Of a stretch of DNA of 64,000 nucleotides, positions 1 through 64,000 are shown piece by piece. The stretch lies in NCBI GenBank assembly GCA_009842675.1, contig VYEX01000002.1:7592-71591 (forward strand). The letters are read 5' to 3'. The DNA is from Acidimicrobiia bacterium (GTDB lineage Bacteria > Actinomycetota > Acidimicrobiia > Acidimicrobiales > Bin134). How positions within the stretch are numbered: the first letter of the stretch is position 1; each line of letters begins with the position of its first letter. The translations under genes were made by a program, and so were the position numbers. The notes under the pieces were generated by a model that worked only from the letters and a program-made list of their open reading frames with translations, was not told the DNA's origin and ran no database searches.

Positions 1-2
1 AC

Positions 3-2609
3 CGGTTGGTGGCGGCGCAGGAGTCGCTGTTGAATGCCTATCGCTGTTTGTTCGGTGTTGATGTGCAGGTGGTGCCCGGCGGCTGCGACGGCGGGCGGCA
101 GTTGTCGGTGGAGTTCCAGGAGGGCTCAGCGCTGCGGGTCGCCTCGTTCGCCGAAGCGGGTGCCGGTGGTTGGCGCCTGTCGGGTCCTGATGCCGGTTTG
201 TTCGAGATTGCCGGCGGTGTGCTGCGCTTTTCGGTTGACGACGCTCGATTTCTGCCAGATTTCGAGCGTCCCGCCGACGCAGGCGGCGACAATCGCTATG
301 AGACGACCGTGTCTGGTCCCGGTGGCGAGCGGCAGGTGCGCGTGACGGTGCGCGACCGCGACGAGCCCGGCACAGTGCGGCTATCAGAGTGGCAGCCGAA
401 GGTGGGGGTGCCGTTGAGAGCCCGGCTCAGCGATCCCGACCGCGGAGTAGAGTCGGTGAGCTGGCGCTGGGAGCGCTCGGTTGGCGCAGAATCATTCGTG
501 CCTATCGAGGGGGCCGACGAGGCGGTCTATGTGCCCGAGGCGGCGGATTTGGCTCGCTGGCTGCGCGCGGTGGCCACCTACGCCGATCGCCACAGCGGCA
601 CGGCCATGGCGACCGCCGTTGCGACTTCCGCCAGCGTGGTGATCGGGCCGCGGCTTGTTGGCTTGTCTGCGAGTTCCGAGGGCTTCCCAGACGGCGAGGG
701 GCTGGTGCCCGCATTCCACCCCGATGTGCTGCACTACAAGATTCCCTGCTTGCAAGCTGATGTGGTCTCGGTGGCTGCGGCCCTGCCCGCGGGGACGCGA
801 CTGGATGTGAACGGCGTGCAGCCGCCGCCGGGTGCCGAGACCGGGGCTGCGGTAGCGGTGACCGAGACCAGCGACGTCGTGGTGACCCTGGCCCGCGCCG
901 ACGGCGCGTTCACCCGCTACGTGGTGCATTGTGCCCCGGAGCCGCTGGCCTCGATCCGCACCCGCGTATCCGCCGAGATGCCGTTGGATGTGCTTTTGGC
1001 CGTCGTGGTCGGCCAGTGGATTGCGGTGATCGACCAGCACGGCGTGCCCCGGTTCCACCGCGGCCCCAGACCCGAAGACCGCGGCGACAATGCCGGATTC
1101 TTCCTGCGCTCATTCGGCGCGGGGCCGGCCCGCCAGTGGGCGCATGCAACCGAAACGGATAACGGCCTGGTGTGGACGATCCTCGACGCCGCTCTCGCAC
1201 CGATAGGGCAGGTGGCGGCCGCGCCGCCGCTGACCACCACCGGTCGCCACGATCTGCGCCTGCTCGACGACGGTTCGGTGCTCTTGATGACCTACGAACC
1301 CGCAGTGCGCGACTTCTCCTACCTTTCCGATCGCAGCGGCGATTCCTCACCGGTGGCGGCGGTGCGCTTCGACGATCCCGACGGGCAGCGCTGGGGCGCC
1401 GCGGTGGACACCGCCGACTCTGCGATCCAGATTCTCAACCCTGACGGCCGCGCCCGCTGGACATGGAGCTCTTGGGGGCGGATTCCCCTGGAGGACTGCG
1501 CTGCACACCGCTTTCCCGACGACTACGCGCACGTCAATTCCCTGGAGATGACGGCAGGCGGCGTGCTGGCCTCGTTCAGGGGCTGTTCCACAGTCATGCT
1601 GCTTGATCCCGATGCCCCGGACGGCGCTGAGATCGTGTGGCGCATCGGCCAGACCAACCTGGCGCCCGATCACTGGGAGCAGCGCGGCCTGGGACCGGCG
1701 CCGCTGCGACTGGTCGGCGACCCGCTGGGTGCCTTCTGCGGCCAGCACGCCGCCTCCCTCCTCCGCGGCGGACCTGAGGATCGCCTCCTGCTGTTTGACA
1801 ACGGCGTGGCCTGTGTAATCGACCCCTCGACCGGGCTGCCGCTGTCGCGCCCCGGGGGCGAGTACAGCCGCGCCGTCGAATACGCCATCGACCCCGTGAA
1901 CGGCGAGGCAGTTTTTGTGCGCGACCACTTTTTGGGCGGACAGCGGTCGGCGCTGGTCAAAGTGGGCGGCCATGTCGAGGCGCTTGCCGACGGAACTTGG
2001 CTGATAAGCTGGAGCGGCTCGGTCAGAGTTGACAGCCAGCCCGACAGCCCATCTGCCATGCCCCCCCCCGACGCTCTTGTCACTCTCGTGGATCCCCGAA
2101 CCAGAACCGAGATGTTCTCGATCTTGGCCGCCGGCAGCGGTGGCCCCGCTGGGAGACTGCGGGCCGTGCCCATTAGTGCGTTGGCGCTCGAAGTACCGCT
2201 GCCGCCTCTCACTGCCGCATTCACCGATGCCGAGCCAGTCGCCCTCCCCGCTGGCAGACCTGCCGACACCGGGGCATCGCCGGACCAGGGAACAACCTCT
2301 GCCGACACCGGGGCATCGCCGGACCAGGAGGCCATCGGCGTAGCGGTGGCGTTCTCCAGGCCGGTGAAGGACATCAAACCTGACACGCCTTCTATCGAGG
2401 TGGACGGAGGCACGCTCACCGCAGTGGTGCCGCGTCTGGAGTTCGGCAAACCGGCCAACAGCTATATCCTTGCCATAGCCCCCCATGGCACTGGGCGCGT
2501 GACCGTGCGTTTGCTCCCGAACCAGCCATGCGACCAGAACGGCATCTGCACGGCCGACGACACCCCGTTGGCAACCGCCCCCACCCCCTGGACGAACTCG
2601 TCCGGATGA
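3..2609 (+). CDS. Secreted arylsulfotransferase-like protein with cadherin-like domains, 5' truncated by the window edge
   Basis: The reading frame is open from the first bases, so the gene probably begins upstream; about 868 residues are visible. The N-terminal quarter looks like extracellular beta-sandwich repeats. A cadherin-like sandwich follows near residues 215-310 (LVGLSASSEGF, then HYKIPC). Residues about 330-720 resemble an ASST-type beta propeller, with repeated blades such as HDLRLLDDGSVLLMT, HVNSLEMTAGGVLASF and IVWRIG. Members of that superfamily transfer sulfuryl groups between phenols, but many secreted homologues have no tested activity and I cannot identify the catalytic His. 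A 13-residue tandem repeat (PADTGASPDQ...) lies near residue 755, before a final Ig-like domain. No signal peptide is visible because the 5' end is missing. It is likely cell-surface or secreted. The fold assignment is moderate and the function is inference. Confidence 0.6.
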   Translation, partial: RLVAAQESLLNAYRCLFGVDVQVVPGGCDGGRQLSVEFQEGSALRVASFAEAGAGGWRLSGPDAGLFEIAGGVLRFSVDDARFLPDFERPADAGGDNRYETTVSGPGGERQVRVTVRDRDEPGTVRLSEWQPKVGVPLRARLSDPDRGVESVSWRWERSVGAESFVPIEGADEAVYVPEAADLARWLRAVATYADRHSGTAMATAVATSASVVIGPRLVGLSASSEGFPDGEGLVPAFHPDVLHYKIPCLQADVVSVAAALPAGTRLDVNGVQPPPGAETGAAVAVTETSDVVVTLARADGAFTRYVVHCAPEPLASIRTRVSAEMPLDVLLAVVVGQWIAVIDQHGVPRFHRGPRPEDRGDNAGFFLRSFGAGPARQWAHATETDNGLVWTILDAALAPIGQVAAAPPLTTTGRHDLRLLDDGSVLLMTYEPAVRDFSYLSDRSGDSSPVAAVRFDDPDGQRWGAAVDTADSAIQILNPDGRARWTWSSWGRIPLEDCAAHRFPDDYAHVNSLEMTAGGVLASFRGCSTVMLLDPDAPDGAEIVWRIGQTNLAPDHWEQRGLGPAPLRLVGDPLGAFCGQHAASLLRGGPEDRLLLFDNGVACVIDPSTGLPLSRPGGEYSRAVEYAIDPVNGEAVFVRDHFLGGQRSALVKVGGHVEALADGTWLISWSGSVRVDSQPDSPSAMPPPDALVTLVDPRTRTEMFSILAAGSGGPAGRLRAVPISALALEVPLPPLTAAFTDAEPVALPAGRPADTGASPDQGTTSADTGASPDQEAIGVAVAFSRPVKDIKPDTPSIEVDGGTLTAVVPRLEFGKPANSYILAIAPHGTGRVTVRLLPNQPCDQNGICTADDTPLATAPTPWTNSSG
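2260..2328 (+). repeat. In-frame 30-bp direct repeat (two copies, 39-bp period)
   Basis: Copies at 2260-2289 and 2299-2328 are identical over 30 bases and separated by 9 bases. The 39-bp period is 13 codons, so the repeat encodes a tandem ADTGASPDQ unit in a Pro/Ala-rich linker of the arylsulfotransferase-like protein. It looks like a slippage-prone hinge between the propeller and the C-terminal domain. Confidence 0.85.
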
Positions 2610-2779
2610 TTCGCAGTGCCCCCGATGACGCCTTGCCTCTTTGCCGCATCCCGCCGCGGCTCGCAGTGCCCCTGATGATGCGCGACAGCACATCCCGCCC
2701 AACTCGTCGGCGGATCACCGGTTCGGCCGGGATGCTGGGAATCGTTTTGGGAAGATCTCGTCTACTTCAATCGGATCGG

Positions 2780-3577
2780 GTGCAATGGGAGCGGGCGCTG
2801 GTCACCGGGGCGTCGGCGGGGATCGGGAGGGCGATGGCAGTTCGCCTGGCCGACGCCGGGGTGGATCTGGTGTTGGTGGCCCGCCGCGGCGACCGGCTGG
2901 AGGAATTGGCTGAGGATCTGAGAGCCGATGGCGCCGGGCCGGAAGTGGAGGTGCTGGAGGCCGACCTGTGCGATCTCGATGGTTTGGCCGCCGTGGAGAA
3001 GCGGGTGGTGGCCGAGGATGCGCCCATAGATCTCTTGGTCAACAATGCCGGGTTGGGCTACGAGGGGCCGTTTCACTCTCAAGACCCCATTGAAGTCTCT
3101 GAGACCATCAACGTGAACATGGTGGCGTTAGTGCGGCTGTCTCACGCCGCCTTGGGATCGATGACTGCTCGGGATCGGGGTCAGGTGATCCTGGTGTCGT
3201 CGATGGCCTCGCTTCAGGGCATGCCCATGACTGCGCTCTACGCCGCTACCAAAGCGTTCATTACCAGCTTTGGCGAGGGCCTATACGAGGAGCACAAGGG
3301 TACCGGGGTGACTGTAACCACCGTGTTGCCAGGGTTGACCCGTACCGAGTTCCATCAGCGGGGACGCTGGAATCTGGACAAGTGGCCCTCGGTGGGGTGG
3401 CAGAGCGCCGAAGAGGTGGCCGCTGAAGCGCTGGCGGCTGCTGCTCGGTCACGGCCCGAGATGGTGACCGGGCGCATCAACCGGGTTCTCGCCGTGCTGT
3501 CGGGCATTTCTCCCCGACGCCTTCGCCGGACGATCATCGGCCGGGCCGCCCGCCGCGCCTGGCCGGAAAGCCCATGA
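2780..3577 (+). CDS. Short-chain dehydrogenase/reductase
   Basis: Classical SDR of about 265 residues, probably a cytoplasmic NAD(P)-dependent oxidoreductase. Visible motifs are the cofactor glycine motif TGASAGIG close to the N-terminus, the NNAG motif, a catalytic Ser in the LVSSMAS stretch, and YAATK carrying the catalytic Tyr and Lys. The C-terminal tail is Arg-rich. I placed the start at the GTG at 2780, just before the Rossmann fold (QWERALVTGAS). The frame is open upstream to 2528, and an ATG at 2732 would add a 16-residue leader without homology to SDRs. No strong ribosome binding site decides between them. The substrate cannot be told. The next gene follows after 16 bases on the same strand. 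Confidence 0.8.
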   Translation: MQWERALVTGASAGIGRAMAVRLADAGVDLVLVARRGDRLEELAEDLRADGAGPEVEVLEADLCDLDGLAAVEKRVVAEDAPIDLLVNNAGLGYEGPFHSQDPIEVSETINVNMVALVRLSHAALGSMTARDRGQVILVSSMASLQGMPMTALYAATKAFITSFGEGLYEEHKGTGVTVTTVLPGLTRTEFHQRGRWNLDKWPSVGWQSAEEVAAEALAAAARSRPEMVTGRINRVLAVLSGISPRRLRRTIIGRAARRAWPESP

Positions 3578-3593
3578 CCTCTCGGAGAAGCAC

Positions 3594-5741
3594 ATGACAA
3601 TTGAGAAGCACAGAAAAAAATGGCAGCGATTCCTAGCCGTTGTCGCCCTCGTCCTGCTCTTTGCCTCCGCCTGCTCGAATGACGATGCTCCACTCGCCGC
3701 CTCGACTCCCGATGCCACCGTCGTGCCGGATATATCTCCTGATGAGCCCGGTCCCGGTGAGGCGACCGCAGAATCCGGACGGCCCGCTCCGACAGGGGAG
3801 GCCGATGAGGCTGAACCAGGTGCAAGCGCCCAAGAAGAGGCTGGGCAACAAGCGCAGTCCCGAGGCTCAGAACAGGACACCGACGAGATGCAGGAATCTG
3901 ACCCGGAAGAGGCAGAGCCGCAGGATGCCGGGCAAGCGAACCTAGAAGCAGTCGAACCGGAAGCCGAGTCCGCCATAGAGCAACTCCGCCGTCGCATGGC
4001 CGCGGCGGCGGCGTTCGGGGGCCTTGTTCCGTCTATGGCCATTGTGGAGGAATTGCGCCGGAACGCCGAGATGTTCTCCTATGAGATCGGCCAACACGGT
4101 GGCACCCTCACGGTGGCGACGATCTCCGAGCCCCTCACGTTCAACCTCGAGCTGGCCAGAGACGCCGGATCGTCGGGGGTGCTCGGCTACCTGTTCGAGG
4201 GCCTTACCCAGACCTCGTGGTTGAACGATGAGATCGAGCCGCTTCTGGCCCGGTCGTGGGAGAGTTCCGACGACGGGTTGCGCTGGGTATTCCATCTGCG
4301 CGACGACGTGCAGTGGCACGACGGCACCCCGCTCACCGCCCACGACGTGGAGTTCACCTTCAATCGGGTGATCTACAACGACGATTTCCAGGCGTCGAGC
4401 CGGGCTTCTTTCGAGTTTCGGTACCTGAACGATGAGACCGGCCAGTGGGAGCAATCGCAGATGACGGTTTCGGCGCTGGACGACCTCACCGTGGAATTCG
4501 TGCTCCCGCAGCCGTTCGCGCCATTTTTGCGATCGTTGGGCACCGCCATCTACCCCAAGCACATCCTAGAAGAACCCATCGAGGCGGGAACCTTTGCCGA
4601 GTTTTGGGGCATTGATACCGATCCCACCGAGATCATGGGCACCGGCCCGTTCACCATCGGAGAGTACACCCCCGGCGAGCGGATCGTGTTCGAGCGGAAC
4701 CCTGACTACTGGCTGGTTGACGATGCCGGCGGGCAATTGCCCTATATGGATCAAGTGGTGGAGCTGATCGTGGAGGACTTGGAGGCAGAGCTGGCGCTGT
4801 TTCGCGACGGAACCACCGATTTTTACGGGGTATTGGGCGAGGATTTCGCAACGCTTGTTCCAGTGGCCGATGCGGAGAACTTCACCCTGCACCGCCGCGG
4901 CCCCGGATTCGGCACCAATTTCCTGGCCTTCAATCAGAACCCCGGGGTCAACGATGCGGGCGAGCCCTATGTCAATCCGGTTCAACTGCGCTGGTTCCAA
5001 AACGCGGCCTTCCGACAGGCTGTCGCCCACACCATGGACAAAGCAGCCATGATCGACCGGATCCAGCACGGCCTGGGCTATCCGCAGTGGTCTTCGGTAA
5101 GCCCGGCCGCCGGTGACTTTCACAATCCCGAAGTACGCCGGTACGACTACGACCTGGTTCTGGCCAACGAGATTCTCGACGAATTGGGCTGGCTTGACAC
5201 CGACGGCGACGGCATCCGCGAGGACGACTTGGGCAACCCCATCTCGTTCGCTTTGGTTACCAACGAGGGCAACAGCGTGCGGGCCGAAATCACCGGCATC
5301 ATCCACGAGGGGATGGTGGCGATTGGCCTCGACGTTGACTTTCAGATCGTGGAATTCGGCGCCATGGTGGACCAGCTCACGGCCACCTACGACTGGGAGG
5401 CCATGGTGGTGGGGCTGACCGGGAGTCCCGATCCCTTTGGCGGTATGACCGTGTGGCACAGCGGTGAAGACCTGCACCTTTGGCATCCGAATCAGCCCGA
5501 GCCCGCCACGGAGTGGGAGGCGAAGATCGACGAGCTGTACATCGCCGGCAGCAGAGAGCTCGACTATGAACAGCGGGTGCAGCACTACTGGGATGCGCAG
5601 GCGATCGTCGCCGAAAACGTGCCGCTCATCTATACCACGCAATCGGAGCGGCTGGGCGCGGTTCGCAACGTGTTCGGCAACTACACGCCGACGCTGTACG
5701 GCTACTGGGACCTGCGCTACCTGTACCGCACTGATCAGTGA
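3594..5741 (+). CDS. Peptide/nickel-type ABC transporter substrate-binding lipoprotein (family 5)
   Basis: A 715-residue lipoprotein. It has a signal peptide with a hydrophobic core and a lipobox ending FASAC at about residue 27. A low-complexity acidic linker rich in Glu, Ala, Pro and Gln follows to about residue 125. The SBP_bac_5 fold then starts at GGTLTVATISEPLTFN and includes the typical YLFEGLTQ, WVFHLRDDVQWHDGTPLTAHDV and GTGPF stretches. Family members bind oligopeptides or other solutes outside the membrane and deliver them to a Dpp/Opp-type permease. No permease or ATPase gene is adjacent, so it is an orphan here or works with a transporter elsewhere. The linker is unusually long for the family. 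The family call is firm; the ligand is unknown. Confidence 0.88.
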   Translation: MTIEKHRKKWQRFLAVVALVLLFASACSNDDAPLAASTPDATVVPDISPDEPGPGEATAESGRPAPTGEADEAEPGASAQEEAGQQAQSRGSEQDTDEMQESDPEEAEPQDAGQANLEAVEPEAESAIEQLRRRMAAAAAFGGLVPSMAIVEELRRNAEMFSYEIGQHGGTLTVATISEPLTFNLELARDAGSSGVLGYLFEGLTQTSWLNDEIEPLLARSWESSDDGLRWVFHLRDDVQWHDGTPLTAHDVEFTFNRVIYNDDFQASSRASFEFRYLNDETGQWEQSQMTVSALDDLTVEFVLPQPFAPFLRSLGTAIYPKHILEEPIEAGTFAEFWGIDTDPTEIMGTGPFTIGEYTPGERIVFERNPDYWLVDDAGGQLPYMDQVVELIVEDLEAELALFRDGTTDFYGVLGEDFATLVPVADAENFTLHRRGPGFGTNFLAFNQNPGVNDAGEPYVNPVQLRWFQNAAFRQAVAHTMDKAAMIDRIQHGLGYPQWSSVSPAAGDFHNPEVRRYDYDLVLANEILDELGWLDTDGDGIREDDLGNPISFALVTNEGNSVRAEITGIIHEGMVAIGLDVDFQIVEFGAMVDQLTATYDWEAMVVGLTGSPDPFGGMTVWHSGEDLHLWHPNQPEPATEWEAKIDELYIAGSRELDYEQRVQHYWDAQAIVAENVPLIYTTQSERLGAVRNVFGNYTPTLYGYWDLRYLYRTDQ

Positions 5742-5747
5742 GGGAAG

Positions 5748-5768
5748 GCCCCTGTCGAGTTCAGGGGC
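5748..5768. terminator. Hairpin between convergent genes, probable bidirectional terminator
   Basis: GCCCCTG at 5748-5754 pairs with CAGGGGC at 5762-5768 around a 7-base loop. It lies in the 33-base gap between the convergent stops of the peptide-binding protein and glpX. There is no clear U-tract on either side, so termination is inferred from position. Confidence 0.5.
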
Positions 5769-5774
5769 GGTCGG

Positions 5775-6782
5775 TTAGCCGAATTCCACGGCGGAGAAGC
5801 TGGTCAGCTTCTCCATCTGGTGGTCGGCGTTGACCAGCCGGACGGTGCCCGACTTCGAGCGCATGACCAGCGACTGAGTGCTGGCGTGGTTCTTGTAGTA
5901 GTGGACGCCCTTGAGCAGATCGCCATCGGTGATGCCGGTGGCGGCGAAGAAGCAGTTGTCGCCCTGCACCAACTCGTCGGCGTCGAGCACCTTGCTCACG
6001 TCGCGCCCCAGCTTCTCTGCTTCCTTGCGCTCCCTGTCGTTGCGGGGCCAGAGCCGGCCCAGCAGCTCTCCGCCCATGCACTTGAGGGCGGCAGCCGCGA
6101 TCACCCCTTCTGGGGTTCCCCCGACGCCGAACAATATGTCGGCCCCCGAATCGGGCCAAGCGGTGGAGATAGCCCCGGCCACATCGCCGTCGGGTATGAG
6201 GCGGATGCGGGCCCCGGCATCTCGCACCTCGGCGATCAGTTCCGAGTGGCGATCGCGGTCGAGGATCACCGCGGTCACATCCCTCACCGACTCGCTCTTG
6301 GCCTCGGCCACCAGCTCCAGGTTCTGGGTGGGTGAGTTGTCCAAAGAGATGCCATACCCGGTGCATTCGGGGCCGTACGCGATCTTCTCCATGTAGACGC
6401 AGGGTCCGGGGTTGAACATGGTCCCCCGGTCGGACACCGCGATCACCGACAGGGCGTTGGCCCGGCCCAGAGAGGTGAGCGTGGTGCCGTCGATGGGGTC
6501 GACCGCGATGTCGCACTCGGGAGGCGTTCCATCGCCGATCAGCTCTCCGTTGAAGAGCATGGGGGCTTCGTCCTTCTCGCCCTCGCCGATGATCACGATC
6601 CCGTCCATCGGCACGGTCCGCAACAGCACACGCATGGCTTCTACAGCGGCGCCGTCGGCCCCTTCCTTGTCGCCTCGGCCCATCCATCGGGAGGCGGCCA
6701 GCGCAGCGACTTCGGTCACTCTGACCAGCTCCATCGCCAGGTTGCGGTCGGGGGTTTCGGGCGATGCGTTCACGTTGCCCAA
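5775..6782 (-). CDS. glpX: Fructose-1,6-bisphosphatase class II (GlpX)
   Basis: 335 residues, the usual length for GlpX. The metal-binding signature VDPIDGTT, the [10 protein letters not shown] stretch and [16 protein letters not shown] are all present. The enzyme hydrolyses fructose 1,6-bisphosphate to fructose 6-phosphate in gluconeogenesis and is the main FBPase of most Actinomycetota. The N-terminus ([19 protein letters not shown]) fits the family. The gene is alone on the minus strand, divergent from the zinc-ribbon gene at 6866, with an 83-base shared upstream region. Confidence 0.96.
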
Positions 6783-6865
6783 CCGTAGCGCTGCCCACTG
6801 CCGACTTCACCTTTACAGAGGGGTGTTGCTGCGACGATGCGACCCGGCGGATGTGGTCTGAAACC

Positions 6866-7681
6866 ATGTTTGCCATGGTTTGGTGCTTCCAATGCGGTGC
6901 GCCCTACGACGAGGATGTGTCGGAGTGCGTGGAGTGCGGCGTGGCCACATTTCCCTCACCTCCGAAGCCCGCCGAGGAGGTGGGCGGTCCCGACGACGAG
7001 CAGCTGGCCTACGAGTTCCACGAATGGGCCTACGATGCCCGCAACGGATTGGAGGCCGATCTGCGGTCCCGTGAGTTGGACCACGCCTGGCTGGGGCCGA
7101 CACTGATCGTGTGCGAGGCCGACGAAGAGGCGGTCGATCAGGCGGTAGAAGGGGTGCTGCGGGCTCGGCTACCCAAACTGGACAAGAGCCAGCCTGCGGT
7201 GGTGTACGAGTTAGGGGACTACGACGACGCTTTCAAGGCTGACATCTTGAGCGAGCTGTTGTCGGAGGGCATCGCCCACGAAGTGGACTACGCCGGCAAC
7301 CTGGAGGTGGCCGAAGCCGACGAGGAGGCGGTGGACGCACTGTTCGACCGACTCACCAGCGCCGCTTCCGAACGCCAGTTCGGACCGGGCCTGCCCGGGG
7401 TGGAGCCCTATCAGGTGCTGGAGGCGCTGTTCTTCTCCGCCGACCGGCTGCGCCGCAACACGTCTGATTCCAAGGCGGTGGAGGACTTCGCGTTGGCCCA
7501 CGAACAGGTGGTGCAGCTCAGCCTGCCGTGGGGGTACGACGCCGATTTCTGGCGGGCCATGCTCGACGCCGCCGATGAGTTGCGGGAGGCCCTGGTGGCG
7601 GGACCTGATCCCATCGAGGGCGACGCGGCTTTAGAGCAAGCAGCGCATGGCCTGAGGGAATTGCTGCGCCGGTATATGTGA
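6866..7681 (+). CDS. Zinc-ribbon protein of unknown function
   Basis: 271 residues. The N-terminus carries a four-Cys zinc ribbon (CFQCG, then CVECG). Two similar segments follow that each end in a CEADEEAVD or VAEADEEAVD motif. They look like a tandem duplication of a small alpha/beta domain of the DUF2007/ACT-like kind. The rest is helical and acidic. I chose the ATG at 6866 because the Cys motif begins only a few residues later; upstream in-frame sequence overlaps the glpX promoter region. The stop shares one base with the start of the hydrolase gene (TGATG), so the two are probably co-translated. Function unknown. Confidence 0.7.
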   Translation: MFAMVWCFQCGAPYDEDVSECVECGVATFPSPPKPAEEVGGPDDEQLAYEFHEWAYDARNGLEADLRSRELDHAWLGPTLIVCEADEEAVDQAVEGVLRARLPKLDKSQPAVVYELGDYDDAFKADILSELLSEGIAHEVDYAGNLEVAEADEEAVDALFDRLTSAASERQFGPGLPGVEPYQVLEALFFSADRLRRNTSDSKAVEDFALAHEQVVQLSLPWGYDADFWRAMLDAADELREALVAGPDPIEGDAALEQAAHGLRELLRRYM

Positions 7682-8250
7682 TGGCCGCCCGCACGGTCGA
7701 AGGCTTGGTGCTGACCCACGGCGCGGGCGGGGATCGCGATCAGCACACATTGGTGGCCATTGCCGAGGGGCTGGCCCCCTTGCCGGTGGAACGGGTCAAC
7801 TTCCCCTACCGGAATCAGGGTCGCCGACCTCCCGATCGAGCCCCCAAGCTGCTGGCCTTCCTCGATGAGGAGGTCCCGGCCATCGCCGCTCGACTGGGAA
7901 CCGAGTCGGGGCGCCTGGTGCTGGGCGGCCGGTCGATGGGAGGGAGGATGTGCTCCATGGCCGTGGCCGACGGGATGCCCGCCGCGGGCTTAGTGCTGCT
8001 GAGCTATCCGCTGCACCCGCCGAAGAAGCCGGAGAGTCTGCGGACTGGGCATTTTCCGGAAATTGACGTGCCTTGCCTGTTCATCTCGGGTGACCGCGAT
8101 CCCTTTGGCAGTCCCGAGGAGTTCGATCAGCATTTGCCCGCCATCAATGGCCCGGTGACTGTCGTGTGGCTAGAAGGTGAGCGCCACGATCCGAGGGAGG
8201 CTGACGCGATTATCACCGACGCCGTGGCCAGTTGGTTGGAGGGGCTCTAG
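7681..8250 (+). CDS. Alpha/beta hydrolase, KANL3/Tex30-like
   Basis: 189 residues. The small alpha/beta-hydrolase fold has the early LTHGAGG oxyanion segment, the nucleophile elbow GGRSMGG with the catalytic Ser, a GDRDPFG segment supplying the acid, and a late RHD segment with the probable catalytic His. This matches the short dienelactone-hydrolase-like family that includes Tex30. The substrate is unknown. The start ATG at 7681 overlaps the preceding stop by one base. The stop TAG lies in a CTAG tetranucleotide shared with the stop of the convergent MFS gene. Confidence 0.8.
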   Translation: MAARTVEGLVLTHGAGGDRDQHTLVAIAEGLAPLPVERVNFPYRNQGRRPPDRAPKLLAFLDEEVPAIAARLGTESGRLVLGGRSMGGRMCSMAVADGMPAAGLVLLSYPLHPPKKPESLRTGHFPEIDVPCLFISGDRDPFGSPEEFDQHLPAINGPVTVVWLEGERHDPREADAIITDAVASWLEGL

Positions 8251-9758
8251 GCGTCTTCAGGGTTTAGTTCTTCCAGGGAGCGGCGCGTTGTTTCGGGGTA
8301 GTAGAGGAGTACAAGGATGGCGACGAGGATTGGGCCGGCTATGAGGATGGCGAACGCGGTGCCGTAGCCCCAGGCGTCGGCCATGAACCCGGCGACTGCG
8401 AGGCCGGCGGCACTGCCGGCGACACCGGCTACGCCGAGGAGTCCGTTGGACTCCGACCGGCGAATCGTGCCGAACATCTCGGCCCGGTACACCCCCAGCG
8501 TCGGCACAGTAGTGGCGGTCATGAGCGTTCCAATTGCGATCAGAACCCACATTGGCCATCCGGCCAGGGTGAAGTGCCAGAAGGCGAATAGTGCGCCGCC
8601 GCTCACACCGACGGAGGCGAGGACCCGTCGGCCCCGAAGGTCGGCCAGCTTGCCGGCGATGAGCATGCCCGGTCCCGCCGTCCAGGCGGTGAGCAGGGTG
8701 AACACCGTGATCTTGGTGGCGCTAAAGCCCCGTTCGTCACGCAGAAAGTCGTTTTGTAGTTGAGAGGCCGGTGCGGCGAACAGCAGCACGGCAAACGAGG
8801 TCACAGCCAGGAGCACCAATCGGAAGCGGTACTGCTGGGGTGGTCGGGTTCGGGGCTGTCGACGGGCGGTTTCGAACCGCTGGGATTCGGGCAACCGGCG
8901 GGCCGCGAACAACACCAGGGGCAGTCCAGCCAGCGCGAGGAGGAAACTGAGTCGCCACGCAGTGTCCCCCAGGTCGGCCAGGGGCACCGACCCGACGGCA
9001 ATTCCCGAGCCCAGCCCGGCGGCCAATCCCAGCATGGATGCCACAAAGGCCCGTGAGCCGGCGGGGGCTTCTTCGAGTGCGAACACAAAGATGAGCAGCG
9101 CCATGGCGTGGGACAGTCCCCGGGAAATTGCCTGGACCGCGGTCAGGGTGGCCAGGTTGGCCACCAGAGATGTCGCCGCTGAGGCCAAAATGGCACCTCC
9201 CGCCGCATAGAGCAGGGTGCGCCGCCGGCCCTTTCGATCGGCGAACGCGGCCACTGCCACCGTGATCAGGATGCTGAGCCGGATCAGCGACAGGGCGACG
9301 CCCGCAGCCGACTTGCTCTCTCCGAACTCCTCTCGGGCGAAGGTGATGGTTTGTCCGAGCAGGGTGCCCAAGAAACCGGCGATCACGGCCAGAGTGGCCA
9401 GCAACGCGACGATCCGGGCCTGTCGGGTGGTGAAACGGTCGGGGGGGTGCCACCAGGGCCACTCCCGTCCTTGGCGGAGGGCCCGGCTGAAGGGAATGGT
9501 GAAGAGCACCCACCAAACCGGGATTGCCAGGCGAAAGTCGAACTGTTCGGTGATCTCTACCTGATCAGAGCCCACCGGCTCGACGGTGACCGTGCGCTGG
9601 TATTGCGAGACCGGTCCCTCGGCGGCGGAAAAGACGGCGTCGCCCTCAGCGCGTTCCAAGACGATGTCGGCTCGAGGGGATAGCAGGCCGCGGGGGCCGT
9701 TCAGCACGCCATCGGCGGCATCGGTGCTCAGAACGCGACGAGAGATCACTCGGGGCAT
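8247..9758 (-). CDS. Major facilitator superfamily transporter
   Basis: About 503 residues with around twelve hydrophobic segments. The loop-2/3 signature appears as ADRKGRRRTLLY, and a second copy as GKLADLRGRRVLASVG after the sixth segment. The C-terminus ends with YYPETTRRSLEEL, typical of the sugar/metabolite:H+ symporter branch. The first 90 residues before the transmembrane region form a soluble extension (VEITEQFDF...) that looks like a small beta domain and is unusual for MFS proteins. I chose Met at 9758; the frame is open up to 9806. Convergent with the upstream hydrolase, with a 4-base overlap. Substrate unknown. Confidence 0.82.
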   Translation of the reverse strand: MPRVISRRVLSTDAADGVLNGPRGLLSPRADIVLERAEGDAVFSAAEGPVSQYQRTVTVEPVGSDQVEITEQFDFRLAIPVWWVLFTIPFSRALRQGREWPWWHPPDRFTTRQARIVALLATLAVIAGFLGTLLGQTITFAREEFGESKSAAGVALSLIRLSILITVAVAAFADRKGRRRTLLYAAGGAILASAATSLVANLATLTAVQAISRGLSHAMALLIFVFALEEAPAGSRAFVASMLGLAAGLGSGIAVGSVPLADLGDTAWRLSFLLALAGLPLVLFAARRLPESQRFETARRQPRTRPPQQYRFRLVLLAVTSFAVLLFAAPASQLQNDFLRDERGFSATKITVFTLLTAWTAGPGMLIAGKLADLRGRRVLASVGVSGGALFAFWHFTLAGWPMWVLIAIGTLMTATTVPTLGVYRAEMFGTIRRSESNGLLGVAGVAGSAAGLAVAGFMADAWGYGTAFAILIAGPILVAILVLLYYPETTRRSLEELNPEDA

Positions 9759-9847
9759 GGGCTGGGGGCAGCTTACTTTTGTTGAGGCTCCGCCCCGCGA
9801 CCTCACCTTGACTGTGCTGGCGACGGCGTGGGGACCATACTTGTCGG

Positions 9848-11140
9848 GTGGAGCGAGGCCATCAGGAGGACTTCGATCGGCAGGACCGCATTGAGGTGCG
9901 GGCCAATGGTCCTCTAGAGGGCACAGTGGCCATTGGCGGGGCCAAAAACTCGGTGCTGAAGCTTATGGCTGCCTGCCTGCTCACGGAGGGCACTTTTGTG
10001 ATCCGCAATGTGCCCGACATCCACGATGTGGCGGTGATGGCCGACGTGCTGCGGGCCATGGGGGTCTCTGTTAGCCGGGTGGACGACGCCCTCACCATTG
10101 AACGCCCCGAGGCCTTAATCCCCGAGGCGCCCTATGCGCTGACCGAGCAGCTACGAGCTTCCACGGCGGTCTTGGGACCCCTGCTGGCCGGGATCGGGCA
10201 TGCCCGGGTGGCCTTGCCCGGAGGAGACGATTTCGGCCCTCGGCCCATCGACATGCACATTGCCGGACTGGAGGCCATCGGCTGTCGGTTCGAGATTTCC
10301 GGCGGGGACGTCTACGCCACTGCCGACAACCTGGTGGGCAACTCAGTGCTGCTGGAGTATCCCAGCGTGGGAGCCACCGAGAATGTGATGATGGCTGCCG
10401 TCCGGGCCAAGGGGACCACGGTCATCGACAACGCCGCCCGGGAACCGGAGATTGCCGACCTGGCCGGATTCTTGAACCACATGGGTGGCCATGTACTCGG
10501 GGCAGGTACGTCCACCATCACGGTGGAGGGGGTAGATGAGCTCCGCCCGGTGGAGTACACGGTGGTGAGCGACCGGATCGAAGCCGCCACCTTCTTGGCT
10601 GCTCTCGGTGTGGCCACCGGCGAGGTCACCCTGGTGGGTGCCCGCCTCGACCATATGGCGATACTGTGCCGCAAGCTGGGCGAGATGGGGGTGCGGACCT
10701 CGTCTGATCCCGATGGTGTTTGGGCCATGTGCAGCGGCCGCCTCCGTTCCGCCGATGTGTCCACGCTGCCCTATCCCGGCCTGCCCACCGACTGCAAGCC
10801 GCTGCTGGTGGCCATGTTGTCGGTGGCCGAAGGGGTGGGGATCGTTACTGAGAACCTGTTCTCAGGCCGGTTTCGCTATGTGGACGAGCTGGTGCGGATG
10901 GGTGCCGATATCCGCACCGAGGGCCACCACGCGGTGATCCGGGGCGTGGACCGGCTCAGCGGGGCGCCGGTGCGGGCGTCCGACATCCGGGCGGGGGCGG
11001 CGCTGGTGGTGGCCGGACTGGCCGCCGACGGTGTCACCGTGGTGTCCGACCCCCACCACATTGACCGGGGCTACGAGGATTTCGCCGGCAAGCTCAGCGT
11101 TCTTGGGGCTGACGTCCGCCACGAGAAGCTCGGCGATTAG
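9848..11140 (+). CDS. murA: UDP-N-acetylglucosamine 1-carboxyvinyltransferase (MurA) with Asp at the fosfomycin-target position
   Basis: 430 residues, normal for MurA. The enzyme transfers the enolpyruvyl group of PEP to UDP-GlcNAc, the first committed step of peptidoglycan synthesis. The substrate-binding GGAKNSVLK motif (Lys33, Asn34) is near the N-terminus, and EYPSVGATEN and PGLPTDCKP are conserved. The loop that carries Cys115 in E. coli reads GGDDFGPRPID here, so residue 127 is Asp. That is the same change known from Mycobacterium and Chlamydia MurA, which makes the enzyme insensitive to fosfomycin. The GTG at 9848 is the only credible start. The gene overlaps a small minus-strand reading frame at its 3' end. 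Confidence 0.95.
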   Translation: MERGHQEDFDRQDRIEVRANGPLEGTVAIGGAKNSVLKLMAACLLTEGTFVIRNVPDIHDVAVMADVLRAMGVSVSRVDDALTIERPEALIPEAPYALTEQLRASTAVLGPLLAGIGHARVALPGGDDFGPRPIDMHIAGLEAIGCRFEISGGDVYATADNLVGNSVLLEYPSVGATENVMMAAVRAKGTTVIDNAAREPEIADLAGFLNHMGGHVLGAGTSTITVEGVDELRPVEYTVVSDRIEAATFLAALGVATGEVTLVGARLDHMAILCRKLGEMGVRTSSDPDGVWAMCSGRLRSADVSTLPYPGLPTDCKPLLVAMLSVAEGVGIVTENLFSGRFRYVDELVRMGADIRTEGHHAVIRGVDRLSGAPVRASDIRAGAALVVAGLAADGVTVVSDPHHIDRGYEDFAGKLSVLGADVRHEKLGD

Positions 11141-11240
11141 CCAGGAACAGCAGGCCGGCCAGCAGAGCCAACGGCGCGGCCACTAAGAGAATCTCGTCCC
11201 AGCCTCCCTGGTGGGCCAGCAGTTCCGCCAGCACTCTCAT
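11094..11240 (-). CDS. Small membrane protein, 48 residues
   Basis: The frame starts at the ATG at 11238-11240 and ends with TGA at 11094-11096. It encodes a 48-residue protein with a short amphipathic start (MRVLAELLAHQGGWDE), one hydrophobic segment (ILLVAAPLALLAGLLFLA) and a basic tail (NRRASRGGRQPQER). This topology is common among conserved small actinobacterial membrane proteins. It overlaps the last 47 bases of murA in antisense. There is no homology evidence from sequence alone; the call rests on the clean membrane-protein composition and on the frame filling an otherwise empty gap. Function unknown. Confidence 0.5.
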   Translation of the reverse strand: MRVLAELLAHQGGWDEILLVAAPLALLAGLLFLANRRASRGGRQPQER

Positions 11241-11329
11241 AAGGCCGAGTCTGCCAGACCACCGTCGAGCAGAGGAATGGGATCGGTGTCAAGGTTGGCT
11301 ATTGGGCCTCTTGCTGAGACAATAGGGGC

Positions 11330-11593
11330 GTGGAGCAAGCCGTCGCCCAGGTGATTGAGGCCATTCGCCCCGCGGTGCAGGCCGATGACGGGGACATCTT
11401 CCTTAGGGGAGTGGACGAGGAAACCGGCGTGGTCAGCGTTGAGCTCGTAGGCGCATGTGTGAGCTGCCCCGCGTCCACCGTGACGCTCAAGGCTGGAGTC
11501 GAGCGGATCCTCAAAGACCGGGTCGATGGGGTCACCGAGGTGGTGAACGTGGGCCAGAACCTGCTGAGCGACGGCTCGCCGGTGGGCCTGTAG
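11330..11593 (+). CDS. NifU C-terminal-domain iron-sulfur scaffold protein
   Basis: 87 residues forming a single NifU-like domain with the CVSC motif (CxxC) that binds a labile Fe-S cluster. Such proteins (NfuA/Nfu type) act as scaffolds or carriers in Fe-S cluster biogenesis. The GTG start at 11330 follows a purine-rich stretch and fits the family N-terminus (IEAIRPAVQADDGDI). A cysteine desulfurase lies 1.9 kb downstream on the same strand. Rhomboid begins 22 bases after the stop. Confidence 0.9.
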   Translation: MEQAVAQVIEAIRPAVQADDGDIFLRGVDEETGVVSVELVGACVSCPASTVTLKAGVERILKDRVDGVTEVVNVGQNLLSDGSPVGL

Positions 11594-11615
11594 TCGCCTC
11601 CGACTTCGCTCCAGC

Positions 11616-12311
11616 ATGGTCCCGCAGCGAACCGATACCTGGTACGTCAGCTATGGGCTGATAGCCGTCAACGTGGTGGTGTTCATCGTGGGTGTGGCCA
11701 TGGGCGACAGCCTGGGTGGCGGGGGCGATGAAGTCGGTCTCGTTTACCGAGCGGCCACGCTGGGAGGGAACATCGAGTACCTGAACGAGTGGTGGCGGGT
11801 GTTCACCGGGGGATTCTTGCACCACGGGGTATTCCATCTCGGGGTGAACATGTTCTCGCTCTACATCCTGGGCCTGGCCCTAGAGCGATCCTTGGGGAAG
11901 GTCTCGTTTACGGCGGTGTACTTGTCCTCGCTGGTAAGCGGTTCGTTCGGAGCATTGATCGAGGCGCCCAACTCGCTGGTTGCCGGGGCATCGGGGGCCA
12001 TTTTCGGATTGATGGGCGCCTATGTCGCCCTTTCGCTGGCTCAAGGGGTGGGGTTGTTCCAGACTCCGATAGGGCCGATTCTCGCCATCAATCTGGTGAT
12101 CAGCTTCACCGTTCGGTCGGTTTCGCTGGGTGGCCACATCGGTGGCCTCATCGGCGGCTTCATTGTGGGAGCAGCCGCTGCTCAGGCCATCCGCCGACAG
12201 CAGCACACCACCGTGATCCCGGTGCTTGCCGCGGCAGTGGTAGCCGGGGCTTCCTTTGTCGGCGCCTTATGGGCTGCCAGCCGATCCAACGTGGTTCTTT
12301 TGCTCAGCTAG
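11616..12311 (+). CDS. Rhomboid family intramembrane serine protease
   Basis: 231 residues with six or seven hydrophobic segments. The catalytic Ser motif GASGAIFG, the HLGVNMFSL segment with its conserved Asn, and the catalytic His in SLGGHIGGLIGG are all present, so it is predicted active. Rhomboids cleave transmembrane segments of single-pass proteins inside the membrane; the substrate is unknown. The stop lies in a CTAG shared with the stop of the convergent SRPBCC gene. Confidence 0.92.
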   Translation: MVPQRTDTWYVSYGLIAVNVVVFIVGVAMGDSLGGGGDEVGLVYRAATLGGNIEYLNEWWRVFTGGFLHHGVFHLGVNMFSLYILGLALERSLGKVSFTAVYLSSLVSGSFGALIEAPNSLVAGASGAIFGLMGAYVALSLAQGVGLFQTPIGPILAINLVISFTVRSVSLGGHIGGLIGGFIVGAAAAQAIRRQQHTTVIPVLAAAVVAGASFVGALWAASRSNVVLLLS

Positions 12312-12742
12312 GCGAACTGGGCTCGCAGCGTCTTCAGATTGCGGCGCCACACCCACTCGAGGATGCGGGCCCCAACGATGTCGCCCAATATGCCACCCAT
12401 CCACCAGGGGAATTGAAGTTCCTCGGTCCAGCAGAATTCGGTTCGATCGGTGCCTGCCGGCGCGAGGGTGAAGCGCCCCTCGCCGGTGACCAATCCGGTG
12501 TGGCGCACGCCGATGGCCTCCTTCTCGGCCCATTCGGTGACCACCATGGTGTCGTTGAGGCGGAGCGGCCCGACCTTGGTGAGGCACTCGAAAGCGGTGC
12601 CCACCCCCTCGGTCTGGTCGCCCTGGAAGGAAATCGACTCGGCGTCGGCCATCCACTCAGTGTGGCTGTCGATGTGGCGCACGTATTCCCACACGGCGTC
12701 GATGGGCGCCTCGATGGTGGTGGAAACCCTGATCCTGGCCAT
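12308..12742 (-). CDS. SRPBCC (START-like) family protein
   Basis: 144 residues. The sequence has the polyketide-cyclase/START-like pattern: a first strand with I(E)AP(I)DAVW, then W(M)ADAESI, and a long C-terminal helix (ILEWVWRRNLKTLRAQF). Such proteins bind hydrophobic ligands in a deep cavity. No catalytic residue can be named. It is transcribed divergently from the DsbA-like gene at 12807 and convergently with rhomboid. Confidence 0.8.
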   Translation of the reverse strand: MARIRVSTTIEAPIDAVWEYVRHIDSHTEWMADAESISFQGDQTEGVGTAFECLTKVGPLRLNDTMVVTEWAEKEAIGVRHTGLVTGEGRFTLAPAGTDRTEFCWTEELQFPWWMGGILGDIVGARILEWVWRRNLKTLRAQFA

Positions 12743-12806
12743 TGACAGTCATTCTAAAAGTGGTCTGTGGGGAGAATCGCACTCGTCAGACCGTAGAATT
12801 CAGGCC

Positions 12807-13463
12807 ATGTCCGATGCCGACATCGAGTTTTTCTGGGATCCGATCTGCCCCTTCGCATGGCTCACTTCCCGGTGGGTGACCGATGTCGCCCGCCAGCGGG
12901 AATACGAAGTGGACTGGCGGCTGATCTGTTTGTCGATCCTCAACGAGGACAGCGACTACGACAATTTCCCTGAGGGCTATCGGGATTTGCACAACAAGGG
13001 CCGGCGCATGTTGCGGGTGGCCCAGGCGGTGCGCAACCAGCACGGCCCGGCGGCGGCCGGTGACCTGTACACCGCCTACGGTTCCACCATCTGGAATCCC
13101 GATGCCGACATTCGCTCGGCCATAGGAGAGGTGGCTTCCGACGGGCACTTGGCGGCTGCACTGGAAATGGCCGGCCTATCGCCCGAGCCGTTGCGGGCTG
13201 CCGAGGACGAGTCGTTGGATGATGCGCTGCGGGACTCCACCGAAGAGGCGCTGAGCCGTACCGGGCGGGATGTGGGAACTCCGATCATCACCTTCCACCA
13301 CAACGGAGGCTCCACGTCTTTCTTCGGGCCGGTGGTGAGCCAAGTGCCACCCACAGAGGAGGCGGTGCGGCTGTGGGACGCGGTGGTGACGCTGGCCGAG
13401 TGGCCGTCGTTCGCCGAGCTCAAGCGCTCCCGGCGCGACGATCTGGTATTCCCCTCGGTGTAG
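12807..13463 (+). CDS. DsbA-like protein of the mycothiol-dependent nitroreductase (Rv2466c) family, single-Cys active site
   Basis: 218 residues. The N-terminus FFWDPICPFAWLTSRW matches the Rv2466c-type thioredoxin-fold family, in which a CPWC motif uses mycothiol to reduce nitro compounds and mixed disulfides. Here the motif is CPFA: Cys14 is kept and the second Cys is Ala17, so it can work only as a monothiol enzyme. The C-terminal GTPIITFHHNGGSTSFFGPVVS fits the family cis-Pro loop. I chose the ATG at 12807 because the fold starts directly there; the longer upstream frame overlaps the SRPBCC gene. Cytoplasmic; no signal peptide. Confidence 0.85.
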   Translation: MSDADIEFFWDPICPFAWLTSRWVTDVARQREYEVDWRLICLSILNEDSDYDNFPEGYRDLHNKGRRMLRVAQAVRNQHGPAAAGDLYTAYGSTIWNPDADIRSAIGEVASDGHLAAALEMAGLSPEPLRAAEDESLDDALRDSTEEALSRTGRDVGTPIITFHHNGGSTSFFGPVVSQVPPTEEAVRLWDAVVTLAEWPSFAELKRSRRDDLVFPSV

Positions 13464-13479
13464 GTGAGGGATGGTTGTC

Positions 13480-14622
13480 ATGGCATCTGAGGCGATCGCC
13501 TATCTGGACAACGCAGCCTCCACCCCGCTGTGCTCCGAGGCGGTGGAGGCCATGGCGCCGTTGCATCGGGAGCTGTATGCCAATCCGACTGGGGCGCACC
13601 GGATGGCCCGGGACACCCGTCGCCAGATCGACGATGCCCGCGACGTGATGGCCGAGGCCCTGGGTTCGGAGCCCGGGGAGATCGTGTTCACCGGCGGGGG
13701 CACCGAGGGCGACAATCTGGCGGTGGTGGGTCGGCACATGAGGGTCGGCGGGGTGACGGTGTGCTCGGCCATTGAGCACCATGCGGTGCTGGAGCCGGTA
13801 GAGCATCTGGGTGGTCGGGTAGTGGCGGTGGATGCGGTCGGGGTCATTGACCTGGACGGATTGGCCGAAGCGCTCGATGAGAGCGTGACTGTGGTATCGG
13901 TGATGTTGGCCAACAACGAGACCGGTATGGTCCAACCCTTGAGCCAAGTGGCGGAATTGGTCCGCTCGCTGGCTCCCAATGCCGTGCTTCACACCGACGC
14001 GGTGCAGGCCTTTCCCTGGCTGGACGTGGCTTCGCTGGCCGCGGGTGCCGATCTGATCTCGGTGAGCGCCCATAAGTTCGGCGGTCCCAAGGGGGTGGGT
14101 GCGACGGTGGTTCGCGACGGCGTGGAGCTGTCGCCGCTGCTGCTGGGCGGCGGACAGGAGCGAGGGCTGCGGTCGGGCACCCACAATGCGGCAGGAATCG
14201 CCGGCATGGCCGCCGCCGCCGAGGTGGTGCTGAAGACCCGGGCCGAGCAGGTGGTGCGGCTGGCCGGATTGCGGGATCGACTGGTGGACGGTGTGCTGGG
14301 CGCGGTGGAAGGCACCGTGGAGACCGGCCGGCGGTCCGGAAAGGTGGCCGGGTCGGCCCACCTGTGCTTTGAGGGCATTGAGTCGGAGGCGCTGCTGTTT
14401 CTGCTGGAAGATGCCGGGGTGTACGCGTCGGCGGCGTCCTCTTGCTCCAGCGGGGCGCAGGATCCATCCCATGTGCTGGCCGCCATGGGCTACGACCGAA
14501 TGCTGGCCGGGGGATCGCTGCGGCTATCGCTGGGCTATGAGACCGCCGACGCCGATATCGACCGGGCGCTGGCTGTTATTCCTGACGCGGTGGCCCGGCT
14601 GCGGGCCTACGGCAAGGGCTAG
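13480..14622 (+). CDS. Cysteine desulfurase (NifS/IscS family)
   Basis: About 380 residues. PLP-dependent enzyme that removes sulfur from cysteine as an enzyme-bound persulfide. It shows the N-terminal YLDNAASTPL, EHHAVLEP, the HTDAVQA aspartate motif, the Schiff-base Lys in SAHKFGGPKG and the catalytic Cys loop (SAASSCSSG). I placed the start at the ATG at 13480, 9 bases after a GAGGG motif; the in-frame ATG at 13471 abuts that motif. The next gene, mnmA, starts 17 bases after the stop. That supports a role in supplying sulfur for tRNA 2-thiouridine, besides Fe-S clusters. Confidence 0.93.
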   Translation: MASEAIAYLDNAASTPLCSEAVEAMAPLHRELYANPTGAHRMARDTRRQIDDARDVMAEALGSEPGEIVFTGGGTEGDNLAVVGRHMRVGGVTVCSAIEHHAVLEPVEHLGGRVVAVDAVGVIDLDGLAEALDESVTVVSVMLANNETGMVQPLSQVAELVRSLAPNAVLHTDAVQAFPWLDVASLAAGADLISVSAHKFGGPKGVGATVVRDGVELSPLLLGGGQERGLRSGTHNAAGIAGMAAAAEVVLKTRAEQVVRLAGLRDRLVDGVLGAVEGTVETGRRSGKVAGSAHLCFEGIESEALLFLLEDAGVYASAASSCSSGAQDPSHVLAAMGYDRMLAGGSLRLSLGYETADADIDRALAVIPDAVARLRAYGKG

Positions 14623-14639
14623 GGGAAAGGGCCGAAGCG

Positions 14640-15668
14640 ATGCGGGTTTTGGCGGCGATGTCGGGGGGCGTGGACTCCTCGGTGGCGGCCGCCATGCTGG
14701 CCGAACAGGGCCACGAGGTGGTCGGAGTAACCCTCAAACTCTGGGGTGGTGAGTCGGACACCGGATGCTGCTCGGTGTCGGATGTGGAGGACGCCCGCCG
14801 GGTGGCCGACCTCTTGGGTTTGCAGCACCATGTGTTTAATTTCGGCGATGCCTTCGACCAGCGGGTGGTGGCTCCGTATGTTGACGACCACGCCGTTGGG
14901 CTGACGCCCAACCCCTGCATCGAGTGCAACCGCCACATCAAATTCGACAAGCTGATGGTGCGAGCGGAGGCTCTGGGGTTCGATGCGGTGGCCACCGGCC
15001 ATCACGCTCGCCTTGAAACGGCCGGCGGCGGGTTCCGGGTGCGGCGGGGGGTGGATGACGCCAAGGACCAGTCCTATGTGCTCTACATGCTGGGTCAGCA
15101 GCAGATGGCTCGGATGATGTTGCCAATCGGCCACTTGACCAAAGCCGAGGTACGAGAGCGGGCCGCCGCCCTCGGACTGCGGAACTCGGCCAAACCCGAC
15201 AGCCAGGACGTGTGCTTCATTGCCAACCGGTCCGGGGGACGGCAGGGCTTTCTGTCGCGTCGCTTGGGCGAGTCGCCCGCCACCGTGGTGGACACCGATG
15301 GGACGGAGCTGAGCACCGTTGAGGCGGTGCAGGCAGTGACCATCGGCCAGCGCCGAGGCCTCAACCTGGGCGGCACCGACGAGCCCCGGTATGTGACCGA
15401 TGTGGACATTGCCGCGGGCCGGGTGACGGTTGGTCGCCGCGACGACCTCTACACCCCCACCCAGGACGTGACCGGCATCCAGTGGGCCGACAACCCGGTG
15501 GATGGTCTGGTCGACGTCCAGGTAAGCGCCCACGGAACCCCCGCGGTCGCGGTAGTGGACCATTCAGGCAGAGTTGACTGGGAAGAGCCCCAGCGCCGAG
15601 TAGCCCCCGGCCAGGCGGTGGTCTTCTACCAGGGCGATCTGGTAGTTGGAGGAGCGGTAGCGGCCTGA
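14640..15668 (+). CDS. mnmA: tRNA-specific 2-thiouridylase MnmA
   Basis: 342 residues. The PP-loop SGGVDSS at the N-terminus activates uridine 34 of tRNA by adenylation. The two sulfur-relay cysteines lie in the NPCIECN and DVCFI segments. The C-terminal beta-barrel domain (TIGQRRGLNLGG) is complete. It modifies wobble uridine of Lys, Glu and Gln tRNAs, with sulfur from the adjacent cysteine desulfurase. It is the last chromosomal housekeeping gene before the defence island. Confidence 0.96.
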   Translation: MRVLAAMSGGVDSSVAAAMLAEQGHEVVGVTLKLWGGESDTGCCSVSDVEDARRVADLLGLQHHVFNFGDAFDQRVVAPYVDDHAVGLTPNPCIECNRHIKFDKLMVRAEALGFDAVATGHHARLETAGGGFRVRRGVDDAKDQSYVLYMLGQQQMARMMLPIGHLTKAEVRERAAALGLRNSAKPDSQDVCFIANRSGGRQGFLSRRLGESPATVVDTDGTELSTVEAVQAVTIGQRRGLNLGGTDEPRYVTDVDIAAGRVTVGRRDDLYTPTQDVTGIQWADNPVDGLVDVQVSAHGTPAVAVVDHSGRVDWEEPQRRVAPGQAVVFYQGDLVVGGAVAA

Positions 15669-15804
15669 GTGGGTAGCCGTCACCAACGCGTCCTATTCCA
15701 AAACGTGACGCAGTAGTAGGCAAGCCTGCTCCTGTAAAGTTCCGTTGCTTTCTGGAAGGATGAATGGATGCGCGAATCCGGCGAAAGGCAGGCCGCAGAA
15801 GGAA

Positions 15805-18800
15805 ATGGCAACTGAGGGGATGGAGAATCCGGTCCTCAATTCGCCATTTGAAGAACCGCAGGCTCACTTCGAGATTGGTGCGCATGGTCCTACTGGAGAA
15901 GTTCTAGAGGGGCGAAGACCAAGCGAGTCGTTCATCCCGGTCCCTACACCGAAGAAGCGAAAGAAGGCAGGGGAGCAGGGTCAGTTCGACTTCGACGCCA
16001 CCGGTGAGCGGATCGAAAAAAACGCCCTGATAAACAATGTGCGCCGCGAAGTCGAGCTCTGGCGGGCGCGCGACTATCCGGGGGTTACCCCCTATTCAAG
16101 AAAGCTCTTGTCTTACTGGTCGGCCGGTCCGCCGACTCGTGATGAGCCAGTGTTCTTCTGTCAGAGAGAAGCAGCTGAGACGGCGATCTACTTGGCAGAG
16201 GTGGCTGGTCGACATCACGGAGCGTCGGATTATCGGCCGAGGTTGGATCAGGCGAACAAGATCCACAACGACGGGCTTCCACGTCTGGGCTTGAAGATGG
16301 CAACGGGCAGTGGCAAGACCGTTGTAATGGCCATGTTGATTGCTTGGCAGGCAATAAACAAGGCATATCTTCCTCGTGATGCCAGGTTTTCGCGGCGCTT
16401 CCTAGTTGTCACTCCAGGCATCACCATTCGAGATCGCCTCCGTGTCCTGCTTCCCAGCGACGACGGAAATTACTACCGCGAGCGCGACCTCGTGCCTCCT
16501 GATCTTTGGGCCGCACTTCTTCAGGCTCAGGTGATGATCACCAACTATCACGCGTTCTTGCTTCGCGACGTGAAGGAGATTTCGGGGGTTGCTGCCAATA
16601 CTCGGAAAATGCTCATCACGGGCCAGAAGACCGACCCATTCAAGGAGACCCCCAACCAGATGGTCGCCCGCGTGCTTGGGGATCGCACAGGGCATGGGAA
16701 GGGAGAGGTGGTTGTTTTCAACGATGAGGCCCATCACTGCTATCAGAACAAACCGCTGACGGAGGCGGAAGATGCTGAGCAAGAGGACGAACAGCGCAAT
16801 GCCGATGCCCGGGTGTGGTTCAAGGGCCTCCTGGCAGTCCAGCAGAGGGTCGGCATCAAGTCGATCTACGATTTGTCGGCGACCCCCTACTACTTGAAGG
16901 GTTCCGGCTACAACGAAGGTTTCATCTTCCCGTGGGTAGTGAGCGACTTCTCACTGATGGATGCCATCGAATCCGGCATCGTGAAGGTGCCCCGCGTTCC
17001 GGTGGATGACGATGCAGCCGGCGATTTGGTCACATATCTGCGGCTCTGGGAGCACGTCGGCAAAAGGCTCCCGACGCGAAACACCAGGGCATTGCGCCAC
17101 AGGTTGGTCTCTGGCACCTGGGTTCCTCCCGAGGTCCTCGAGGGGGCACTTCGAAGTCTGTATAGGAGCTACGAGAAGTCGTTTACTCACTGGGAGGCAG
17201 AACTCGGCGAAAATGGTGAGCCGCCGCCGGTGTTCATCGTTGTTTGCCCAAACACGCTGGTGTCGAAATTGGTGTATGACTGGGTGGCCGGCTCCGAGGT
17301 TGAAGCCCCTGATGGGACGCCAAGGCCGCGACCAGGAGAGTTGGCACTGCTGTCCAACGTGGCGGACGGAGAATGGCTCGCAAAGCCCAGAACCATCTTG
17401 ATCGACTCAGCTCAGCTTGAGTCAGGTGAGGCCCTGTCCGACGACTTCAAGAATGCTGCTGCTCGGGAGATCGATACCTTCAAGGCGGAATACCGGCAGC
17501 GATACCCCGGTGCCGACACTGAGAAACTCACTGACGAAGATCTACTGCGCGAAGTGATGAACACCGTGGGTAAGCCCGGCAAGCTTGGCGAGCATGTGCG
17601 TTGCGTTGTGTCGGTATCGATGCTGACCGAGGGCTGGGACGCCAATACTGTGAGCCACATTCTCGGCATACGAGCGTTCGGCAGCCAACTGCTTTGCGAA
17701 CAGGTTGTCGGACGGGGCCTGAGGCGGCGCAGTTATGCGATCAACCTAGAAGGCAGACTCGATCCTGAGTACGCGGAGGTCTACGGCGTTCCCTTTGCCT
17801 TTATCCCAAGCGACCGTCCGGTGAAGGATCCACTGCCCAAGCGACCGGCGGTTGTGGTCGAAGCCGTTGAAGAGCGTTGGCCGCTGCGCATCACGTTCCC
17901 CAAGCTCGACGGCTATCGGGTAGAGATTCCAGATGCAGAGCTGTTCGCTGCATTCGACGACGAAACTGCACGATTGCATGTTGATCGCCATGTGGTGGCC
18001 ACATGGACCCAAACGGAGGGGATTGCCGGAGAGGCCGCGGAGCAGAACTTGGAGAGGCTCCGGGGTGCCCGTCCCCAAGAGGTCGCCTACCGGGTCGCCA
18101 GAACGATGTTGCACCGGGCTGATCAATTCGCAGGCCACGATGCAGCGGAGAAACCGTGGTTGTTTCCCCAGCTGGTTGGCATAACCCGACAATGGCTCGC
18201 CTCGGACTGCGTGACCTTTGCCGATGACACCGCAGTTGGCATGCTCTTGCTTACTGAGGCCACCCATCGTGCTGCAGAGGCGGTGTTTCGGGCGATCCGG
18301 TATATCGAAGATGCCCGACCGGAAGTGATTCAACCCCTGCTGCGACACTTTGATCCCGAGGGGTCTACCGATGATGTCTCGTTTTCGACTCGCAAAGCGG
18401 TCATAGAGGCTGAGAAGTCCCATGTAAGCCATGTGGTACTGGATGGCCCCAGAGGCAACACCTGGGAAGAACGCCTCGCCGTATTGCTTGAGGCCGATAG
18501 TCGCGTGCGGTCATTTGTGAAGAACGACCATCTCGGGTTTGTGATCCCCTACGTCCACAAGGGCCGGAGCCATGAATACGTCCCGGACTTTCTTGTGCGA
18601 CTGATGGTCGAACCCGATGATGTCGTGCGTACGCTGATCGTCGAAGTGTCCGGTGGTCGCAAAGACGCCGATACAGCCAAAGCCAAGGCCGATACGGCTC
18701 GTCACCAATGGTGTCCCGCGGTAAACAACCACGGCGGTTGGGGTCGGTGGGGATTCATCGAGGTATCCGATATCGACTCCGCCGCTTCCGTCCTCGACGG

Positions 18801-18858
18801 GGCCATTCAGAGCCTCTATGCCGATGGGCCGGTTACTGGCCTCCGTGATTCGATCTAA
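15805..18858 (+). CDS. Type III-like restriction endonuclease (Res), BPTD_3080-like
   Basis: About 1017 residues. A superfamily 2 helicase/translocase with Walker A ATGSGKT at residues 166-172, a DEAH box (NDEAHH) near residue 307 and a C-terminal helicase half with SMLTEGWDANTV and QVVGRGLRRRSY. The C-terminal segment YVPDFLVRL then IVEVSGG and VNNHGGWGRWGF corresponds to the PD-(D/E)xK nuclease of the BPTD_3080 group. The usual Lys of ExK appears to be Ser here. With the methyltransferase that starts 11 bases later it should form a restriction-modification pair. The start is uncertain: ATG at 15805 follows AGAAGG, but the frame is open to a TTG at 15745. Codon use is visibly less GC-rich than in the flanking genes. 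Confidence 0.85.
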   Translation: MATEGMENPVLNSPFEEPQAHFEIGAHGPTGEVLEGRRPSESFIPVPTPKKRKKAGEQGQFDFDATGERIEKNALINNVRREVELWRARDYPGVTPYSRKLLSYWSAGPPTRDEPVFFCQREAAETAIYLAEVAGRHHGASDYRPRLDQANKIHNDGLPRLGLKMATGSGKTVVMAMLIAWQAINKAYLPRDARFSRRFLVVTPGITIRDRLRVLLPSDDGNYYRERDLVPPDLWAALLQAQVMITNYHAFLLRDVKEISGVAANTRKMLITGQKTDPFKETPNQMVARVLGDRTGHGKGEVVVFNDEAHHCYQNKPLTEAEDAEQEDEQRNADARVWFKGLLAVQQRVGIKSIYDLSATPYYLKGSGYNEGFIFPWVVSDFSLMDAIESGIVKVPRVPVDDDAAGDLVTYLRLWEHVGKRLPTRNTRALRHRLVSGTWVPPEVLEGALRSLYRSYEKSFTHWEAELGENGEPPPVFIVVCPNTLVSKLVYDWVAGSEVEAPDGTPRPRPGELALLSNVADGEWLAKPRTILIDSAQLESGEALSDDFKNAAAREIDTFKAEYRQRYPGADTEKLTDEDLLREVMNTVGKPGKLGEHVRCVVSVSMLTEGWDANTVSHILGIRAFGSQLLCEQVVGRGLRRRSYAINLEGRLDPEYAEVYGVPFAFIPSDRPVKDPLPKRPAVVVEAVEERWPLRITFPKLDGYRVEIPDAELFAAFDDETARLHVDRHVVATWTQTEGIAGEAAEQNLERLRGARPQEVAYRVARTMLHRADQFAGHDAAEKPWLFPQLVGITRQWLASDCVTFADDTAVGMLLLTEATHRAAEAVFRAIRYIEDARPEVIQPLLRHFDPEGSTDDVSFSTRKAVIEAEKSHVSHVVLDGPRGNTWEERLAVLLEADSRVRSFVKNDHLGFVIPYVHKGRSHEYVPDFLVRLMVEPDDVVRTLIVEVSGGRKDADTAKAKADTARHQWCPAVNNHGGWGRWGFIEVSDIDSAASVLDGAIQSLYADGPVTGLRDSI

Positions 18859-18869
18859 TAGGAGTGCGC

Positions 18870-21548
18870 ATGGCTAGCAGAAGGAATTCAGGCCCTAAGC
18901 CTGTAGAGGCGATCACCCATGACGACAAGCGAGCCAATCTTCCGACCGCAGATGCTCACGAATTTGTGGATCCGGAGATGGAAGCTCCTACCAGGCTCCG
19001 CTATCCGCGAGACCCGTCTCTCGACCCACAACTTGTGTGGAAGGGCAAGGATGCGCTCGACGGGGCCGATCTGGAGGTAGGCGCCCCGCCGATCTACATA
19101 CAGGAGAAGATCGACCCGAGAGTCCTTGTCGAAAACCTCCGCGAGACCGCCAAGGCTGGTGAGCCAGAACCGGAGTTGACCCTCTTTGAGACTTTTGACG
19201 GCCTCGACGACCTCAGCTTGGTCGAGTTCTATGAGCACCAGGCCAACTGGTCCAACCGAATGATCCTCGGCGATGCCTTGGAGGTTATGGCCAGTTTGGC
19301 TGAGCGGGAATCGCTGCGAGGAAAGGTCCAGATGGTGTACATCGACCCTCCTTATGGCATCAAATTCGGCTCGAATTGGCAGGCGTCCACGGAGAACCGC
19401 GACGTGGGCGACGGGAAACTCAAAGATGCCTCTAGAGAAGTCGAGCAGATCCGCGCCTTTCGGGACACCTGGGCCGACGGCATCCATTCGTACCTTTCGT
19501 ATCTGCGCGATCGGCTCGCGATCGCCAAGGAGCTTCTCACCGACTCGGGAAGCGTTTTCCTCCAGATGGGCGATGAGAATCTTCACCTTGTCAGATCTGT
19601 CCTCGATGAGGTATTCGGACGGGAGAACTTTGTCAGCCTCATCACGTTTGTGACCACCAGCGGCTTCACCCAGGCCAGCGCATTGCCCCGTAACGGTGAT
19701 TACCTGCTGTGGTTCGCTAAGTCGATCAGCGACCTCAAGTCCCGAACCCTTTGGGAACGTGCCCCCGACCGGCAGGGCTACACCTGGTTGATCCTGCCGG
19801 ATGGAGAGTTTCGAGGAATGAAAAGTAACGAGCGGGCGGGCACTCTACCCCTTCCCGAAGGAGCACGGTTGTACACGCCAGGAGACATCCAGTCGCAAGG
19901 GGCAGCGTCCGCGCCCCAACCTTTCGAGTTCCAGGGCAAGACGTACGAGCCGGGCAGGAATTCCCACTGGAAGGCGTCTTACCCCGATGGGATGCGCCGA
20001 TTGGCTGCTGCGGGCCGGATACACGTCGCCAAGAACAGCATTCGGTACCGTCGTTTTGCCGATGACTTCCCTTTCCAGGTGCGGACGAACCTGTGGGACG
20101 ACACCGGCACGGGCAACTTCACAGACTCCAAGGTGTACGTGGTGCAGACCAACACCAAGGTCATAGAGCGATGCATCCTCTTGGCCACCGACCCTGGTGA
20201 TCTCGTGCTCGACCCCACTTGCGGCTCTGGCACCACCGCCGTCGTTGCCGAGCAGTGGGGTCGCCGGTGGATCACTACTGACACTTCCCGAGTCGCTCTC
20301 GCTCTGGCCCGCCAGCGGTTGATGGGCGCTCGGCTTCCGTACTATCTGCTTTCCGATAGCGAAGCCGGGCGTAAGAAGGAGTCGGAGTTGACTGCAACCG
20401 AACTGCCTCATCGAGAGGTGGCCGGCGATGTCCGCCAAGGGTTCGTGGTCGACCGTGCCCTCCACATCACGTTGGGCTCAATCGCTAACAACCCAGACAT
20501 CACCGACGATCTGACGCAAGAGCAGGTTGACGAGGCCATCCGGCGACACGCCGATTTTGAGCTGCTTTGGGACCAGCCCTTCGAAGACAAGGGCAAGGTT
20601 CGCGTGGCGGGGCCCTTCACCGTGGAAAGCCTCTCGCCTCACCGCTCGCTTGCCTTCTCACTGCCAGACAGGCCTGATGTCAGGCCCGCAACCGAAGTCG
20701 CCGCCGCCCTCGATGCCCAAACAGCCTCATTCGATCAGACCATCCTGGCGAACCTAGCCACAGCCGGAATTCAGAATGGGCGTCGCAATGAAAGGCTTGA
20801 ATTCGAGGTAGTCGAGCCTTACTCCTCCAGCTACATCCAAGCGGTGGGGACCCGAGAGGCAGCCAATGAGTCGACGCCTGCACGAGTCGGCATCTCAATT
20901 GGTCCTCAATACGGGACCGTCGGCCCAAGCTTCATCAAGGATGCTGCTCGCGAGGCTATTGCGGCGGGCGATATCGACTTGCTGTGCGTGCTTGGGTTCT
21001 CCTTCGATCCGACCGCAATCGGTTCGATCGGTGACGATATCGTTTCGTCCGACGAGGGGTTCAATGTCGCTGCTGAGCGAAAGCTCGGCCGGGTGCCCGT
21101 CCTGCTGGTGCGCATGAATGCCGACCTGGCCATGGGCGAAGAACTCAAGAAGACTGGTGCTGGCAATCTCTTCACGGTGTTTGGAGAGCCCGACATCGAC
21201 CTCATCGAAGAGGCTGACGAGCTAGTCGTCGAGATCAGGGGCGTTGACGTGTACGACCCAACGACTGGTGAGATCAGGAGCAACGACACGGACCAGATTG
21301 CCATGTGGATGATTGATTCGAATTACAACGGTGAGTCGTTTTTTGTTCGGCACTGCTACTTCACCGGAAGCAACGATCCCTACAAGCGCCTCAGAACAGC
21401 TCTCAAAGCGGACATTGTTGAAGAGGCCTGGCAATCCCTGTACCAAAAGAGATCCCGGTCTTTCCCGAGACCAGAAACCGGCAAAATAGCCATAAAGGTG
21501 ATCAACAACTACGGCGACGAAGTGATGAAGATATTTGAAGTCAGCTAG
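18870..21548 (+). CDS. Site-specific DNA methyltransferase (Mod), partner of the type III-like Res
   Basis: 892 residues. Amino-methyltransferase of the beta order: catalytic DPPY at residues 159-162 precedes the SAM-binding motif (DPTCGSGTT) near residue 449. It should methylate N6 of adenine or N4 of cytosine; DPPY favours adenine. The roughly 390 residues after the catalytic part have no motif I recognise and may hold target recognition or Res contacts; type III Mod proteins are usually 550-700 residues. The ATG at 18870 is chosen because AGGAG lies 5 bases upstream; a GTG two codons earlier is in frame. It is encoded after its Res, unlike most type III systems where mod comes first. Confidence 0.88.
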   Translation: MASRRNSGPKPVEAITHDDKRANLPTADAHEFVDPEMEAPTRLRYPRDPSLDPQLVWKGKDALDGADLEVGAPPIYIQEKIDPRVLVENLRETAKAGEPEPELTLFETFDGLDDLSLVEFYEHQANWSNRMILGDALEVMASLAERESLRGKVQMVYIDPPYGIKFGSNWQASTENRDVGDGKLKDASREVEQIRAFRDTWADGIHSYLSYLRDRLAIAKELLTDSGSVFLQMGDENLHLVRSVLDEVFGRENFVSLITFVTTSGFTQASALPRNGDYLLWFAKSISDLKSRTLWERAPDRQGYTWLILPDGEFRGMKSNERAGTLPLPEGARLYTPGDIQSQGAASAPQPFEFQGKTYEPGRNSHWKASYPDGMRRLAAAGRIHVAKNSIRYRRFADDFPFQVRTNLWDDTGTGNFTDSKVYVVQTNTKVIERCILLATDPGDLVLDPTCGSGTTAVVAEQWGRRWITTDTSRVALALARQRLMGARLPYYLLSDSEAGRKKESELTATELPHREVAGDVRQGFVVDRALHITLGSIANNPDITDDLTQEQVDEAIRRHADFELLWDQPFEDKGKVRVAGPFTVESLSPHRSLAFSLPDRPDVRPATEVAAALDAQTASFDQTILANLATAGIQNGRRNERLEFEVVEPYSSSYIQAVGTREAANESTPARVGISIGPQYGTVGPSFIKDAAREAIAAGDIDLLCVLGFSFDPTAIGSIGDDIVSSDEGFNVAAERKLGRVPVLLVRMNADLAMGEELKKTGAGNLFTVFGEPDIDLIEEADELVVEIRGVDVYDPTTGEIRSNDTDQIAMWMIDSNYNGESFFVRHCYFTGSNDPYKRLRTALKADIVEEAWQSLYQKRSRSFPRPETGKIAIKVINNYGDEVMKIFEVS

Positions 21549-21581
21549 GCAATGGGTTGAGCCTTGTCACTCGTGCACCTT

Positions 21582-23126
21582 TCACCGTAAACGTCCGATC
21601 TTGTCGAACGGTGGTTCACCAGCCAGGGGGCGATGGACGTGAATGATCTCATCGGGCAGAAGGTATCGCTCGCACAATACGTCTATCGCTGCTTCGGCTA
21701 TGAGGGCGGCAGTGGCCAAGACGACGGCTGGTGGAGCATTGTGAACAGGACCCGAGCATCCGATGGCGGGTTGGATCATGTCATCGTCATTCCCTGGGGG
21801 AATCAACTCGTAGCCGCATTCTGGCCTGCGTTCAAGAATCGGCGTGTCTCCGGGCGCACCTTGGCGTTGAACGCGGGCAACGGCTCCACCTCGATACAGC
21901 GCGCCAGACACGACTCTCTTGTCGTGGGCCGCCGCGCTAAGTGAAATGGCTCGGGTCAACGCTTCGTTACCGGTGGAGTCCACTACCAAATCGGCGTCGG
22001 CAATGGCGGAGCCTAGGGCATCAGGAGTCAGCGGGACCGACGGCAATGGATCTGCATTAGTCCAAGGCGCGTGTTCGCCGATGGCAACCTTGAGTGCCAA
22101 AGATTTCCGTACTCCACTGCCTTGGTGACCAACTACATGTCGTACTGCATTCTCTGGCAGGAGCAGGTCACCGTCAGATAGCAAGAGCCGGGTGACTCCA
22201 CTTTCGGCTAGAGCCAAGGCCACATGCCCGCCTAAGGCTCCAGCGCCAAAGGCAATGACTGTTTTATCTTGGAGCAAATTGGCGTCAGGCCCGGCCCGCA
22301 GCAAGAGAGAATCTCTATCTGTTGGGCCTGGCAGTAAGGCGAGTGCATCGATGTCATCGCCGATGCCTTCGAGAGCGAGCACAAGTACAAGTGGAGCATT
22401 GTCGCGATCCCAGCACAGCAAGATCAGATCTACTGATCCGCTAGGTTCCAACACGTTGCCTTGTCGGCGAGAAGCAAGCTTGTGCGAGAGTCCACGTTTC
22501 TGGCTGCGATTTAGGGACTGTTGCAGTTCAGACAGATCTCGCGGCGGCACGTCGAGTACCCCTGTACGGATCCAGAGTCCGCTGAGATGCTGACTTTGGG
22601 GCCCAGGACGGGGTCGAAGGTTGACGTGACCCTCATGCAGCTTCTCCCCATGGAATGCACCCCAGGTGCCCGGTCCGCCGAGCTGCAATTCTTCGAGATT
22701 GAATGTTGCGACTGCGGGAAATTTCCTTCCAAAGTTGAGTTGAGCATCGCGGGCGAGCCCTGCTGGGTCCCAACCGTGTTGAGCGTCATGACTCCATTGG
22801 GCGAGCCGGTTGAAGAAGCCTTCCAACGTCACCCATTCCTGTGACCCGTCGCCTTCATGCCAAAGGCACACATATCCTTCGGCAGTCAAGTGATTGGTGT
22901 GCAGCCCATCAGCAAAGAGGTAGGGAAACGTGACAGGCCACCCGTCACGGATGCGGATTTGCATGTGGTCAGCGTCGGTGAGCGGCGCGAGGGCATAATG
23001 AATTGGGCCGGTCCATTCTCGCTGCAATGTCTCAGGGACCGGTTCGAATCCGGCAGCGACTAACTCGGAGGTGAATGCCTCGAGGGATGCTTGGTCGAAT
23101 GCGTTAACTGGCTGCGGACTGTTCAC
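21582..23126 (-). CDS. cap2: CBASS Cap2-like E2-E1 fusion protein
   Basis: 514 residues from a GTG start. The N-terminal E2-like domain (about 1-140) contains GYVCLW with the candidate catalytic Cys87. The C-terminal E1/ThiF adenylation domain (about 285-514) has GAGALGG at 294-300, SDGD at 317-320, ENAVRH at 325-330 and cysteines 437 and 457 as candidate catalytic Cys. In type II CBASS, Cap2 adenylates and conjugates the C-terminus of the CD-NTase to targets, priming cyclic-nucleotide synthesis. The GTG at 23124-23126 overlaps the CD-NTase stop in a GTGA, a tight translational coupling. The frame is open further upstream to 23279, but that would overlap the CD-NTase by 157 bases. No JAB/Cap3 gene follows. 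It converges on the methyltransferase with a 33-base gap. Confidence 0.85.
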   Translation of the reverse strand: MNSPQPVNAFDQASLEAFTSELVAAGFEPVPETLQREWTGPIHYALAPLTDADHMQIRIRDGWPVTFPYLFADGLHTNHLTAEGYVCLWHEGDGSQEWVTLEGFFNRLAQWSHDAQHGWDPAGLARDAQLNFGRKFPAVATFNLEELQLGGPGTWGAFHGEKLHEGHVNLRPRPGPQSQHLSGLWIRTGVLDVPPRDLSELQQSLNRSQKRGLSHKLASRRQGNVLEPSGSVDLILLCWDRDNAPLVLVLALEGIGDDIDALALLPGPTDRDSLLLRAGPDANLLQDKTVIAFGAGALGGHVALALAESGVTRLLLSDGDLLLPENAVRHVVGHQGSGVRKSLALKVAIGEHAPWTNADPLPSVPLTPDALGSAIADADLVVDSTGNEALTRAISLSAAAHDKRVVSGALYRGGAVARVQRQGAPGDTPILERRPECGYELIPPGNDDDMIQPAIGCSGPVHNAPPAVVLATAALIAEAAIDVLCERYLLPDEIIHVHRPLAGEPPFDKIGRLR

Positions 23127-24160
23127 CCGAATCGCGTGGCTTCCTTTGGCCGGACGATGGTGGCTCCGCCCACCGCGCTGAGTGGGAAGCCGTTTGCGTC
23201 GCATCCCGGCGGGAGAGGAAAGACCTGTCCACGGTCGTTCTCGCCGAGTATCTCCCGCCACTTGACTGCCGCCTTGCACTTTTCGGCACTCAAGGCTTCC
23301 TCGGCTAGATTCGCGAGCCTCTGAAAGACGTTGCTGGCGTTGATCCAGTCGTTTGCGTCCAAGGCCGGTTCGACCGGTGTTCCCAGTCCGGGGTCGACAA
23401 GTGGCTCATAAGGTGCTCGCTGGAATCGGTTGGCCACCTGACGGAGTGTTGCAGCGAACAAGTGGTCCCATTCGTCGCCAGTGACGACGCCCGAACTCCA
23501 GACATCGTAGGTGGCGAACTCAACGTACAAACCGCCAGGTCGCCGGTCACCGAGATGGGTGCGACGTGCTTGTCGGACCAATTTCACGATGGGCTTATAG
23601 GCATCCTGACTGCCGACGGTTGGACTCCAATCTGCTGTGCTTAGATCGCTGGATAGCTGCCCGAACCGTTCAGGGTCAGTGGTGACCCAGCCTTCCGCAC
23701 TTGGTACCCATAGGTATTGATCCTTGGTTGGAATCGCCCATCGCTCACCGTTGCGAACGGCCGGGACTGCGTCTACTGCGAATGCGGCGTTATGGTCATT
23801 GGGATTCGGGAAGTCGACTTTGACGCTGCGTGCCTGCGAAGTGACTCTGCCTCCATTCTCAACGCGGCCGTATTCCTCAACCAGCACCGTCTCAACTCGG
23901 CCATATACGTTGCCAGGGTTAGCTGAGGTATCGAGGTCGCTCAGGCGAGCAAACACGTCGACGTCCTTGCCGGGGTAGATGGCCGTGTGTCGGCTATACG
24001 AACCGATGAGGCATGTGTTGATGCCCCAAGCTTGCAAGTACTCGTCCGCTGAGAGCAGTTCCTGGATTTCGGTGTGCGCGTCAATCGCTCGTAGGCGTTT
24101 TTCGCCGTTTACCTCGATTCTGTTTAGAGCGCCTTCAAATTGGGGACGCAGTATGGCCAT
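23123..24160 (-). CDS. CBASS CD-NTase (cGAS/DncV-like nucleotidyltransferase)
   Basis: 345 residues. The nucleotidyltransferase core has the Gly-Ser motif at residues 53-54 (LIGSYSRHT), the metal-binding DxD at Asp66 and Asp68 (GKDVDVF) and the third acidic residue Asp130 (AVDAVP). All three acidic residues are kept, so it is predicted active. CD-NTases sense phage infection and make a cyclic di- or trinucleotide. The product cannot be read from sequence; a TIR-SAVED effector of another actinobacterium (Microbacterium ketosireducens) responds to a cyclic triadenylate. The protein ends in RFG, an exposed C-terminal Gly suitable for conjugation by the adjacent Cap2. The ATG at 24160 follows the effector stop after 11 bases. 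Confidence 0.9.
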   Translation of the reverse strand: MAILRPQFEGALNRIEVNGEKRLRAIDAHTEIQELLSADEYLQAWGINTCLIGSYSRHTAIYPGKDVDVFARLSDLDTSANPGNVYGRVETVLVEEYGRVENGGRVTSQARSVKVDFPNPNDHNAAFAVDAVPAVRNGERWAIPTKDQYLWVPSAEGWVTTDPERFGQLSSDLSTADWSPTVGSQDAYKPIVKLVRQARRTHLGDRRPGGLYVEFATYDVWSSGVVTGDEWDHLFAATLRQVANRFQRAPYEPLVDPGLGTPVEPALDANDWINASNVFQRLANLAEEALSAEKCKAAVKWREILGENDRGQVFPLPPGCDANGFPLSAVGGATIVRPKEATRFG

Positions 24161-24171
24161 TGTTGTTCCTT

Positions 24172-25482
24172 TCAGGGGCTGCGCTCAGGCGGTGGTGCCG
24201 TGATCGCATGGATTGGTGATCCTCCAGACCCCGAGCGCAGCACCATGCTGGGCACGTATCGAGGACCGGTGGTTGAGCTGCCAGTGGGGGAGTCTTCCCA
24301 CTCGTAGAGGTGAACTGTGAGGGTGTTCAAGGTTCGGCCAAGGAGCAAAGCGATCGGGTAGGGGCAGCGCAGGAGTAGATGCACCTCGGTCGTCTTCTGC
24401 GAATTCGCAAGGGACCGAATGCGATCAGTGATTTCTCCGACGATGGCTGAGGCCTGGTCAGAGACAAGAAGGTCTGCACTTTGGGACCGGAGGTGGGCTA
24501 TTCCCGCGTAGGTCGCGGTGCTCGATTCGGTCATATCTTCGAATGCAGTGTCACTTCGCTGCGGCAGAAGGTCGACGTAGACGAGCACGGGCCCGCGTTC
24601 CTGCTCTCTTGTAGTGAGCACATCGAAGTCGAATAGGCTGCTCGGGCCCGGTGTTGGTGCCTGTCCGGTCAATGACCAAATGTGGCCTTGGGTGTCGACC
24701 ACTTCAACTCTTCCGATGAGGGTGGTAGGGATAGCCGCGCCTAGTGCACAGGCGACTGATAGGTGGGCGCCACCGCGAATCCGGATGGCGTCGGCGCCAG
24801 CGATCGTCAGTAGCTCTGGCAACTGGCCAAGAAAGAGGCTGAGGTCCTCTAGCCCACTGGCGTGAGGGCGACGCTCCCCGGCGACAGGAGGTCGCAAGCG
24901 GAGTACGAGGTCGCCATCAAACTGCGAGGCTGATGGTGGGACGCGAGTCTGAATGTCAAACACGAGCATTCCGCCCGCGTCCTTGATTGAACTTCGTATC
25001 TGCATCATTCGACGCCGACTCAGCGAAATAGCCAGTGTGGCTTGGTCTTCGGGGCCAACTGCCTTCTGTTGGTTGAGCCCCTCTAGGGTTCCGGACTCCA
25101 GTTTGAGGAGTTGGTCAGGAGCCGAGTAGTCGAGTTCCCCGGACTCGTCTTGCTTCTCAACCACCGACCCGATCGCCAATGTGAAGGTCGGATTGCCTTC
25201 GAGGTCTAGGAGGCAGGGCAATTCGATGTCGCTGATCACTTCAGAGTGTTCAATCTCTGGGGTGATGAGAAGGACTGCCCCCGAGAGGCCAGAGGCCAGT
25301 GCCTCTTGGAGCCGCCGCTTGGTATCTCCGGGAGGGAGGTCAGTTAGGTCGTGCCAGACGGGTATTCCCGCAGCTCGAAGGGCCCACGCTAGGTCTGTGG
25401 CAATCTCCAGCCCGTCGCTCTGGCGATACGAAATGAATACCGGACCGAGCGGGTCTACGTCTGCGGCTAGGTTCTGCCCCAT
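24172..25482 (-). CDS. CBASS effector with TIR and SAVED domains
   Basis: 436 residues. The TIR domain (about 14-150) begins with VFISYRQSDG and has a candidate catalytic Glu at 87 (SDIELPC); TIR effectors of this kind degrade NAD+. The C-terminal SAVED domain (about 230-430) shows FDIQTRV, ADAIRIRGGAHLSVACALG and the late PYPIALLLGRTLN motif, and should bind the cyclic oligonucleotide. It is first in the operon, followed by the CD-NTase and Cap2. I chose the ATG at 25480-25482 because AGAGGAG lies 4 bases upstream. The longer frame starts with TTG at 25536 and has no usable spacing. Confidence 0.88.
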   Translation of the reverse strand: MGQNLAADVDPLGPVFISYRQSDGLEIATDLAWALRAAGIPVWHDLTDLPPGDTKRRLQEALASGLSGAVLLITPEIEHSEVISDIELPCLLDLEGNPTFTLAIGSVVEKQDESGELDYSAPDQLLKLESGTLEGLNQQKAVGPEDQATLAISLSRRRMMQIRSSIKDAGGMLVFDIQTRVPPSASQFDGDLVLRLRPPVAGERRPHASGLEDLSLFLGQLPELLTIAGADAIRIRGGAHLSVACALGAAIPTTLIGRVEVVDTQGHIWSLTGQAPTPGPSSLFDFDVLTTREQERGPVLVYVDLLPQRSDTAFEDMTESSTATYAGIAHLRSQSADLLVSDQASAIVGEITDRIRSLANSQKTTEVHLLLRCPYPIALLLGRTLNTLTVHLYEWEDSPTGSSTTGPRYVPSMVLRSGSGGSPIHAITAPPPERSP

Positions 25483-25681
25483 CAAACTCCTCTCAGCCAG
25501 AGCCTGGCCAAAGGCCGAATAACGTTCATGTAACAACTCCCTTGTAAGTTTGGTGATGATACCCGGACCAAGTGACAGTTCCTACCGCCCCTTTCAGGCG
25601 GAGGCCTCTTGGGCACCAGACTGGGAAGAAATACCGACGCCACAATTCAGAGGCCGCCCTCATAAGGAACTATTAGTTGCG

Positions 25682-25693
25682 ACTCATATGAGT
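25682..25693. promoter_or_regulatory. Perfect 12-bp palindrome upstream of the toxin gene, possible HigA operator
   Basis: ACTCATATGAGT is its own reverse complement and ends 18 bases before the toxin GTG. Antitoxins of the Xre type autoregulate by binding such palindromes over their promoters. It lies in the 229-base region shared with the divergent CBASS operon. The rest of that region holds only a weak CCGCC/GGCGG hairpin at 25585-25601; I see no convincing -35/-10 pair. Confidence 0.45.
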
Positions 25694-25711
25694 TGGGAGT
25701 AGTGTTTCCTT

Positions 25712-26062
25712 GTGTGGAAGATCGAGGTCACGCAGGAGTTCGAGGATTGGTGGCACACCCTCTCGGACAAGGGCCAAGATCGACTCCGAGGTGCTCTCAG
25801 CGTATTGTCTCAGAGGGGGCCTGGTACCGGGCGTCCACTGGTCGAGACTCTCTCCGACAGTCGTTATCCAAATATGAAAGAACTGCGGGTTGGAACGGTA
25901 CGCGTCCTATTCGCCTTCGACCCCTTGCGAAACGCCGTACTGCTGATCGGTGGCGACAAGCGCGGAAGATGGAGCACGTGGTACAAGCAGGCCATTCCCA
26001 AGGCCGATGATCTTTACGACAAGCACCTCAACGAACTTCGAGAAAAAGGACTAATTCAATGA
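25712..26062 (+). CDS. HigB/Gp49-like (RelE superfamily) toxin
   Basis: 116 residues from a GTG. The sequence WKIEVTQEFEDWW...LSDKGQDRLRGALSVLSQRGPGTGRPLVETL and the later YPNMKELRVGTVRVLFAFDP and LLIGGDKRGRW match the phage Gp49-like/HigB toxins, ribosome-dependent mRNA interferases. The basic KELR and DKRGRW segments are the usual RNA-contacting parts. The ATGA overlap with the antitoxin gene at 26059 shows co-translation. Toxin first, antitoxin second is the typical hig order. Confidence 0.85.
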   Translation: MWKIEVTQEFEDWWHTLSDKGQDRLRGALSVLSQRGPGTGRPLVETLSDSRYPNMKELRVGTVRVLFAFDPLRNAVLLIGGDKRGRWSTWYKQAIPKADDLYDKHLNELREKGLIQ

Positions 26063-26433
26063 CCACTAAGAGTTTTGACGAACTTGCCGAACCTATTGAT
26101 GCTGATCCAGTGCGCAGCGCCCGGGCGGAGGCTTACAAGCAGGAGATGGAGGCAAAGATCTTCGCCCACCAACTGGCGGAACTGCGCAGCGAGCTTGGCA
26201 TCAATCAGGTTGACCTGGCCCGGAAGCTCGGCATCACCCAGGGCGGGGTATCCAGGCTTGAGCGGTCGGTTGATCCCAAACTGTCGACACTGTGCAAGCT
26301 GACTTCCGCACTGGGTGGAACACTCCACATTGAGATCAGTGTCGGCGGACGCACTGTCAGCCTCCTGCATCCATCGTCTTCGGGATCATCGTCTCAGGCC
26401 GATTCAGACGATCCCGCCCCCGTCCCTGCCTAA
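26059..26433 (+). CDS. HigA/Xre-type antitoxin
   Basis: 124 residues. The helix-turn-helix spans about residues 35-90: HQLAELRSELGINQVDLARKLGITQGGVSRLE is a classic Xre domain split here by a canonical turn. The N-terminus may contact the toxin; the C-terminal tail is Ser/Pro-rich and disordered. It should neutralise the upstream toxin and repress the pair. The TAA stop overlaps the TAG stop of the convergent aldolase in a CTAA, so the island abuts the inositol operon with no spacer. Confidence 0.88.
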   Translation: MTTKSFDELAEPIDADPVRSARAEAYKQEMEAKIFAHQLAELRSELGINQVDLARKLGITQGGVSRLERSVDPKLSTLCKLTSALGGTLHIEISVGGRTVSLLHPSSSGSSSQADSDDPAPVPA

Positions 26434-27278
26434 TCCACTAGCTCGCGTAATGCGGCCAGGCGGGGGGCTATCAGATCAGCGATGACCTTGGGACGGTCGG
26501 CGGGAGGGGCCAAGGCGGCTTCGCCCCACAGGGCTCGGCCGACGGTGAATCCGGCGCAGCCTGAGGTCATGGCAACATCCAGTTGGGCGTGGTAGCTGTC
26601 GAAGGTGCCGCCGCCTGAAAGCAGGGTCCAGGGCATGTCGCATCGTTTGGTGATTTCCCAGCAGGTCGCGGCCCACCGGGCCGGTTCGGGGTCGTGGACG
26701 GGATCGACGGGGAAGGGCAGCTTCAACACGTCGACTCCCATGGGGGCGAAACGGTCCACGGTCTCAAGCACTATCTGGGGTCGCACCGTTGGGTCATCGA
26801 GGCCATAGAAAAGCGGTTCCACCAGCAAGGGGATGCCTACTCTGCGGCACTCGGCCAGGATTTCGGCCGTAGCCCGCTCTTGGGCGGCGGCATGGGGGCG
26901 GTCGGGCCGGTAGAGCACCAGCAGTTTGGCCGTGTCCGCGCCACAATCGGCGGCGGCCTGTACCGACCAGCCTTCCAGCAAGGTGACGGGGGCGGCTTCG
27001 GGATCGGCCATGTAACCCTGGGTCTCCAGTGCGGCGGTGAAGCCCACGCCGGGAGGAAGGGTGCCGTCGAGCAGCTGGGGGATGGAGTACTCGGGCTCCA
27101 GCATCACTCCGGTGGCTCCAGAGGCCAATCCGGCCACCAGGTCGCGCTTGAGATCGACGATGGCGTCGCTAGTCACCGAGTCGGGATTGTCCGGCGCCAG
27201 AACGCTGCGCAGCGAGTCCCGGTGGTCGATGGCCAGCACTGCGAATCGCCCGTTGTGGGTGAGGTCGGCAACGCCCAT
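26430..27278 (-). CDS. LacD-type class I aldolase of the inositol operon
   Basis: 282 residues. TIM-barrel aldolase of the LacD/tagatose-bisphosphate aldolase family with the early FAVLAIDHRDSLR segment and a candidate Schiff-base Lys186 in DVLKLPFPVD. As the last gene of an operon with iolB, C, D and G it probably cleaves 2-deoxy-5-keto-gluconate 6-phosphate into dihydroxyacetone phosphate and malonate semialdehyde. In Bacillus that step is done by the unrelated class II aldolase IolJ. The ATG at 27278 lies one base after the iolB stop. The role is inferred from context; a related sugar-phosphate aldol is possible. Confidence 0.78.
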   Translation of the reverse strand: MGVADLTHNGRFAVLAIDHRDSLRSVLAPDNPDSVTSDAIVDLKRDLVAGLASGATGVMLEPEYSIPQLLDGTLPPGVGFTAALETQGYMADPEAAPVTLLEGWSVQAAADCGADTAKLLVLYRPDRPHAAAQERATAEILAECRRVGIPLLVEPLFYGLDDPTVRPQIVLETVDRFAPMGVDVLKLPFPVDPVHDPEPARWAATCWEITKRCDMPWTLLSGGGTFDSYHAQLDVAMTSGCAGFTVGRALWGEAALAPPADRPKVIADLIAPRLAALRELVD

Positions 27279-27279
27279 G

Positions 27280-28137
27280 TCAGTTGGAGGGTACCGCGCC
27301 GGCCACCGGGAGGGTCCAGGCACCAGCGCCCCAGTCGGATTCGATCCAGGTGTGCTCGGCGGCGAAGCAGGGGGGAGTGCGGCGCTCGTCTCCAATCAGC
27401 TCCCCAGCCAGGTAGTTGAGGAAGTACATGTTGGAGCTGGGACAGGCCACCGACGTGTGGTAGCCCTTGGGCACCAGCACCGCATCGCCGTCGCGGGCCA
27501 CCACCGCTTCGTCGAATTCCTCCTCGGTGCGCCAGTTCCGGTGCATGCAATAGCCCTCGGGACGGTCCAGGCGGAAGTAGTACACCTCCTCCAGATACGG
27601 CGAGCCGTCGCGGCCGTCGTGGCAGTGGGGCGGCCACCCCGACCAGGTGCCCCGAGGGACAAACACCTCGTAGAGGATCAGCTTCTCCGCGGGCAGGGGA
27701 TGGGCCAGCGAGTGGACCACCTGGCGGTAGGCCTGGCCGCCACCCCGGATCTCCACCTTCATCTCCGAGGGCTCGAAGACCCGGGCCGGATATCGGCCCT
27801 CAGCGGGGGCCGAGCCCACTGCGGCGGTCAAAGAACCCTCAGTGGTGATCTCATAGGGCGTGCCCGGGGGCAGATACACGATTCGCCCCAGCTCCTCGAA
27901 CACCGACGTGCGGCTGATGGCGGTGTCGATGTCGCCGGCTTGCACCCGTCCCGAGCCGGATAGCGGAACGATGGCGGTCTCCCGATCGGACTCGACTCCC
28001 GACCAGGGATCGGCTGGGGTGATTTCCACCACTGAGAAGGCCACGTTGTCCCACCCGGCCGAATCCGGGGTGATGTCCAGAACCCTCCCGGGTCCCGGCT
28101 GGGGTCGGATGGGTCCTGATGCGGGGGCGGTCGCCAT
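27280..28137 (-). CDS. iolB: 5-deoxy-glucuronate isomerase (IolB)
   Basis: 285 residues, a bicupin. It isomerises 5-deoxyglucuronate to 2-deoxy-5-keto-gluconate in myo-inositol catabolism. Family features visible are the metal-binding PPHCHDGRDGSPYLEEVYYFR stretch (His, His, Glu) and the late GYHTSVACPSSNMYFLNYLAG. Two ATGs compete: that at 28143 overlaps the upstream stop in an ATGA but abuts AGGAGG, while that at 28137 has the ideal 6-base spacing, so I chose the latter. Confidence 0.95.
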   Translation of the reverse strand: MATAPASGPIRPQPGPGRVLDITPDSAGWDNVAFSVVEITPADPWSGVESDRETAIVPLSGSGRVQAGDIDTAISRTSVFEELGRIVYLPPGTPYEITTEGSLTAAVGSAPAEGRYPARVFEPSEMKVEIRGGGQAYRQVVHSLAHPLPAEKLILYEVFVPRGTWSGWPPHCHDGRDGSPYLEEVYYFRLDRPEGYCMHRNWRTEEEFDEAVVARDGDAVLVPKGYHTSVACPSSNMYFLNYLAGELIGDERRTPPCFAAEHTWIESDWGAGAWTLPVAGAVPSN

Positions 28138-28139
28138 GG

Positions 28140-29120
28140 TCATCCTCCTAGTCCTGCCGGAACAAGATCGCCAGCATCAATCTCTTGCTTGAACCGTTCC
28201 AGCAATTCCCGGGTTCCCAGCGGCTCATAGCCCAAGATCTGAGTGGTGCGAGGAGTGCGTATGGTGGTGTCGTGAGGGACGCGGGCACCGCCCAGCAATG
28301 CCATCATCTCCGGGTCGGGCGGCACCGACCTCAGCAGCGACGGGTCGTGGCCGAACACCTCACAGGCCATCTGGGCCAGCTCCATCCGTCCCGCCGGCTG
28401 GGCACCGCAGCAGTGGAAGATGCCATCGGCATCGTCGCTTGATGCCATCAGCCACATGACCTCAGCACACTCGCTGGCCAGGCTGGGGGTGGCCGTCATG
28501 TTGATGTCGTCGCCCTCCCACACCCCGAACGGCTTTCCTTGAGAAACGGCATCGAGCACGGTGGTGACGAAGTAGCCGAATCCGGGGTCTTGGCCCCGCG
28601 GCATCTCGTCTCGGGCCCAGTGGACCCCGTTCACCGCCGATACTCGTGCCACCGCGGCCCGGTCGGCCCGCAGAAGGGCAGCCTGCTCGCTGAGGGCCTT
28701 CAGCACGCCGTAGTAGTTCACCGGGTTGGGCGGGGTGTGCTCGTCGGCCCCGGTCTGGGTTCCGTCGAACACCCAGTCGGTGGAAACCAAGATGAGCTTG
28801 GCTCCGGCCCGGTTGGCTGCTTCGGCCAGGGTGAGCGTGGCGTCCACGTAACTGCGCCAGGCCAGCTCCCGCTGGGCGTAGATCCCGGCCAAGTCGTTGA
28901 GGATCATGGAGTGGACGATCACGTCGGGGTCGAATTGGGCCACGCTGGCCAGCACCGCGTCGGCCTCCAGCAAGTCCAACGGCTCTGTGGTGTAGCCCTG
29001 GGGGCTGTCGGGCACGAAGGAGTGGACGGGGCAGTGAACGGTGGCCCGGTGGCGCTCGGCGAACACCTTGACGATGTTGGAGCCGAGGAATCCCGTACCC
29101 CCGGTGACGTAGGCCCGCAC
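28140..29120 (-). CDS. RmlD-like NAD(P)-dependent sugar reductase/epimerase
   Basis: 326 residues. An extended SDR with the GGTGFLG cofactor motif at residues 7-13, STDWVF and the active-site YYGVLK (Tyr, Lys). The closest look is to dTDP-4-dehydrorhamnose reductase. It is not part of the classical Iol pathway. Its place between iolG and iolB suggests a stereospecific reduction or oxidation of an inositol isomer or derivative. GTG start with GGAGAGGAAGG upstream. Confidence 0.78.
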   Translation of the reverse strand: MRAYVTGGTGFLGSNIVKVFAERHRATVHCPVHSFVPDSPQGYTTEPLDLLEADAVLASVAQFDPDVIVHSMILNDLAGIYAQRELAWRSYVDATLTLAEAANRAGAKLILVSTDWVFDGTQTGADEHTPPNPVNYYGVLKALSEQAALLRADRAAVARVSAVNGVHWARDEMPRGQDPGFGYFVTTVLDAVSQGKPFGVWEGDDINMTATPSLASECAEVMWLMASSDDADGIFHCCGAQPAGRMELAQMACEVFGHDPSLLRSVPPDPEMMALLGGARVPHDTTIRTPRTTQILGYEPLGTRELLERFKQEIDAGDLVPAGLGG

Positions 29121-29176
29121 TGCTCAGCCTTCCTCTCCGGCTTGGGGCCAATCGCTAGTCATGCTTCTCTCCATAG

Positions 29177-30184
29177 TCAGCCGATCTCGTCGACACGCAC
29201 GGGCCGCTGTTCTCTTACCGAGCGCCATGCGGCCAGTCCGATGACCAATGGGGCCCGCCCATCGGCCAGGGTGACCGGCGAGGGGGCACCCTTCATCATG
29301 TCGGCGAAGGCGGCCCATTCAGCCAGGTACGAGGGGATGTATCGCTCCAAAAAGAAATAGGGCAGCGTCGGGCTGTGCGATCCGTCGGCTGTCCGGGTCA
29401 CCGCGGTGGCGGTCAGGGGGTTCTCGGAAGCGGCCATCCCCGCCGAACCAAACGCTTCCACCCGCTGGTCGTAGCCGTAGACCGCCTGGCGGCTGTTGTC
29501 GATGGTGCTGATGGCGCCGTTCTCGTGAGTGCAGACGATCACTGCGGTGTCGAGGTCGCCCACTTCCCCGATGGCGTCGTCGATCAGCACCCCACCGGTG
29601 GCATAGACCTCGGTCACCTCGCTCCCGGTGATGAAGCGGATCATGTCGAAGTCGTGGATGGTCATGTCACAGAAAATGCCGCCGGACTCATCCAGATACA
29701 TAAGCGGAGGGGGCTCGGGATCGCGGCTGGACACCCGCACCAGATGGACGTCGCCCAAGTCGCCCGCGGCCACTCGGTCGTGCACGTAGCGGTGGCTGGG
29801 GTCGAAGCGCCGGTTGAATCCCACTTGCACCGGGATGCCCGCGGCCTGGGCCGCGGCGATGCCCCGGTCGACGTCGGCAAGGTTGAGAGCCAGCGGCTTC
29901 TCTACAAAGACGGCCTTGCCGGCCTCAGCGGCGGCCACCAGAAGGTCGATATGGGTGTGGGTGGAGGAGCAGATGGCCACCGCGTCCACATCGTCGGCCT
30001 TCAAGATCTCCTCGGGGGCCGCGGCATGGCGCGCTCCCAATTCATCGGCAACCGCGGCCGCGGCGGCGTCGACCACGTCATAGACAGCGGCCAACTCGGC
30101 GCTGGGCACCTGCTTGGCGATCAGCTCGGCGTGCATCCTCCCGATCCGCCCGCAGCCCAAGACCCCGATTCGCACCGAGCTCAT
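29177..30184 (-). CDS. iolG: Inositol 2-dehydrogenase (IolG)
   Basis: 335 residues, Gfo/Idh/MocA family. It oxidises myo-inositol to 2-keto-myo-inositol with NAD+. Visible are the GVLGCGRIGRMHA Rossmann motif, EKPLALNL with the catalytic Lys, and GGIFCDMTIHDFDMIRF with the Asp and His of the active site. The ATG at 30184 overlaps the stop of the upstream desaturase-Rieske gene in an ATGA. The frame is open further upstream but inside that gene. Confidence 0.92.
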   Translation of the reverse strand: MSSVRIGVLGCGRIGRMHAELIAKQVPSAELAAVYDVVDAAAAAVADELGARHAAAPEEILKADDVDAVAICSSTHTHIDLLVAAAEAGKAVFVEKPLALNLADVDRGIAAAQAAGIPVQVGFNRRFDPSHRYVHDRVAAGDLGDVHLVRVSSRDPEPPPLMYLDESGGIFCDMTIHDFDMIRFITGSEVTEVYATGGVLIDDAIGEVGDLDTAVIVCTHENGAISTIDNSRQAVYGYDQRVEAFGSAGMAASENPLTATAVTRTADGSHSPTLPYFFLERYIPSYLAEWAAFADMMKGAPSPVTLADGRAPLVIGLAAWRSVREQRPVRVDEIG

Positions 30185-31611
30185 GATCCGGTCTTCTCGG
30201 ATTTCGATTGCAGGCTCGAGACCACTCGTCCGTTGCGAATCTCCACGGAGTACAAGGTAAGGGGATCGGTGGCCGGAAACCGAACCGCCTCGCCGGTTCG
30301 AAGGTCGAAGCGGCCGTTGTGCTTGGGGCACTCCACCAAACAGTCAAGCACCACGCCCTCGGCCAGATAGGCCTGGCCGTGGGTGCAGAGCCCTTCGGTG
30401 CATACCAGGGTGCCGTCGTCTAGTCGGAAGAGGGCGTAAGTCTCGTCGCCCACAACTATTTGGCGGGCCGATCCGGACTCGGGGTCGTTGGCCGGACCGA
30501 GGTCGAACAACCCGTCGTGGCGGTTGCCGGCCCACACGGTGTGCCCGGTGTTGACAAACGATCGTCCAGCTTCGGACACCGTGGGCACGTCGTCGCGGGG
30601 CTTGTCGTAGGTCGGATTCCGCCATTGGCGCAGCAAGGTGGAGAGGATGTCCCGATAGGCCGTCCATGTATTGGGTGAAGCTGGGGCCAAGTGGTCTTTC
30701 ACCTCGTGGTGAAGGGCGGGCAGGGCGTAGTAGGGAACGGTGGGGAAGATGTGGTGCTCAACGTGGTAGTTCATGTTGGAGTACAGGAACCGGAAGACAG
30801 GATTCATGTACACGGTGCGGGTGTTGAGACGGTGGTCGAGCACATCTTCCCGAAGACCGGCGTGCTGGGTGATGGCGAAGAAGATCATCAGCCACGCGCC
30901 GTAGACCGTGGGCAAGCCGACATAGAGCAACGGCACGATGGACCAAATCGCAATCGACCAGGCCGTGACCCCGGCCAATATGGCTATGTAGGCCCGCGAC
31001 TCCCACTTGAGCTTGCCGAGCTCGTCGGCGGGAATGAACGACCGGGCCTCGTCGTCGATGCGCCCCACGGCGTGTTTGGCGGTGCGGATCACCATGTTGG
31101 GCACGTTCAAAACGGGTACGAACAACAACGCGATCGAGGTAGGTGAGGAGGGGCGGGGAAAGATGATCTCGGCGTCGCGGCCCACCACGATGGTGTCGGT
31201 GTGGTGGCGGACGTGCGACCAGCGCCACAGGGTGGGCTGGCGCAACAGCATGAATGAGGCCAAGTAGTACACCACGTCGTTGAGCCACTTGGTCTTGAAG
31301 GCGGTGCCGTGCCCGCACTCATGCCAGCGGGAGTCGCCGGCCCCGCCGTACAGGGCGCCGTAGGCGGCGAAGGCCGGGACCGCCCACCAGGTGCCCAGCG
31401 ACAAGAAGGCCAGATAGCCGAACCCGGCCAAGAGGCCGAGCCAGGCGACGGTATCGAGGGCCGCTCTCGCGTTGCCCCGCTCTTGGAGTTGGCGCAGGCG
31501 CACGGGGTCGATGGGCGGGCGGAACCACTCGGCCTCCACCAACCCGCCGGCTGCGGCCCGGTCTGCTTCGGGGCCTCCGACCCGGTAGTCCCGCCGGTCG
31601 GAACTCACCAT
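30181..31611 (-). CDS. Fused membrane desaturase/hydroxylase and Rieske ferredoxin (MocD-MocE-like)
   Basis: 476 residues. The N-terminal part (about 45-330) is a fatty-acid-desaturase-fold diiron enzyme with hydrophobic segments and the three His boxes HECGH (97-101), HVRHH (133-137) and HVEHH (283-287). The C-terminal part (about 355-465) is a Rieske [2Fe-2S] domain with ligands Cys409, His411, Cys428 and His431 (CTHG, CPKH). In Rhizobium, MocD and MocE are separate proteins that, with a reductase, are thought to demethylate the rhizopine 3-O-methyl-scyllo-inosamine. Here both are one chain inside an inositol operon, so I infer an inositol O-demethylase or hydroxylase with its own electron carrier. 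No MocF-like reductase is visible. The ATG at 31611 overlaps the iolD stop by 7 bases. Confidence 0.88.
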   Translation of the reverse strand: MVSSDRRDYRVGGPEADRAAAGGLVEAEWFRPPIDPVRLRQLQERGNARAALDTVAWLGLLAGFGYLAFLSLGTWWAVPAFAAYGALYGGAGDSRWHECGHGTAFKTKWLNDVVYYLASFMLLRQPTLWRWSHVRHHTDTIVVGRDAEIIFPRPSSPTSIALLFVPVLNVPNMVIRTAKHAVGRIDDEARSFIPADELGKLKWESRAYIAILAGVTAWSIAIWSIVPLLYVGLPTVYGAWLMIFFAITQHAGLREDVLDHRLNTRTVYMNPVFRFLYSNMNYHVEHHIFPTVPYYALPALHHEVKDHLAPASPNTWTAYRDILSTLLRQWRNPTYDKPRDDVPTVSEAGRSFVNTGHTVWAGNRHDGLFDLGPANDPESGSARQIVVGDETYALFRLDDGTLVCTEGLCTHGQAYLAEGVVLDCLVECPKHNGRFDLRTGEAVRFPATDPLTLYSVEIRNGRVVSSLQSKSEKTGS

Positions 31612-33497
31612 CCCACTCGTTGGCCAGCTTTGCCGGAGTCCATGGCGGCCCGGGCGGCCCGCACGTCGGGGCTGGTGCTCACCTCGGGCACGCCCACCTC
31701 CCAGAAGGAGCCGCCCTCGGTCCAGCGATAGGCGTGGGTGTTCAAGGCGATCACATAGGTGCTCTCGGAGCCTCGGGCCCGGCCGAATGCGGCTTCGAGT
31801 TCGGCTATGGATGTGACGGTTTTGGTTTGGCAACCCATGGAGGCGGCGTGGGCGGCAAAGTCAACCGCAGTTGGCTCCTGCACTCGGGAGTCGGCGATGA
31901 GGTTGTTGAACGGCACCCCTCCTTGGGCCAATTGCAGGCGATTGATCACTGCGTAGCCGCCGTTGTCGCACACGATGACGATGAGCTTGTGGCCGGTGAG
32001 CACGGTGCTATAGAGATCGCTGTTCATCATCAGGTAGGAGCCGTCGCCCACCAGCACCACCACCTCTCGGTCGGGTAGGGCCATCTTGGCCCCCCATCCG
32101 CCGGAGATCTCATAGCCCATACAGGAGTAGCCGTATTCGCAGTCGAAGGAGTGAACAGTTTGGCCGCGCCATCCGTTGACCAGCTCGCCGGGGAACCCGC
32201 CGGCCGCGGCCAGCACATAGGTGGACTCGTCGGCCAGCCGGTCCACCACCCCCACCACCTGGGCATAGGTGGGGAGCTCGGCGTGGTCGATTTGGGGGTC
32301 GTCAGAGGCCCGACCGGTCGATGCCACCGCCTCGGGAGCGGCGATCTTGTCGATGTAGGCGTGGTATTGCGATGTCTCCGACGAGGCCCGGTCGGACCAC
32401 TCCTCTGGGGCCCGGTAGTTGTCCAGCACATCGCCCAGTTCGGCTAAGCCCTCGCGGGCGTCGGCTACCAGGGGTAGGGAACGGTGCTTGGTGGCGTCGA
32501 AGCGGGCCGCGTTCAAGCCGACGATCTGCACGTCGTCGCCCCCGCCGAACACCGTCCACGATCCGGTGACGAAGTCGCCCAGGCGAGTGCCTACTGCCAA
32601 AACCACGTCGGCCTCGGCGGCCATGGCATTGGCCGAGGTGCAGCCGGTGACCCCGATGGGACCGCAGTTGAGCGGGTGGTCGGCCACCAATGAGGTGCGA
32701 CCGGCCACCGTTTCCACCACCGGGATGTTGTGATCCTCGGCGAAGGCTCGGAGCTGGTCTTCGGCCAACGACCAGTGGACCCCACCGCCGGCCACAATGA
32801 GGGGCCGCTCGGCGTTGGCCAGGGCAGCGGCGGCTCGGCGCAATTGGCTGGTGTCAGGGCGGGGGCGGCGGATCTCGTGGGTGGCCTCTTCGAAAAAGCG
32901 GGAGGGGAAGTCGAAAGCCTCGCCTTGGACGTCTTGGGGGAGGCTGATGAAGGCCGGGCCGCAGTCGCCGGGGTCGAGCATGACGCCGAGGGCGTTGGGC
33001 AGCGAATGAACCAACTGCTCCGGCGTGGTGATGCGGTCCCAGTAGCGGACGACGGGCTTGAAGGCGTCATTGACGGTCAGCGTCGGGTCGCCGAAGTGCT
33101 CCACCTGCTGGAGCACCGGGTCGGGTATACGGCTGTTGAAGGTGTCGCCGGCCAGCAGAAGCAGGGGCATCCGGTTGGCCATGGCCACTGCGGCCGCAGT
33201 CACCATGTTGGTGGCGCCGGGGCCGATGGAGCTGGTGGCGGCCATGATGCGGCGGCGGCGGTTGGCCTTGGCGTAGGCCACCGCGGCCAAGGCCATGCCC
33301 TGCTCGTTCTGGCCCCGCCAAGTGGGCAGCGCCTCACCGGCCTGCTCCAGTTCGTGGCCCAAACAGGTGACGTTGCCGTGGCCGAAGATGGCAAACACGC
33401 CGGCAAAAAGGGGAACGGTTTGGCCATCGACCTCGATTCGCTGCGCGGCCAAGTAGCGCACGATGGCCCCGGAGGTCGTCAGTCGGACGGTTTTCAT
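31605..33497 (-). CDS. iolD: 3D-(3,5/4)-trihydroxycyclohexane-1,2-dione hydrolase (IolD)
   Basis: 630 residues. Thiamine-diphosphate enzyme that opens the inositol-derived ring to 5-deoxyglucuronate. Visible are IFGHGNVTCLG and GQNEQGMA near the N-terminus with the conserved Glu, and the ThDP/Mg motif beginning GDGSYLMMNSDLYS near residue 490. The length fits IolD. ATG follows GGGAGGACAGCC, a good ribosome binding site. It is the largest enzyme gene of the operon. Confidence 0.95.
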   Translation of the reverse strand: MKTVRLTTSGAIVRYLAAQRIEVDGQTVPLFAGVFAIFGHGNVTCLGHELEQAGEALPTWRGQNEQGMALAAVAYAKANRRRRIMAATSSIGPGATNMVTAAAVAMANRMPLLLLAGDTFNSRIPDPVLQQVEHFGDPTLTVNDAFKPVVRYWDRITTPEQLVHSLPNALGVMLDPGDCGPAFISLPQDVQGEAFDFPSRFFEEATHEIRRPRPDTSQLRRAAAALANAERPLIVAGGGVHWSLAEDQLRAFAEDHNIPVVETVAGRTSLVADHPLNCGPIGVTGCTSANAMAAEADVVLAVGTRLGDFVTGSWTVFGGGDDVQIVGLNAARFDATKHRSLPLVADAREGLAELGDVLDNYRAPEEWSDRASSETSQYHAYIDKIAAPEAVASTGRASDDPQIDHAELPTYAQVVGVVDRLADESTYVLAAAGGFPGELVNGWRGQTVHSFDCEYGYSCMGYEISGGWGAKMALPDREVVVLVGDGSYLMMNSDLYSTVLTGHKLIVIVCDNGGYAVINRLQLAQGGVPFNNLIADSRVQEPTAVDFAAHAASMGCQTKTVTSIAELEAAFGRARGSESTYVIALNTHAYRWTEGGSFWEVGVPEVSTSPDVRAARAAMDSGKAGQRVGW

Positions 33498-33510
33498 GGC
33501 TGTCCTCCCT

Positions 33511-34686
33511 TCACTCGATCTCTAGCGATACCACATCTTCCCAGGCGCCGGTCTCCCAACTCTTCAGCATGGCGGCTTGCACGCTCACGCAGGCCAGAGC
33601 CTGCTCCATGCCCGCGCTGTGGGGTCGGCCCTCGGCCACTGCGGTTAGGAACTCGTGGTCTTGGATGGTCACCATGTCTTCGAAGCCGATGGAGTTGGCG
33701 TCGCCGGGCACAAAGGCGCCGTGATAGGGGTGGCGTTCGCTGGCCCGCACGGTGGTGTAGCCCTGCTGGGGATCGGACGCCCTGAACAACTGAAGCTCGT
33801 TCATGGTTTCGTGGTTCCAGCTCAGCGCACCTTCGGTGCCGAATATGTCAAAGGCCATTTGGCTTTGGGGGCCGACGATGGACCTGCTTGATTCGAACAC
33901 GCCGTGGCTTCCGTTGGCGAATACGGCCAGTGCGGCAAAGTAGTCCTCGTTGGTGACCTCGCCGGTCGGGTCGCCGGGGCTGCCTCGGTCGTAGTGGGTG
34001 CCGGCTCCCGAGGGAAGCGGGCGCTCCTTTATGAAGGTCTCCCCGATGCCCACCACCCGGGAAATGGGACCGTTGAGCATCAAAGCCAGGTCCACCGCGT
34101 GGCTCAGAATGTCGGTGGTGGCGCCGTGACCGGCCTGGTCGATCAGAAAACGCCAGGAGAGCAGGCCCATGGGGTCGGCCCCATACATGGAGAAGAACCG
34201 GCCTCGATAGTTGGATATCTGCCCCAGCTGACCGGTGGCGATGAGCTCTCGGGCGTAGAGCACCAGGGGGGCGAAGCGGTAGTTGTAGCCCACCCCGGTG
34301 ACGATTCCGGCCTGGCGGCAGGCACGGGCTATTCGGGCGGTTTGGCTGGGGGTGCCTCCCACCGGCTTCTCGCAGAACACGTGCTTTCCGGCCTCGGCGG
34401 CCGCGGTGGCCAATGGCTCGTGCAGCATGTTGGGAGCGCAGACGACGACAACATCCACGTCGGGATGCTCGACTGCGGGCTCCCAGTATTCGGTGGCCTC
34501 CCGGAAACCGAAGGCACTGACCGCGGCATGGCGGCGGGACTCCACGTTGTCGGAGCAGATCACCAAGTCCACGTCGTAGGCCCGGTCTTCGAACAGCATG
34601 GGCAGTCGCAGGTAGGAGCGGGTGTGGGCCTGCCCCATCCAGCCGAAGCCCACTACGGCCAGACCGAGTCGCTTTGGGGAGGTCAT
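33511..34686 (-). CDS. Gfo/Idh/MocA family dehydrogenase, probable inositol-isomer dehydrogenase
   Basis: 391 residues, distinct from the IolG of this operon. Rossmann motif VVGFGWMGQAH, CEKPVGG with the catalytic Lys, and DILSHAVDLALML with the active-site Asp/His pair. The position suggests oxidation of scyllo- or another inositol, or of an inosamine, as for IolX/IolW or MocA. The ATG at 34686 overlaps the stop of the hydroxyacid dehydrogenase gene in an ATGA. Confidence 0.85.
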   Translation of the reverse strand: MTSPKRLGLAVVGFGWMGQAHTRSYLRLPMLFEDRAYDVDLVICSDNVESRRHAAVSAFGFREATEYWEPAVEHPDVDVVVVCAPNMLHEPLATAAAEAGKHVFCEKPVGGTPSQTARIARACRQAGIVTGVGYNYRFAPLVLYARELIATGQLGQISNYRGRFFSMYGADPMGLLSWRFLIDQAGHGATTDILSHAVDLALMLNGPISRVVGIGETFIKERPLPSGAGTHYDRGSPGDPTGEVTNEDYFAALAVFANGSHGVFESSRSIVGPQSQMAFDIFGTEGALSWNHETMNELQLFRASDPQQGYTTVRASERHPYHGAFVPGDANSIGFEDMVTIQDHEFLTAVAEGRPHSAGMEQALACVSVQAAMLKSWETGAWEDVVSLEIE

Positions 34687-35648
34687 GACCCGGTCCCTAC
34701 CCGGCGGTCCACTCCTGGATGGGCTGCGGCCTGGTCGAGCAGATGCTCGGGCATGCCGCCCCGCAGCCAGGCGAGAGCCTGGTCCAGCGCTTGGCCTATC
34801 AGCCTGACGATGCCGACTGTGGTGGTCGAGGCCACATGGGGGGTGACGACCACGTTGACGCGGCCCAGCAGCGGGTGGTCGGGGGGCAGCGGCTCAGGCT
34901 CTGTCACGTCGAGGCCCGCGCCGGCCACGTGACCCGAGTCGAGGGCGGCCAACAGGGCTTCTTGGTCTAGCAGCGCCCCTCGGGCGCAATTGATGATGAT
35001 CACTCCGGGGCGCATAGCAGCCAGCGAATCCGAGTTGATGATGTGGTGGGTCTCGGGGGTGGCGGGCGCGTGCAGCGACACCACGTCGGCTTCGGCCCAA
35101 AGCTGGTCGAGGCCGACCAATTCCCCCATGGGCGCAACCTCGAGATAGGGGTCGTAGATCAGAACGCTCATCCCCAATGCCTCGGCGTAGCGCCCCAGAA
35201 GAGAGCCGATCCGCCCGCAGCCCACCAATCCCAGCACTCGCCCGTCCAGCTCCAGCGCACCGGGGCCAGTGAGTCGGCCAGGACCACCTGCGGTACCGGC
35301 GGCCACGCGTGCCTCTGAGCCCTTGAGCCGCTTGGCCACCGAGAGCATCAGCGCCAGGGCGTGCTCGGCGGTGGAAACCGTGGGGGCGTCGGGGGTGTTG
35401 GTGGCGGCCACCCCGTGGGCGGCGCAGGCGGCAACGTCCACGTTGTCGTAGCCGATGCCCGAGCGGGCCACCACTTTGAGGTTGGGCAGCCGGCGGCAGG
35501 CATCGTCGTCCCACGGCCGGTCGGCGGCCACCACCACGCCGTCGGCGTGATCTGGGCCATCAACCAACTCCACATCGGGGGGAATAACCAGCTCAGATGG
35601 GGGAGTGCGGTCGATCCATATCCGGATCTTGTTGTCTGATTCGGTCAT
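34683..35648 (-). CDS. D-isomer-specific 2-hydroxyacid dehydrogenase
   Basis: 321 residues. The NAD-binding domain has LGLVGCGRIGSLLGRY, the catalytic Arg in INCARGALLDQ, the Glu in DVTEPEPLP and the His in TPHVASTT. It resembles phosphoglycerate or hydroxypyruvate reductases. It is not part of the standard Iol pathway; in this operon it may handle a hydroxyacid or lactone-derived product. Translationally coupled to the next gene. Confidence 0.85.
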   Translation of the reverse strand: MTESDNKIRIWIDRTPPSELVIPPDVELVDGPDHADGVVVAADRPWDDDACRRLPNLKVVARSGIGYDNVDVAACAAHGVAATNTPDAPTVSTAEHALALMLSVAKRLKGSEARVAAGTAGGPGRLTGPGALELDGRVLGLVGCGRIGSLLGRYAEALGMSVLIYDPYLEVAPMGELVGLDQLWAEADVVSLHAPATPETHHIINSDSLAAMRPGVIIINCARGALLDQEALLAALDSGHVAGAGLDVTEPEPLPPDHPLLGRVNVVVTPHVASTTTVGIVRLIGQALDQALAWLRGGMPEHLLDQAAAHPGVDRRVGTGS

Positions 35649-35682
35649 GCTCCGGCCTCACCGGGGAATTCTCTTGGAGCGA

Positions 35683-36699
35683 TCATTGTCCTCGGGCCAG
35701 CATCTCGTCGATCTCAGCAGGGGTGGGCATGGCATCCGAACAGGCCAGGCGACCAGCCACGATAGCCCCGGCGGCATTGGCGCGGGTGACGATTTCTACC
35801 GGATCGAGCCCGGCCAGCAGCCCGTCGGCCAGCGACCCGCCGAAGGCATCGCCGGCGCCGAGGCCGCAGACCACCTCAACCGGCATTGGGCGCACCTCGG
35901 CGCGGCTCTCCGGGGTGGCCACCAGCACTCCATCGGCCCCTTGTTTCACAATGGCCAGCGACACTCCTCGGTCCAGCAGCCGATCAGCGGCGGTATGGGG
36001 ATCGGAGGTGCCGATGGCAATCTCGCACTCGGTGCGGTTGCCCACCGCCACCGTGGCGAGCTCCACGGCCTGGCTGATGTGGGTGCTGGCCTCCTCGCGG
36101 GAAGTCCAGAAACTGGGCCGGAAGTCCAGGTCGAGCACGGTATGGGGGCGGCGGTTGCGCTGTTCCAGAACCCTCATCACGGTGGATCGGGATGGTTCCT
36201 GGGCGAACCGGGATCCGGCGGTCCACAGCACCGGCACGGTGGCGGCGATGTCGGGAATGTCGGCAGGCCGGAGGTTCATCTCCGGTCCGCGGGGTTCGCG
36301 GTAGAACAGCAGCGGCGGGTCGGTCGGGGGGTCGAGGGCGCAGAAGGCCAGCGCAGTGCGCAGGTCAGGGTCGGTGGACACGAAGCGGTTGTCCACCCCG
36401 AACTTCTCGGCCAGGTCGGCCCGGATGTACTCGCCAAAACCGTCGTCGCCCACTCGAGTAACCACTGCGGCCCTCCTTCCCAGTCGGGCGCAGGCCACGG
36501 CCACATTGGTGGGGGAGCCGCCAATCGACTTGGCAAAAGTCTGGACCTTGCTCAGCGGAACACCGCTTTGCTGGGGATACAGATCGACGCTGACCCGCCC
36601 GATTGTCAGCACTTCAAGATTCGCGGGGCTACGGCCTACATCGGCAGCTTCAAGATCAGTTGGAGCGCGGGCAGCGTCAGCCGCCTGGGTGTCAGGCAC
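35683..36699 (-). CDS. iolC: 5-dehydro-2-deoxygluconokinase (IolC)
   Basis: 338 residues, PfkB/ribokinase family. It phosphorylates 2-deoxy-5-keto-gluconate at C6. Visible are LTIGRVSVDLYPQQ, the GGSPTNVAVACARLG signature and the C-terminal GLGAGDAFGGSLADGLL motif with the catalytic Asp. A roughly 25-residue N-terminal extension (MPDTQAADAARAPTD...) precedes the fold; the true start may be later. The second iol gene cluster member after the transporter genes. Confidence 0.93.
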   Translation of the reverse strand: MPDTQAADAARAPTDLEAADVGRSPANLEVLTIGRVSVDLYPQQSGVPLSKVQTFAKSIGGSPTNVAVACARLGRRAAVVTRVGDDGFGEYIRADLAEKFGVDNRFVSTDPDLRTALAFCALDPPTDPPLLFYREPRGPEMNLRPADIPDIAATVPVLWTAGSRFAQEPSRSTVMRVLEQRNRRPHTVLDLDFRPSFWTSREEASTHISQAVELATVAVGNRTECEIAIGTSDPHTAADRLLDRGVSLAIVKQGADGVLVATPESRAEVRPMPVEVVCGLGAGDAFGGSLADGLLAGLDPVEIVTRANAAGAIVAGRLACSDAMPTPAEIDEMLARGQ

Positions 36700-36731
36700 G
36701 CAGAAAGGCTAGTGGTGGCTAATGCCAGCTA

Positions 36732-37511
36732 CTAAGTACCAGCTTGAGCCAATTCGTGCTGTAGTGCTTCGAGTTCGGCGCCACCGGCCATGAGCTGGGT
36801 CAGATCAGCCTGCGACAACTCTTCTTTGGCCCAGTTGCCCATGGACACTCCCCGGTTGAGGATCACGAAGCGGTCGCCCACCGGGTAGGCGTGGTTGGGA
36901 TTGTGGGTGATGAAGATCACCGCCAACCCCTGGTCGCGGGCTTCCACAATGCGCCGCAGCACCACGCCCGACTGCTTGACGCCCAGTGCCGAGGTGGGCT
37001 CGTCGAGGATCAGCACCCGGGCGCCGAAGTAGCTGGCCCGGGCGATGGCCACCGACTGCCGCTCACCGCCGGAGAGCGTGCCTACGCTCTGCTCAACGTC
37101 GCGGATGTCGATGCCCATCTTGGCCATCTCCTCTTTGGCGATGCGCTTGGCCCCCTCGATATCGATTTGGCGGAAGGGCCAGATGCCGGTCTTGGGCTCA
37201 GCACCCAGGAAGAAGTTTCGCCACACCGACATCAGCGGCACCATGGCCAAGTCCTGGTACACGGTGGCGATCCCTCGACCCAGCGCCTCGCGGGGAGAGT
37301 TGAAGCGCACCTCCTCGCCTTCCATCAAGAGCGTGCCCTCGTCGTGCTGGTGCACGCCGGCCAGGATCTTGATGAAGGTGGACTTGCCCGCGCCGTTGTC
37401 ACCCAACACGCAGGTGACCTCGCCGGGGTTCACCGTGGTGCTCACCCCGGTTAGGGCGATGATGTTCCCGTAGAACTTCGAGATGTTGTTCAGTTCGAGA
37501 AAGTCGGCCAT
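36732..37511 (-). CDS. Sugar-type (CUT2) ABC transporter ATPase, single domain
   Basis: 259 residues. Walker [11 protein letters not shown]-loop YQDLAMVP, signature LSGGERQ, Walker [13 protein letters not shown] and the H-loop (THNPNHA). CUT2 ATPases such as RbsA or MglA have two tandem ABC domains (about 500 residues); this has one, so it must work as a homodimer, like the short FrcA-type ATPases. ATG at 37511 follows AAGGAGA. It energises the permease and binding protein encoded upstream. Confidence 0.92.
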
Positions 37512-37563
37512 CAGCAGGTCTCCTTGAGGTTCTTGGTAGTCCGAATTGTCTGCCGGGAGAATG

Positions 37564-39792
37564 TCATCGGACCTTCTCCGCTTGAGAGCGCACGTAGTTG
37601 TTGACCAGTACCGCCACCAGCAGCAGGGCACCCAGCACCAGGAAGCGCCAGTCGCTGTTCCAAGTGGCGAATCCGATTCCGGAGGTGATCATGCCCCAGA
37701 TCACCGCGCCGATGGCGGCGCCGATGGCCGATCCGTAGCCGCCGGTGAGCAAGCAGCCACCGACCACCGCCACGATGATGTAGCGGAACTCGTTTCCGTC
37801 GCCCACGTTGGCCTGTACTGAGTTGAGCCGGAAGGCGATCACCATGCCGGTGATCCAAGCCGATGCCGAAACAAGCATGAACAGCGTGGTCTTGGTGCGG
37901 GCGGCGGGCACACCTACTGAGCGCGATGCCTCCTTGTTGCCGCCTACCGCGAAAATCCAGTTGCCGAACTGGGTGCGGGCCAGGACCCAGGCCCCCACTA
38001 CTGCAAACAACAAGAACAGCATCACACCCACACCGAATCGGGTTTCGGCTCGGGTGGCAGCCAGTTCTTCGCTGGTGATGAACATCAGCTTGGCCGCGAT
38101 GCCCAGCATCACTGAACCCAGCCCGACGAAGACCAGCGATCGGCCCACACTCTCGTCGGAGGTGAACAGCGTGCGGTAGAGCGTGGCCAAGGCGAAGACC
38201 GCGAAGGCCACGATGCCTCCCTTGGCCACCGCCATGATGATGCTGTAGAGAATTCCGTCGCCGTCGGCCAATTCCAGGATCAACGAAACCAGTCCTGCGG
38301 CCAAACCGAGCACCGTCCCGATTTGCCGAGCGAGGGGTCCGTGAATCGGGGGTGGCGGGGCACTTGTGCGCCGAGCGGCAATCAGCCGGGCGATGGCGGA
38401 GGCCGCCAGAAGGAGCGCGATCAACAGCAGCGCGGTGAACAGCTCCACCCGCAGCTTGCGGGAACCGGCTTCCGACTGGATGAAGAAGGCCAGGATCACG
38501 ATGCCCACCGAGGTAAGGAGGGTGAACAACACCGCCAGTCCTCGGCGCCGGGCGGCAATGCTGAGCAGCACCACCCCGGAAATGGCCAGGATGCCGAACA
38601 GGATGGCTCGGGCGCCCTGCACGGTGATCATGTAGCTGACCGCGGGAATGAGGGCGATGAGGGCACCGATGGCCGGGTATCCCACGCTGACCCGGCCCAG
38701 CGCGGCCAGTACGGCTAGAACCCCAGTGGCGCCGATGCCGATGGCCAGCACGGCGCGTCCCGGTGTACCGGTCAAGAAGTCGAGGCGATCGGCGTTGTTG
38801 GAGTCCATGACCGCGGCGACCAATATGGCTCCGACGATGGCTACAACCCCGGCGATCAGGAATTGGATCACCCGCGGGTCGTGCTCTGTCGGGGCTGGCT
38901 CACGCTCGGCCGGTTGGTAGCGGGCCAGACACCAGCCAGCCACCCCCACTAACACTCCCGCTCCGGTGATGATCCCGAAAATCCAGTTGGAGCTCCTGCC
39001 GTCTTGGTTGAGCAGCAGGATGTAGCCGATGGCACCTACGGCCGCGCCGATGGCGGAGATCAGGTATCCGCCCATGTTGGGCTTCTCGCGTCGGGCGTAG
39101 GCCAACTCCATGGTGCCCAGGATCAAGACGACCGCGCCGATGATGAGCAGGCCGCTCCAGGCCCAGTCTCGGTCGTCCCAGATGTGACCATTTCGGACCC
39201 AGGTCGCACCGAAGATGTTGTCCCAGAACTCATAGCCGCCCGAGCGGTCGAGACCTTCAGCGATCACCTTGTTGGTGAACAGCTTGGTGAAGCCGAGCTT
39301 GGCTCCGATGAGGATGAAGAACGTGCCCAGGGTGACGATGAAGCTGGGTAACGACGTTTTGTCTACCAGCGTCCCGTTGAACCAGCCGATGGCCAAGGCA
39401 AAGGCCAGCGAAAGGGGCACCGCGAGGTGCAGGCTGAGCCCGGCACCGCCCAACTCGGCGGTGTCGCTGCTCAACAAAACCACTATTACCGCGGTAGCCC
39501 CGGTCATGGACCCCGAGGAGAGGTCGAACTCTCCTCCGATCATCAGCAACGCCACCGGTATTGCCATCAGGCCGAGGGTGGCGGCCACATCCAGATAGTT
39601 GGCTGTGCCCCCTGCGGTGCCAAACGGCGCCGAGACCAGCCAGAACAGCAGCCAGACGCCGACCGCGCCGATAAGGGCGCCAATCTCCGGTCTGGTCAAC
39701 AGCTGCTGGACCGGTCCTCGGTGGGCTAGTCGCTCGTCTTCTACCGGCGGCGAGCTATCCGTAGTGTCAGTCGTAGTGGTCGCTTCGGCCAC
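37564..39792 (-). CDS. Extra-large CUT2 ABC transporter permease
   Basis: 742 residues, about twice the usual 320-350 for this family. The N-terminal half has the first family block ([16 protein letters not shown] and [10 protein letters not shown]). The second family block sits at the far C-terminus ([41 protein letters not shown]). Between them, about residues 225-590, lie roughly nine additional hydrophobic segments with short charged loops. The insertion is not a second permease copy because it lacks both family blocks. The N-terminus is Thr/Asp-rich and cytoplasmic. It should transport an inositol-type substrate with the adjacent ATPase and binding lipoprotein. Confidence 0.88.
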
Positions 39793-39861
39793 GAGAGTCC
39801 CCCCTCTATACCTGGGCGATGTACCCGGCCATTGAATTTCTCCGACTGTAGACGAAACGCA

Positions 39862-39925
39862 AGGAGCGCTGCCCGGATACCCGGGCAGCGCTCCTGTCTT
39901 GCCTGCGACGCGCTCAGCGTCGCAG
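39862..39925 (-). other. Two tandem hairpins between binding-protein and permease genes
   Basis: The first hairpin has a perfect 15-base stem, 39862-39876 pairing with 39881-39895 around ATAC. The second has a 9-base stem, CTGCGACGC at 39903-39911 pairing with 39917-39925. Both lie in the 147-base gap downstream of the binding-protein stop. In minus-strand RNA the strong hairpin is followed by TTGCGTTTCGT, not a clean U-tract. It most likely works as an mRNA stabiliser or leaky terminator that raises binding protein over permease. Confidence 0.7.
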
Positions 39926-39939
39926 TTCAGTTGTTGGGA

Positions 39940-40983
39940 CTATCGGGTTCCCTGGGACACCAGTGCCTTGACCTCTGCCGCATTGGCGGTGTCGACGAAG
40001 CCCGGACCGGTGAGGATGGGCAGGCCGCCGCCCGCGGTGTTCAGGTTGGTGGCTTGCAGGTGCATCAAGATGACCGGCAGGTAGCCCTGGAGGTACTGCT
40101 GCTGGTCGACTGTGAAGGCCACGTTGCCGGCCTCAATCTGATCGATGAGGTCACTGGACAGGTCGAAGCCGCCGATGATGAGGTCCCGTCCGGCTTGCTC
40201 GCCGGCCGCAAGGGCCCGCAAGGGCAGGTTCGGACCGACACCGAGAACGCCGTCGATGCTCTCATCGCCCTGGAGGATGGCGGCAATGGTGTTCTGCTGC
40301 TCATCTGGGGTGGCGTCGAGGCCGACGAACTCCGAGGTCACCTGGCCGTTGAAGGTCTCAGCCAAGCCATTGCAGCGCTCTTCCAGAGCCACGTTGGTCT
40401 GCTCCTGGCGGGCGCAGAGCACGTGGGTGGCACCCAGAGCGTTGAACCGCTCGCCGGCGCCGTTGCCGGCAACGGTCTCGGTTTGTCCGATGTGGGTGGT
40501 CGCGCCGAGGTCCTTGTAGTTGTTCACACCCGAGTTGAGCGTGTACAGCGGGATGCCTGCGGCGACAACGGCCTCAGCAGCCGACTGGACGCCAGCCGGG
40601 TCGGCCAGCGAGATGGCGATGCCGCTGGAGCCGGCGGCGATGGCCGCCTCGATCTCCTGGGCTTGCCTCAGGGCGTCGTTGTTGGAGCCGAAGTAGACCA
40701 CTTCACAGCCGATGGCTGCGGCGGCGTCACGCACGGCCACCTCAACCACTGACCAGAAGGTGCCGGAGTCACCGTGGGTGATGACGTGGTAGGTGTGGTC
40801 GCAACCCTGGGCGGGGTCGACTTCCACAGCCTCCGTCGGCGCTGGAGCTTCAGTGGCTGGTGCCGCTGCTTCGGTAGGTTCGCTGGGTGCAGGTTCGCTG
40901 GCGTCATCGTCGTCGTTGCCGCAGGCCGCGACTACGAGCGTGAACGCCAGGAGCAATGCAAACAGCTTCCATAGCTTTCTCAT
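39940..40983 (-). CDS. Sugar-binding lipoprotein (CUT2 type, periplasmic-binding-protein-like I)
   Basis: 347 residues. Signal peptide with lipobox VVAAC at about residue 21, then the acidic CGNDDDD leader and a Pro/Ala/Glu linker to about residue 58. The type I binding fold follows: YHVITHGDSGTFW, a variant of the ribose/inositol-binding family start, then GSSGIAISLADP and GFDLSSDLIDQI. It should capture an inositol or inositol derivative outside the membrane. The following permease gene is separated by two hairpins. Confidence 0.9.
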   Translation of the reverse strand: MRKLWKLFALLLAFTLVVAACGNDDDDASEPAPSEPTEAAAPATEAPAPTEAVEVDPAQGCDHTYHVITHGDSGTFWSVVEVAVRDAAAAIGCEVVYFGSNNDALRQAQEIEAAIAAGSSGIAISLADPAGVQSAAEAVVAAGIPLYTLNSGVNNYKDLGATTHIGQTETVAGNGAGERFNALGATHVLCARQEQTNVALEERCNGLAETFNGQVTSEFVGLDATPDEQQNTIAAILQGDESIDGVLGVGPNLPLRALAAGEQAGRDLIIGGFDLSSDLIDQIEAGNVAFTVDQQQYLQGYLPVILMHLQATNLNTAGGGLPILTGPGFVDTANAAEVKALVSQGTR

Positions 40984-41011
40984 TGTTGGGTTACCCCTCT
41001 CAAGGTAGTTG

Positions 41012-41926
41012 TTATTGGTTTTGTGAGGTTCCGGCCCCCGCGAGTACGGGTTCCAGACTGCGCAGGAAATCGATGCTCTGGCGGGCGTCGAACCTCAGCC
41101 GAGCTACCGCAGAGGGATCATCCTCTGAGATGGCCGCATCCTGCTCCAGGACGTACCAGAGGTCGCGTCCTGTCTTTTCAAGGAGGTCGACGATCTCGGC
41201 GATCGGCAGCCCTCCCTGACCTAGCGGCGGGAACAAACCACGCTGTACGCCCTCCATGAGCGACAGCTCTCCCGCCATAACCTGGGCGGCGATGCCCAGG
41301 TCGACGTCTTTGATGTGTACCAGTGCAATGCGATCTAGATAGCGCCTGGTCATTTCTAGGACGTCAGCGCCTCCCAACAGAAAATGCGCAGTGTCGAGCA
41401 CCAGCGCGGTATCGCTGATCTCCAGAATGCGCTCGGCTTCCTCCCCGGTCTCCACCAGGCATCCGAAATGGGCATGGAGAGCCTGAGTCAGACCGTGGTC
41501 GCTGGCCACTCGTCCTACTTCGGCCAGAGCGTCGGCCACGATTCGCCATTCGCGATCGGCCAGCGGGTCTTGGCGCCAGTCGTCCAGGTGGCTGACCACA
41601 CATGTGACGAAGAAGCGACCGCCTCCACCGGCGATCAGGGCCGCAGACTCAGCAGCCGAGGCCAGGGTGCTCTCGGTCTGAACGGGATCGTGCAGAACCA
41701 GGGGGACGAACCCTCCGAGCAGCGACAATTTGTGGCGGTCAAGAGCGGCTCGCAGATCGCCGGGATCGGTGGGCAAATACCCGAGTGACCCAAGCTCGGT
41801 ATGGGTGAACCCGGCGCTGGACATCTCCGTCAGGACGGCTTCAACAGGAAGCTGAAATCCCCAGCCGGGCATCTCACACACACCCCAACTGATGGGCGCG
41901 GTAGCGGTTCGCTCAAGCAGTGTCAT
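41012..41926 (-). CDS. IolE/MocC-like TIM-barrel isomerase or inosose dehydratase
   Basis: 304 residues, AP_endonuc_2/xylose isomerase-like fold. N-terminal ISWGVCEMPGWGFQLP, HAHFGCLVET, LVLDTAHFLLGG and IALVHIKDVD supply the metal-binding residues. IolE dehydrates 2-keto-myo-inositol; MocC is the homologue in rhizopine catabolism, and the WGVCE start looks more like MocC. It is the only candidate for the dehydratase step here. First gene of the operon; the binding-protein gene begins 28 bases after its stop. Confidence 0.82.
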   Translation of the reverse strand: MTLLERTATAPISWGVCEMPGWGFQLPVEAVLTEMSSAGFTHTELGSLGYLPTDPGDLRAALDRHKLSLLGGFVPLVLHDPVQTESTLASAAESAALIAGGGGRFFVTCVVSHLDDWRQDPLADREWRIVADALAEVGRVASDHGLTQALHAHFGCLVETGEEAERILEISDTALVLDTAHFLLGGADVLEMTRRYLDRIALVHIKDVDLGIAAQVMAGELSLMEGVQRGLFPPLGQGGLPIAEIVDLLEKTGRDLWYVLEQDAAISEDDPSAVARLRFDARQSIDFLRSLEPVLAGAGTSQNQ

Positions 41927-41967
41927 GTGCGCGCCGGATCCCCTTCTTCGCGCCCCTCCAATGCCCT

Positions 41968-41997
41968 ATTGTGCTAGTGATCTTGCCAAATGGTCAA
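41968..41997 (-). promoter_or_regulatory. Possible promoter of the inositol operon
   Basis: On the minus strand TTGACC (41992-41997) and CACAAT (41968-41973) are separated by 18 bases and lie about 40 bases upstream of the first operon gene. The -35 box matches five of six consensus bases and the -10 four of six. Placement fits, but such matches can occur by chance. Confidence 0.35.
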
Positions 41998-42019
41998 GCC
42001 GAAATATCCCAAATTGGCT

Positions 42020-42664
42020 CTATTTCGAGGCGATGACCATGTCGAGTTCGGCGAGAGCGTCAGAAATGTCGTGTTCCACCAGGATTCCGTGAATGCCGAG
42101 CTGGCGGGCGGCGGCCACGTTGGGCTCGAAGTCGTCCAAGAATACGCTCGTCTCCGGGTTGGAAACCCCCAACTGATCAAGGGCTAGCTGGTAGATCCTC
42201 AGGTCAGGCTTGCGCATGCCAACCGCGCTGGAGTCGACCACTGCCTCGAAGAGCTCGTCGACGGGGATGAGTTTGCGCCACATGTCGCCGAACTCTTTGG
42301 CGTTGTTGGTGATTATGGCCTGTTGTATGCCCGCCTCGTTGAGCTCTCGGACTTTTGACACCACCAACTCTCGCCGCTCATCGCTGTTGGTGCCGGTCAT
42401 GGCCTTGAAGAACCCCCCGAAGTTGAACCCCTCAATGCCGTCAGCCCGACAGGCCTCCGCCGCCGCCTCTAGCGCGTCGGCCAAAGTGCCCTCACCCCGC
42501 TCCAGGCGGTGCCAGGGATGGTCGCCATTGGCCTCGTAGCGTCCGAAAACATGCTCCAGGAGGCGCTCATTGGTGGTGCCCAGCGAGCGGGCGTAATTTT
42601 CGAGGTGGTAGAACGGCGATCCGGTGAACACCCCGCCGAAATCCCAAAACACTGCCTCAATCAT
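42020..42664 (-). CDS. HAD superfamily hydrolase
   Basis: 214 residues. The nucleophile motif is FWDFGGVF, where the expected DxD has become DFG, as in the epoxide-hydrolase/YihX-like branch of HAD proteins. Motif II is ITNNAK, motif III KPDLRIYQLA and motif IV FLDDFEPNV. A phosphatase or hydrolase of unknown substrate. The ATG at 42664 follows the ligA stop by 28 bases on the same strand. The loss of the second Asp argues against classical phosphatase chemistry. Confidence 0.8.
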   Translation of the reverse strand: MIEAVFWDFGGVFTGSPFYHLENYARSLGTTNERLLEHVFGRYEANGDHPWHRLERGEGTLADALEAAAEACRADGIEGFNFGGFFKAMTGTNSDERRELVVSKVRELNEAGIQQAIITNNAKEFGDMWRKLIPVDELFEAVVDSSAVGMRKPDLRIYQLALDQLGVSNPETSVFLDDFEPNVAAARQLGIHGILVEHDISDALAELDMVIASK

Positions 42665-42692
42665 GTTGACTCTCGATATTGGCGATTCTCGA

Positions 42693-45976
<3,284 letters not shown>

Positions 45977-46032
45977 GAATCTGAGCCGACGAACAAGCGT
46001 GACGTACCCAACAAAGGCGACTCACAGCCGAG

Positions 46033-46965
46033 ATGGTAGAGGTTGGCTTTCCTTGGGGTAGGGAAGATGCTGTAGTGGGACGAGTGAAGGGTCTCTCGGG
46101 GGATCGGGCTTGGGTGTGGTTGGTGCGAGTGTGGTGGGCGGCATTGCCGTTCACTGCTGGGCCGCTCTTGTCCGATGGGTTGCACGAGACCGGCGCGGCC
46201 TGGCGGACCACAGCGTCGGTGGGGCTTTGGGTGTTGTGGGGCGTAGTCCTGGTGGGGTCGTTGCTGGCCCATCCGGCCACGCTGGTCATGGTCCGGCTGG
46301 CCACACCCTCCGCCGTGGTGGCCTTGGTTTGGTCGGGGAGGGAGGGGGCCGACTGGGGTGAGGTTGCCCTGGTCGCGGCCATCACCGCCGCGGTGGCCGC
46401 AGTGTCGCTGAGCGCCCCGGTGGGCCATTTGTTCGTGAACGGCATTTCCTATGGTGACGAAGCACGGCTCTTGCTACGACCGTCGGCGCTGCTGCTGGCC
46501 GGGCCGCTGCCCGTAGCGGCGGCAATCACGGTCGGAGGCGTGGTGAGCGGGCCACTGCTGTTGGCTGCTGAACACTGGGCTATTGGCGGGGTGGTCACCG
46601 CCGCAGGCGGAACTCTCGCGATGGTCGGGGCTCGTTCACTCCATTCGCTCACGAGAAGATGGTTGGTTTTCGTTCCCGCCGGCGTCGTGCTTCACGACCA
46701 CCTCGCGGTGCAAGATCCCGTTCTGCTTCGTCGCCGTGCGGTGGCCAGCTTCGGGCCCGCTCGACAGGGGTCCGATGCCTTGGACCTCACCCAAGGTGCC
46801 GCTGGTTTGATATTGGAGCTGGCGACAAACCAGCCAATCACCCTGACCCCGCCCCCCCGACACAAGGGTTCGGCCGAAGAAGTCGATGTCGGCGGCGTTC
46901 TCATCGCCCCTTCGCGACCTGGCTATGCAGTGACCCTGGCCCGCCAGCGCCAGCTCATTTCTTGA
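46033..46965 (+). CDS. Integral membrane protein of unknown function
   Basis: Up to 310 residues with about five hydrophobic segments in the first 190 residues (VWWAALPF, LWVLWGVVLVGSLLA, VALVAAITAAVAAVSLSAPVG, LLLAGPLPVAAAITVGGVVSGPLLLAAEHW). A soluble C-terminal part follows (RRWLVFVPAGVVLHDHLAVQDPVLL). No family recognised. The start is uncertain; GTG codons at 46076 and 46091 are possible alternatives. Divergent from the AhcY-like gene. Confidence 0.65.
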   Translation: MVEVGFPWGREDAVVGRVKGLSGDRAWVWLVRVWWAALPFTAGPLLSDGLHETGAAWRTTASVGLWVLWGVVLVGSLLAHPATLVMVRLATPSAVVALVWSGREGADWGEVALVAAITAAVAAVSLSAPVGHLFVNGISYGDEARLLLRPSALLLAGPLPVAAAITVGGVVSGPLLLAAEHWAIGGVVTAAGGTLAMVGARSLHSLTRRWLVFVPAGVVLHDHLAVQDPVLLRRRAVASFGPARQGSDALDLTQGAAGLILELATNQPITLTPPPRHKGSAEEVDVGGVLIAPSRPGYAVTLARQRQLIS

Positions 46966-47034
46966 GCCCCCGAGCAGGGCGGAAACTTTGGGCCTAAGAT
47001 AGCGAGCACTGAAATATCTAGGGGGAGGGGCAAC

Positions 47035-47514
47035 GTGGCGAGTGAATTCACCGATGCCGATTTTTTCGAGCATGTCCAGCGATACGGGGGAAAGGAACTT
47101 GACTGGGAGCCGTTTGCCGCACAGGGAGACCTGAAAGAGGAGTACCGGCGGGCCCATGTGCGGATGGTGGGGGCAAGCATCACGGGAAAGCACTACGAGC
47201 CGGGAACGGTCACAGCCGACAATTTCACACTGTCAGTGATGATGATGCCCCCTGGGGCGGAGGCTCCGTCACACGCCCATGAAGTGGAAGAAGTCTTCTT
47301 CGTGGTCAAGGGAGAGTTGACCGCGTGGTGGGAGGATGACGACGGGCGGATCGTCGATACGGTCCTGAAAGAACGGGAGATGATCTACAGCCCTGCTGGG
47401 ATCATGCACGGGTTGCGCAACCACACTGATGAGGAAGCCCTGGTGCAGGTGGTGATCGGTGTCGGCCGCCCGCAGAAGCCCACCTATCTCGACGCCACCC
47501 TCACCAATCTCTGA
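47035..47514 (+). CDS. Cupin domain protein
   Basis: 159 residues from a GTG preceded by GGGGGAGGGG. A single cupin with metal-site motif HAHEVEEVFFVVKGE (His, His, Glu) and the second-motif His in PAGIMHGLRNH. Cupins of this type are isomerases, oxygenases or ligand sensors. First gene of a 14-gene operon. A weak -10-like TAAGAT at 46995 in the upstream gap is the only promoter hint. Function unknown. Confidence 0.85.
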   Translation: MASEFTDADFFEHVQRYGGKELDWEPFAAQGDLKEEYRRAHVRMVGASITGKHYEPGTVTADNFTLSVMMMPPGAEAPSHAHEVEEVFFVVKGELTAWWEDDDGRIVDTVLKEREMIYSPAGIMHGLRNHTDEEALVQVVIGVGRPQKPTYLDATLTNL

Positions 47515-47521
47515 GGCGCTC

Positions 47522-48289
47522 GTGCGATTGGGGGAGATGAGCTGGACGGCTTTGGGTGAGCAGCTCAAACAGGGTCCGTTGGATGTGATTGTGCCTCTGG
47601 GCGCCCTTGAGCAACACGGTCCTCATTTACCCCTGGACACCGACGCCCTCATCGCCGAGGCGGTGTCCGACCGGGCGGCACAAACGGCGGGGGAGTGCAT
47701 GGTGGCCCCCATCATCCCCGTAGGCGCCTCCCACCACCATCTGGCTTTTCCCGGTACGGCCAGCCTGAGCGACGGGACTCTCCGCAGCGTGATGGTGGAG
47801 GTGATCCAGACCCTGCTGAGCCACGGATTCCGGGGTGCCTATTTGGTGACCGGCCATGCTGGGAACGTCGGTGCTATGGCCGCAGTCATGGCTGAGTTGG
47901 ATCCCACCGAACGGAGCCGGGTGGTCTCGTTCGACGATTGGCCCGCCCAACGGGACGCCGTTCACCGAGTAGCTGAGGATCAGCTCGGTTTGGATCGCGA
48001 GTTGGTCGGAACCCACGGCGGTCACTTCGAGACCAGCATCATGCTGGCCATCGCTCCCGACCGGGTGGATATGGCGTCGGCAGTTGCCGGCCATATCGGA
48101 CCAGCAGCCTCGGCCAGTGCCAAGTTGCGCTCCGAGGGCATGGCCGCCCTCTCTCCGGTTGGCATCATCGGCGACCCCCGCCAAGCCACCGCCGACGCCG
48201 GGGAGAGCTACCTCGACGCCTTGGTGGATCTGGTGGTCGAGGGCATCGAAGCCCATCGCCATCGGTCAATGCAAAGGGTGGCCCCATGA
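47522..48289 (+). CDS. Creatininase-family amidohydrolase
   Basis: 255 residues from a GTG with GAGG 5 bases upstream. The creatininase fold shows PLGALEQHGPHLPLDTD (Glu, His, Asp metal ligands), GASHHHLAFPGTASLSD and GHAGNVGA. Family members hydrolyse cyclic amides or formamides, or remove residues from small peptides as in mycofactocin maturation. No mycofactocin genes are near, so a catabolic amidase role is more likely. Joined to the permease gene by an ATGA. Confidence 0.88.
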   Translation: MRLGEMSWTALGEQLKQGPLDVIVPLGALEQHGPHLPLDTDALIAEAVSDRAAQTAGECMVAPIIPVGASHHHLAFPGTASLSDGTLRSVMVEVIQTLLSHGFRGAYLVTGHAGNVGAMAAVMAELDPTERSRVVSFDDWPAQRDAVHRVAEDQLGLDRELVGTHGGHFETSIMLAIAPDRVDMASAVAGHIGPAASASAKLRSEGMAALSPVGIIGDPRQATADAGESYLDALVDLVVEGIEAHRHRSMQRVAP

Positions 48290-49431
48290 CTGAGCCGGCG
48301 GTCGCGATGGGCTGGGACAGAATCCGTGTCGCCATTCCCCGGGTGGTGGAAGCCGGGTTCGCCATCTTCGTGGTCATCATTCTGGGTGCGGTGATGACGT
48401 TCAAGTCCGACGTGTTCCTGACCACCGGCAACCTCCAGAACATCCTTTTGCAAACCTCGTTCTTGGCCTGCGCGGCCTTTGGGATGACCCTGGTCATCAT
48501 TGCGGCCGAACTAGATCTGTCCCAGGGCTCGGTGTTGGCCCTCATTGGGGTGGTGGCGGCTGAGACCATGGTGAGGAACAACAGCATCGTGCTCGGCTTG
48601 CTGGCCGGAGTGGGTGTGGGCATCGCCGCCGGTCTGTTCAACGGACTCGTCACCGCGGTGCTCAAGGTCCCCTCCTTCATCACCACCTTGGGCCTTTTGA
48701 TTATGGCGAGGGGACTGGCCCGTGAAATCACCGCGGGCAATACGGTGGGCAACCTTCCCGGAGGCTGGAAGGCGTGGTGGAGCGGGGAATTCATCGGCTT
48801 GCGAATGCCCATTTGGGTTGCGCTGGGCCTCGGCGTGGTCTACCACGTGATCCTGCGCTATTCCCGGTTTGGACTGCGGATCTACGCAGTGGGGGGGAAC
48901 GCCGAAGCAGCCCGCCGGGCCGGAATCAACGTCACCCGGGTGCGGGTCACGGTGTTTGTGCTGGGAGGACTCGCCGTCGCAGTCGGAGGCTTCACCCTGT
49001 TGGGCCGGGTAAACGTCGGCCAGCCCAATGCTGCGGTGCTTACTGAGCTCTATGCGGTGGCCGCAGTTGTTCTCGGAGGTACCAACCTGTTCGGAGGACG
49101 AGGATCAATACCCCGCACCCTTGCCGGGGTGTTGCTGATCGGGGTGATCCGCAACAGCCTCAACCTGCTCAATGTGTCGTCCAACATGCAGGACGTGTGG
49201 CTGGGCGTTGTATTTGTGTTGGCCATGACCTCGCAATTCCTGCGCCGATACTTGGACCGGTGGGCCAATCGAAGCGAAGACACCGCCATTGAAGTCGAAG
49301 TCGAGCACGAACTCGATGAAGAACGTCGCGCCATCGAACGGGCCGAGCAATCGGCCCGATCGGGCGAAAGAGAACTCCAAGACGCCGACGAGGCCGAGCA
49401 ATCGGCCCAGTCGACGTCGGAGCAACCATAA
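48286..49431 (+). CDS. CUT2 ABC transporter permease, second system
   Basis: 381 residues. About nine hydrophobic segments with AELDLSQGSVLALIGVV, SFITTLGLLIMARGLAREI, IYAVGGNAEAARRAGINV and VVLGGTNLFGGRGS, all standard for ribose/xylose-type permeases. The last 65 residues are a charged, helix-prone cytoplasmic tail with an AEQSARS/AEQSAQS repeat that typical members lack. Standard core size, unlike the 742-residue permease of the inositol operon. The binding protein follows after 19 bases. Confidence 0.92.
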   Translation: MTEPAVAMGWDRIRVAIPRVVEAGFAIFVVIILGAVMTFKSDVFLTTGNLQNILLQTSFLACAAFGMTLVIIAAELDLSQGSVLALIGVVAAETMVRNNSIVLGLLAGVGVGIAAGLFNGLVTAVLKVPSFITTLGLLIMARGLAREITAGNTVGNLPGGWKAWWSGEFIGLRMPIWVALGLGVVYHVILRYSRFGLRIYAVGGNAEAARRAGINVTRVRVTVFVLGGLAVAVGGFTLLGRVNVGQPNAAVLTELYAVAAVVLGGTNLFGGRGSIPRTLAGVLLIGVIRNSLNLLNVSSNMQDVWLGVVFVLAMTSQFLRRYLDRWANRSEDTAIEVEVEHELDEERRAIERAEQSARSGERELQDADEAEQSAQSTSEQP

Positions 49432-49450
49432 ACACCCGGAGGGGAACACA

Positions 49451-50446
49451 ATGAAAACCAAAAATCTGTTGTTCAAGCTTCTGGCGCTGCTCTTGGCCTT
49501 TGGTCTGGTGGTGTCGGCCTGTGGCAACGACGATGACGACGACGCCGCGTCCGGCGACGGAGGCTGTGAGGAGATCTACGAGGTGCGGTACGCCAACCTG
49601 GCGACCTTCATCTTGTACTTCCGCGACCTCGAAGCAGGCTTGGCCGAGTTCGGCGCCCAGAACTGCTGGAACTTCGTCGCTGCCGACGCTGCGTATGTGA
49701 TCGAAGACCAAGTGGCTCAGATCGAGGACTTCGTCACCCAGGGGGTCGACCTCATCATCGCCTCTCCTGGCGACCGCCAAGCGCTCATTCCCGCCTATGA
49801 AGCCGCAGCAGCTGCAGGTATACCGATGCTGTCGACCGGTGACAGTGTGCAGGAGGCTGCCCCAGAGATCGGCTTCATCGGCACCGACTGGGGCGTTGAG
49901 GGCACCAAGCAGACCGAGTGGATGGTCGAACAGCTCGGCGGATCGGGCAAGATCGCCCGGATCGGCGGCCCAGGGGCCAGCGAGTACGTGGAGAAGCGCC
50001 GCGAGGGCTTCGAGCACACCATGGAGGCCAATCCCGGCATCGAGGTGGTGTTCAACCAGAGCGCCAACAGCTTCACCGCTGAAGAGGGCCTCCGCCTGGC
50101 TCAGGACGCGTTGACCGCCAATCCCGACCTTGACGGAATATGGGCCGACAGCGACGCTCTGGCATTGGGCGCGGCCACCGCAGTGGAAGAGGCCGGCATC
50201 GACCATGCCGACATCCTCGTAACCGGTACCGACGGCGAGCCAGCGGTGTTCGATCAGATTCGGGCCGGTTCCGGCGTGGATATGACCATCGCCCTGCGGG
50301 GCTACCAGTGGGGTTGGCAGACTGCCGAGGTCGCCCACCAATACCTCACTACCGGCAGCACTGGCCAGGGATACTTCATCCAGGCCCCCACCTTCGTGGT
50401 GGATGCCGACACCATCGAAGGCATGACCAACGCCGACCTCCGGTAG
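49451..50446 (+). CDS. Sugar-binding lipoprotein (CUT2 type), second system
   Basis: 331 residues. ATG at 49451 with GAGGGGAAC upstream. Lipobox VVSAC near residue 24, then CGNDDDDD. The type I binding fold follows (EVRYANLATFILYF, GVDLIIASPGDRQALIPAYE, DGIWADSDALALGAATAVEE). Some features recall the autoinducer-2/purine-type binding proteins as well as sugar binders, so the ligand is uncertain. It works with the permease just upstream and probably the ATPase encoded at 58120. Confidence 0.9.
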   Translation: MKTKNLLFKLLALLLAFGLVVSACGNDDDDDAASGDGGCEEIYEVRYANLATFILYFRDLEAGLAEFGAQNCWNFVAADAAYVIEDQVAQIEDFVTQGVDLIIASPGDRQALIPAYEAAAAAGIPMLSTGDSVQEAAPEIGFIGTDWGVEGTKQTEWMVEQLGGSGKIARIGGPGASEYVEKRREGFEHTMEANPGIEVVFNQSANSFTAEEGLRLAQDALTANPDLDGIWADSDALALGAATAVEEAGIDHADILVTGTDGEPAVFDQIRAGSGVDMTIALRGYQWGWQTAEVAHQYLTTGSTGQGYFIQAPTFVVDADTIEGMTNADLR

Positions 50447-50478
50447 GGGTTCTCCCCTCCGGTAACCCGTAAGCGAAC

Positions 50479-52089
50479 ATGACCTATCGGGCCGACGTCT
50501 TGATTATCGGTGCCGGTGCGTCCGGCGGGGTGGCGGCGCGCCACCTGGCCGAGCACGGCTTCGATGTCGTCTGCCTTGAGCAGGGCGATTGGCCCGATAG
50601 GTCCGCGTTCCCCGGCACCCGCCCCGATTGGGAGCTGGCCATACGCAAGGACTGGGCCATGAGCCCCAATGTGCGGAATCGGCCGGAGGACTACCCGGTG
50701 GTTCACGACGAGTCGGACATCGAGCCCCTCATGTACAACGCGGTGGGGGGCAGCATGATCATTTACGCCGGGACGTGGCCGCGGATGCTTCCATCGGACT
50801 TCCGAGTGCGGACCATGGACGATGTGGCCGACGACTGGCCCATCGCCTACCGGGAACTGGTGCCGTACTACGACGCCATCGACCAGCAGATCGGAGTGTC
50901 CGGCTTGGCCGGAGACCCGGCTTATCCTCCCCATGACGACTACCCGCTGCCTCCGCTGCCCTTGGGTGCGGCCGGGCGGCGGGTGGCCGAAGGGCACAAC
51001 CGGCTGGGATGGCACTGGTGGCCTGAGCCCAATGCCATTTTGTCCGCCCCTTACGACGGGCGGAGACCGTGCGTGCAGCGGGGAGTGTGCACCTCGGGGT
51101 GCGCCGAGGGGGCCAAGGCTTCCACCGACCTGACCCACTGGCCCAAGGCGGCCGCCGCCGGGGCCCGGCTCATCACCGGCGCCCGGGTCAGCCGAATCAC
51201 TCTGGGCCCGCAAGGGCTGGCCACCGGGGCCGTCTGGCTGGATCGCTCTGGCGTCGAGCACCACCAGGAGGCTGATGTGGTGATCCTGGCGGCCAACGCC
51301 ATCGGCACGGCCCGGCTGCTGTTGTTGTCGGCCGACGACCGCCACTGTCCCGATGGGCTGGCCAACTCCAGCGGCTTGGTGGGTCGTCGTTTGATGATGC
51401 ACCCGTTCTCGGTGGTGACCGGGTGGTGGGACGATCAGGTGGAAGGTTGGCAGGGCCATTTCGGGGCCAGCATCACCAGCTACCAGTATTACGAGTCCGA
51501 CCCCGATCGCGGGTTTGTCAGGGGAGCCAAGTGGGCGCTCTCGCCGGTTGGCGGGCCCCTCAACCACATCTTGCCCATGAGGGCTGGCAACGAGGTTTGG
51601 GGGCCGGATCACCATGTCCTCATGGGACGAACCTTTGGCCGGGGAGCGAGCTGGGCCATCTTCGGCGAAGATCTTCCCGAGGAGTCCAACCGAGTGGAAC
51701 TCGACCCTGAGCGCGCCGATACCCACGGCATACCCGCGCCCCGGGTGAGCTACCGGATCTCCGACCACTCGCGGCGGCTCATGGCCTTCCAAGAAGACCG
51801 GGCCACCGAATCGCTTAAGGCATCGGGGTGCCAGGAGACCGCGGTGGCCAGCATGATCCCCTATTCGGGGTGGCACCTCATGGGAACCGCCCGTATGGGC
51901 AACGACCCGGCTACCTCAGTGGTCAACTCCCGCCAGCAGGCCCACGATGTGGCGAACCTCTATGTCGCCGACGCCAGCGTGTTCGTGACCAGTTCCGGGG
52001 TGAATCCCACATGCACCATCACTGCGTTGGCCTTGCGGACCGCGGACTTGCTGGTTCAGCACCGAAGCGAGCAGAAAGTCCCGGCATGA
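50479..52089 (+). CDS. GMC family FAD oxidoreductase
   Basis: 536 residues. FAD-binding motif VLIIGAGASGGVAARHLA at the N-terminus, AVGGSMIIYAGTWPRM in the middle, and the C-terminal GWHLMGTARMG (catalytic His region) and SGVNPTCTITALALR. GMC enzymes oxidise alcohols and sugars. No Tat or Sec signal is present, so it should be cytoplasmic, unlike membrane gluconate dehydrogenases. Coupled by ATGA to the small subunit-like gene. Confidence 0.92.
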   Translation: MTYRADVLIIGAGASGGVAARHLAEHGFDVVCLEQGDWPDRSAFPGTRPDWELAIRKDWAMSPNVRNRPEDYPVVHDESDIEPLMYNAVGGSMIIYAGTWPRMLPSDFRVRTMDDVADDWPIAYRELVPYYDAIDQQIGVSGLAGDPAYPPHDDYPLPPLPLGAAGRRVAEGHNRLGWHWWPEPNAILSAPYDGRRPCVQRGVCTSGCAEGAKASTDLTHWPKAAAAGARLITGARVSRITLGPQGLATGAVWLDRSGVEHHQEADVVILAANAIGTARLLLLSADDRHCPDGLANSSGLVGRRLMMHPFSVVTGWWDDQVEGWQGHFGASITSYQYYESDPDRGFVRGAKWALSPVGGPLNHILPMRAGNEVWGPDHHVLMGRTFGRGASWAIFGEDLPEESNRVELDPERADTHGIPAPRVSYRISDHSRRLMAFQEDRATESLKASGCQETAVASMIPYSGWHLMGTARMGNDPATSVVNSRQQAHDVANLYVADASVFVTSSGVNPTCTITALALRTADLLVQHRSEQKVPA

Positions 52090-52529
52090 CCGCTGCCGTA
52101 TCGCCTGCCGAAACCTCCGACATTGACATCGGTCGGCTCACTGCCCTCGCCGATGTGATGCTGCCCGCGGCGCACGGCATGCCCGCAGTTTCTGATGTGG
52201 AGGCTGTGGAGGCCTATCTGGCCCAAGTTCTCAGTTGGCGTGACGATCTCCGCCAGCCCTTGGTGCGGGCGGTGGATGCGCTCGATCCGACTTCGTTCAC
52301 CATCGATCGTCTGATGGCCCTTCACGAAGAGGACGAGGATGCCTACGTCGCCCTCACCTCCGCCGTGGCAGCGTGCTATTACCTCAGCCCGGTGGTACGC
52401 GAGCTAATCGGCTACCCCGGCCAGGTGGCCAAGACCTACGACCCCTACGCCTACACCGAGTGGGTGGCCGAAGGCCTGCTCGACCCGGTGGTTGAGCGGG
52501 GCCCGATATGGCGGGAGGCCCCCGAATGA
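52086..52529 (+). CDS. Gluconate 2-dehydrogenase subunit 3-like protein
   Basis: 147 residues. The pattern LTALADVMLPAAHGMPAVSDVEAVEAYL matches the small gamma subunit that accompanies membrane gluconate and fructose dehydrogenases. The usual Tat signal is absent. It follows the GMC gene with an ATGA overlap and is coupled to the alcohol dehydrogenase gene, so it is likely a partner of the GMC enzyme. The start ATG at 52086 is set by this overlap; the frame is open further upstream inside the GMC gene. Confidence 0.75.
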   Translation: MTAAVSPAETSDIDIGRLTALADVMLPAAHGMPAVSDVEAVEAYLAQVLSWRDDLRQPLVRAVDALDPTSFTIDRLMALHEEDEDAYVALTSAVAACYYLSPVVRELIGYPGQVAKTYDPYAYTEWVAEGLLDPVVERGPIWREAPE

Positions 52530-53614
52530 GCCGGGCAGTGATGTTGGCGGACTACGGCCGCGGCCCTGCGATCGAATCGCTCGATCTAGGGCCCGTTCTT
52601 CCCGGCGGCGCGCTGGTGCGGATCGACGCCGCCACCGTGTGCGGAACCGACGTCCACATCTCCGATGGCGTCTTCGGGAATCTGGCCCGTCTACCCCTGG
52701 TAATGGGCCACGAGGGCACCGGCACGGTTGTGGAGTTGGGCCCGGGGTTGGAGCGCGACGCGCTGGGGCAGCCGATTCGAACCGGCGACCGCGTCGTCTG
52801 GGCCCATAACTGGTGCGGTCGGTGCTATTTCTGCGCGGTGGCCAAGCAGCCCACCCTGTGCGAGAACACCATGGGTTATGGGTGGGGTCCCCATGAGGAG
52901 GGCGTGGTCAACGGGACTTTCTCAGAGCACCTTCACGTTTCTCCCGATTCGCGTGTCCTGCGGGTACCTGAGAGCGTGTCCAGCCCGCTGGCTTCGGCGG
53001 CCACCTGCGCCCTGCGCACGGTCATGCATGCCCTTGACCGCATGCCCCGCATCCGCTTCAGCGACACGGTGGTCGTTCTCGGGGCCGGCCCGGTCGGAGT
53101 TCTGGCCGCGGCGGCGGCTATGCGGAGCGGAGCCGACCAGGTTGTCCTCATCGGTGCGCCAGGGTCCCGGCTGGCCGCCACCGAGTCGTGGGAATTGACC
53201 GCCAGCATCAACATCGATGACACCGAGCCCGACGAGAGAATCGAGGCGGTTCGCAACATGACGGAGGGCAGAGGCGCAGACATCGTGCTCGAATGCGCGG
53301 GGCCGCCCGACGCCTTCACCGAGGGTATGGAGATGGTGCGGGCGGGAGGCACGCTCATGGTGATTGGCCAAGCCCACGGCGAGACGGTGCCCGTGGCGAC
53401 CACGGCCATGAAGGTCCGCCAGCTCACGGTGAGGACCTCGCTTTCGGCCGACATCTCCCACTTCCACGACGCCCTCCGTTTCTTGGACCGGCACGGCGGC
53501 GAGCTAGGGCTGGAATCGGTGGTGTGCTCGAAGGTCTACTCGCTGGATCAGGTGACCGACGCCTTGGTCGCCATGCGGTCCGGCGCTGAGATGAAGCCGG
53601 TAATCATCCCATGA
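52526..53614 (+). CDS. Zinc-dependent alcohol dehydrogenase
   Basis: 362 residues, medium-chain family. Catalytic zinc ligands in VCGTDVH and MGHEGTG; structural zinc cysteines in CGRCYFCAVAKQPTLC; cofactor motif VVLGAGPVGVLAAAAA. Oxidises an alcohol or polyol with NAD(P)+. The ATG at 52526 overlaps the previous stop in an ATGA; the stop again overlaps the next start. Confidence 0.92.
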   Translation: MSRAVMLADYGRGPAIESLDLGPVLPGGALVRIDAATVCGTDVHISDGVFGNLARLPLVMGHEGTGTVVELGPGLERDALGQPIRTGDRVVWAHNWCGRCYFCAVAKQPTLCENTMGYGWGPHEEGVVNGTFSEHLHVSPDSRVLRVPESVSSPLASAATCALRTVMHALDRMPRIRFSDTVVVLGAGPVGVLAAAAAMRSGADQVVLIGAPGSRLAATESWELTASINIDDTEPDERIEAVRNMTEGRGADIVLECAGPPDAFTEGMEMVRAGGTLMVIGQAHGETVPVATTAMKVRQLTVRTSLSADISHFHDALRFLDRHGGELGLESVVCSKVYSLDQVTDALVAMRSGAEMKPVIIP

Positions 53615-55092
53615 CTGCCGAAATTCTTGGAGTCGACCTCCGGGACCGCTATCCGCTGTTGGTGGGAGAAGGCGAGGTGTCTGATGGCGACATGATGACG
53701 GCCATTGCCCCGGGCACCGGCGAGACGGTGGCCGAGGTGCCGCGAGCCGATGCTGCGGTGGTGGATCGCGCCGTCGATGTGGCTGCGAATGCCCAACCGG
53801 GATGGGCGGCGCTGTCGGTCGCTGAGCGAGGCCGATATATGCGCGCCCTAGCCGATGCGGTGCGGTCGCAAACTGAGCGTCTGGCCCGGATTGACGCCAT
53901 GGACAGCGGGAACCCCGTGGCTGCCATGCGCAATGACGTGGCCTACGGGGCCGATGCCCTGGACTACTTCGCCGGCATCGCCCGAGAACTGCACGGCAAG
54001 ACCCTGCCGGCCTCGGCCAACAGCCTCCATCTGACCTTGCGAGAGCCCTACGGCGTGGTGGCCCGCATCCTGCCCTTCAACCATCCGCTGATGTTCACCC
54101 TGTTTCACTCGGCCGCTCCTCTGGCCGCGGGCAACACCGTCATCGTGAAGGCCCCCGACCAAACCCCCATCTCCCCCCTGGAGGTGGCCTATCTTGCCGC
54201 GGAGATCCTGCCTCCCGGCGTGCTCACCGTGCTCACCGGTGACGGGGCCACCACGGGCGAGGCCCTGGTCGCCCACCCGGGCATTGGTCGGATCGGGTTC
54301 ACCGGGCGGGAAACGACTGGACTGCGCGTCATGGAGGCTGCCGCGGCGTCGGGCCGGGTCAAGCACGTGACCGTGGAGCTCGGGGGCAAGAACCCCCTTC
54401 TGGTCGCGCCCGATGCCGACCCCGCATACGTGGCCGAGCAGGCCGTCGGAGGGATGAACTTCGAGTCGTCTCAAGGGCAGTCTTGTGGATCTACTTCACG
54501 GCTCTACGCCCCTGCTGATCTGCACGATGAGATCGTGGACGCGGTGGCCGCCCGGCTCGATCGAATCAGGGTGGGCGATCCTCTGGATGCTGCAACCACC
54601 ATGGGGCCGCTGGTGTCTGGACCCCAGCTCAGCCAGGTGCAGGGCTACGTGGAAGCTGGGCGGTCCGAGGGCGCCCGGCTGGTCAGGGGCGGCAGCGCTC
54701 CCGACGGAGTGCCCGAGGGGGGGTACTACCTGGCGCCGACGCTGTTCGACCGGGTGGAGCCCGGCCACGGCATCGCCACCGAGGAGATCTTCGGACCGGT
54801 GCTGTCGGTGCTGGAATGGCGAGACCCCGACGATCTCATTGCCCAAGCCAATGCCACCCGCTACGGGCTGACCGCCAACATCATCACCAACGATTTGGAC
54901 TGGGCGATGGACGCCGCCCGCCGAATGCAGGCCGGATGCGTGTGGATCAACGGGCGGGGCCAGCACTTCCTGGAAACGCCATTCGGCGGGTACAAGAACT
55001 CCGGGTTGGGAGCAGAGGGATCTATGGAGTCGCTGCTCAGCTATACCCGAACCAAGGTCGTTCACATTCTCGATATCGGAGCGCGGCCATGA
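53611..55092 (+). CDS. Aldehyde dehydrogenase
   Basis: 493 residues. Family features: ILPFNHPLMF, KAPDQTPISPLEVA, the Glu in VTVELGGKNPL, the catalytic Cys in SSQGQSCGS, and EEIFGPVLSV. It is close to the betaine-aldehyde type. It should oxidise the aldehyde made by the alcohol dehydrogenase encoded just upstream. It is not a methylmalonate-semialdehyde (IolA-type) enzyme. ATGA overlaps on both sides. Confidence 0.93.
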   Translation: MTAEILGVDLRDRYPLLVGEGEVSDGDMMTAIAPGTGETVAEVPRADAAVVDRAVDVAANAQPGWAALSVAERGRYMRALADAVRSQTERLARIDAMDSGNPVAAMRNDVAYGADALDYFAGIARELHGKTLPASANSLHLTLREPYGVVARILPFNHPLMFTLFHSAAPLAAGNTVIVKAPDQTPISPLEVAYLAAEILPPGVLTVLTGDGATTGEALVAHPGIGRIGFTGRETTGLRVMEAAAASGRVKHVTVELGGKNPLLVAPDADPAYVAEQAVGGMNFESSQGQSCGSTSRLYAPADLHDEIVDAVAARLDRIRVGDPLDAATTMGPLVSGPQLSQVQGYVEAGRSEGARLVRGGSAPDGVPEGGYYLAPTLFDRVEPGHGIATEEIFGPVLSVLEWRDPDDLIAQANATRYGLTANIITNDLDWAMDAARRMQAGCVWINGRGQHFLETPFGGYKNSGLGAEGSMESLLSYTRTKVVHILDIGARP

Positions 55093-55805
55093 GCAGTAAC
55101 AACACCGAGGCCATTGCAGTTCTCAAGGAGAAGATCGCCACGTCTACTCGGATATTGGTCCGCGAGCGGCTGATCGGCCCCTTTGGCCACCCGTCGGCCC
55201 GGATTCCGGGCACCGACTTGGTGGCAGTGCTGGGGCACACCCATGACGATGTGAAGGATCTGGCCGAGACGGAGCTGAGCGACGTGGTGGTGATGGACCT
55301 GGACGGTGAGGTTGTCGAGGGATCGATGGATGCTCCTGGCGAGCGGTTCATGCACACAGAGATATATCGGGCCCGCCCCGATGTGGGAGCGGTGATCCAC
55401 GCCCACCCCATGCACTGCATCGCCTTCTCTATGACCGACGTTCCCCTCGCCCCGGTCTGGCACCTGTGCACGCTGTTTGCCGACGGCGTGCCGGTGTACG
55501 ACTCCGCAGTGCAGATTGACAATCCTGAGCGGGGCCAGGCAGTGGCCGCGGCCCTGACCGACCGGAAGGGGATCCTGCTGAAGGGGCACGGCCTGACAGT
55601 GGTGGGCTCGTCCATCGAGGAGGCCACCGTCAGCGCAGTCAACCTCGAGCGCTCAGCACGATTGCAGATCATGGCCCGAGGTCTCGGCACGGTGGAATCA
55701 ATCGACCGGTCTGAGCTGACCGACGAGCTGCTCACCGACGGACTGACGCTTGAGGAGTACACCCATACCCAGTGGGACTACTGGGCGATGGAGATTGCCC
55801 GGTGA
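55089..55805 (+). CDS. Class II aldolase/adducin family protein
   Basis: 238 residues. The zinc-binding motif HAHPMHC (two His) and the later LLKGHGLTVVG (third His) are present, as is GPFGHPSARIPG. Members include fuculose-phosphate aldolases, ribulose-5-phosphate epimerases and decarboxylases acting on hydroxyacids. The ATG at 55089 overlaps the previous stop. Substrate unknown. Confidence 0.88.
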   Translation: MSSNNTEAIAVLKEKIATSTRILVRERLIGPFGHPSARIPGTDLVAVLGHTHDDVKDLAETELSDVVVMDLDGEVVEGSMDAPGERFMHTEIYRARPDVGAVIHAHPMHCIAFSMTDVPLAPVWHLCTLFADGVPVYDSAVQIDNPERGQAVAAALTDRKGILLKGHGLTVVGSSIEEATVSAVNLERSARLQIMARGLGTVESIDRSELTDELLTDGLTLEEYTHTQWDYWAMEIAR

Positions 55806-58123
55806 AGGCACTGCGGCGGGAGGATCCCCGGTTGCTGCGGGGCGGCGGACGCTATGTGGCCGACATCGAGCTTGCGTCGATGCGCTATGTCGCATTCGTT
55901 CGCAGTCCTGTGGCCCACGCCGACGTGAACGGGGTGGAATTGCCCCCGGACGTTGTTGGCTGGACCGGCGCGGATCTGATCGGACGGATCGACACCATGG
56001 CGCCCAACGAAGCCGATGGTGGTGTCTACCAGGACAAATTGCTGGAGACTCTGGGCGACGAGCGGCTGTTCGTTCGCCATGAGGGTCGGCCGCTGCTAGC
56101 GGTGGACCGGGTACGACACGTGGGCGATCCGATTGCGGTCGTCATCGCCGAAACCCCCTATGCCGCAGCAGACGCTGCTGAACGGGTGCTCCTCGACCTG
56201 GCTCCCCGTACGCCAGTGATCGATCCCTTCGCGGCACTGGCCGACGACGCTCCCCGGCTGTACGACCACTGGCCCGACAACCGCTCTTTGTTTATCGCCG
56301 CCGGATTTGGCGACATTGACAGCGCCTTCGCCGAAGCCGCCCACGTCAGCCAACGGCGACTGCACTCGGGCCGACTGGCCTGTCACCCGATGGAGCCGAG
56401 AGGTGTGGTGGCAGAGCACGATCACCGTACCGACCTGCTCACCCTGTGGAGCAGCACTCAGATTCCTCATCCGCTGCGCACTGCCTTGGCCAAGGCTCTA
56501 GGCAGGCCGGCGCATCGCATTCGGGTTGTGGCTCCCGATGTGGGTGGCGGCTTCGGCGTCAAGGCCATTCCCTACGCCGAAGAGCTGGTTATGGCCTTCC
56601 TGGCCCTGGAGATGGGGGTCGCTCTCAAATGGGTAGAGCAGCGAAGCGAGCACGGCCTGGCTGCGATCCAGTCCCGAGACCAGATCCACGACATTGAGCT
56701 GGCCCTCGACAGCGACGGTCGCATCTTGGGAGCGCGCGACCGCTTCGTCGTGGACAACGGAGCGGCCAATCCACTGGGCGTGGTCCAGCCTTACAACACC
56801 CTGGCCCACCTGTGCGGTTGCTACCGGGTGCCGGCCTTGGACGTGGAAGCCACCGCGGTGGTCACCAACAAAGCCCCGCTTTCGCCCTATCGGGGAGCGG
56901 GTAGACCAGAAGCAGCCTTTGCGATGGACCGCATCATCGACGTGGCCGCCCGAGAGATGGGCATCGACCCGGTGGAGCTTCGCCGCCGCAATCTCATCAC
57001 TGCGGACGAGATGCCCTATTCGGTGGGTCTCAACTACCGGGACGGCACGCCTATGACCTACGACAGCGGTGATTTCTCCGCCTGCTTCGAGGAGGCAATG
57101 GCGATGAGCGGTGCGGCCGACGGGCTTCGGGGAGGGGCGCAGGACGAAGCCGGTCGATTGGTCGGCGTCGGTGTGTCCACCTATGTGGAGGGTACGGGGG
57201 TGGGACCGTTCGAGAGCGCCCGGGTGCGGGTGGACGAAACCGGCTGGGTCGAAGTGGCCACCGGGGCCTGCTCCCAGGGTCAGGGGCACGAGACGGTATT
57301 TGCCGAATTGTGCGCTAAGACGCTGGGGGCCGACCCCGATCGGGTGACGGTAATCGGAGGCGACACCGCCGCGGTCGAGCATGGGTGGGGAACGCTGGCC
57401 AGCCGTAGCGCGGTAGTGGCAGGCAGTGCGATCCATGAGGCGGCCACGGCGCTGAGAGACCGGATTGTGAATGCGGTGGCTGAGCATTGGGAGCTGGCTC
57501 CCGCCGACCTGAGTATCCGACAGGGCGCAGTGGAGGTAGTGGGAACGCCCACCCGGCGCATGGAGTTGGCGGAGGTGGCCGCCGGTTTCGCCCCGGGAGG
57601 GGTGTTCGCCAACGGCAGCAACGCTGGCCTGGACGAAGTGGTCTGCTTCGAGCCTCCGACGGTGACCTTTGCCGCCGGAGTGCATGTGGCCCGGGTTGCC
57701 GTCGATCCGACCACGGGCGCGGCCGAAGTTCTGGACTACGTCGTAGCCCACGACTGCGGGCCCTTGCTGTCCCCCATGATCGTGGACGGCCAGATCGCTG
57801 GGGGGGTGGCCCAAGGGATCGGAGCAGCGCTGTTCGAGCAAGTTGCCTACGACGCCGACGGTCAGCCCCAGAATCCCAGCCTGGTCGACTATCTGGTGCC
57901 CGACGCCGCCGGAGTGCCTGAGTTGGCCGTCACCCACCTTGAGACGCCATCGCCGCTCAATCCGCTGGGCCTAAAGGGCGTGGGGGAGGCGGGAGCAATC
58001 TCGCCTCCAGCCGCGGTGGCCAACGCCATTGAGGACGCCCTGTGCGAATTGGGCATCCAGGTGAACCGGGTGCCGGTTTCGCCGGACTATCTGTTCGAGC
58101 AATTGCAGGGAGCAAGATCATGA
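55802..58123 (+). CDS. Xanthine dehydrogenase-family molybdopterin-binding large subunit, orphan
   Basis: 773 residues from a GTG in a GTGA overlap. Starts with RREDPRLLRGGGRYVADI, then GAGRPEAAFAMDR and GGFGVKAIPYAEE, and ends with LGLKGVGEAGAI including the conserved Glu of the molybdenum site. Such subunits hydroxylate carbon centres or aldehydes, like CO dehydrogenase CoxL. Partners carrying FAD and 2Fe-2S clusters are normally encoded next to it and are absent here. Either they are elsewhere or it uses another acceptor. Confidence 0.9.
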   Translation: MKALRREDPRLLRGGGRYVADIELASMRYVAFVRSPVAHADVNGVELPPDVVGWTGADLIGRIDTMAPNEADGGVYQDKLLETLGDERLFVRHEGRPLLAVDRVRHVGDPIAVVIAETPYAAADAAERVLLDLAPRTPVIDPFAALADDAPRLYDHWPDNRSLFIAAGFGDIDSAFAEAAHVSQRRLHSGRLACHPMEPRGVVAEHDHRTDLLTLWSSTQIPHPLRTALAKALGRPAHRIRVVAPDVGGGFGVKAIPYAEELVMAFLALEMGVALKWVEQRSEHGLAAIQSRDQIHDIELALDSDGRILGARDRFVVDNGAANPLGVVQPYNTLAHLCGCYRVPALDVEATAVVTNKAPLSPYRGAGRPEAAFAMDRIIDVAAREMGIDPVELRRRNLITADEMPYSVGLNYRDGTPMTYDSGDFSACFEEAMAMSGAADGLRGGAQDEAGRLVGVGVSTYVEGTGVGPFESARVRVDETGWVEVATGACSQGQGHETVFAELCAKTLGADPDRVTVIGGDTAAVEHGWGTLASRSAVVAGSAIHEAATALRDRIVNAVAEHWELAPADLSIRQGAVEVVGTPTRRMELAEVAAGFAPGGVFANGSNAGLDEVVCFEPPTVTFAAGVHVARVAVDPTTGAAEVLDYVVAHDCGPLLSPMIVDGQIAGGVAQGIGAALFEQVAYDADGQPQNPSLVDYLVPDAAGVPELAVTHLETPSPLNPLGLKGVGEAGAISPPAAVANAIEDALCELGIQVNRVPVSPDYLFEQLQGARS

Positions 58124-58935
58124 CCGCAAGCCAATCTGGATCATTTGCCGACACCCCCCGCACCGAGGACTCCCAGCCGTCGGATATCGCGCTGAGCGTG
58201 TCGGGGATTCACAAGCGCTATGGAGGGGTGGTCGCCCTTCGGGACGTGTCGTTGGACTTTCCCACCGGATCGCTCACCGCCATCGTGGGCGACAACGGAG
58301 CCGGCAAGAGCACTCTGCTCAAGGTGATCTCCGGCGCGGAGCAGCCCGATGCGGGAAGGGTCGTGCTGCATGGCGAGGCCCGTCGGTTCCGGTCCCCTTT
58401 GGACGCCCGTACAGCCGGCATCGAGACCGTGTACCAAGACTTGGCGCTGGCCGACAATCTCGATGCGGCCCAGAACCTGTTCATGGGACGGGAGCACAAG
58501 GTGGGGTGGGGGCCGTTCACCTTCCTGCGGCGCCGGGCCATGCGTCGAGACACTGAGCAGATCATCCAGCGGCTCAACATCAAGATCCCATCGGTGCGCA
58601 TTCCGGTACAGCACTTCTCTGGAGGCCAGCGTCAGGGAGTGGCTATCGCCCGGGCCATGAACTGGGGCAACGAGGTGATCATCATGGACGAGCCCACCGC
58701 CGCTCTGGGCATCGCCGAGACCGCACGAGTGGAGGACCTCATCACTACCCTGCGGGAGCGCGAGCTGACCATCATCGTGGTCAGCCACAATCTGGACCAG
58801 GTGTTCCGCCTTGCCGACCGGATAGCGGTGATGCGCCGGGGCCAGCTCATAGAGCTCCTGGACGCTCACAGCACCGACGCTCAAAAGCTGGTTTCGCTCA
58901 TTACCGGTCTGGCTGCCTCTCATGAGGGGGCATGA
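58120..58935 (+). CDS. CUT2 ABC transporter ATPase, second system
   Basis: 271 residues, a single ABC domain. Walker [18 protein letters not shown], signature FSGGQRQG, Walker B IIMDEPTAALG and the H-loop (VVSHNLDQ). The N-terminal 25 residues before the domain are polar. It is the likely partner of the permease and binding protein at 48.3-50.4 kb in the same operon, split from them by 7.7 kb of enzyme genes. ATGA overlap with the preceding stop. Confidence 0.9.
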   Translation: MTASQSGSFADTPRTEDSQPSDIALSVSGIHKRYGGVVALRDVSLDFPTGSLTAIVGDNGAGKSTLLKVISGAEQPDAGRVVLHGEARRFRSPLDARTAGIETVYQDLALADNLDAAQNLFMGREHKVGWGPFTFLRRRAMRRDTEQIIQRLNIKIPSVRIPVQHFSGGQRQGVAIARAMNWGNEVIIMDEPTAALGIAETARVEDLITTLRERELTIIVVSHNLDQVFRLADRIAVMRRGQLIELLDAHSTDAQKLVSLITGLAASHEGA

Positions 58936-58936
58936 A

Positions 58937-59713
58937 GTGACGCCTCGAGTAGGAGTCCAGATCAGGCCCAATCATGTGACTTGGGACGAGATGGCGGCCG
59001 CTTGGCGGCACGCTGATGAGGCCGGTGCCGACAGCATTTGGACGTTCGACCACTTCTTTCCCATTGACGGCGACCCCGAGGGCACTGCCTTCGAGTGCTG
59101 GTCCACGTTGGCGGCCATGGCGTCGGTCACCAAGAGGGCCCAAATTGGCCCGCTAGTCACCTGCACCGGATTCCGCAATCCCGATTTGCTGGCCGATATG
59201 GCCCGAACGGTGGATCACGCCTCCGGAGGCCGATTGGTGCTCGGCTTGGGTTCAGGCTGGTTGGAGCGGGACTACCAGTCCTACGGGTATGCCATGTCCC
59301 GCGACGCCGATCGAATTCGCGAGATGGAGGCCGCCATCCACCGAATCCGCCACCGGCTGGGCCAGCTCCGGCCCGGCCCGGTGGGACCGCTTCCCATTTT
59401 GGTAGGCGGTCTGGGTCCGCGGATGACCCTGGATGTATGCGCACGGCTGGCTGACGCGTGGAACGGATGGGGCACGCCCGAAGAGATCGCCCACCTCAAC
59501 GGTGTGCTGGACGGATGGTGCGAGCGGGCCGAGCGCGATCCAGCTCAGATAGAGCGGACGGTGGCGGTGTTCGAGACCGCCAGCGATGCCACCTACGACG
59601 ACTACACCGCCGCGGGGGCCGATCACCTGATCTTGGTGCGTTCGGGTCCCGACTATCGGATTGAAGAACTGGAGTCCCTTTTGGCATGGCGGGACTCGCG
59701 GAGCGGGTCATGA
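58937..59713 (+). CDS. LLM-class (F420/flavin-dependent) oxidoreductase
   Basis: 258 residues, luciferase-like TIM barrel. Features are GADSIWTFDHFFP, LGSGWLERDYQSYG and PILVGGLGPRMTLDVCARLADAWN. In Actinomycetota most members use coenzyme F420. I chose the GTG at 58937 because GAGGGGG lies 6 bases upstream and it follows the ATPase stop by one base; an ATG at 58922 is also in frame. Substrate unknown. Confidence 0.88.
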   Translation: MTPRVGVQIRPNHVTWDEMAAAWRHADEAGADSIWTFDHFFPIDGDPEGTAFECWSTLAAMASVTKRAQIGPLVTCTGFRNPDLLADMARTVDHASGGRLVLGLGSGWLERDYQSYGYAMSRDADRIREMEAAIHRIRHRLGQLRPGPVGPLPILVGGLGPRMTLDVCARLADAWNGWGTPEEIAHLNGVLDGWCERAERDPAQIERTVAVFETASDATYDDYTAAGADHLILVRSGPDYRIEELESLLAWRDSRSGS

Positions 59714-60951
59714 AGAGCGCGTCCGGCCCATTGTGGATGCCGTTCACCTCTGCTGGCGGCAGCAAGCCGCCGGTGGTGGTGGCTGGAGACGGGAACTACG
59801 TGGAGACCGATGACGGGGCTCGACTGCTTGACGGCACTGCCGGAGGAGTGGCCTGTGTGATCTTGGGACACGGCCGAACCGAGATCGCCGAAGCAGTGAG
59901 CGACCAACTCCGCACCCTGGAATATCACTGCCTGTTCGGCTACAGCCATCCTCGGGCTCAGGAGCTGGCTGAGACAGTTGCCGCTCGAACTCCTGGCGAC
60001 CTGAACCACGTCTTTTTCACCAACTCCGGCTCCGAGGCTGTAGAGACCGCCCTCAAGATGGCCCGCGGGTATTGGCGCCGGGTCGGCCAGGCATCCAAAA
60101 CCGGATTTGTGTCGCTGCACCGGGGCTACCACGGCATGAACATCGGGGGGATTTCGGTGGGTGGCCTGACGGAGAACCGGTCGGGATTCGGCCCTCTACT
60201 GGAAGGCTGCACTCAGGTACCGGCCCACGAGATCGATGCACTGGAACGCGAACTGGTCTATCGCGATCCGAGCACCATCGCTGCCGTGATTATGGAGCCG
60301 GTGCAGGCCGCCGGTGGGGTATACCCGCCGCCTGAAGACTATTTGTCCGAGGTCAGGGCGATGTGCGACCGACATGATGTGCTGCTCGTGCTGGATGAGG
60401 TGGTCTGCGGATTCGGACGGCTGGGGCACTGGTTCGGCGGTCACCGCTATGGGGTGGTTCCCGACATCATGACGGTGGCCAAGGGGCTCACATCGGCCTA
60501 CATACCGATGGGGGCTGCCATAGCCAGCAGCGAGGTTCACGAGGCATTCGTCGACCCCGAGGGCTCGATCGAGTTGATGCACGGTTACACCTACAGCGGA
60601 CATCCCGCGGCCTGTGTCGCCGGGCTGAAGGTGATCGAGATTTTGGAGCGAGAAGGCCTTGTCGACCACAGCCGCCAGACCGGGCGTCATCTCCAAGAGC
60701 GAGTCGGCAAGCTGGACTCCCTGCCAGTTGTGGCCGAAGTCCGAGGAGAGGGGATGCTCGCCGCAGTCGAGTTGGCTGGTGACAGCCCTGAGCCCCTCGT
60801 GGCCGAAGCCCAGCGTCGCGTCCAGTCTGCTGGAGTGCTGGTGCGGGCCCAAGCCGACCACTTGGGCATCTACCCGCCGTTCACTTTCACCGATTCAGAG
60901 GTGGATCAAGTTGTCGACACCATCGGTGCGGTGCTGGAGGAGTTGTCGTGA
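59710..60951 (+). CDS. Class III (omega) aminotransferase
   Basis: 413 residues. PLP-binding TNSGSEAVETALKMAR, HRGYHGMN, the Asp in LVLDEVVCGFGR, and Schiff-base Lys258 (TVAKGLTSAY). Transfers an amino group from an amine, beta-alanine or similar to a keto acid. Its presence suggests that the operon substrate or an intermediate carries an amino group. ATGA overlap with the LLM gene and GTGA with marR. Confidence 0.92.
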   Translation: MKSASGPLWMPFTSAGGSKPPVVVAGDGNYVETDDGARLLDGTAGGVACVILGHGRTEIAEAVSDQLRTLEYHCLFGYSHPRAQELAETVAARTPGDLNHVFFTNSGSEAVETALKMARGYWRRVGQASKTGFVSLHRGYHGMNIGGISVGGLTENRSGFGPLLEGCTQVPAHEIDALERELVYRDPSTIAAVIMEPVQAAGGVYPPPEDYLSEVRAMCDRHDVLLVLDEVVCGFGRLGHWFGGHRYGVVPDIMTVAKGLTSAYIPMGAAIASSEVHEAFVDPEGSIELMHGYTYSGHPAACVAGLKVIEILEREGLVDHSRQTGRHLQERVGKLDSLPVVAEVRGEGMLAAVELAGDSPEPLVAEAQRRVQSAGVLVRAQADHLGIYPPFTFTDSEVDQVVDTIGAVLEELS

Positions 60952-61475
60952 CCTACGACCGAGTTGACTCGATATTGGAGCAGTGGGCCAACGAGCGTCC
61001 TGATCTGGACGCCTCGCCCATTGGGATATTCGGGCGGATATCTCGGATCGACCGATTGTTCGAGCAGTCCATGGCTGAATTCCTCCGCCCGCATGGCCTC
61101 ACACTTGGCTTGTTCGACGTACTGGCGGCGCTGCGGAGAAACGGGGAGCCGTTTCAGGCCAAGCCAAGCGAGCTGGCCGCCATGACGATGCTCACTTCGG
61201 GGGGAATGACCGGGCGTGTGGACCAGCTTGAGAAACTGAGTCTTGTCTGCCGGGTGCCCGACCCCGACGACCGCCGGGTGATGATGGCCCAGCTGAGTCC
61301 AGAGGGCAAAGACCTCATTGACCAGCTCATGGGCGAGCACTTAGAACGCGAGCGGGACCGATTGGAGTGGTTGCAAGACGGAGAATCGGTGGAATTCGCC
61401 GGATACTTGCGCCTGCTTGAGGCATCCCTGCGGTCCCTCCATGGACAAGCGCAGGGGGAAGGCTTCAGCGACTAG
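60948..61475 (+). CDS. MarR family transcriptional regulator
   Basis: 175 residues from a GTG. Winged helix-turn-helix with FDVLAALRRNG, KPSELAAMTMLTSGGMTGRVDQLEKLSLVCRV and the wing (PDDRRVMMAQLSPEG), all MarR hallmarks. Last gene of the operon and coupled to it, so it probably controls the operon in response to a pathway metabolite. Its stop overlaps that of the convergent small protein gene in CTAG. Confidence 0.92.
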   Translation: MTYDRVDSILEQWANERPDLDASPIGIFGRISRIDRLFEQSMAEFLRPHGLTLGLFDVLAALRRNGEPFQAKPSELAAMTMLTSGGMTGRVDQLEKLSLVCRVPDPDDRRVMMAQLSPEGKDLIDQLMGEHLERERDRLEWLQDGESVEFAGYLRLLEASLRSLHGQAQGEGFSD

Positions 61476-61891
61476 GAAGCCGTGAAGCACCAAGAGATGG
61501 TGTCGGCGTCTGCGGGGCCGACCTCTTGGCGCCAATAGGTCACCAAAACGCAGTTCTGTTCGGCGCGCAGGTTCTCGATCGCCTTGCCTTGATCGGGTCG
61601 AAACGTGAAGCGGTTGAGATTGGGGAGATGTCGAATCTGATCAGACGGTATCTCTACTCCGTTAATGGCCAGGCGGGCGTCGTAGCCGGTGGCCAAGTCG
61701 ATGCCCACCGTTTCTTGGGAGAGGACTTCAGCGTTGCGGGGAGGGATGAGCTCGTCCACCGCGGCGTTGCCGGTGACGGTCACGTCGTTGTCATCGGTGT
61801 CGGCCAGGAACAAAGCCAAGAGGATGGCCGCGGCCCCCATCAGGGCCGCAATGCCCAACAGCACCCGGCGCAGAACGATGGATTCCAGCAC
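61472..61891 (-). CDS. Small membrane-anchored protein of unknown function
   Basis: 139 residues. One transmembrane segment (VLLGIAALMGAAAILLALFLA) near the N-terminus after a basic start, then an extracellular domain of about 105 residues with two Cys (QNCVLVTYW and SWCFTAS) that could pair. No known family. Divergent from the PASTA kinase gene and convergent with marR. Confidence 0.7.
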   Translation of the reverse strand: MLESIVLRRVLLGIAALMGAAAILLALFLADTDDNDVTVTGNAAVDELIPPRNAEVLSQETVGIDLATGYDARLAINGVEIPSDQIRHLPNLNRFTFRPDQGKAIENLRAEQNCVLVTYWRQEVGPADADTISWCFTAS

Positions 61892-62034
61892 GCTTCAAGT
61901 GTGCCCGCTGACAGGGCGCGGAGACACCCTGGGTGGCGCGGAACTTCTTGATTCGCCAGGTACCCTCAGAGTGTGACCCAAGTAAGCGGGGCGCCCGGTG
62001 ACCCTCAGTCAACTACACCGACTCGGTGGTCAGC

Positions 62035-63933
62035 ATGAACCAAGGCAGCGGGGAGATCGGCCGAGTTCTGGGCGGGCGCTACCGTCTTGTGACCCGCATC
62101 GGCGCCGGTCGATTCACCCATGTCTTCTTGGCCTACGACTTGTCTCAGTCGCGTCGGGTGGCGGTCAAGCTGCTGGCCGAGGAGGTCCTGCCTGAAGGGT
62201 GGAACAGAGATGGGGTGTTCTCCAGCCGCTACCTAGAGGCTGCCGAGGAGGCTGCCGCAGTGGTTCACCCGCATCTAGCCGCCGTGCACGACTGGGGAGA
62301 ATCCGAGATCGGCCCTTATGTGGTGAACGAGTACCTGGTGGGTGGGAGCCTCCGGGGCATGCTCGATTCCGGGCATTTGCTGTCGCCCTCTCAGACGCTG
62401 ATGGTCGGATTGGAGGTGGCCCGCGGACTTGAGCACATACATCGCCTTGGGCTCGTCCATCAAGATGTCCGGCCCTCCAACATCCTGTTCGACGGCCGCG
62501 GCCGATCCCGCCTGGCTGATCTGGGAACGTCATCGGTATTGAACTCGCTCGAGTCAGGTGGGGCGCTTATGTCGAGGTCGGTCTTCTCGGAGATCGACGC
62601 GGTGCGCTACTCCTCCCCGGAGCAGGCGCAGAGGCTGGCTCCCGACCAAAAGAGCGACGTGTATTCCCTGGTTCTGGTGCTCACCGAGGCATTGTCAGGC
62701 CGAGTGCCATTCGAATCCGACGATCCCGAGTACACGCAGATGGCCAAGATGAGCCGCCAGCTCGACCTGGCCGGTCAATTCGACAGGTTGGGACGGGTGT
62801 TGGAAATGGCGGGACGGCCGGAAAGGGATGATCGTCCCAGTGCCCACGATCTGGGACTAGCGCTGCTGGCCTCGGCAGGAACGCTGTCCCGGCCGGCCCC
62901 GCTTCCGCTGCCCAAAGAAGGGCCGGAGATTCCCGATACTGCGGAGACCGCCGCGGTAGGGGCGCCGTCGAGTCGTTCAGAGGCGGCGAGCGCTCCGTCC
63001 GATGCCGGTCGTCCCGCGTACCGGCGAGTGTTGGCGGCGCTGGTGGCCCTGGTGTTGCTGGGAGCGGCCGGATTTGGGGCATTTGCCCTCTGGGAGAGGC
63101 AATTCGGCACAGAAACCCAGCCGGTGCCTGATCTGTCTGGCGCCGACGAGGCTGAAATGCTCCGCATTGAGAGCGAATTCGGCTGGGTTCTCAATCGCCT
63201 CGATCAAAGACAAGACGGCACGGTTGCGGGCCAGGTACTCCGACAAGCACCTCAGCCGGGTACCCAATTGGAGGAGGGGGAGACCGTCACGGTGTGGGTG
63301 TCATTGGGTCCTGAGCTGGTGGCCATTCCCAGCAACCTGGCCGGTCTCGCGGTGGAAGATGCTGAGACTTCGCTGGTTGCGGTGGGTCTTTCGGTGGGGG
63401 ATATCACCCAGCGGCCCGACGAATCGGTGATTGCCGGGGTGGTCATCGAGGTGGACGAGCTCTTTACCGAGGTAGAGCCGGGCTCCAGTGTGGATTTGGT
63501 GGTTTCGCTTGGGCCATTGCCTCGCGTGGTGCCTGACATCGAAGTCGGCTCTTCGTTGGCCGTGGCCAGAGAAAGGCTGGAACAAGTCCGTCTGGGAGTG
63601 TTGGAGTGGCGGGTGTCAGACAATGAGGTGCAGGTCGACCACGTGGTGAGATTGGAGCCCCCGCCGGGAACCGAGGTGGCCGCCGACTCGATAATCACTG
63701 TGGTGATTTCCACCGGGCCTGAGCAGGTACGAGTGCCCGATGTGGCCACCCTCGGAGTTGGCGATGCTCTAGGCGTTCTGGAAGAAGCGGGTCTGTGTCT
63801 TGGCGAGATCGAGGGTCCGCTGGAGTCTGAGATTCTGGCGTCCAACCCTCCCGCCGACACGGTCGTGGACTTCGGCACGTGCGTGGATCTGTTCACCCGC
63901 CCCGACGAGGAGGATGGTGAGAGTTCCGGATAA
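62035..63933 (+). CDS. Ser/Thr protein kinase with four PASTA domains (PknB-like)
   Basis: 632 residues. The kinase (about 15-265) has glycine loop IGAGRFTHVF, Lys in VAVKLL, and the catalytic loop HQDVRPSN in which the usual Arg of HRD is Gln. The DFG motif is DLG. A transmembrane segment (ALVALVLLGAAGFGAFALW) follows, then four PASTA repeats, which sense peptidoglycan fragments or lipid II. The ATG at 62035 is chosen; the frame opens three codons earlier. With divergent activation motifs it may be a weakly regulated kinase, but the Asp and Lys are present. Confidence 0.93.
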   Translation: MNQGSGEIGRVLGGRYRLVTRIGAGRFTHVFLAYDLSQSRRVAVKLLAEEVLPEGWNRDGVFSSRYLEAAEEAAAVVHPHLAAVHDWGESEIGPYVVNEYLVGGSLRGMLDSGHLLSPSQTLMVGLEVARGLEHIHRLGLVHQDVRPSNILFDGRGRSRLADLGTSSVLNSLESGGALMSRSVFSEIDAVRYSSPEQAQRLAPDQKSDVYSLVLVLTEALSGRVPFESDDPEYTQMAKMSRQLDLAGQFDRLGRVLEMAGRPERDDRPSAHDLGLALLASAGTLSRPAPLPLPKEGPEIPDTAETAAVGAPSSRSEAASAPSDAGRPAYRRVLAALVALVLLGAAGFGAFALWERQFGTETQPVPDLSGADEAEMLRIESEFGWVLNRLDQRQDGTVAGQVLRQAPQPGTQLEEGETVTVWVSLGPELVAIPSNLAGLAVEDAETSLVAVGLSVGDITQRPDESVIAGVVIEVDELFTEVEPGSSVDLVVSLGPLPRVVPDIEVGSSLAVARERLEQVRLGVLEWRVSDNEVQVDHVVRLEPPPGTEVAADSIITVVISTGPEQVRVPDVATLGVGDALGVLEEAGLCLGEIEGPLESEILASNPPADTVVDFGTCVDLFTRPDEEDGESSG

Positions 63934-63942
63934 GGCTGACTG

Positions 63943-64000
63943 CTATTTCAGGTCGGTGATTGCCTGAAGGCGGGCCTGAGCATGTTGGGCGAAGGCGATT
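63943..64000 (-). CDS. C-terminal fragment of a minus-strand gene running past the window edge
   Basis: The minus strand from 64000 reads IAFAQHAQARLQAITDLK and then stops at TAG (63943-63945). The helical, well-formed end suggests the C-terminus of a real gene whose body lies beyond the window. Too short to identify. Confidence 0.4.
   Translation of the reverse strand, partial: IAFAQHAQARLQAITDLK

Follow-up and report, generated by a model that had tools for sequence, protein, structure and literature searches.

A MocD–MocE-like diiron–Rieske fusion in the inositol operon of an acidimicrobial actinobacterium, a candidate demethylase of methylated inositols

The window, that is, the whole stretch of DNA that was analysed, comprises 64,000 nucleotides of contig VYEX01000002.1 from an actinobacterium, as a first, sequence-only reading had supposed; a genome search grouped the host with the Acidimicrobiia. 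Its minus strand carries, from 41926 to 26430, an operon for inositol catabolism in which iolG, iolD, iolB, and iolC all scored above their curated cut-offs. The genes of the operon, in the order in which it runs, and the parts of the fusion protein considered below are as follows:

41012–41926, minus strand: divergent iolE-like TIM barrel (TIGR04379, 150.9 bits; cut-off 290)
39940–40983, minus strand: ABC transporter substrate-binding protein (SBP; Peripla_BP_4)
37564–39792, minus strand: ABC transporter permease (BPD_transp_2)
36732–37631, minus strand: sugar ABC transporter ATPase (PF00005)
35683–36699, minus strand: iolC (TIGR04382, 346 bits; cut-off 300)
34683–35648, minus strand: D-2-hydroxyacid dehydrogenase, SerA-like (profile match)
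33511–34686, minus strand: Gfo/Idh/MocA dehydrogenase, levoglucosan-dehydrogenase-like (profile matches)
31605–33497, minus strand: iolD (TIGR04377, 844 bits; cut-off 715), with a 7-bp overlap with the start of the fusion
30181–31611, minus strand: MocD–MocE-like fusion (476 aa; ATG at 31611, TGA at 30181)
30670–31392, minus strand: membrane diiron (FA_desaturase) domain of the fusion (residues 74–314; Pfam PF00487, invariant His boxes, AF2 model)
30514–30579, minus strand: interdomain linker of the fusion (approximately residues 345–366, containing the low-pLDDT residues 349–361)
30250–30492, minus strand: Rieske [2Fe-2S] ferredoxin domain of the fusion (residues 374–454; Pfam PF00355, nearest solved structures)
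29177–30184, minus strand: iolG (TIGR04380, 412 bits; cut-off 355), whose start overlaps the stop of the fusion (ATGA)
28140–29120, minus strand: RmlD-like SDR (PF04321)
27280–28143, minus strand: iolB (TIGR04378, 216 bits; cut-off 205)
26430–27395, minus strand: LacD/DeoC-type aldolase (PF01791), probably for the IolJ-like step

No gene of the operon reached the curated cut-off for iolE, the iolE-like gene included. The operon contains no ferredoxin reductase (MocF), PanB-like, or purU gene, and no aminotransferase or MocR-type gene. Elsewhere in the window, CBASS-type defence genes for an oligonucleotide cyclase, an E1–E2 protein, and a TIR–SAVED effector occupy positions 21582–25536 and are adjoined, at 15745–21548, by genes for a type III restriction-like helicase (weak match) and a type III methyltransferase. 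On the plus strand, a catabolic cluster (47459–60951) encodes a creatininase-family protein, an ABC transporter, a GMC oxidoreductase, a molybdopterin dehydrogenase, a class II aldolase, a luciferase-like protein, and a class III aminotransferase.

The ORF from 31611 to 30181 has no internal stop over its 476 codons and overlaps both iolD and iolG. The sequence-only reading had described it as MocD and MocE joined in one polypeptide between these two genes, and this description held. Pfam searches identified FA_desaturase at residues 74–314 (E = 3.4e−35) and Rieske at residues 374–454 (E = 5e−15). Against the Rhizobium leguminosarum A1 cluster, the first part was 47% identical to MocD (339 aa) and the second 48% identical to MocE (73 aa). 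When 42 fused proteins were aligned, neither the nine box histidines (97, 101, 133, 136, 137, 250, 283, 286, and 287) nor the ligands of the Rieske cluster (C409, H411, C428, and H431) varied; the diiron component of the fusion is homologous to MocD, and its His boxes are intact. The top NCBIfam match of the Rieske part was MocE (TIGR02377), at 79.6 bits against a curated cut-off of 136.15, and because it lies below that cut-off, we refer to the protein as MocDE-like rather than as proven MocDE. As the operon also lacks a linked MocF and the mocCABR context (a MocR-type regulator and aminocyclitol genes), it would be wrong to class the protein as MocDE in the strict sense. The same one-ORF architecture occurs in approximately 40 other assemblies, at 43–91% identity, which rules out chance and an assembly or frameshift artefact as the origin of the fusion.

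In the AF2 model of the fusion (pLDDT 86, pTM 0.80), a helical domain of membrane type is connected through a low-confidence linker (residues 349–361) to a Rieske domain, and the modelled diiron domain resembles the folds of membrane desaturases and AlkB. Solved structures found by sequence matched the Rieske half only; the Foldseek matches also fell mostly in this half, with dioxygenase Rieske ferredoxins as the nearest solved structures. VIA-align of the model gave Z 20.9 over 295 residues with a chain of a chloroplast FtsHi complex (known by its entry title), Z 17–18 with dioxygenase Rieske ferredoxins, and Z 12.5 with AlkB–AlkG (8f6t; 291 residues, rmsd 5.0, 15% identity, model residues 32–453). 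The predicted fold does not specify the substrate.

A MocD homologue was present in 14 of 296 Acidimicrobiia genomes. In a wider survey of 564 relatives, in which each species was represented by one genome, the 80 best loci were compared. Among the loci listed, the single-ORF D–E form was general in actinobacteria, and separate D and E ORFs were general in Pseudomonadota and Bacillota. The fusion is thus an architecture of a whole lineage in the Acidimicrobiia and other actinobacteria and is not unique to the host. ORFs of approximately 750–790 aa with a third part were found in Verrucomicrobiota and in one Acidobacteriota and one Bacteroidota locus, and in the two that were checked (L100:9956–12244 and L097:8710–11085), the third part was an NqrF-like flavin reductase; these ORFs apparently form a self-sufficient D–E–F chain. 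Nine further loci have such long ORFs (L080, in which the ORF is longer, L085, L091, L093, L096, L103, L105, L107, and L113). In a maximum-likelihood tree of the diiron domain, the actinobacterial fusions formed one clade with support of 100/98 (one entry being from a truncated contig) and the long fusions another (100/100), and two Chloroflexota fusions were placed elsewhere. Because the fusions are split across this tree, the architecture would most simply have arisen at least three times, as actinobacterial D–E, Chloroflexota D–E, and D–E–reductase.

The search for other fused MocDE proteins and their neighbourhoods that the sequence-only reading had proposed thus yielded one actinobacterial clade, and iol genes lay within the examined flanks in 27 of its 44 entries, most subclades being represented and the gene order varying (17 of the 44 had no iol neighbours, several of them on short contigs). 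IolD was encoded in 9 of the 14 Acidimicrobiia genomes that bear MocD, compared with 37 of the 282 others (Fisher p = 2.8e−5, relatedness ignored), and the fusion and iolD lay within approximately 10 kb of each other in eight of the nine genomes with both; in the ninth, the fusion was broken by contig ends. Separate mocD and mocE genes also occurred near iol genes in Defluviimonas, in Devosia, and, together with a reductase, in a further acidimicrobial family (G123). Conversely, iol clusters without the fusion exist, which makes it an optional add-on. Several of them retain SerA-like, RmlD-like, and Gfo/Idh genes, and the SerA-like, RmlD-like, and levoglucosan-dehydrogenase-like genes, all present in fusion-free iol clusters, were rejected as parts of a demethylation module. 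A 2025 study of the acidimicrobial order UBA5794 described iol operons in sediment and sponge lineages and does not mention mocD (PMC12008989).

These neighbourhoods also bear on whether the protein desaturates acyl lipids, such as phosphatidylinositol chains, with its position in the operon incidental. The FA_desaturase fold, the His boxes, and the membrane-type helices of the model are what such an enzyme would have, but we consider this explanation very improbable. The DesA and DesB models gave 26–31 bits against cut-offs of 500, the Rieske donor is related to dioxygenase ferredoxins, the fusion overlaps iolD and iolG, and its deep linkage is with catabolic rather than lipid genes. Unlinked fused copies had mixed neighbours (ROK kinase, Ldh_2, a TIM barrel with Gfo/Idh, and one enoyl-CoA hydratase). 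Among the homologues checked, the enoyl-CoA hydratase occurred in L044 only, the neighbours were mostly iol, sugar-type, or mixed, and few fused proteins adjoined lipid genes; a rule of lipid-gene neighbourhoods, which the sequence-only reading had named as evidence against its proposal, was therefore not found.

The strongest reason for preferring demethylation over acyl desaturation is that C1 enzymes recur beside MocD, although this is an association and not proof. Rhizopines, which include 3-O-methyl-scyllo-inosamine, are catabolised by mocCABRDEF (PMC6668481, PMC10107442). This gene content is present on pRLa11 of R. leguminosarum A1, in the order iolE, Gfo/Idh, SBP, MocR-type, mocD, mocE, and mocF, beyond which lie a PanB-like gene and purU; in Peteryoungia, mocDEF, the PanB-like gene, iolG, and purU share one region. 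The PanB-like gene was found in 252 plasmid records, compared with 268 for MocD, with nearly equal genus counts and the same leading genera. It is not an ordinary PanB, since PanB models, whose cut-offs are 207–272, gave it only 92–131 bits. In rhizobia, this gene (PF02548) almost always accompanies mocD, and it recurs in other lineages (L120:12747–13589, L114:16280–17095, L059:2294–3097, L071:11266–12216, and L160:8701–9486). Among actinobacteria, it was present in only two loci, both acidimicrobial iol loci. From these associations, the PanB-like protein may handle the C1 unit freed by demethylation. In the host genome, the search for this gene gave a single 36% partial match, which may be an ordinary PanB, and purU had no match above its cut-off.

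Some relatives of MocD lie beside genes for other methylated compounds. One Chloroflexota D–E fusion is located within a sarcosine-oxidase operon (L094:771–9049) consisting of a homocysteine-methyltransferase-like gene, soxB, soxA, soxG, the fusion, and an FAD oxidoreductase gene (the first and last read from the sequence only), which suggests a role in N-demethylation there. In small alphaproteobacterial genomes, pairs of divergent MocD and PanB-like genes adjoin GbcA-like, GBBH-like, or sugar-acid genes. At L158:9359–17544, two divergent mocD genes, mocF, mocE, and a PanB-like gene lie between sugar-type ABC transporter and lactonase/dehydratase genes, a cluster that looks like one for O-methyl sugar catabolism. 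The Chloroflexota operon and the GbcA-like and GBBH-like neighbours would favour the view that the window protein itself removes N-methyl groups, or that its substrates are methylated aminocyclitols or compounds of the betaine type; the iol operon would then consume the ring that is released, or its proximity would be a coincidence. We regard this as distinctly unlikely, as genes for an aminotransferase, a sarcosine oxidase, or betaine use are absent from the window operon and the linkage of the fusion is to iol genes. Of the substrates proposed in the sequence-only reading, O-methyl cyclitols stand as the most likely class, with the C1 genes beside relatives speaking for demethylation; inosamines are weak candidates because the operon has neither an aminotransferase nor a MocR-type gene.

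Taking these lines together, we consider it probable, by a modest measure, that the fusion is a membrane diiron monooxygenase with its own Rieske ferredoxin, which O-demethylates methylated cyclitols for the iol pathway. It would operate as MocD and MocE do together, and as AlkB would with its carrier tethered to it. The reaction, substrate class, and serving reductase that we infer would be arranged as follows. An O-methylated cyclitol would be imported by the ABC transporter of the operon, and electrons from NAD(P)H would pass through an unlinked ferredoxin reductase to the Rieske domain and then to the diiron site, which would hydroxylate the methyl group. The resulting hemiacetal would collapse to formaldehyde and free inositol (or inosose, if the ring is oxidised first), and the freed inositol or inosose would be degraded by IolG, IolE, IolD, IolB, IolC, and the aldolase. 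The genome encodes one MocF-like reductase homologue (41%), unlinked to the operon, with squalene/phytoene-synthase-like and thiolase-like neighbours (read by eye). It also encodes a mycothiol-dependent formaldehyde dehydrogenase (658 bits; cut-off 512.9), which would remove the formaldehyde.

Judged by gene context, such O-demethylation and the hydroxylation of a deoxy- or C-methyl-cyclitol look alike. The fusion might therefore oxidise another ring compound, of the deoxy-inositol/quercitol or C-methyl inositol type, for the iol pathway without any demethylation: the genes around it would be identical, the window operon has no C1 gene, and AlkB and similar diiron membrane oxygenases hydroxylate unactivated carbons. 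However, the relatives lie repeatedly beside C1 genes (PanB-like, purU, and sarcosine oxidase), and the sole genetic precedent, rhizopine mocDEF, involves an O-methyl compound; such an oxidation is thus rather unlikely in our judgement.

Pinitol, ononitol, and other methylated inositols are abundant plant solutes, and the open-access literature searched yielded no characterised enzyme by which bacteria demethylate them. The diiron–Rieske protein of the iol operon, preferred here as an O-demethylase, is a concrete and testable candidate for this role. More tentatively, and with reservations as to its breadth, we suggest that, within the “fatty acid desaturase” family, the branch that includes MocD could comprise widespread Rieske-coupled diiron O- and N-demethylases, which have been fused repeatedly with one carrier or with both (D–E and D–E–F) and work with a C1-accepting PanB-like enzyme, the actinobacterial fusion being the methyl-inositol branch. 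If this were true across the family, hundreds of proteins annotated as “fatty acid desaturase” would bear the wrong name, and C1 metabolism would gain a new participant in the PanB-like partner.

Among the closest known systems are MocD, MocE, and MocF of rhizobia, which reportedly act in 3-O-methyl-scyllo-inosamine catabolism (Bahar et al. 1998, as cited in PMC10107442). The window protein shares with them homologous diiron and Rieske components and a setting of cyclitol catabolism through the iol pathway; it differs in being one polypeptide, in lying inside a full iol operon with no linked MocF, MocR, or aminotransferase, and in scoring below the MocE cut-off. In toluene-4-monooxygenase, a diiron hydroxylase takes electrons from the Rieske protein T4moC, and the enzyme has a soluble diiron fold, separate subunits, and aromatic substrates. 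The fusion likewise pairs a diiron oxygenase with a Rieske ferredoxin donor, but in a membrane-type fold and a single polypeptide. AlkB–AlkG (8f6t) offers a possible counterpart for the membrane fold, as a membrane diiron hydroxylase that aligned together with its electron carrier; unlike the fusion, it uses rubredoxin rather than a Rieske protein and acts on alkanes, and its identity is low. Finally, a P450 system of marine Flavobacteriia O-demethylates 6-O-methyl-D-galactose to the free sugar and formaldehyde (PMC10033563). Oxidative demethylation, as proposed here, and a gene beside sugar catabolism are common to both, whereas that system is a heme P450 with separate redox partners and the window protein is a diiron–Rieske enzyme.

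Follow-up and report, generated by a model that had tools for sequence, protein, structure and literature searches.

We found that positions 37564-39792 (minus strand) of the window, the whole 64,000-nucleotide stretch of Acidimicrobiia DNA that was analysed, encode a 742-residue protein that we call a variant, and not a standard member, of the CUT2 importer permeases: its core is split by an insertion of ~375 residues made of transmembrane (TM) hairpins, which brings an otherwise ordinary subunit to over twice its usual size. The reading that we favour, and hold to be the probable one, is that of an inositol-type importer carrying a clade-specific, growing hairpin array, which likely lies around the outside of the permease as a belt in the membrane, with a stabilising or tuning effect on the importer, and does not provide a second transport path.

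The gene, its importer core and its neighbours

The gene is a single uninterrupted open reading frame (ORF) with a GTG start and a terminal stop only, and a Pfam scan of its product returned PF02653 (BPD_transp_2) only, in two stretches (112.1 bits vs. a gathering cut-off of 26.8). Alignment with homologs of 335-365 residues places the core at residues 1-~195 and ~583-742, and the invariant core residues and motifs are retained in both long and short forms; a PDB sequence search with the whole protein returned nothing at E 0.1. The original prediction of a CUT2 permease interrupted by a large membrane insertion, with family blocks at its two ends only, is therefore confirmed, and its figure of about 365 inserted residues is correct to within about 15. 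It had also denied a duplicated permease core, and we saw no sign of one, the two Pfam stretches being the two halves of one core; duplication does nevertheless relate hairpins within the insertion. The locus and the parts of the permease are as follows:

31605..33497, minus strand: IolD (profile score above cut-off)
35683..36699, minus strand: IolC-type 5-dehydro-2-deoxygluconokinase (profile score above cut-off)
36732..37511, minus strand: partner ABC ATPase with a single nucleotide-binding domain (PF00005), a conserved neighbour
37564..39792, minus strand: CUT2-type permease with membrane insertion, 742 residues (ORF and Pfam)
37567..38046, minus strand: permease core, C-terminal half (residues 583-742; TM6, coupling region, TM7-TM10; Pfam, alignment and AF2)
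38053..39177, minus strand: membrane insertion (residues 206-580) with 12 predicted TM helices (alignment, hydropathy and AF2)
39208..39792, minus strand: permease core, N-terminal half (residues 1-195; TM1-TM5, GGEFDLS motif; short-homolog alignment and AF2)
39940..40983, minus strand: lipoprotein-type sugar-binding protein (Peripla_BP_4 domain match), a conserved neighbour
41012..41926, minus strand: IolE-like inosose dehydratase (profile score below the curated cut-off)

With 742 residues and 22 predicted segments the protein departs from the CUT2 standard of ~330 residues and 10 TM segments, which the core alone fits. A Peripla_BP_4-type binding protein (upstream) and an ABC ATPase (downstream) are encoded alongside the permease in the same direction, as expected for CUT2. 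The ATPase has 260 residues and one ABC_tran domain, and so lacks the tandem nucleotide-binding domains (NBDs) of two-domain ATPases such as RbsA and XylG; the same ATPase family occurs beside short relatives. The permease adjoins the ATPase in all 25 long loci compared (20 genome-collection loci and five larger regions), and the binding protein is present in 24 of them, the exception (L036) ending at a contig end. The trio of permease, ATPase and binding protein is found at the short loci compared as well, and none of nine window genes tested was, as a rule, common to long loci yet absent from short ones; among the compared genes, the permease insertion itself is what distinguishes the long clade.

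As IolC and IolD score above their cut-offs and the permease lies beside a binding protein and an ATPase, we take the protein to be the membrane subunit of an inositol (or related polyol) importer; iol genes also adjoin most long loci. Against the rhizopine transporter model (NF052284) the binding protein reached 192.9 bits, under the cut-off of 420. The Gfo/Idh/MocA protein at 33511-34686 reaches 278 bits with the model for levoglucosan dehydrogenase (cut-off 650) and 97.8 bits with that for inositol dehydrogenase (cut-off 355), so that the pathway may begin with an oxidation other than the classical one. The inositol cluster also contains a 2-hydroxyacid dehydrogenase (34683-35648), which is retained alongside in several relatives (L023-L029 and L031-L033). 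Elsewhere in the window, at 48286-49431 on the plus strand, lies another CUT2-type permease; it has the usual length (381 aa), shows no insertion ahead of TM6 as judged by eye and is followed by a lipoprotein-like binding protein.

Recurrence and predicted structure

The gene lies in a 3.39 Mb genome assembly of 81 contigs. We found nothing in favour of an assembly error, a frameshift fusion or a mis-called start or stop of an ordinary 330-residue permease. We reject this reading, to which we give next to no weight, because 15 of the 22 genomes of the genus (its own included) have the full-length gene in the same uninterrupted frame (84-100% identity), two of them one-contig assemblies (G020 and G021). 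Relatives also align over their full length down to 34% identity: the genome collection holds 20 further insertion-bearing loci (L023-L041 and L043; identity from 90% to 34%), a raw count that overstates independence in that several loci of different collections come from genomes that are identical or almost so. The original prediction had likewise seen no frameshift. Across the class, a relative of either length was found at E 1e-30 in 70 of 395 sampled genomes, and the insertion profile matched in 34 of 390; these sets, like the 198 phylum genomes used below, are samples drawn from larger groups. One locus (L133) was left out as its start codon was not found under the rule used, and another with a broken frame (L060) was excluded from the size comparison and the tree.

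Structure prediction and a search for the insertion elsewhere had been proposed as checks from the outset. The AF2 model of the full protein (33 sequences) has a mean pLDDT of 77.6 and a pTM of 0.76, and the best PDB chains found for it by VIA-align are importers of the BtuC fold (HmuU, Z 15.2; 2nq2, 14.9; BtuC, 14.9), with 257-279 residues aligned within model residues 21-732, both halves used and most of the insertion skipped. The four best chains span Z 14.5-15.2 at an rmsd of 4.7-5.2, to be read with the tool's caveat that Z values up to about 13 may be nonspecific for helical proteins; Foldseek returned nothing at E 0.001 or better for the full model, with 2nq2 at E 0.098. The core is thus predicted to fold as a BtuC-type (type II) importer with the insertion looped out. 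Modelled alone, the insertion (pLDDT 75.8, pTM 0.62) found no convincing match among solved folds (best VIA-align Z 7.3; best Foldseek E 0.16), a result that does not demonstrate a new fold.

Searches for the insertion as a protein in its own right were also negative. A Pfam scan gave sub-cut-off matches only (best DUF6350, E 0.012, 15.3 bits vs. 30.8), the profile matches in 198 phylum genomes were two long permeases and two weak fragments, and in the 390 genomes of the class every match belonged to a frame of at least 620 residues, except for a contig-end piece in G507. In other permeases the insertion was found in the long relatives, and XylH-type permeases have one hairpin at the same site. 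The suggestion that the protein carries a new membrane domain hence stands in so far as no Pfam family, stand-alone protein or solved fold was found to match the insertion, but a row of helical hairpins, in part repeats of one another, describes the insertion better than a foreign domain joined by fusion would. The other suggestion, a larger pore complex, is without support: the core retains the predicted importer fold and motifs, and we saw no indication of a second pore.

The hairpin array and its history

By alignment, the insertion site is the loop between TM5 and TM6, the latter leading to the coupling region (helix numbering and the coupling role are taken from the BtuC fold). Between two fixed core columns the window protein has 396 residues vs. 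11-18 in 79 short proteins, and 87 long proteins have 287-448 there, in discrete groups (287-296, 336-347, 360-370, 392-412 and 445-448). A hydropathy scan marked 22 hydrophobic segments in the window protein, 12 of them inside the insertion, 17-18 in three compact forms (L030, L034 and L039) and 10 in the two short forms scanned. Compact insertions are predicted to hold eight helices in four hairpins, and that of the window protein twelve helices in six hairpins, one nested within another. The predicted loops follow the positive-inside pattern: over 43 representatives, cytoplasmic loops hold 563 K+R vs. 288 D+E, and outer loops 338 K+R vs. 524 D+E. An 883-residue relative (L040:5013-7661) has an extra hydrophilic stretch of roughly 80 residues between TM5 and the hairpins. 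In the window protein the units are:

38995..39177, minus strand: hairpin unit U1 (residues 206-266), profile repeat with U2 and U4
38788..38991, minus strand: hairpin unit U2 (residues 268-335), profile repeat and best match to the XylH hairpin
38629..38766, minus strand: extra hairpin X (residues 343-388), missing in compact 8-TM forms (profile comparison)
38455..38628, minus strand: hairpin unit U3 (residues 389-446) with TxQxxR motif, weak repeat relation (profiles)
38350..38451, minus strand: hairpin unit U4, first helix (residues 448-481), profile repeat
38164..38337, minus strand: extra hairpin Y (residues 486-543), nested in U4 (AF2 helices; in 9 of 43 representatives)
38059..38160, minus strand: hairpin unit U4, second helix (residues 545-578), profile repeat

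Profile comparison (43 of 69 long proteins kept, rows at least 90% identical to another removed) shows three of the ancestral hairpins, U1, U2 and U4, to be recognisable repeats. Their profiles match in register, with 52-56 columns aligned and hhalign probabilities of 69 for U1-U2, 94 for U1-U4 and 81 for U2-U4, each score was attained by none of 60 shuffles that preserve the hydrophobic pattern, and core hairpins run as controls gave no match to the units. U3 was not established as a further repeat, its three pairs being attained by 2, 3 and 4 of 60 shuffles. Nor were X and Y established as unit copies, as no clear relation to the units was found, and they may have arisen otherwise than by duplication; the X hairpins of three lineages lack a clear match to one another, and a single ancient gain of X was likewise not established.

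In two relatives, L134 and L135, nearly the entire insertion self-aligns with an offset of one hairpin (scores 117 and 100, where the best of 12 shuffles reached 61 and 70), and in their genomes the U1 (first-unit) region is hit twice by the insertion profile, so that a unit duplication probably happened in these two. Of the 12 proteins tested, two others were slightly above their shuffles (L024, and L237, a near-copy among the enlarged relatives, with 76 vs. 66), and eight were not (L001, L030, L031, L037, L040, L137, L236 and L238); four of these, L040, L238, L137 and L236, are enlarged too.

On a tree built from the core only (102 rows), all 40 long rows fall on one side of a branch with an SH-aLRT of 97 and the short forms on the opposite side, by which the insertion carriers are shown to form one clade; the tree was made by a quick method without bootstrap, on 103 of 167 rows kept after removal at 93% identity or more, less L060. 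At least nine size-class changes are required on it, and none of the 40 long rows has lost the four-hairpin state. The insertion has a higher dN/dS than the core in seven of seven pairs (0.11-0.48 vs. 0.03-0.16, about 2.5 to 4.4 times; NG86 estimates, rough where dS is near or above 1), from which the insertion is shown to be under purifying selection, looser than that on the core. Eight insertion residues are invariant in all 43 representatives (R208, G249, R291, T390, Q392, R395, R448 and R475), as is the TxQxxR motif of U3, which suggests a role more specific than that of a passive belt.

Competing readings and known systems

In the importer that we favour, the ten core helices would make up an ordinary permease half of the BtuC/CUT2 type, which would dimerise, be handed its substrate by the lipoprotein binding protein and be driven by the neighbouring single-domain ATPase. 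The clade ancestor would have acquired a four-hairpin array in the outer (periplasmic-side) loop just ahead of TM6, where XylH-type permeases have one helical hairpin, and its descendants would have gained further hairpins, the window protein reaching six. Such growth is possible because each hairpin re-exits, so that an added pair keeps the core topology unchanged. We infer that the array packs outside the permease as a membrane belt and stabilises or tunes the importer.

The main rival to a stabilising role, which we think possible but less likely, is an accessory module that docks a partner (the binding protein, an enzyme or an envelope component) or equips the importer with a further step of regulation or ion sensing. 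It is favoured by the charged and polar residues that are invariant throughout the representatives, the TxQxxR motif included, by clade-wide retention under purifying selection, and by the constancy of the ATPase and binding protein beside the long permeases, but it has to accommodate the variable size and raised dN/dS of the insertion as well as the absence, as a rule, of a long-locus-specific gene among the nine tested. Mostly neutral growth, with topology-preserving hairpins added at a tolerant site and entrenched by packing without new function, would fit extra hairpins that differ by lineage, the repeated changes of size class and again the raised dN/dS; the eight invariant residues and a four-hairpin state whose loss was not seen in the 40 long rows of the tree make it unlikely. 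Unlikelier still, we consider, is an origin by capture of a foreign membrane protein: the sizes found leave a gap from 18 to 287 residues (L060 set aside), as fusion would have it, but three of the units repeat one another, and no stand-alone relative was found in the 198 phylum or 390 class genomes, bar the weak fragments and the contig-end piece.

A bolder account, which we put forward only tentatively, joins growth by hairpin addition and duplication in one loop to a function of the clade-specific module's own, the invariant charged residues making up a surface on its side for docking or sensing. The usual view of such ABC importer permeases is that of a fixed unit with about 10 helices; were this account true, the dimer would have up to about 44, and the single hairpin would be a module of importer architecture. 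The natural series of one core with 0, 8, 10 or 12 predicted extra helices bears on how membrane proteins gain helices, on whether the hairpins so gained have a function or are simply tolerated, and on whether one loop of the fold is a general growth site.

No report of such a hairpin-array permease was found in the part of the literature that was available to us. The closest known proteins are the short inositol-type BPD_transp_2 (PF02653) permeases of Actinomycetota (e.g. L044 of Nonomuraea), whose second core half is 50-61% identical and whose motifs and gene neighbours match those here, but which have 11-18 residues between TM5 and TM6 vs. about 390, and 10 predicted TM segments vs. 22. 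XylH (E. coli b3568) and its relatives are likewise enlarged by helices at this site, and the cytoplasmic loop between these helices is basic, but they have a single hairpin vs. four to six here and belong to a different subfamily; the window permease scores 89.5 bits with the XylH/GguB equivalog NF040906, under the cut-off of 450. In register, the XylH hairpin matches U2 with a probability of 66.6%, U1 with 34%, U3 with 4% and U4 with 13%, scores attained by none of 40 shuffles for U1, U2 and U3 and by two of 40 for U4, and a reversed control for U1 reached 18.3 vs. 20.4; a relation between this hairpin and the insertion units is suggestive, not proven. Type II importers of the BtuC, HmuU and FhuB type share the predicted core fold (Z 13.9-15.2), but those chains lack such an insertion, as judged by length, and carry other substrates. 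ABC transporters with TMD0 or accessory TM domains, mostly exporters, also add membrane helices to an ABC core, placed N-terminally or fused; in the permease described here, by contrast, the hairpins lie within an internal loop of an importer.
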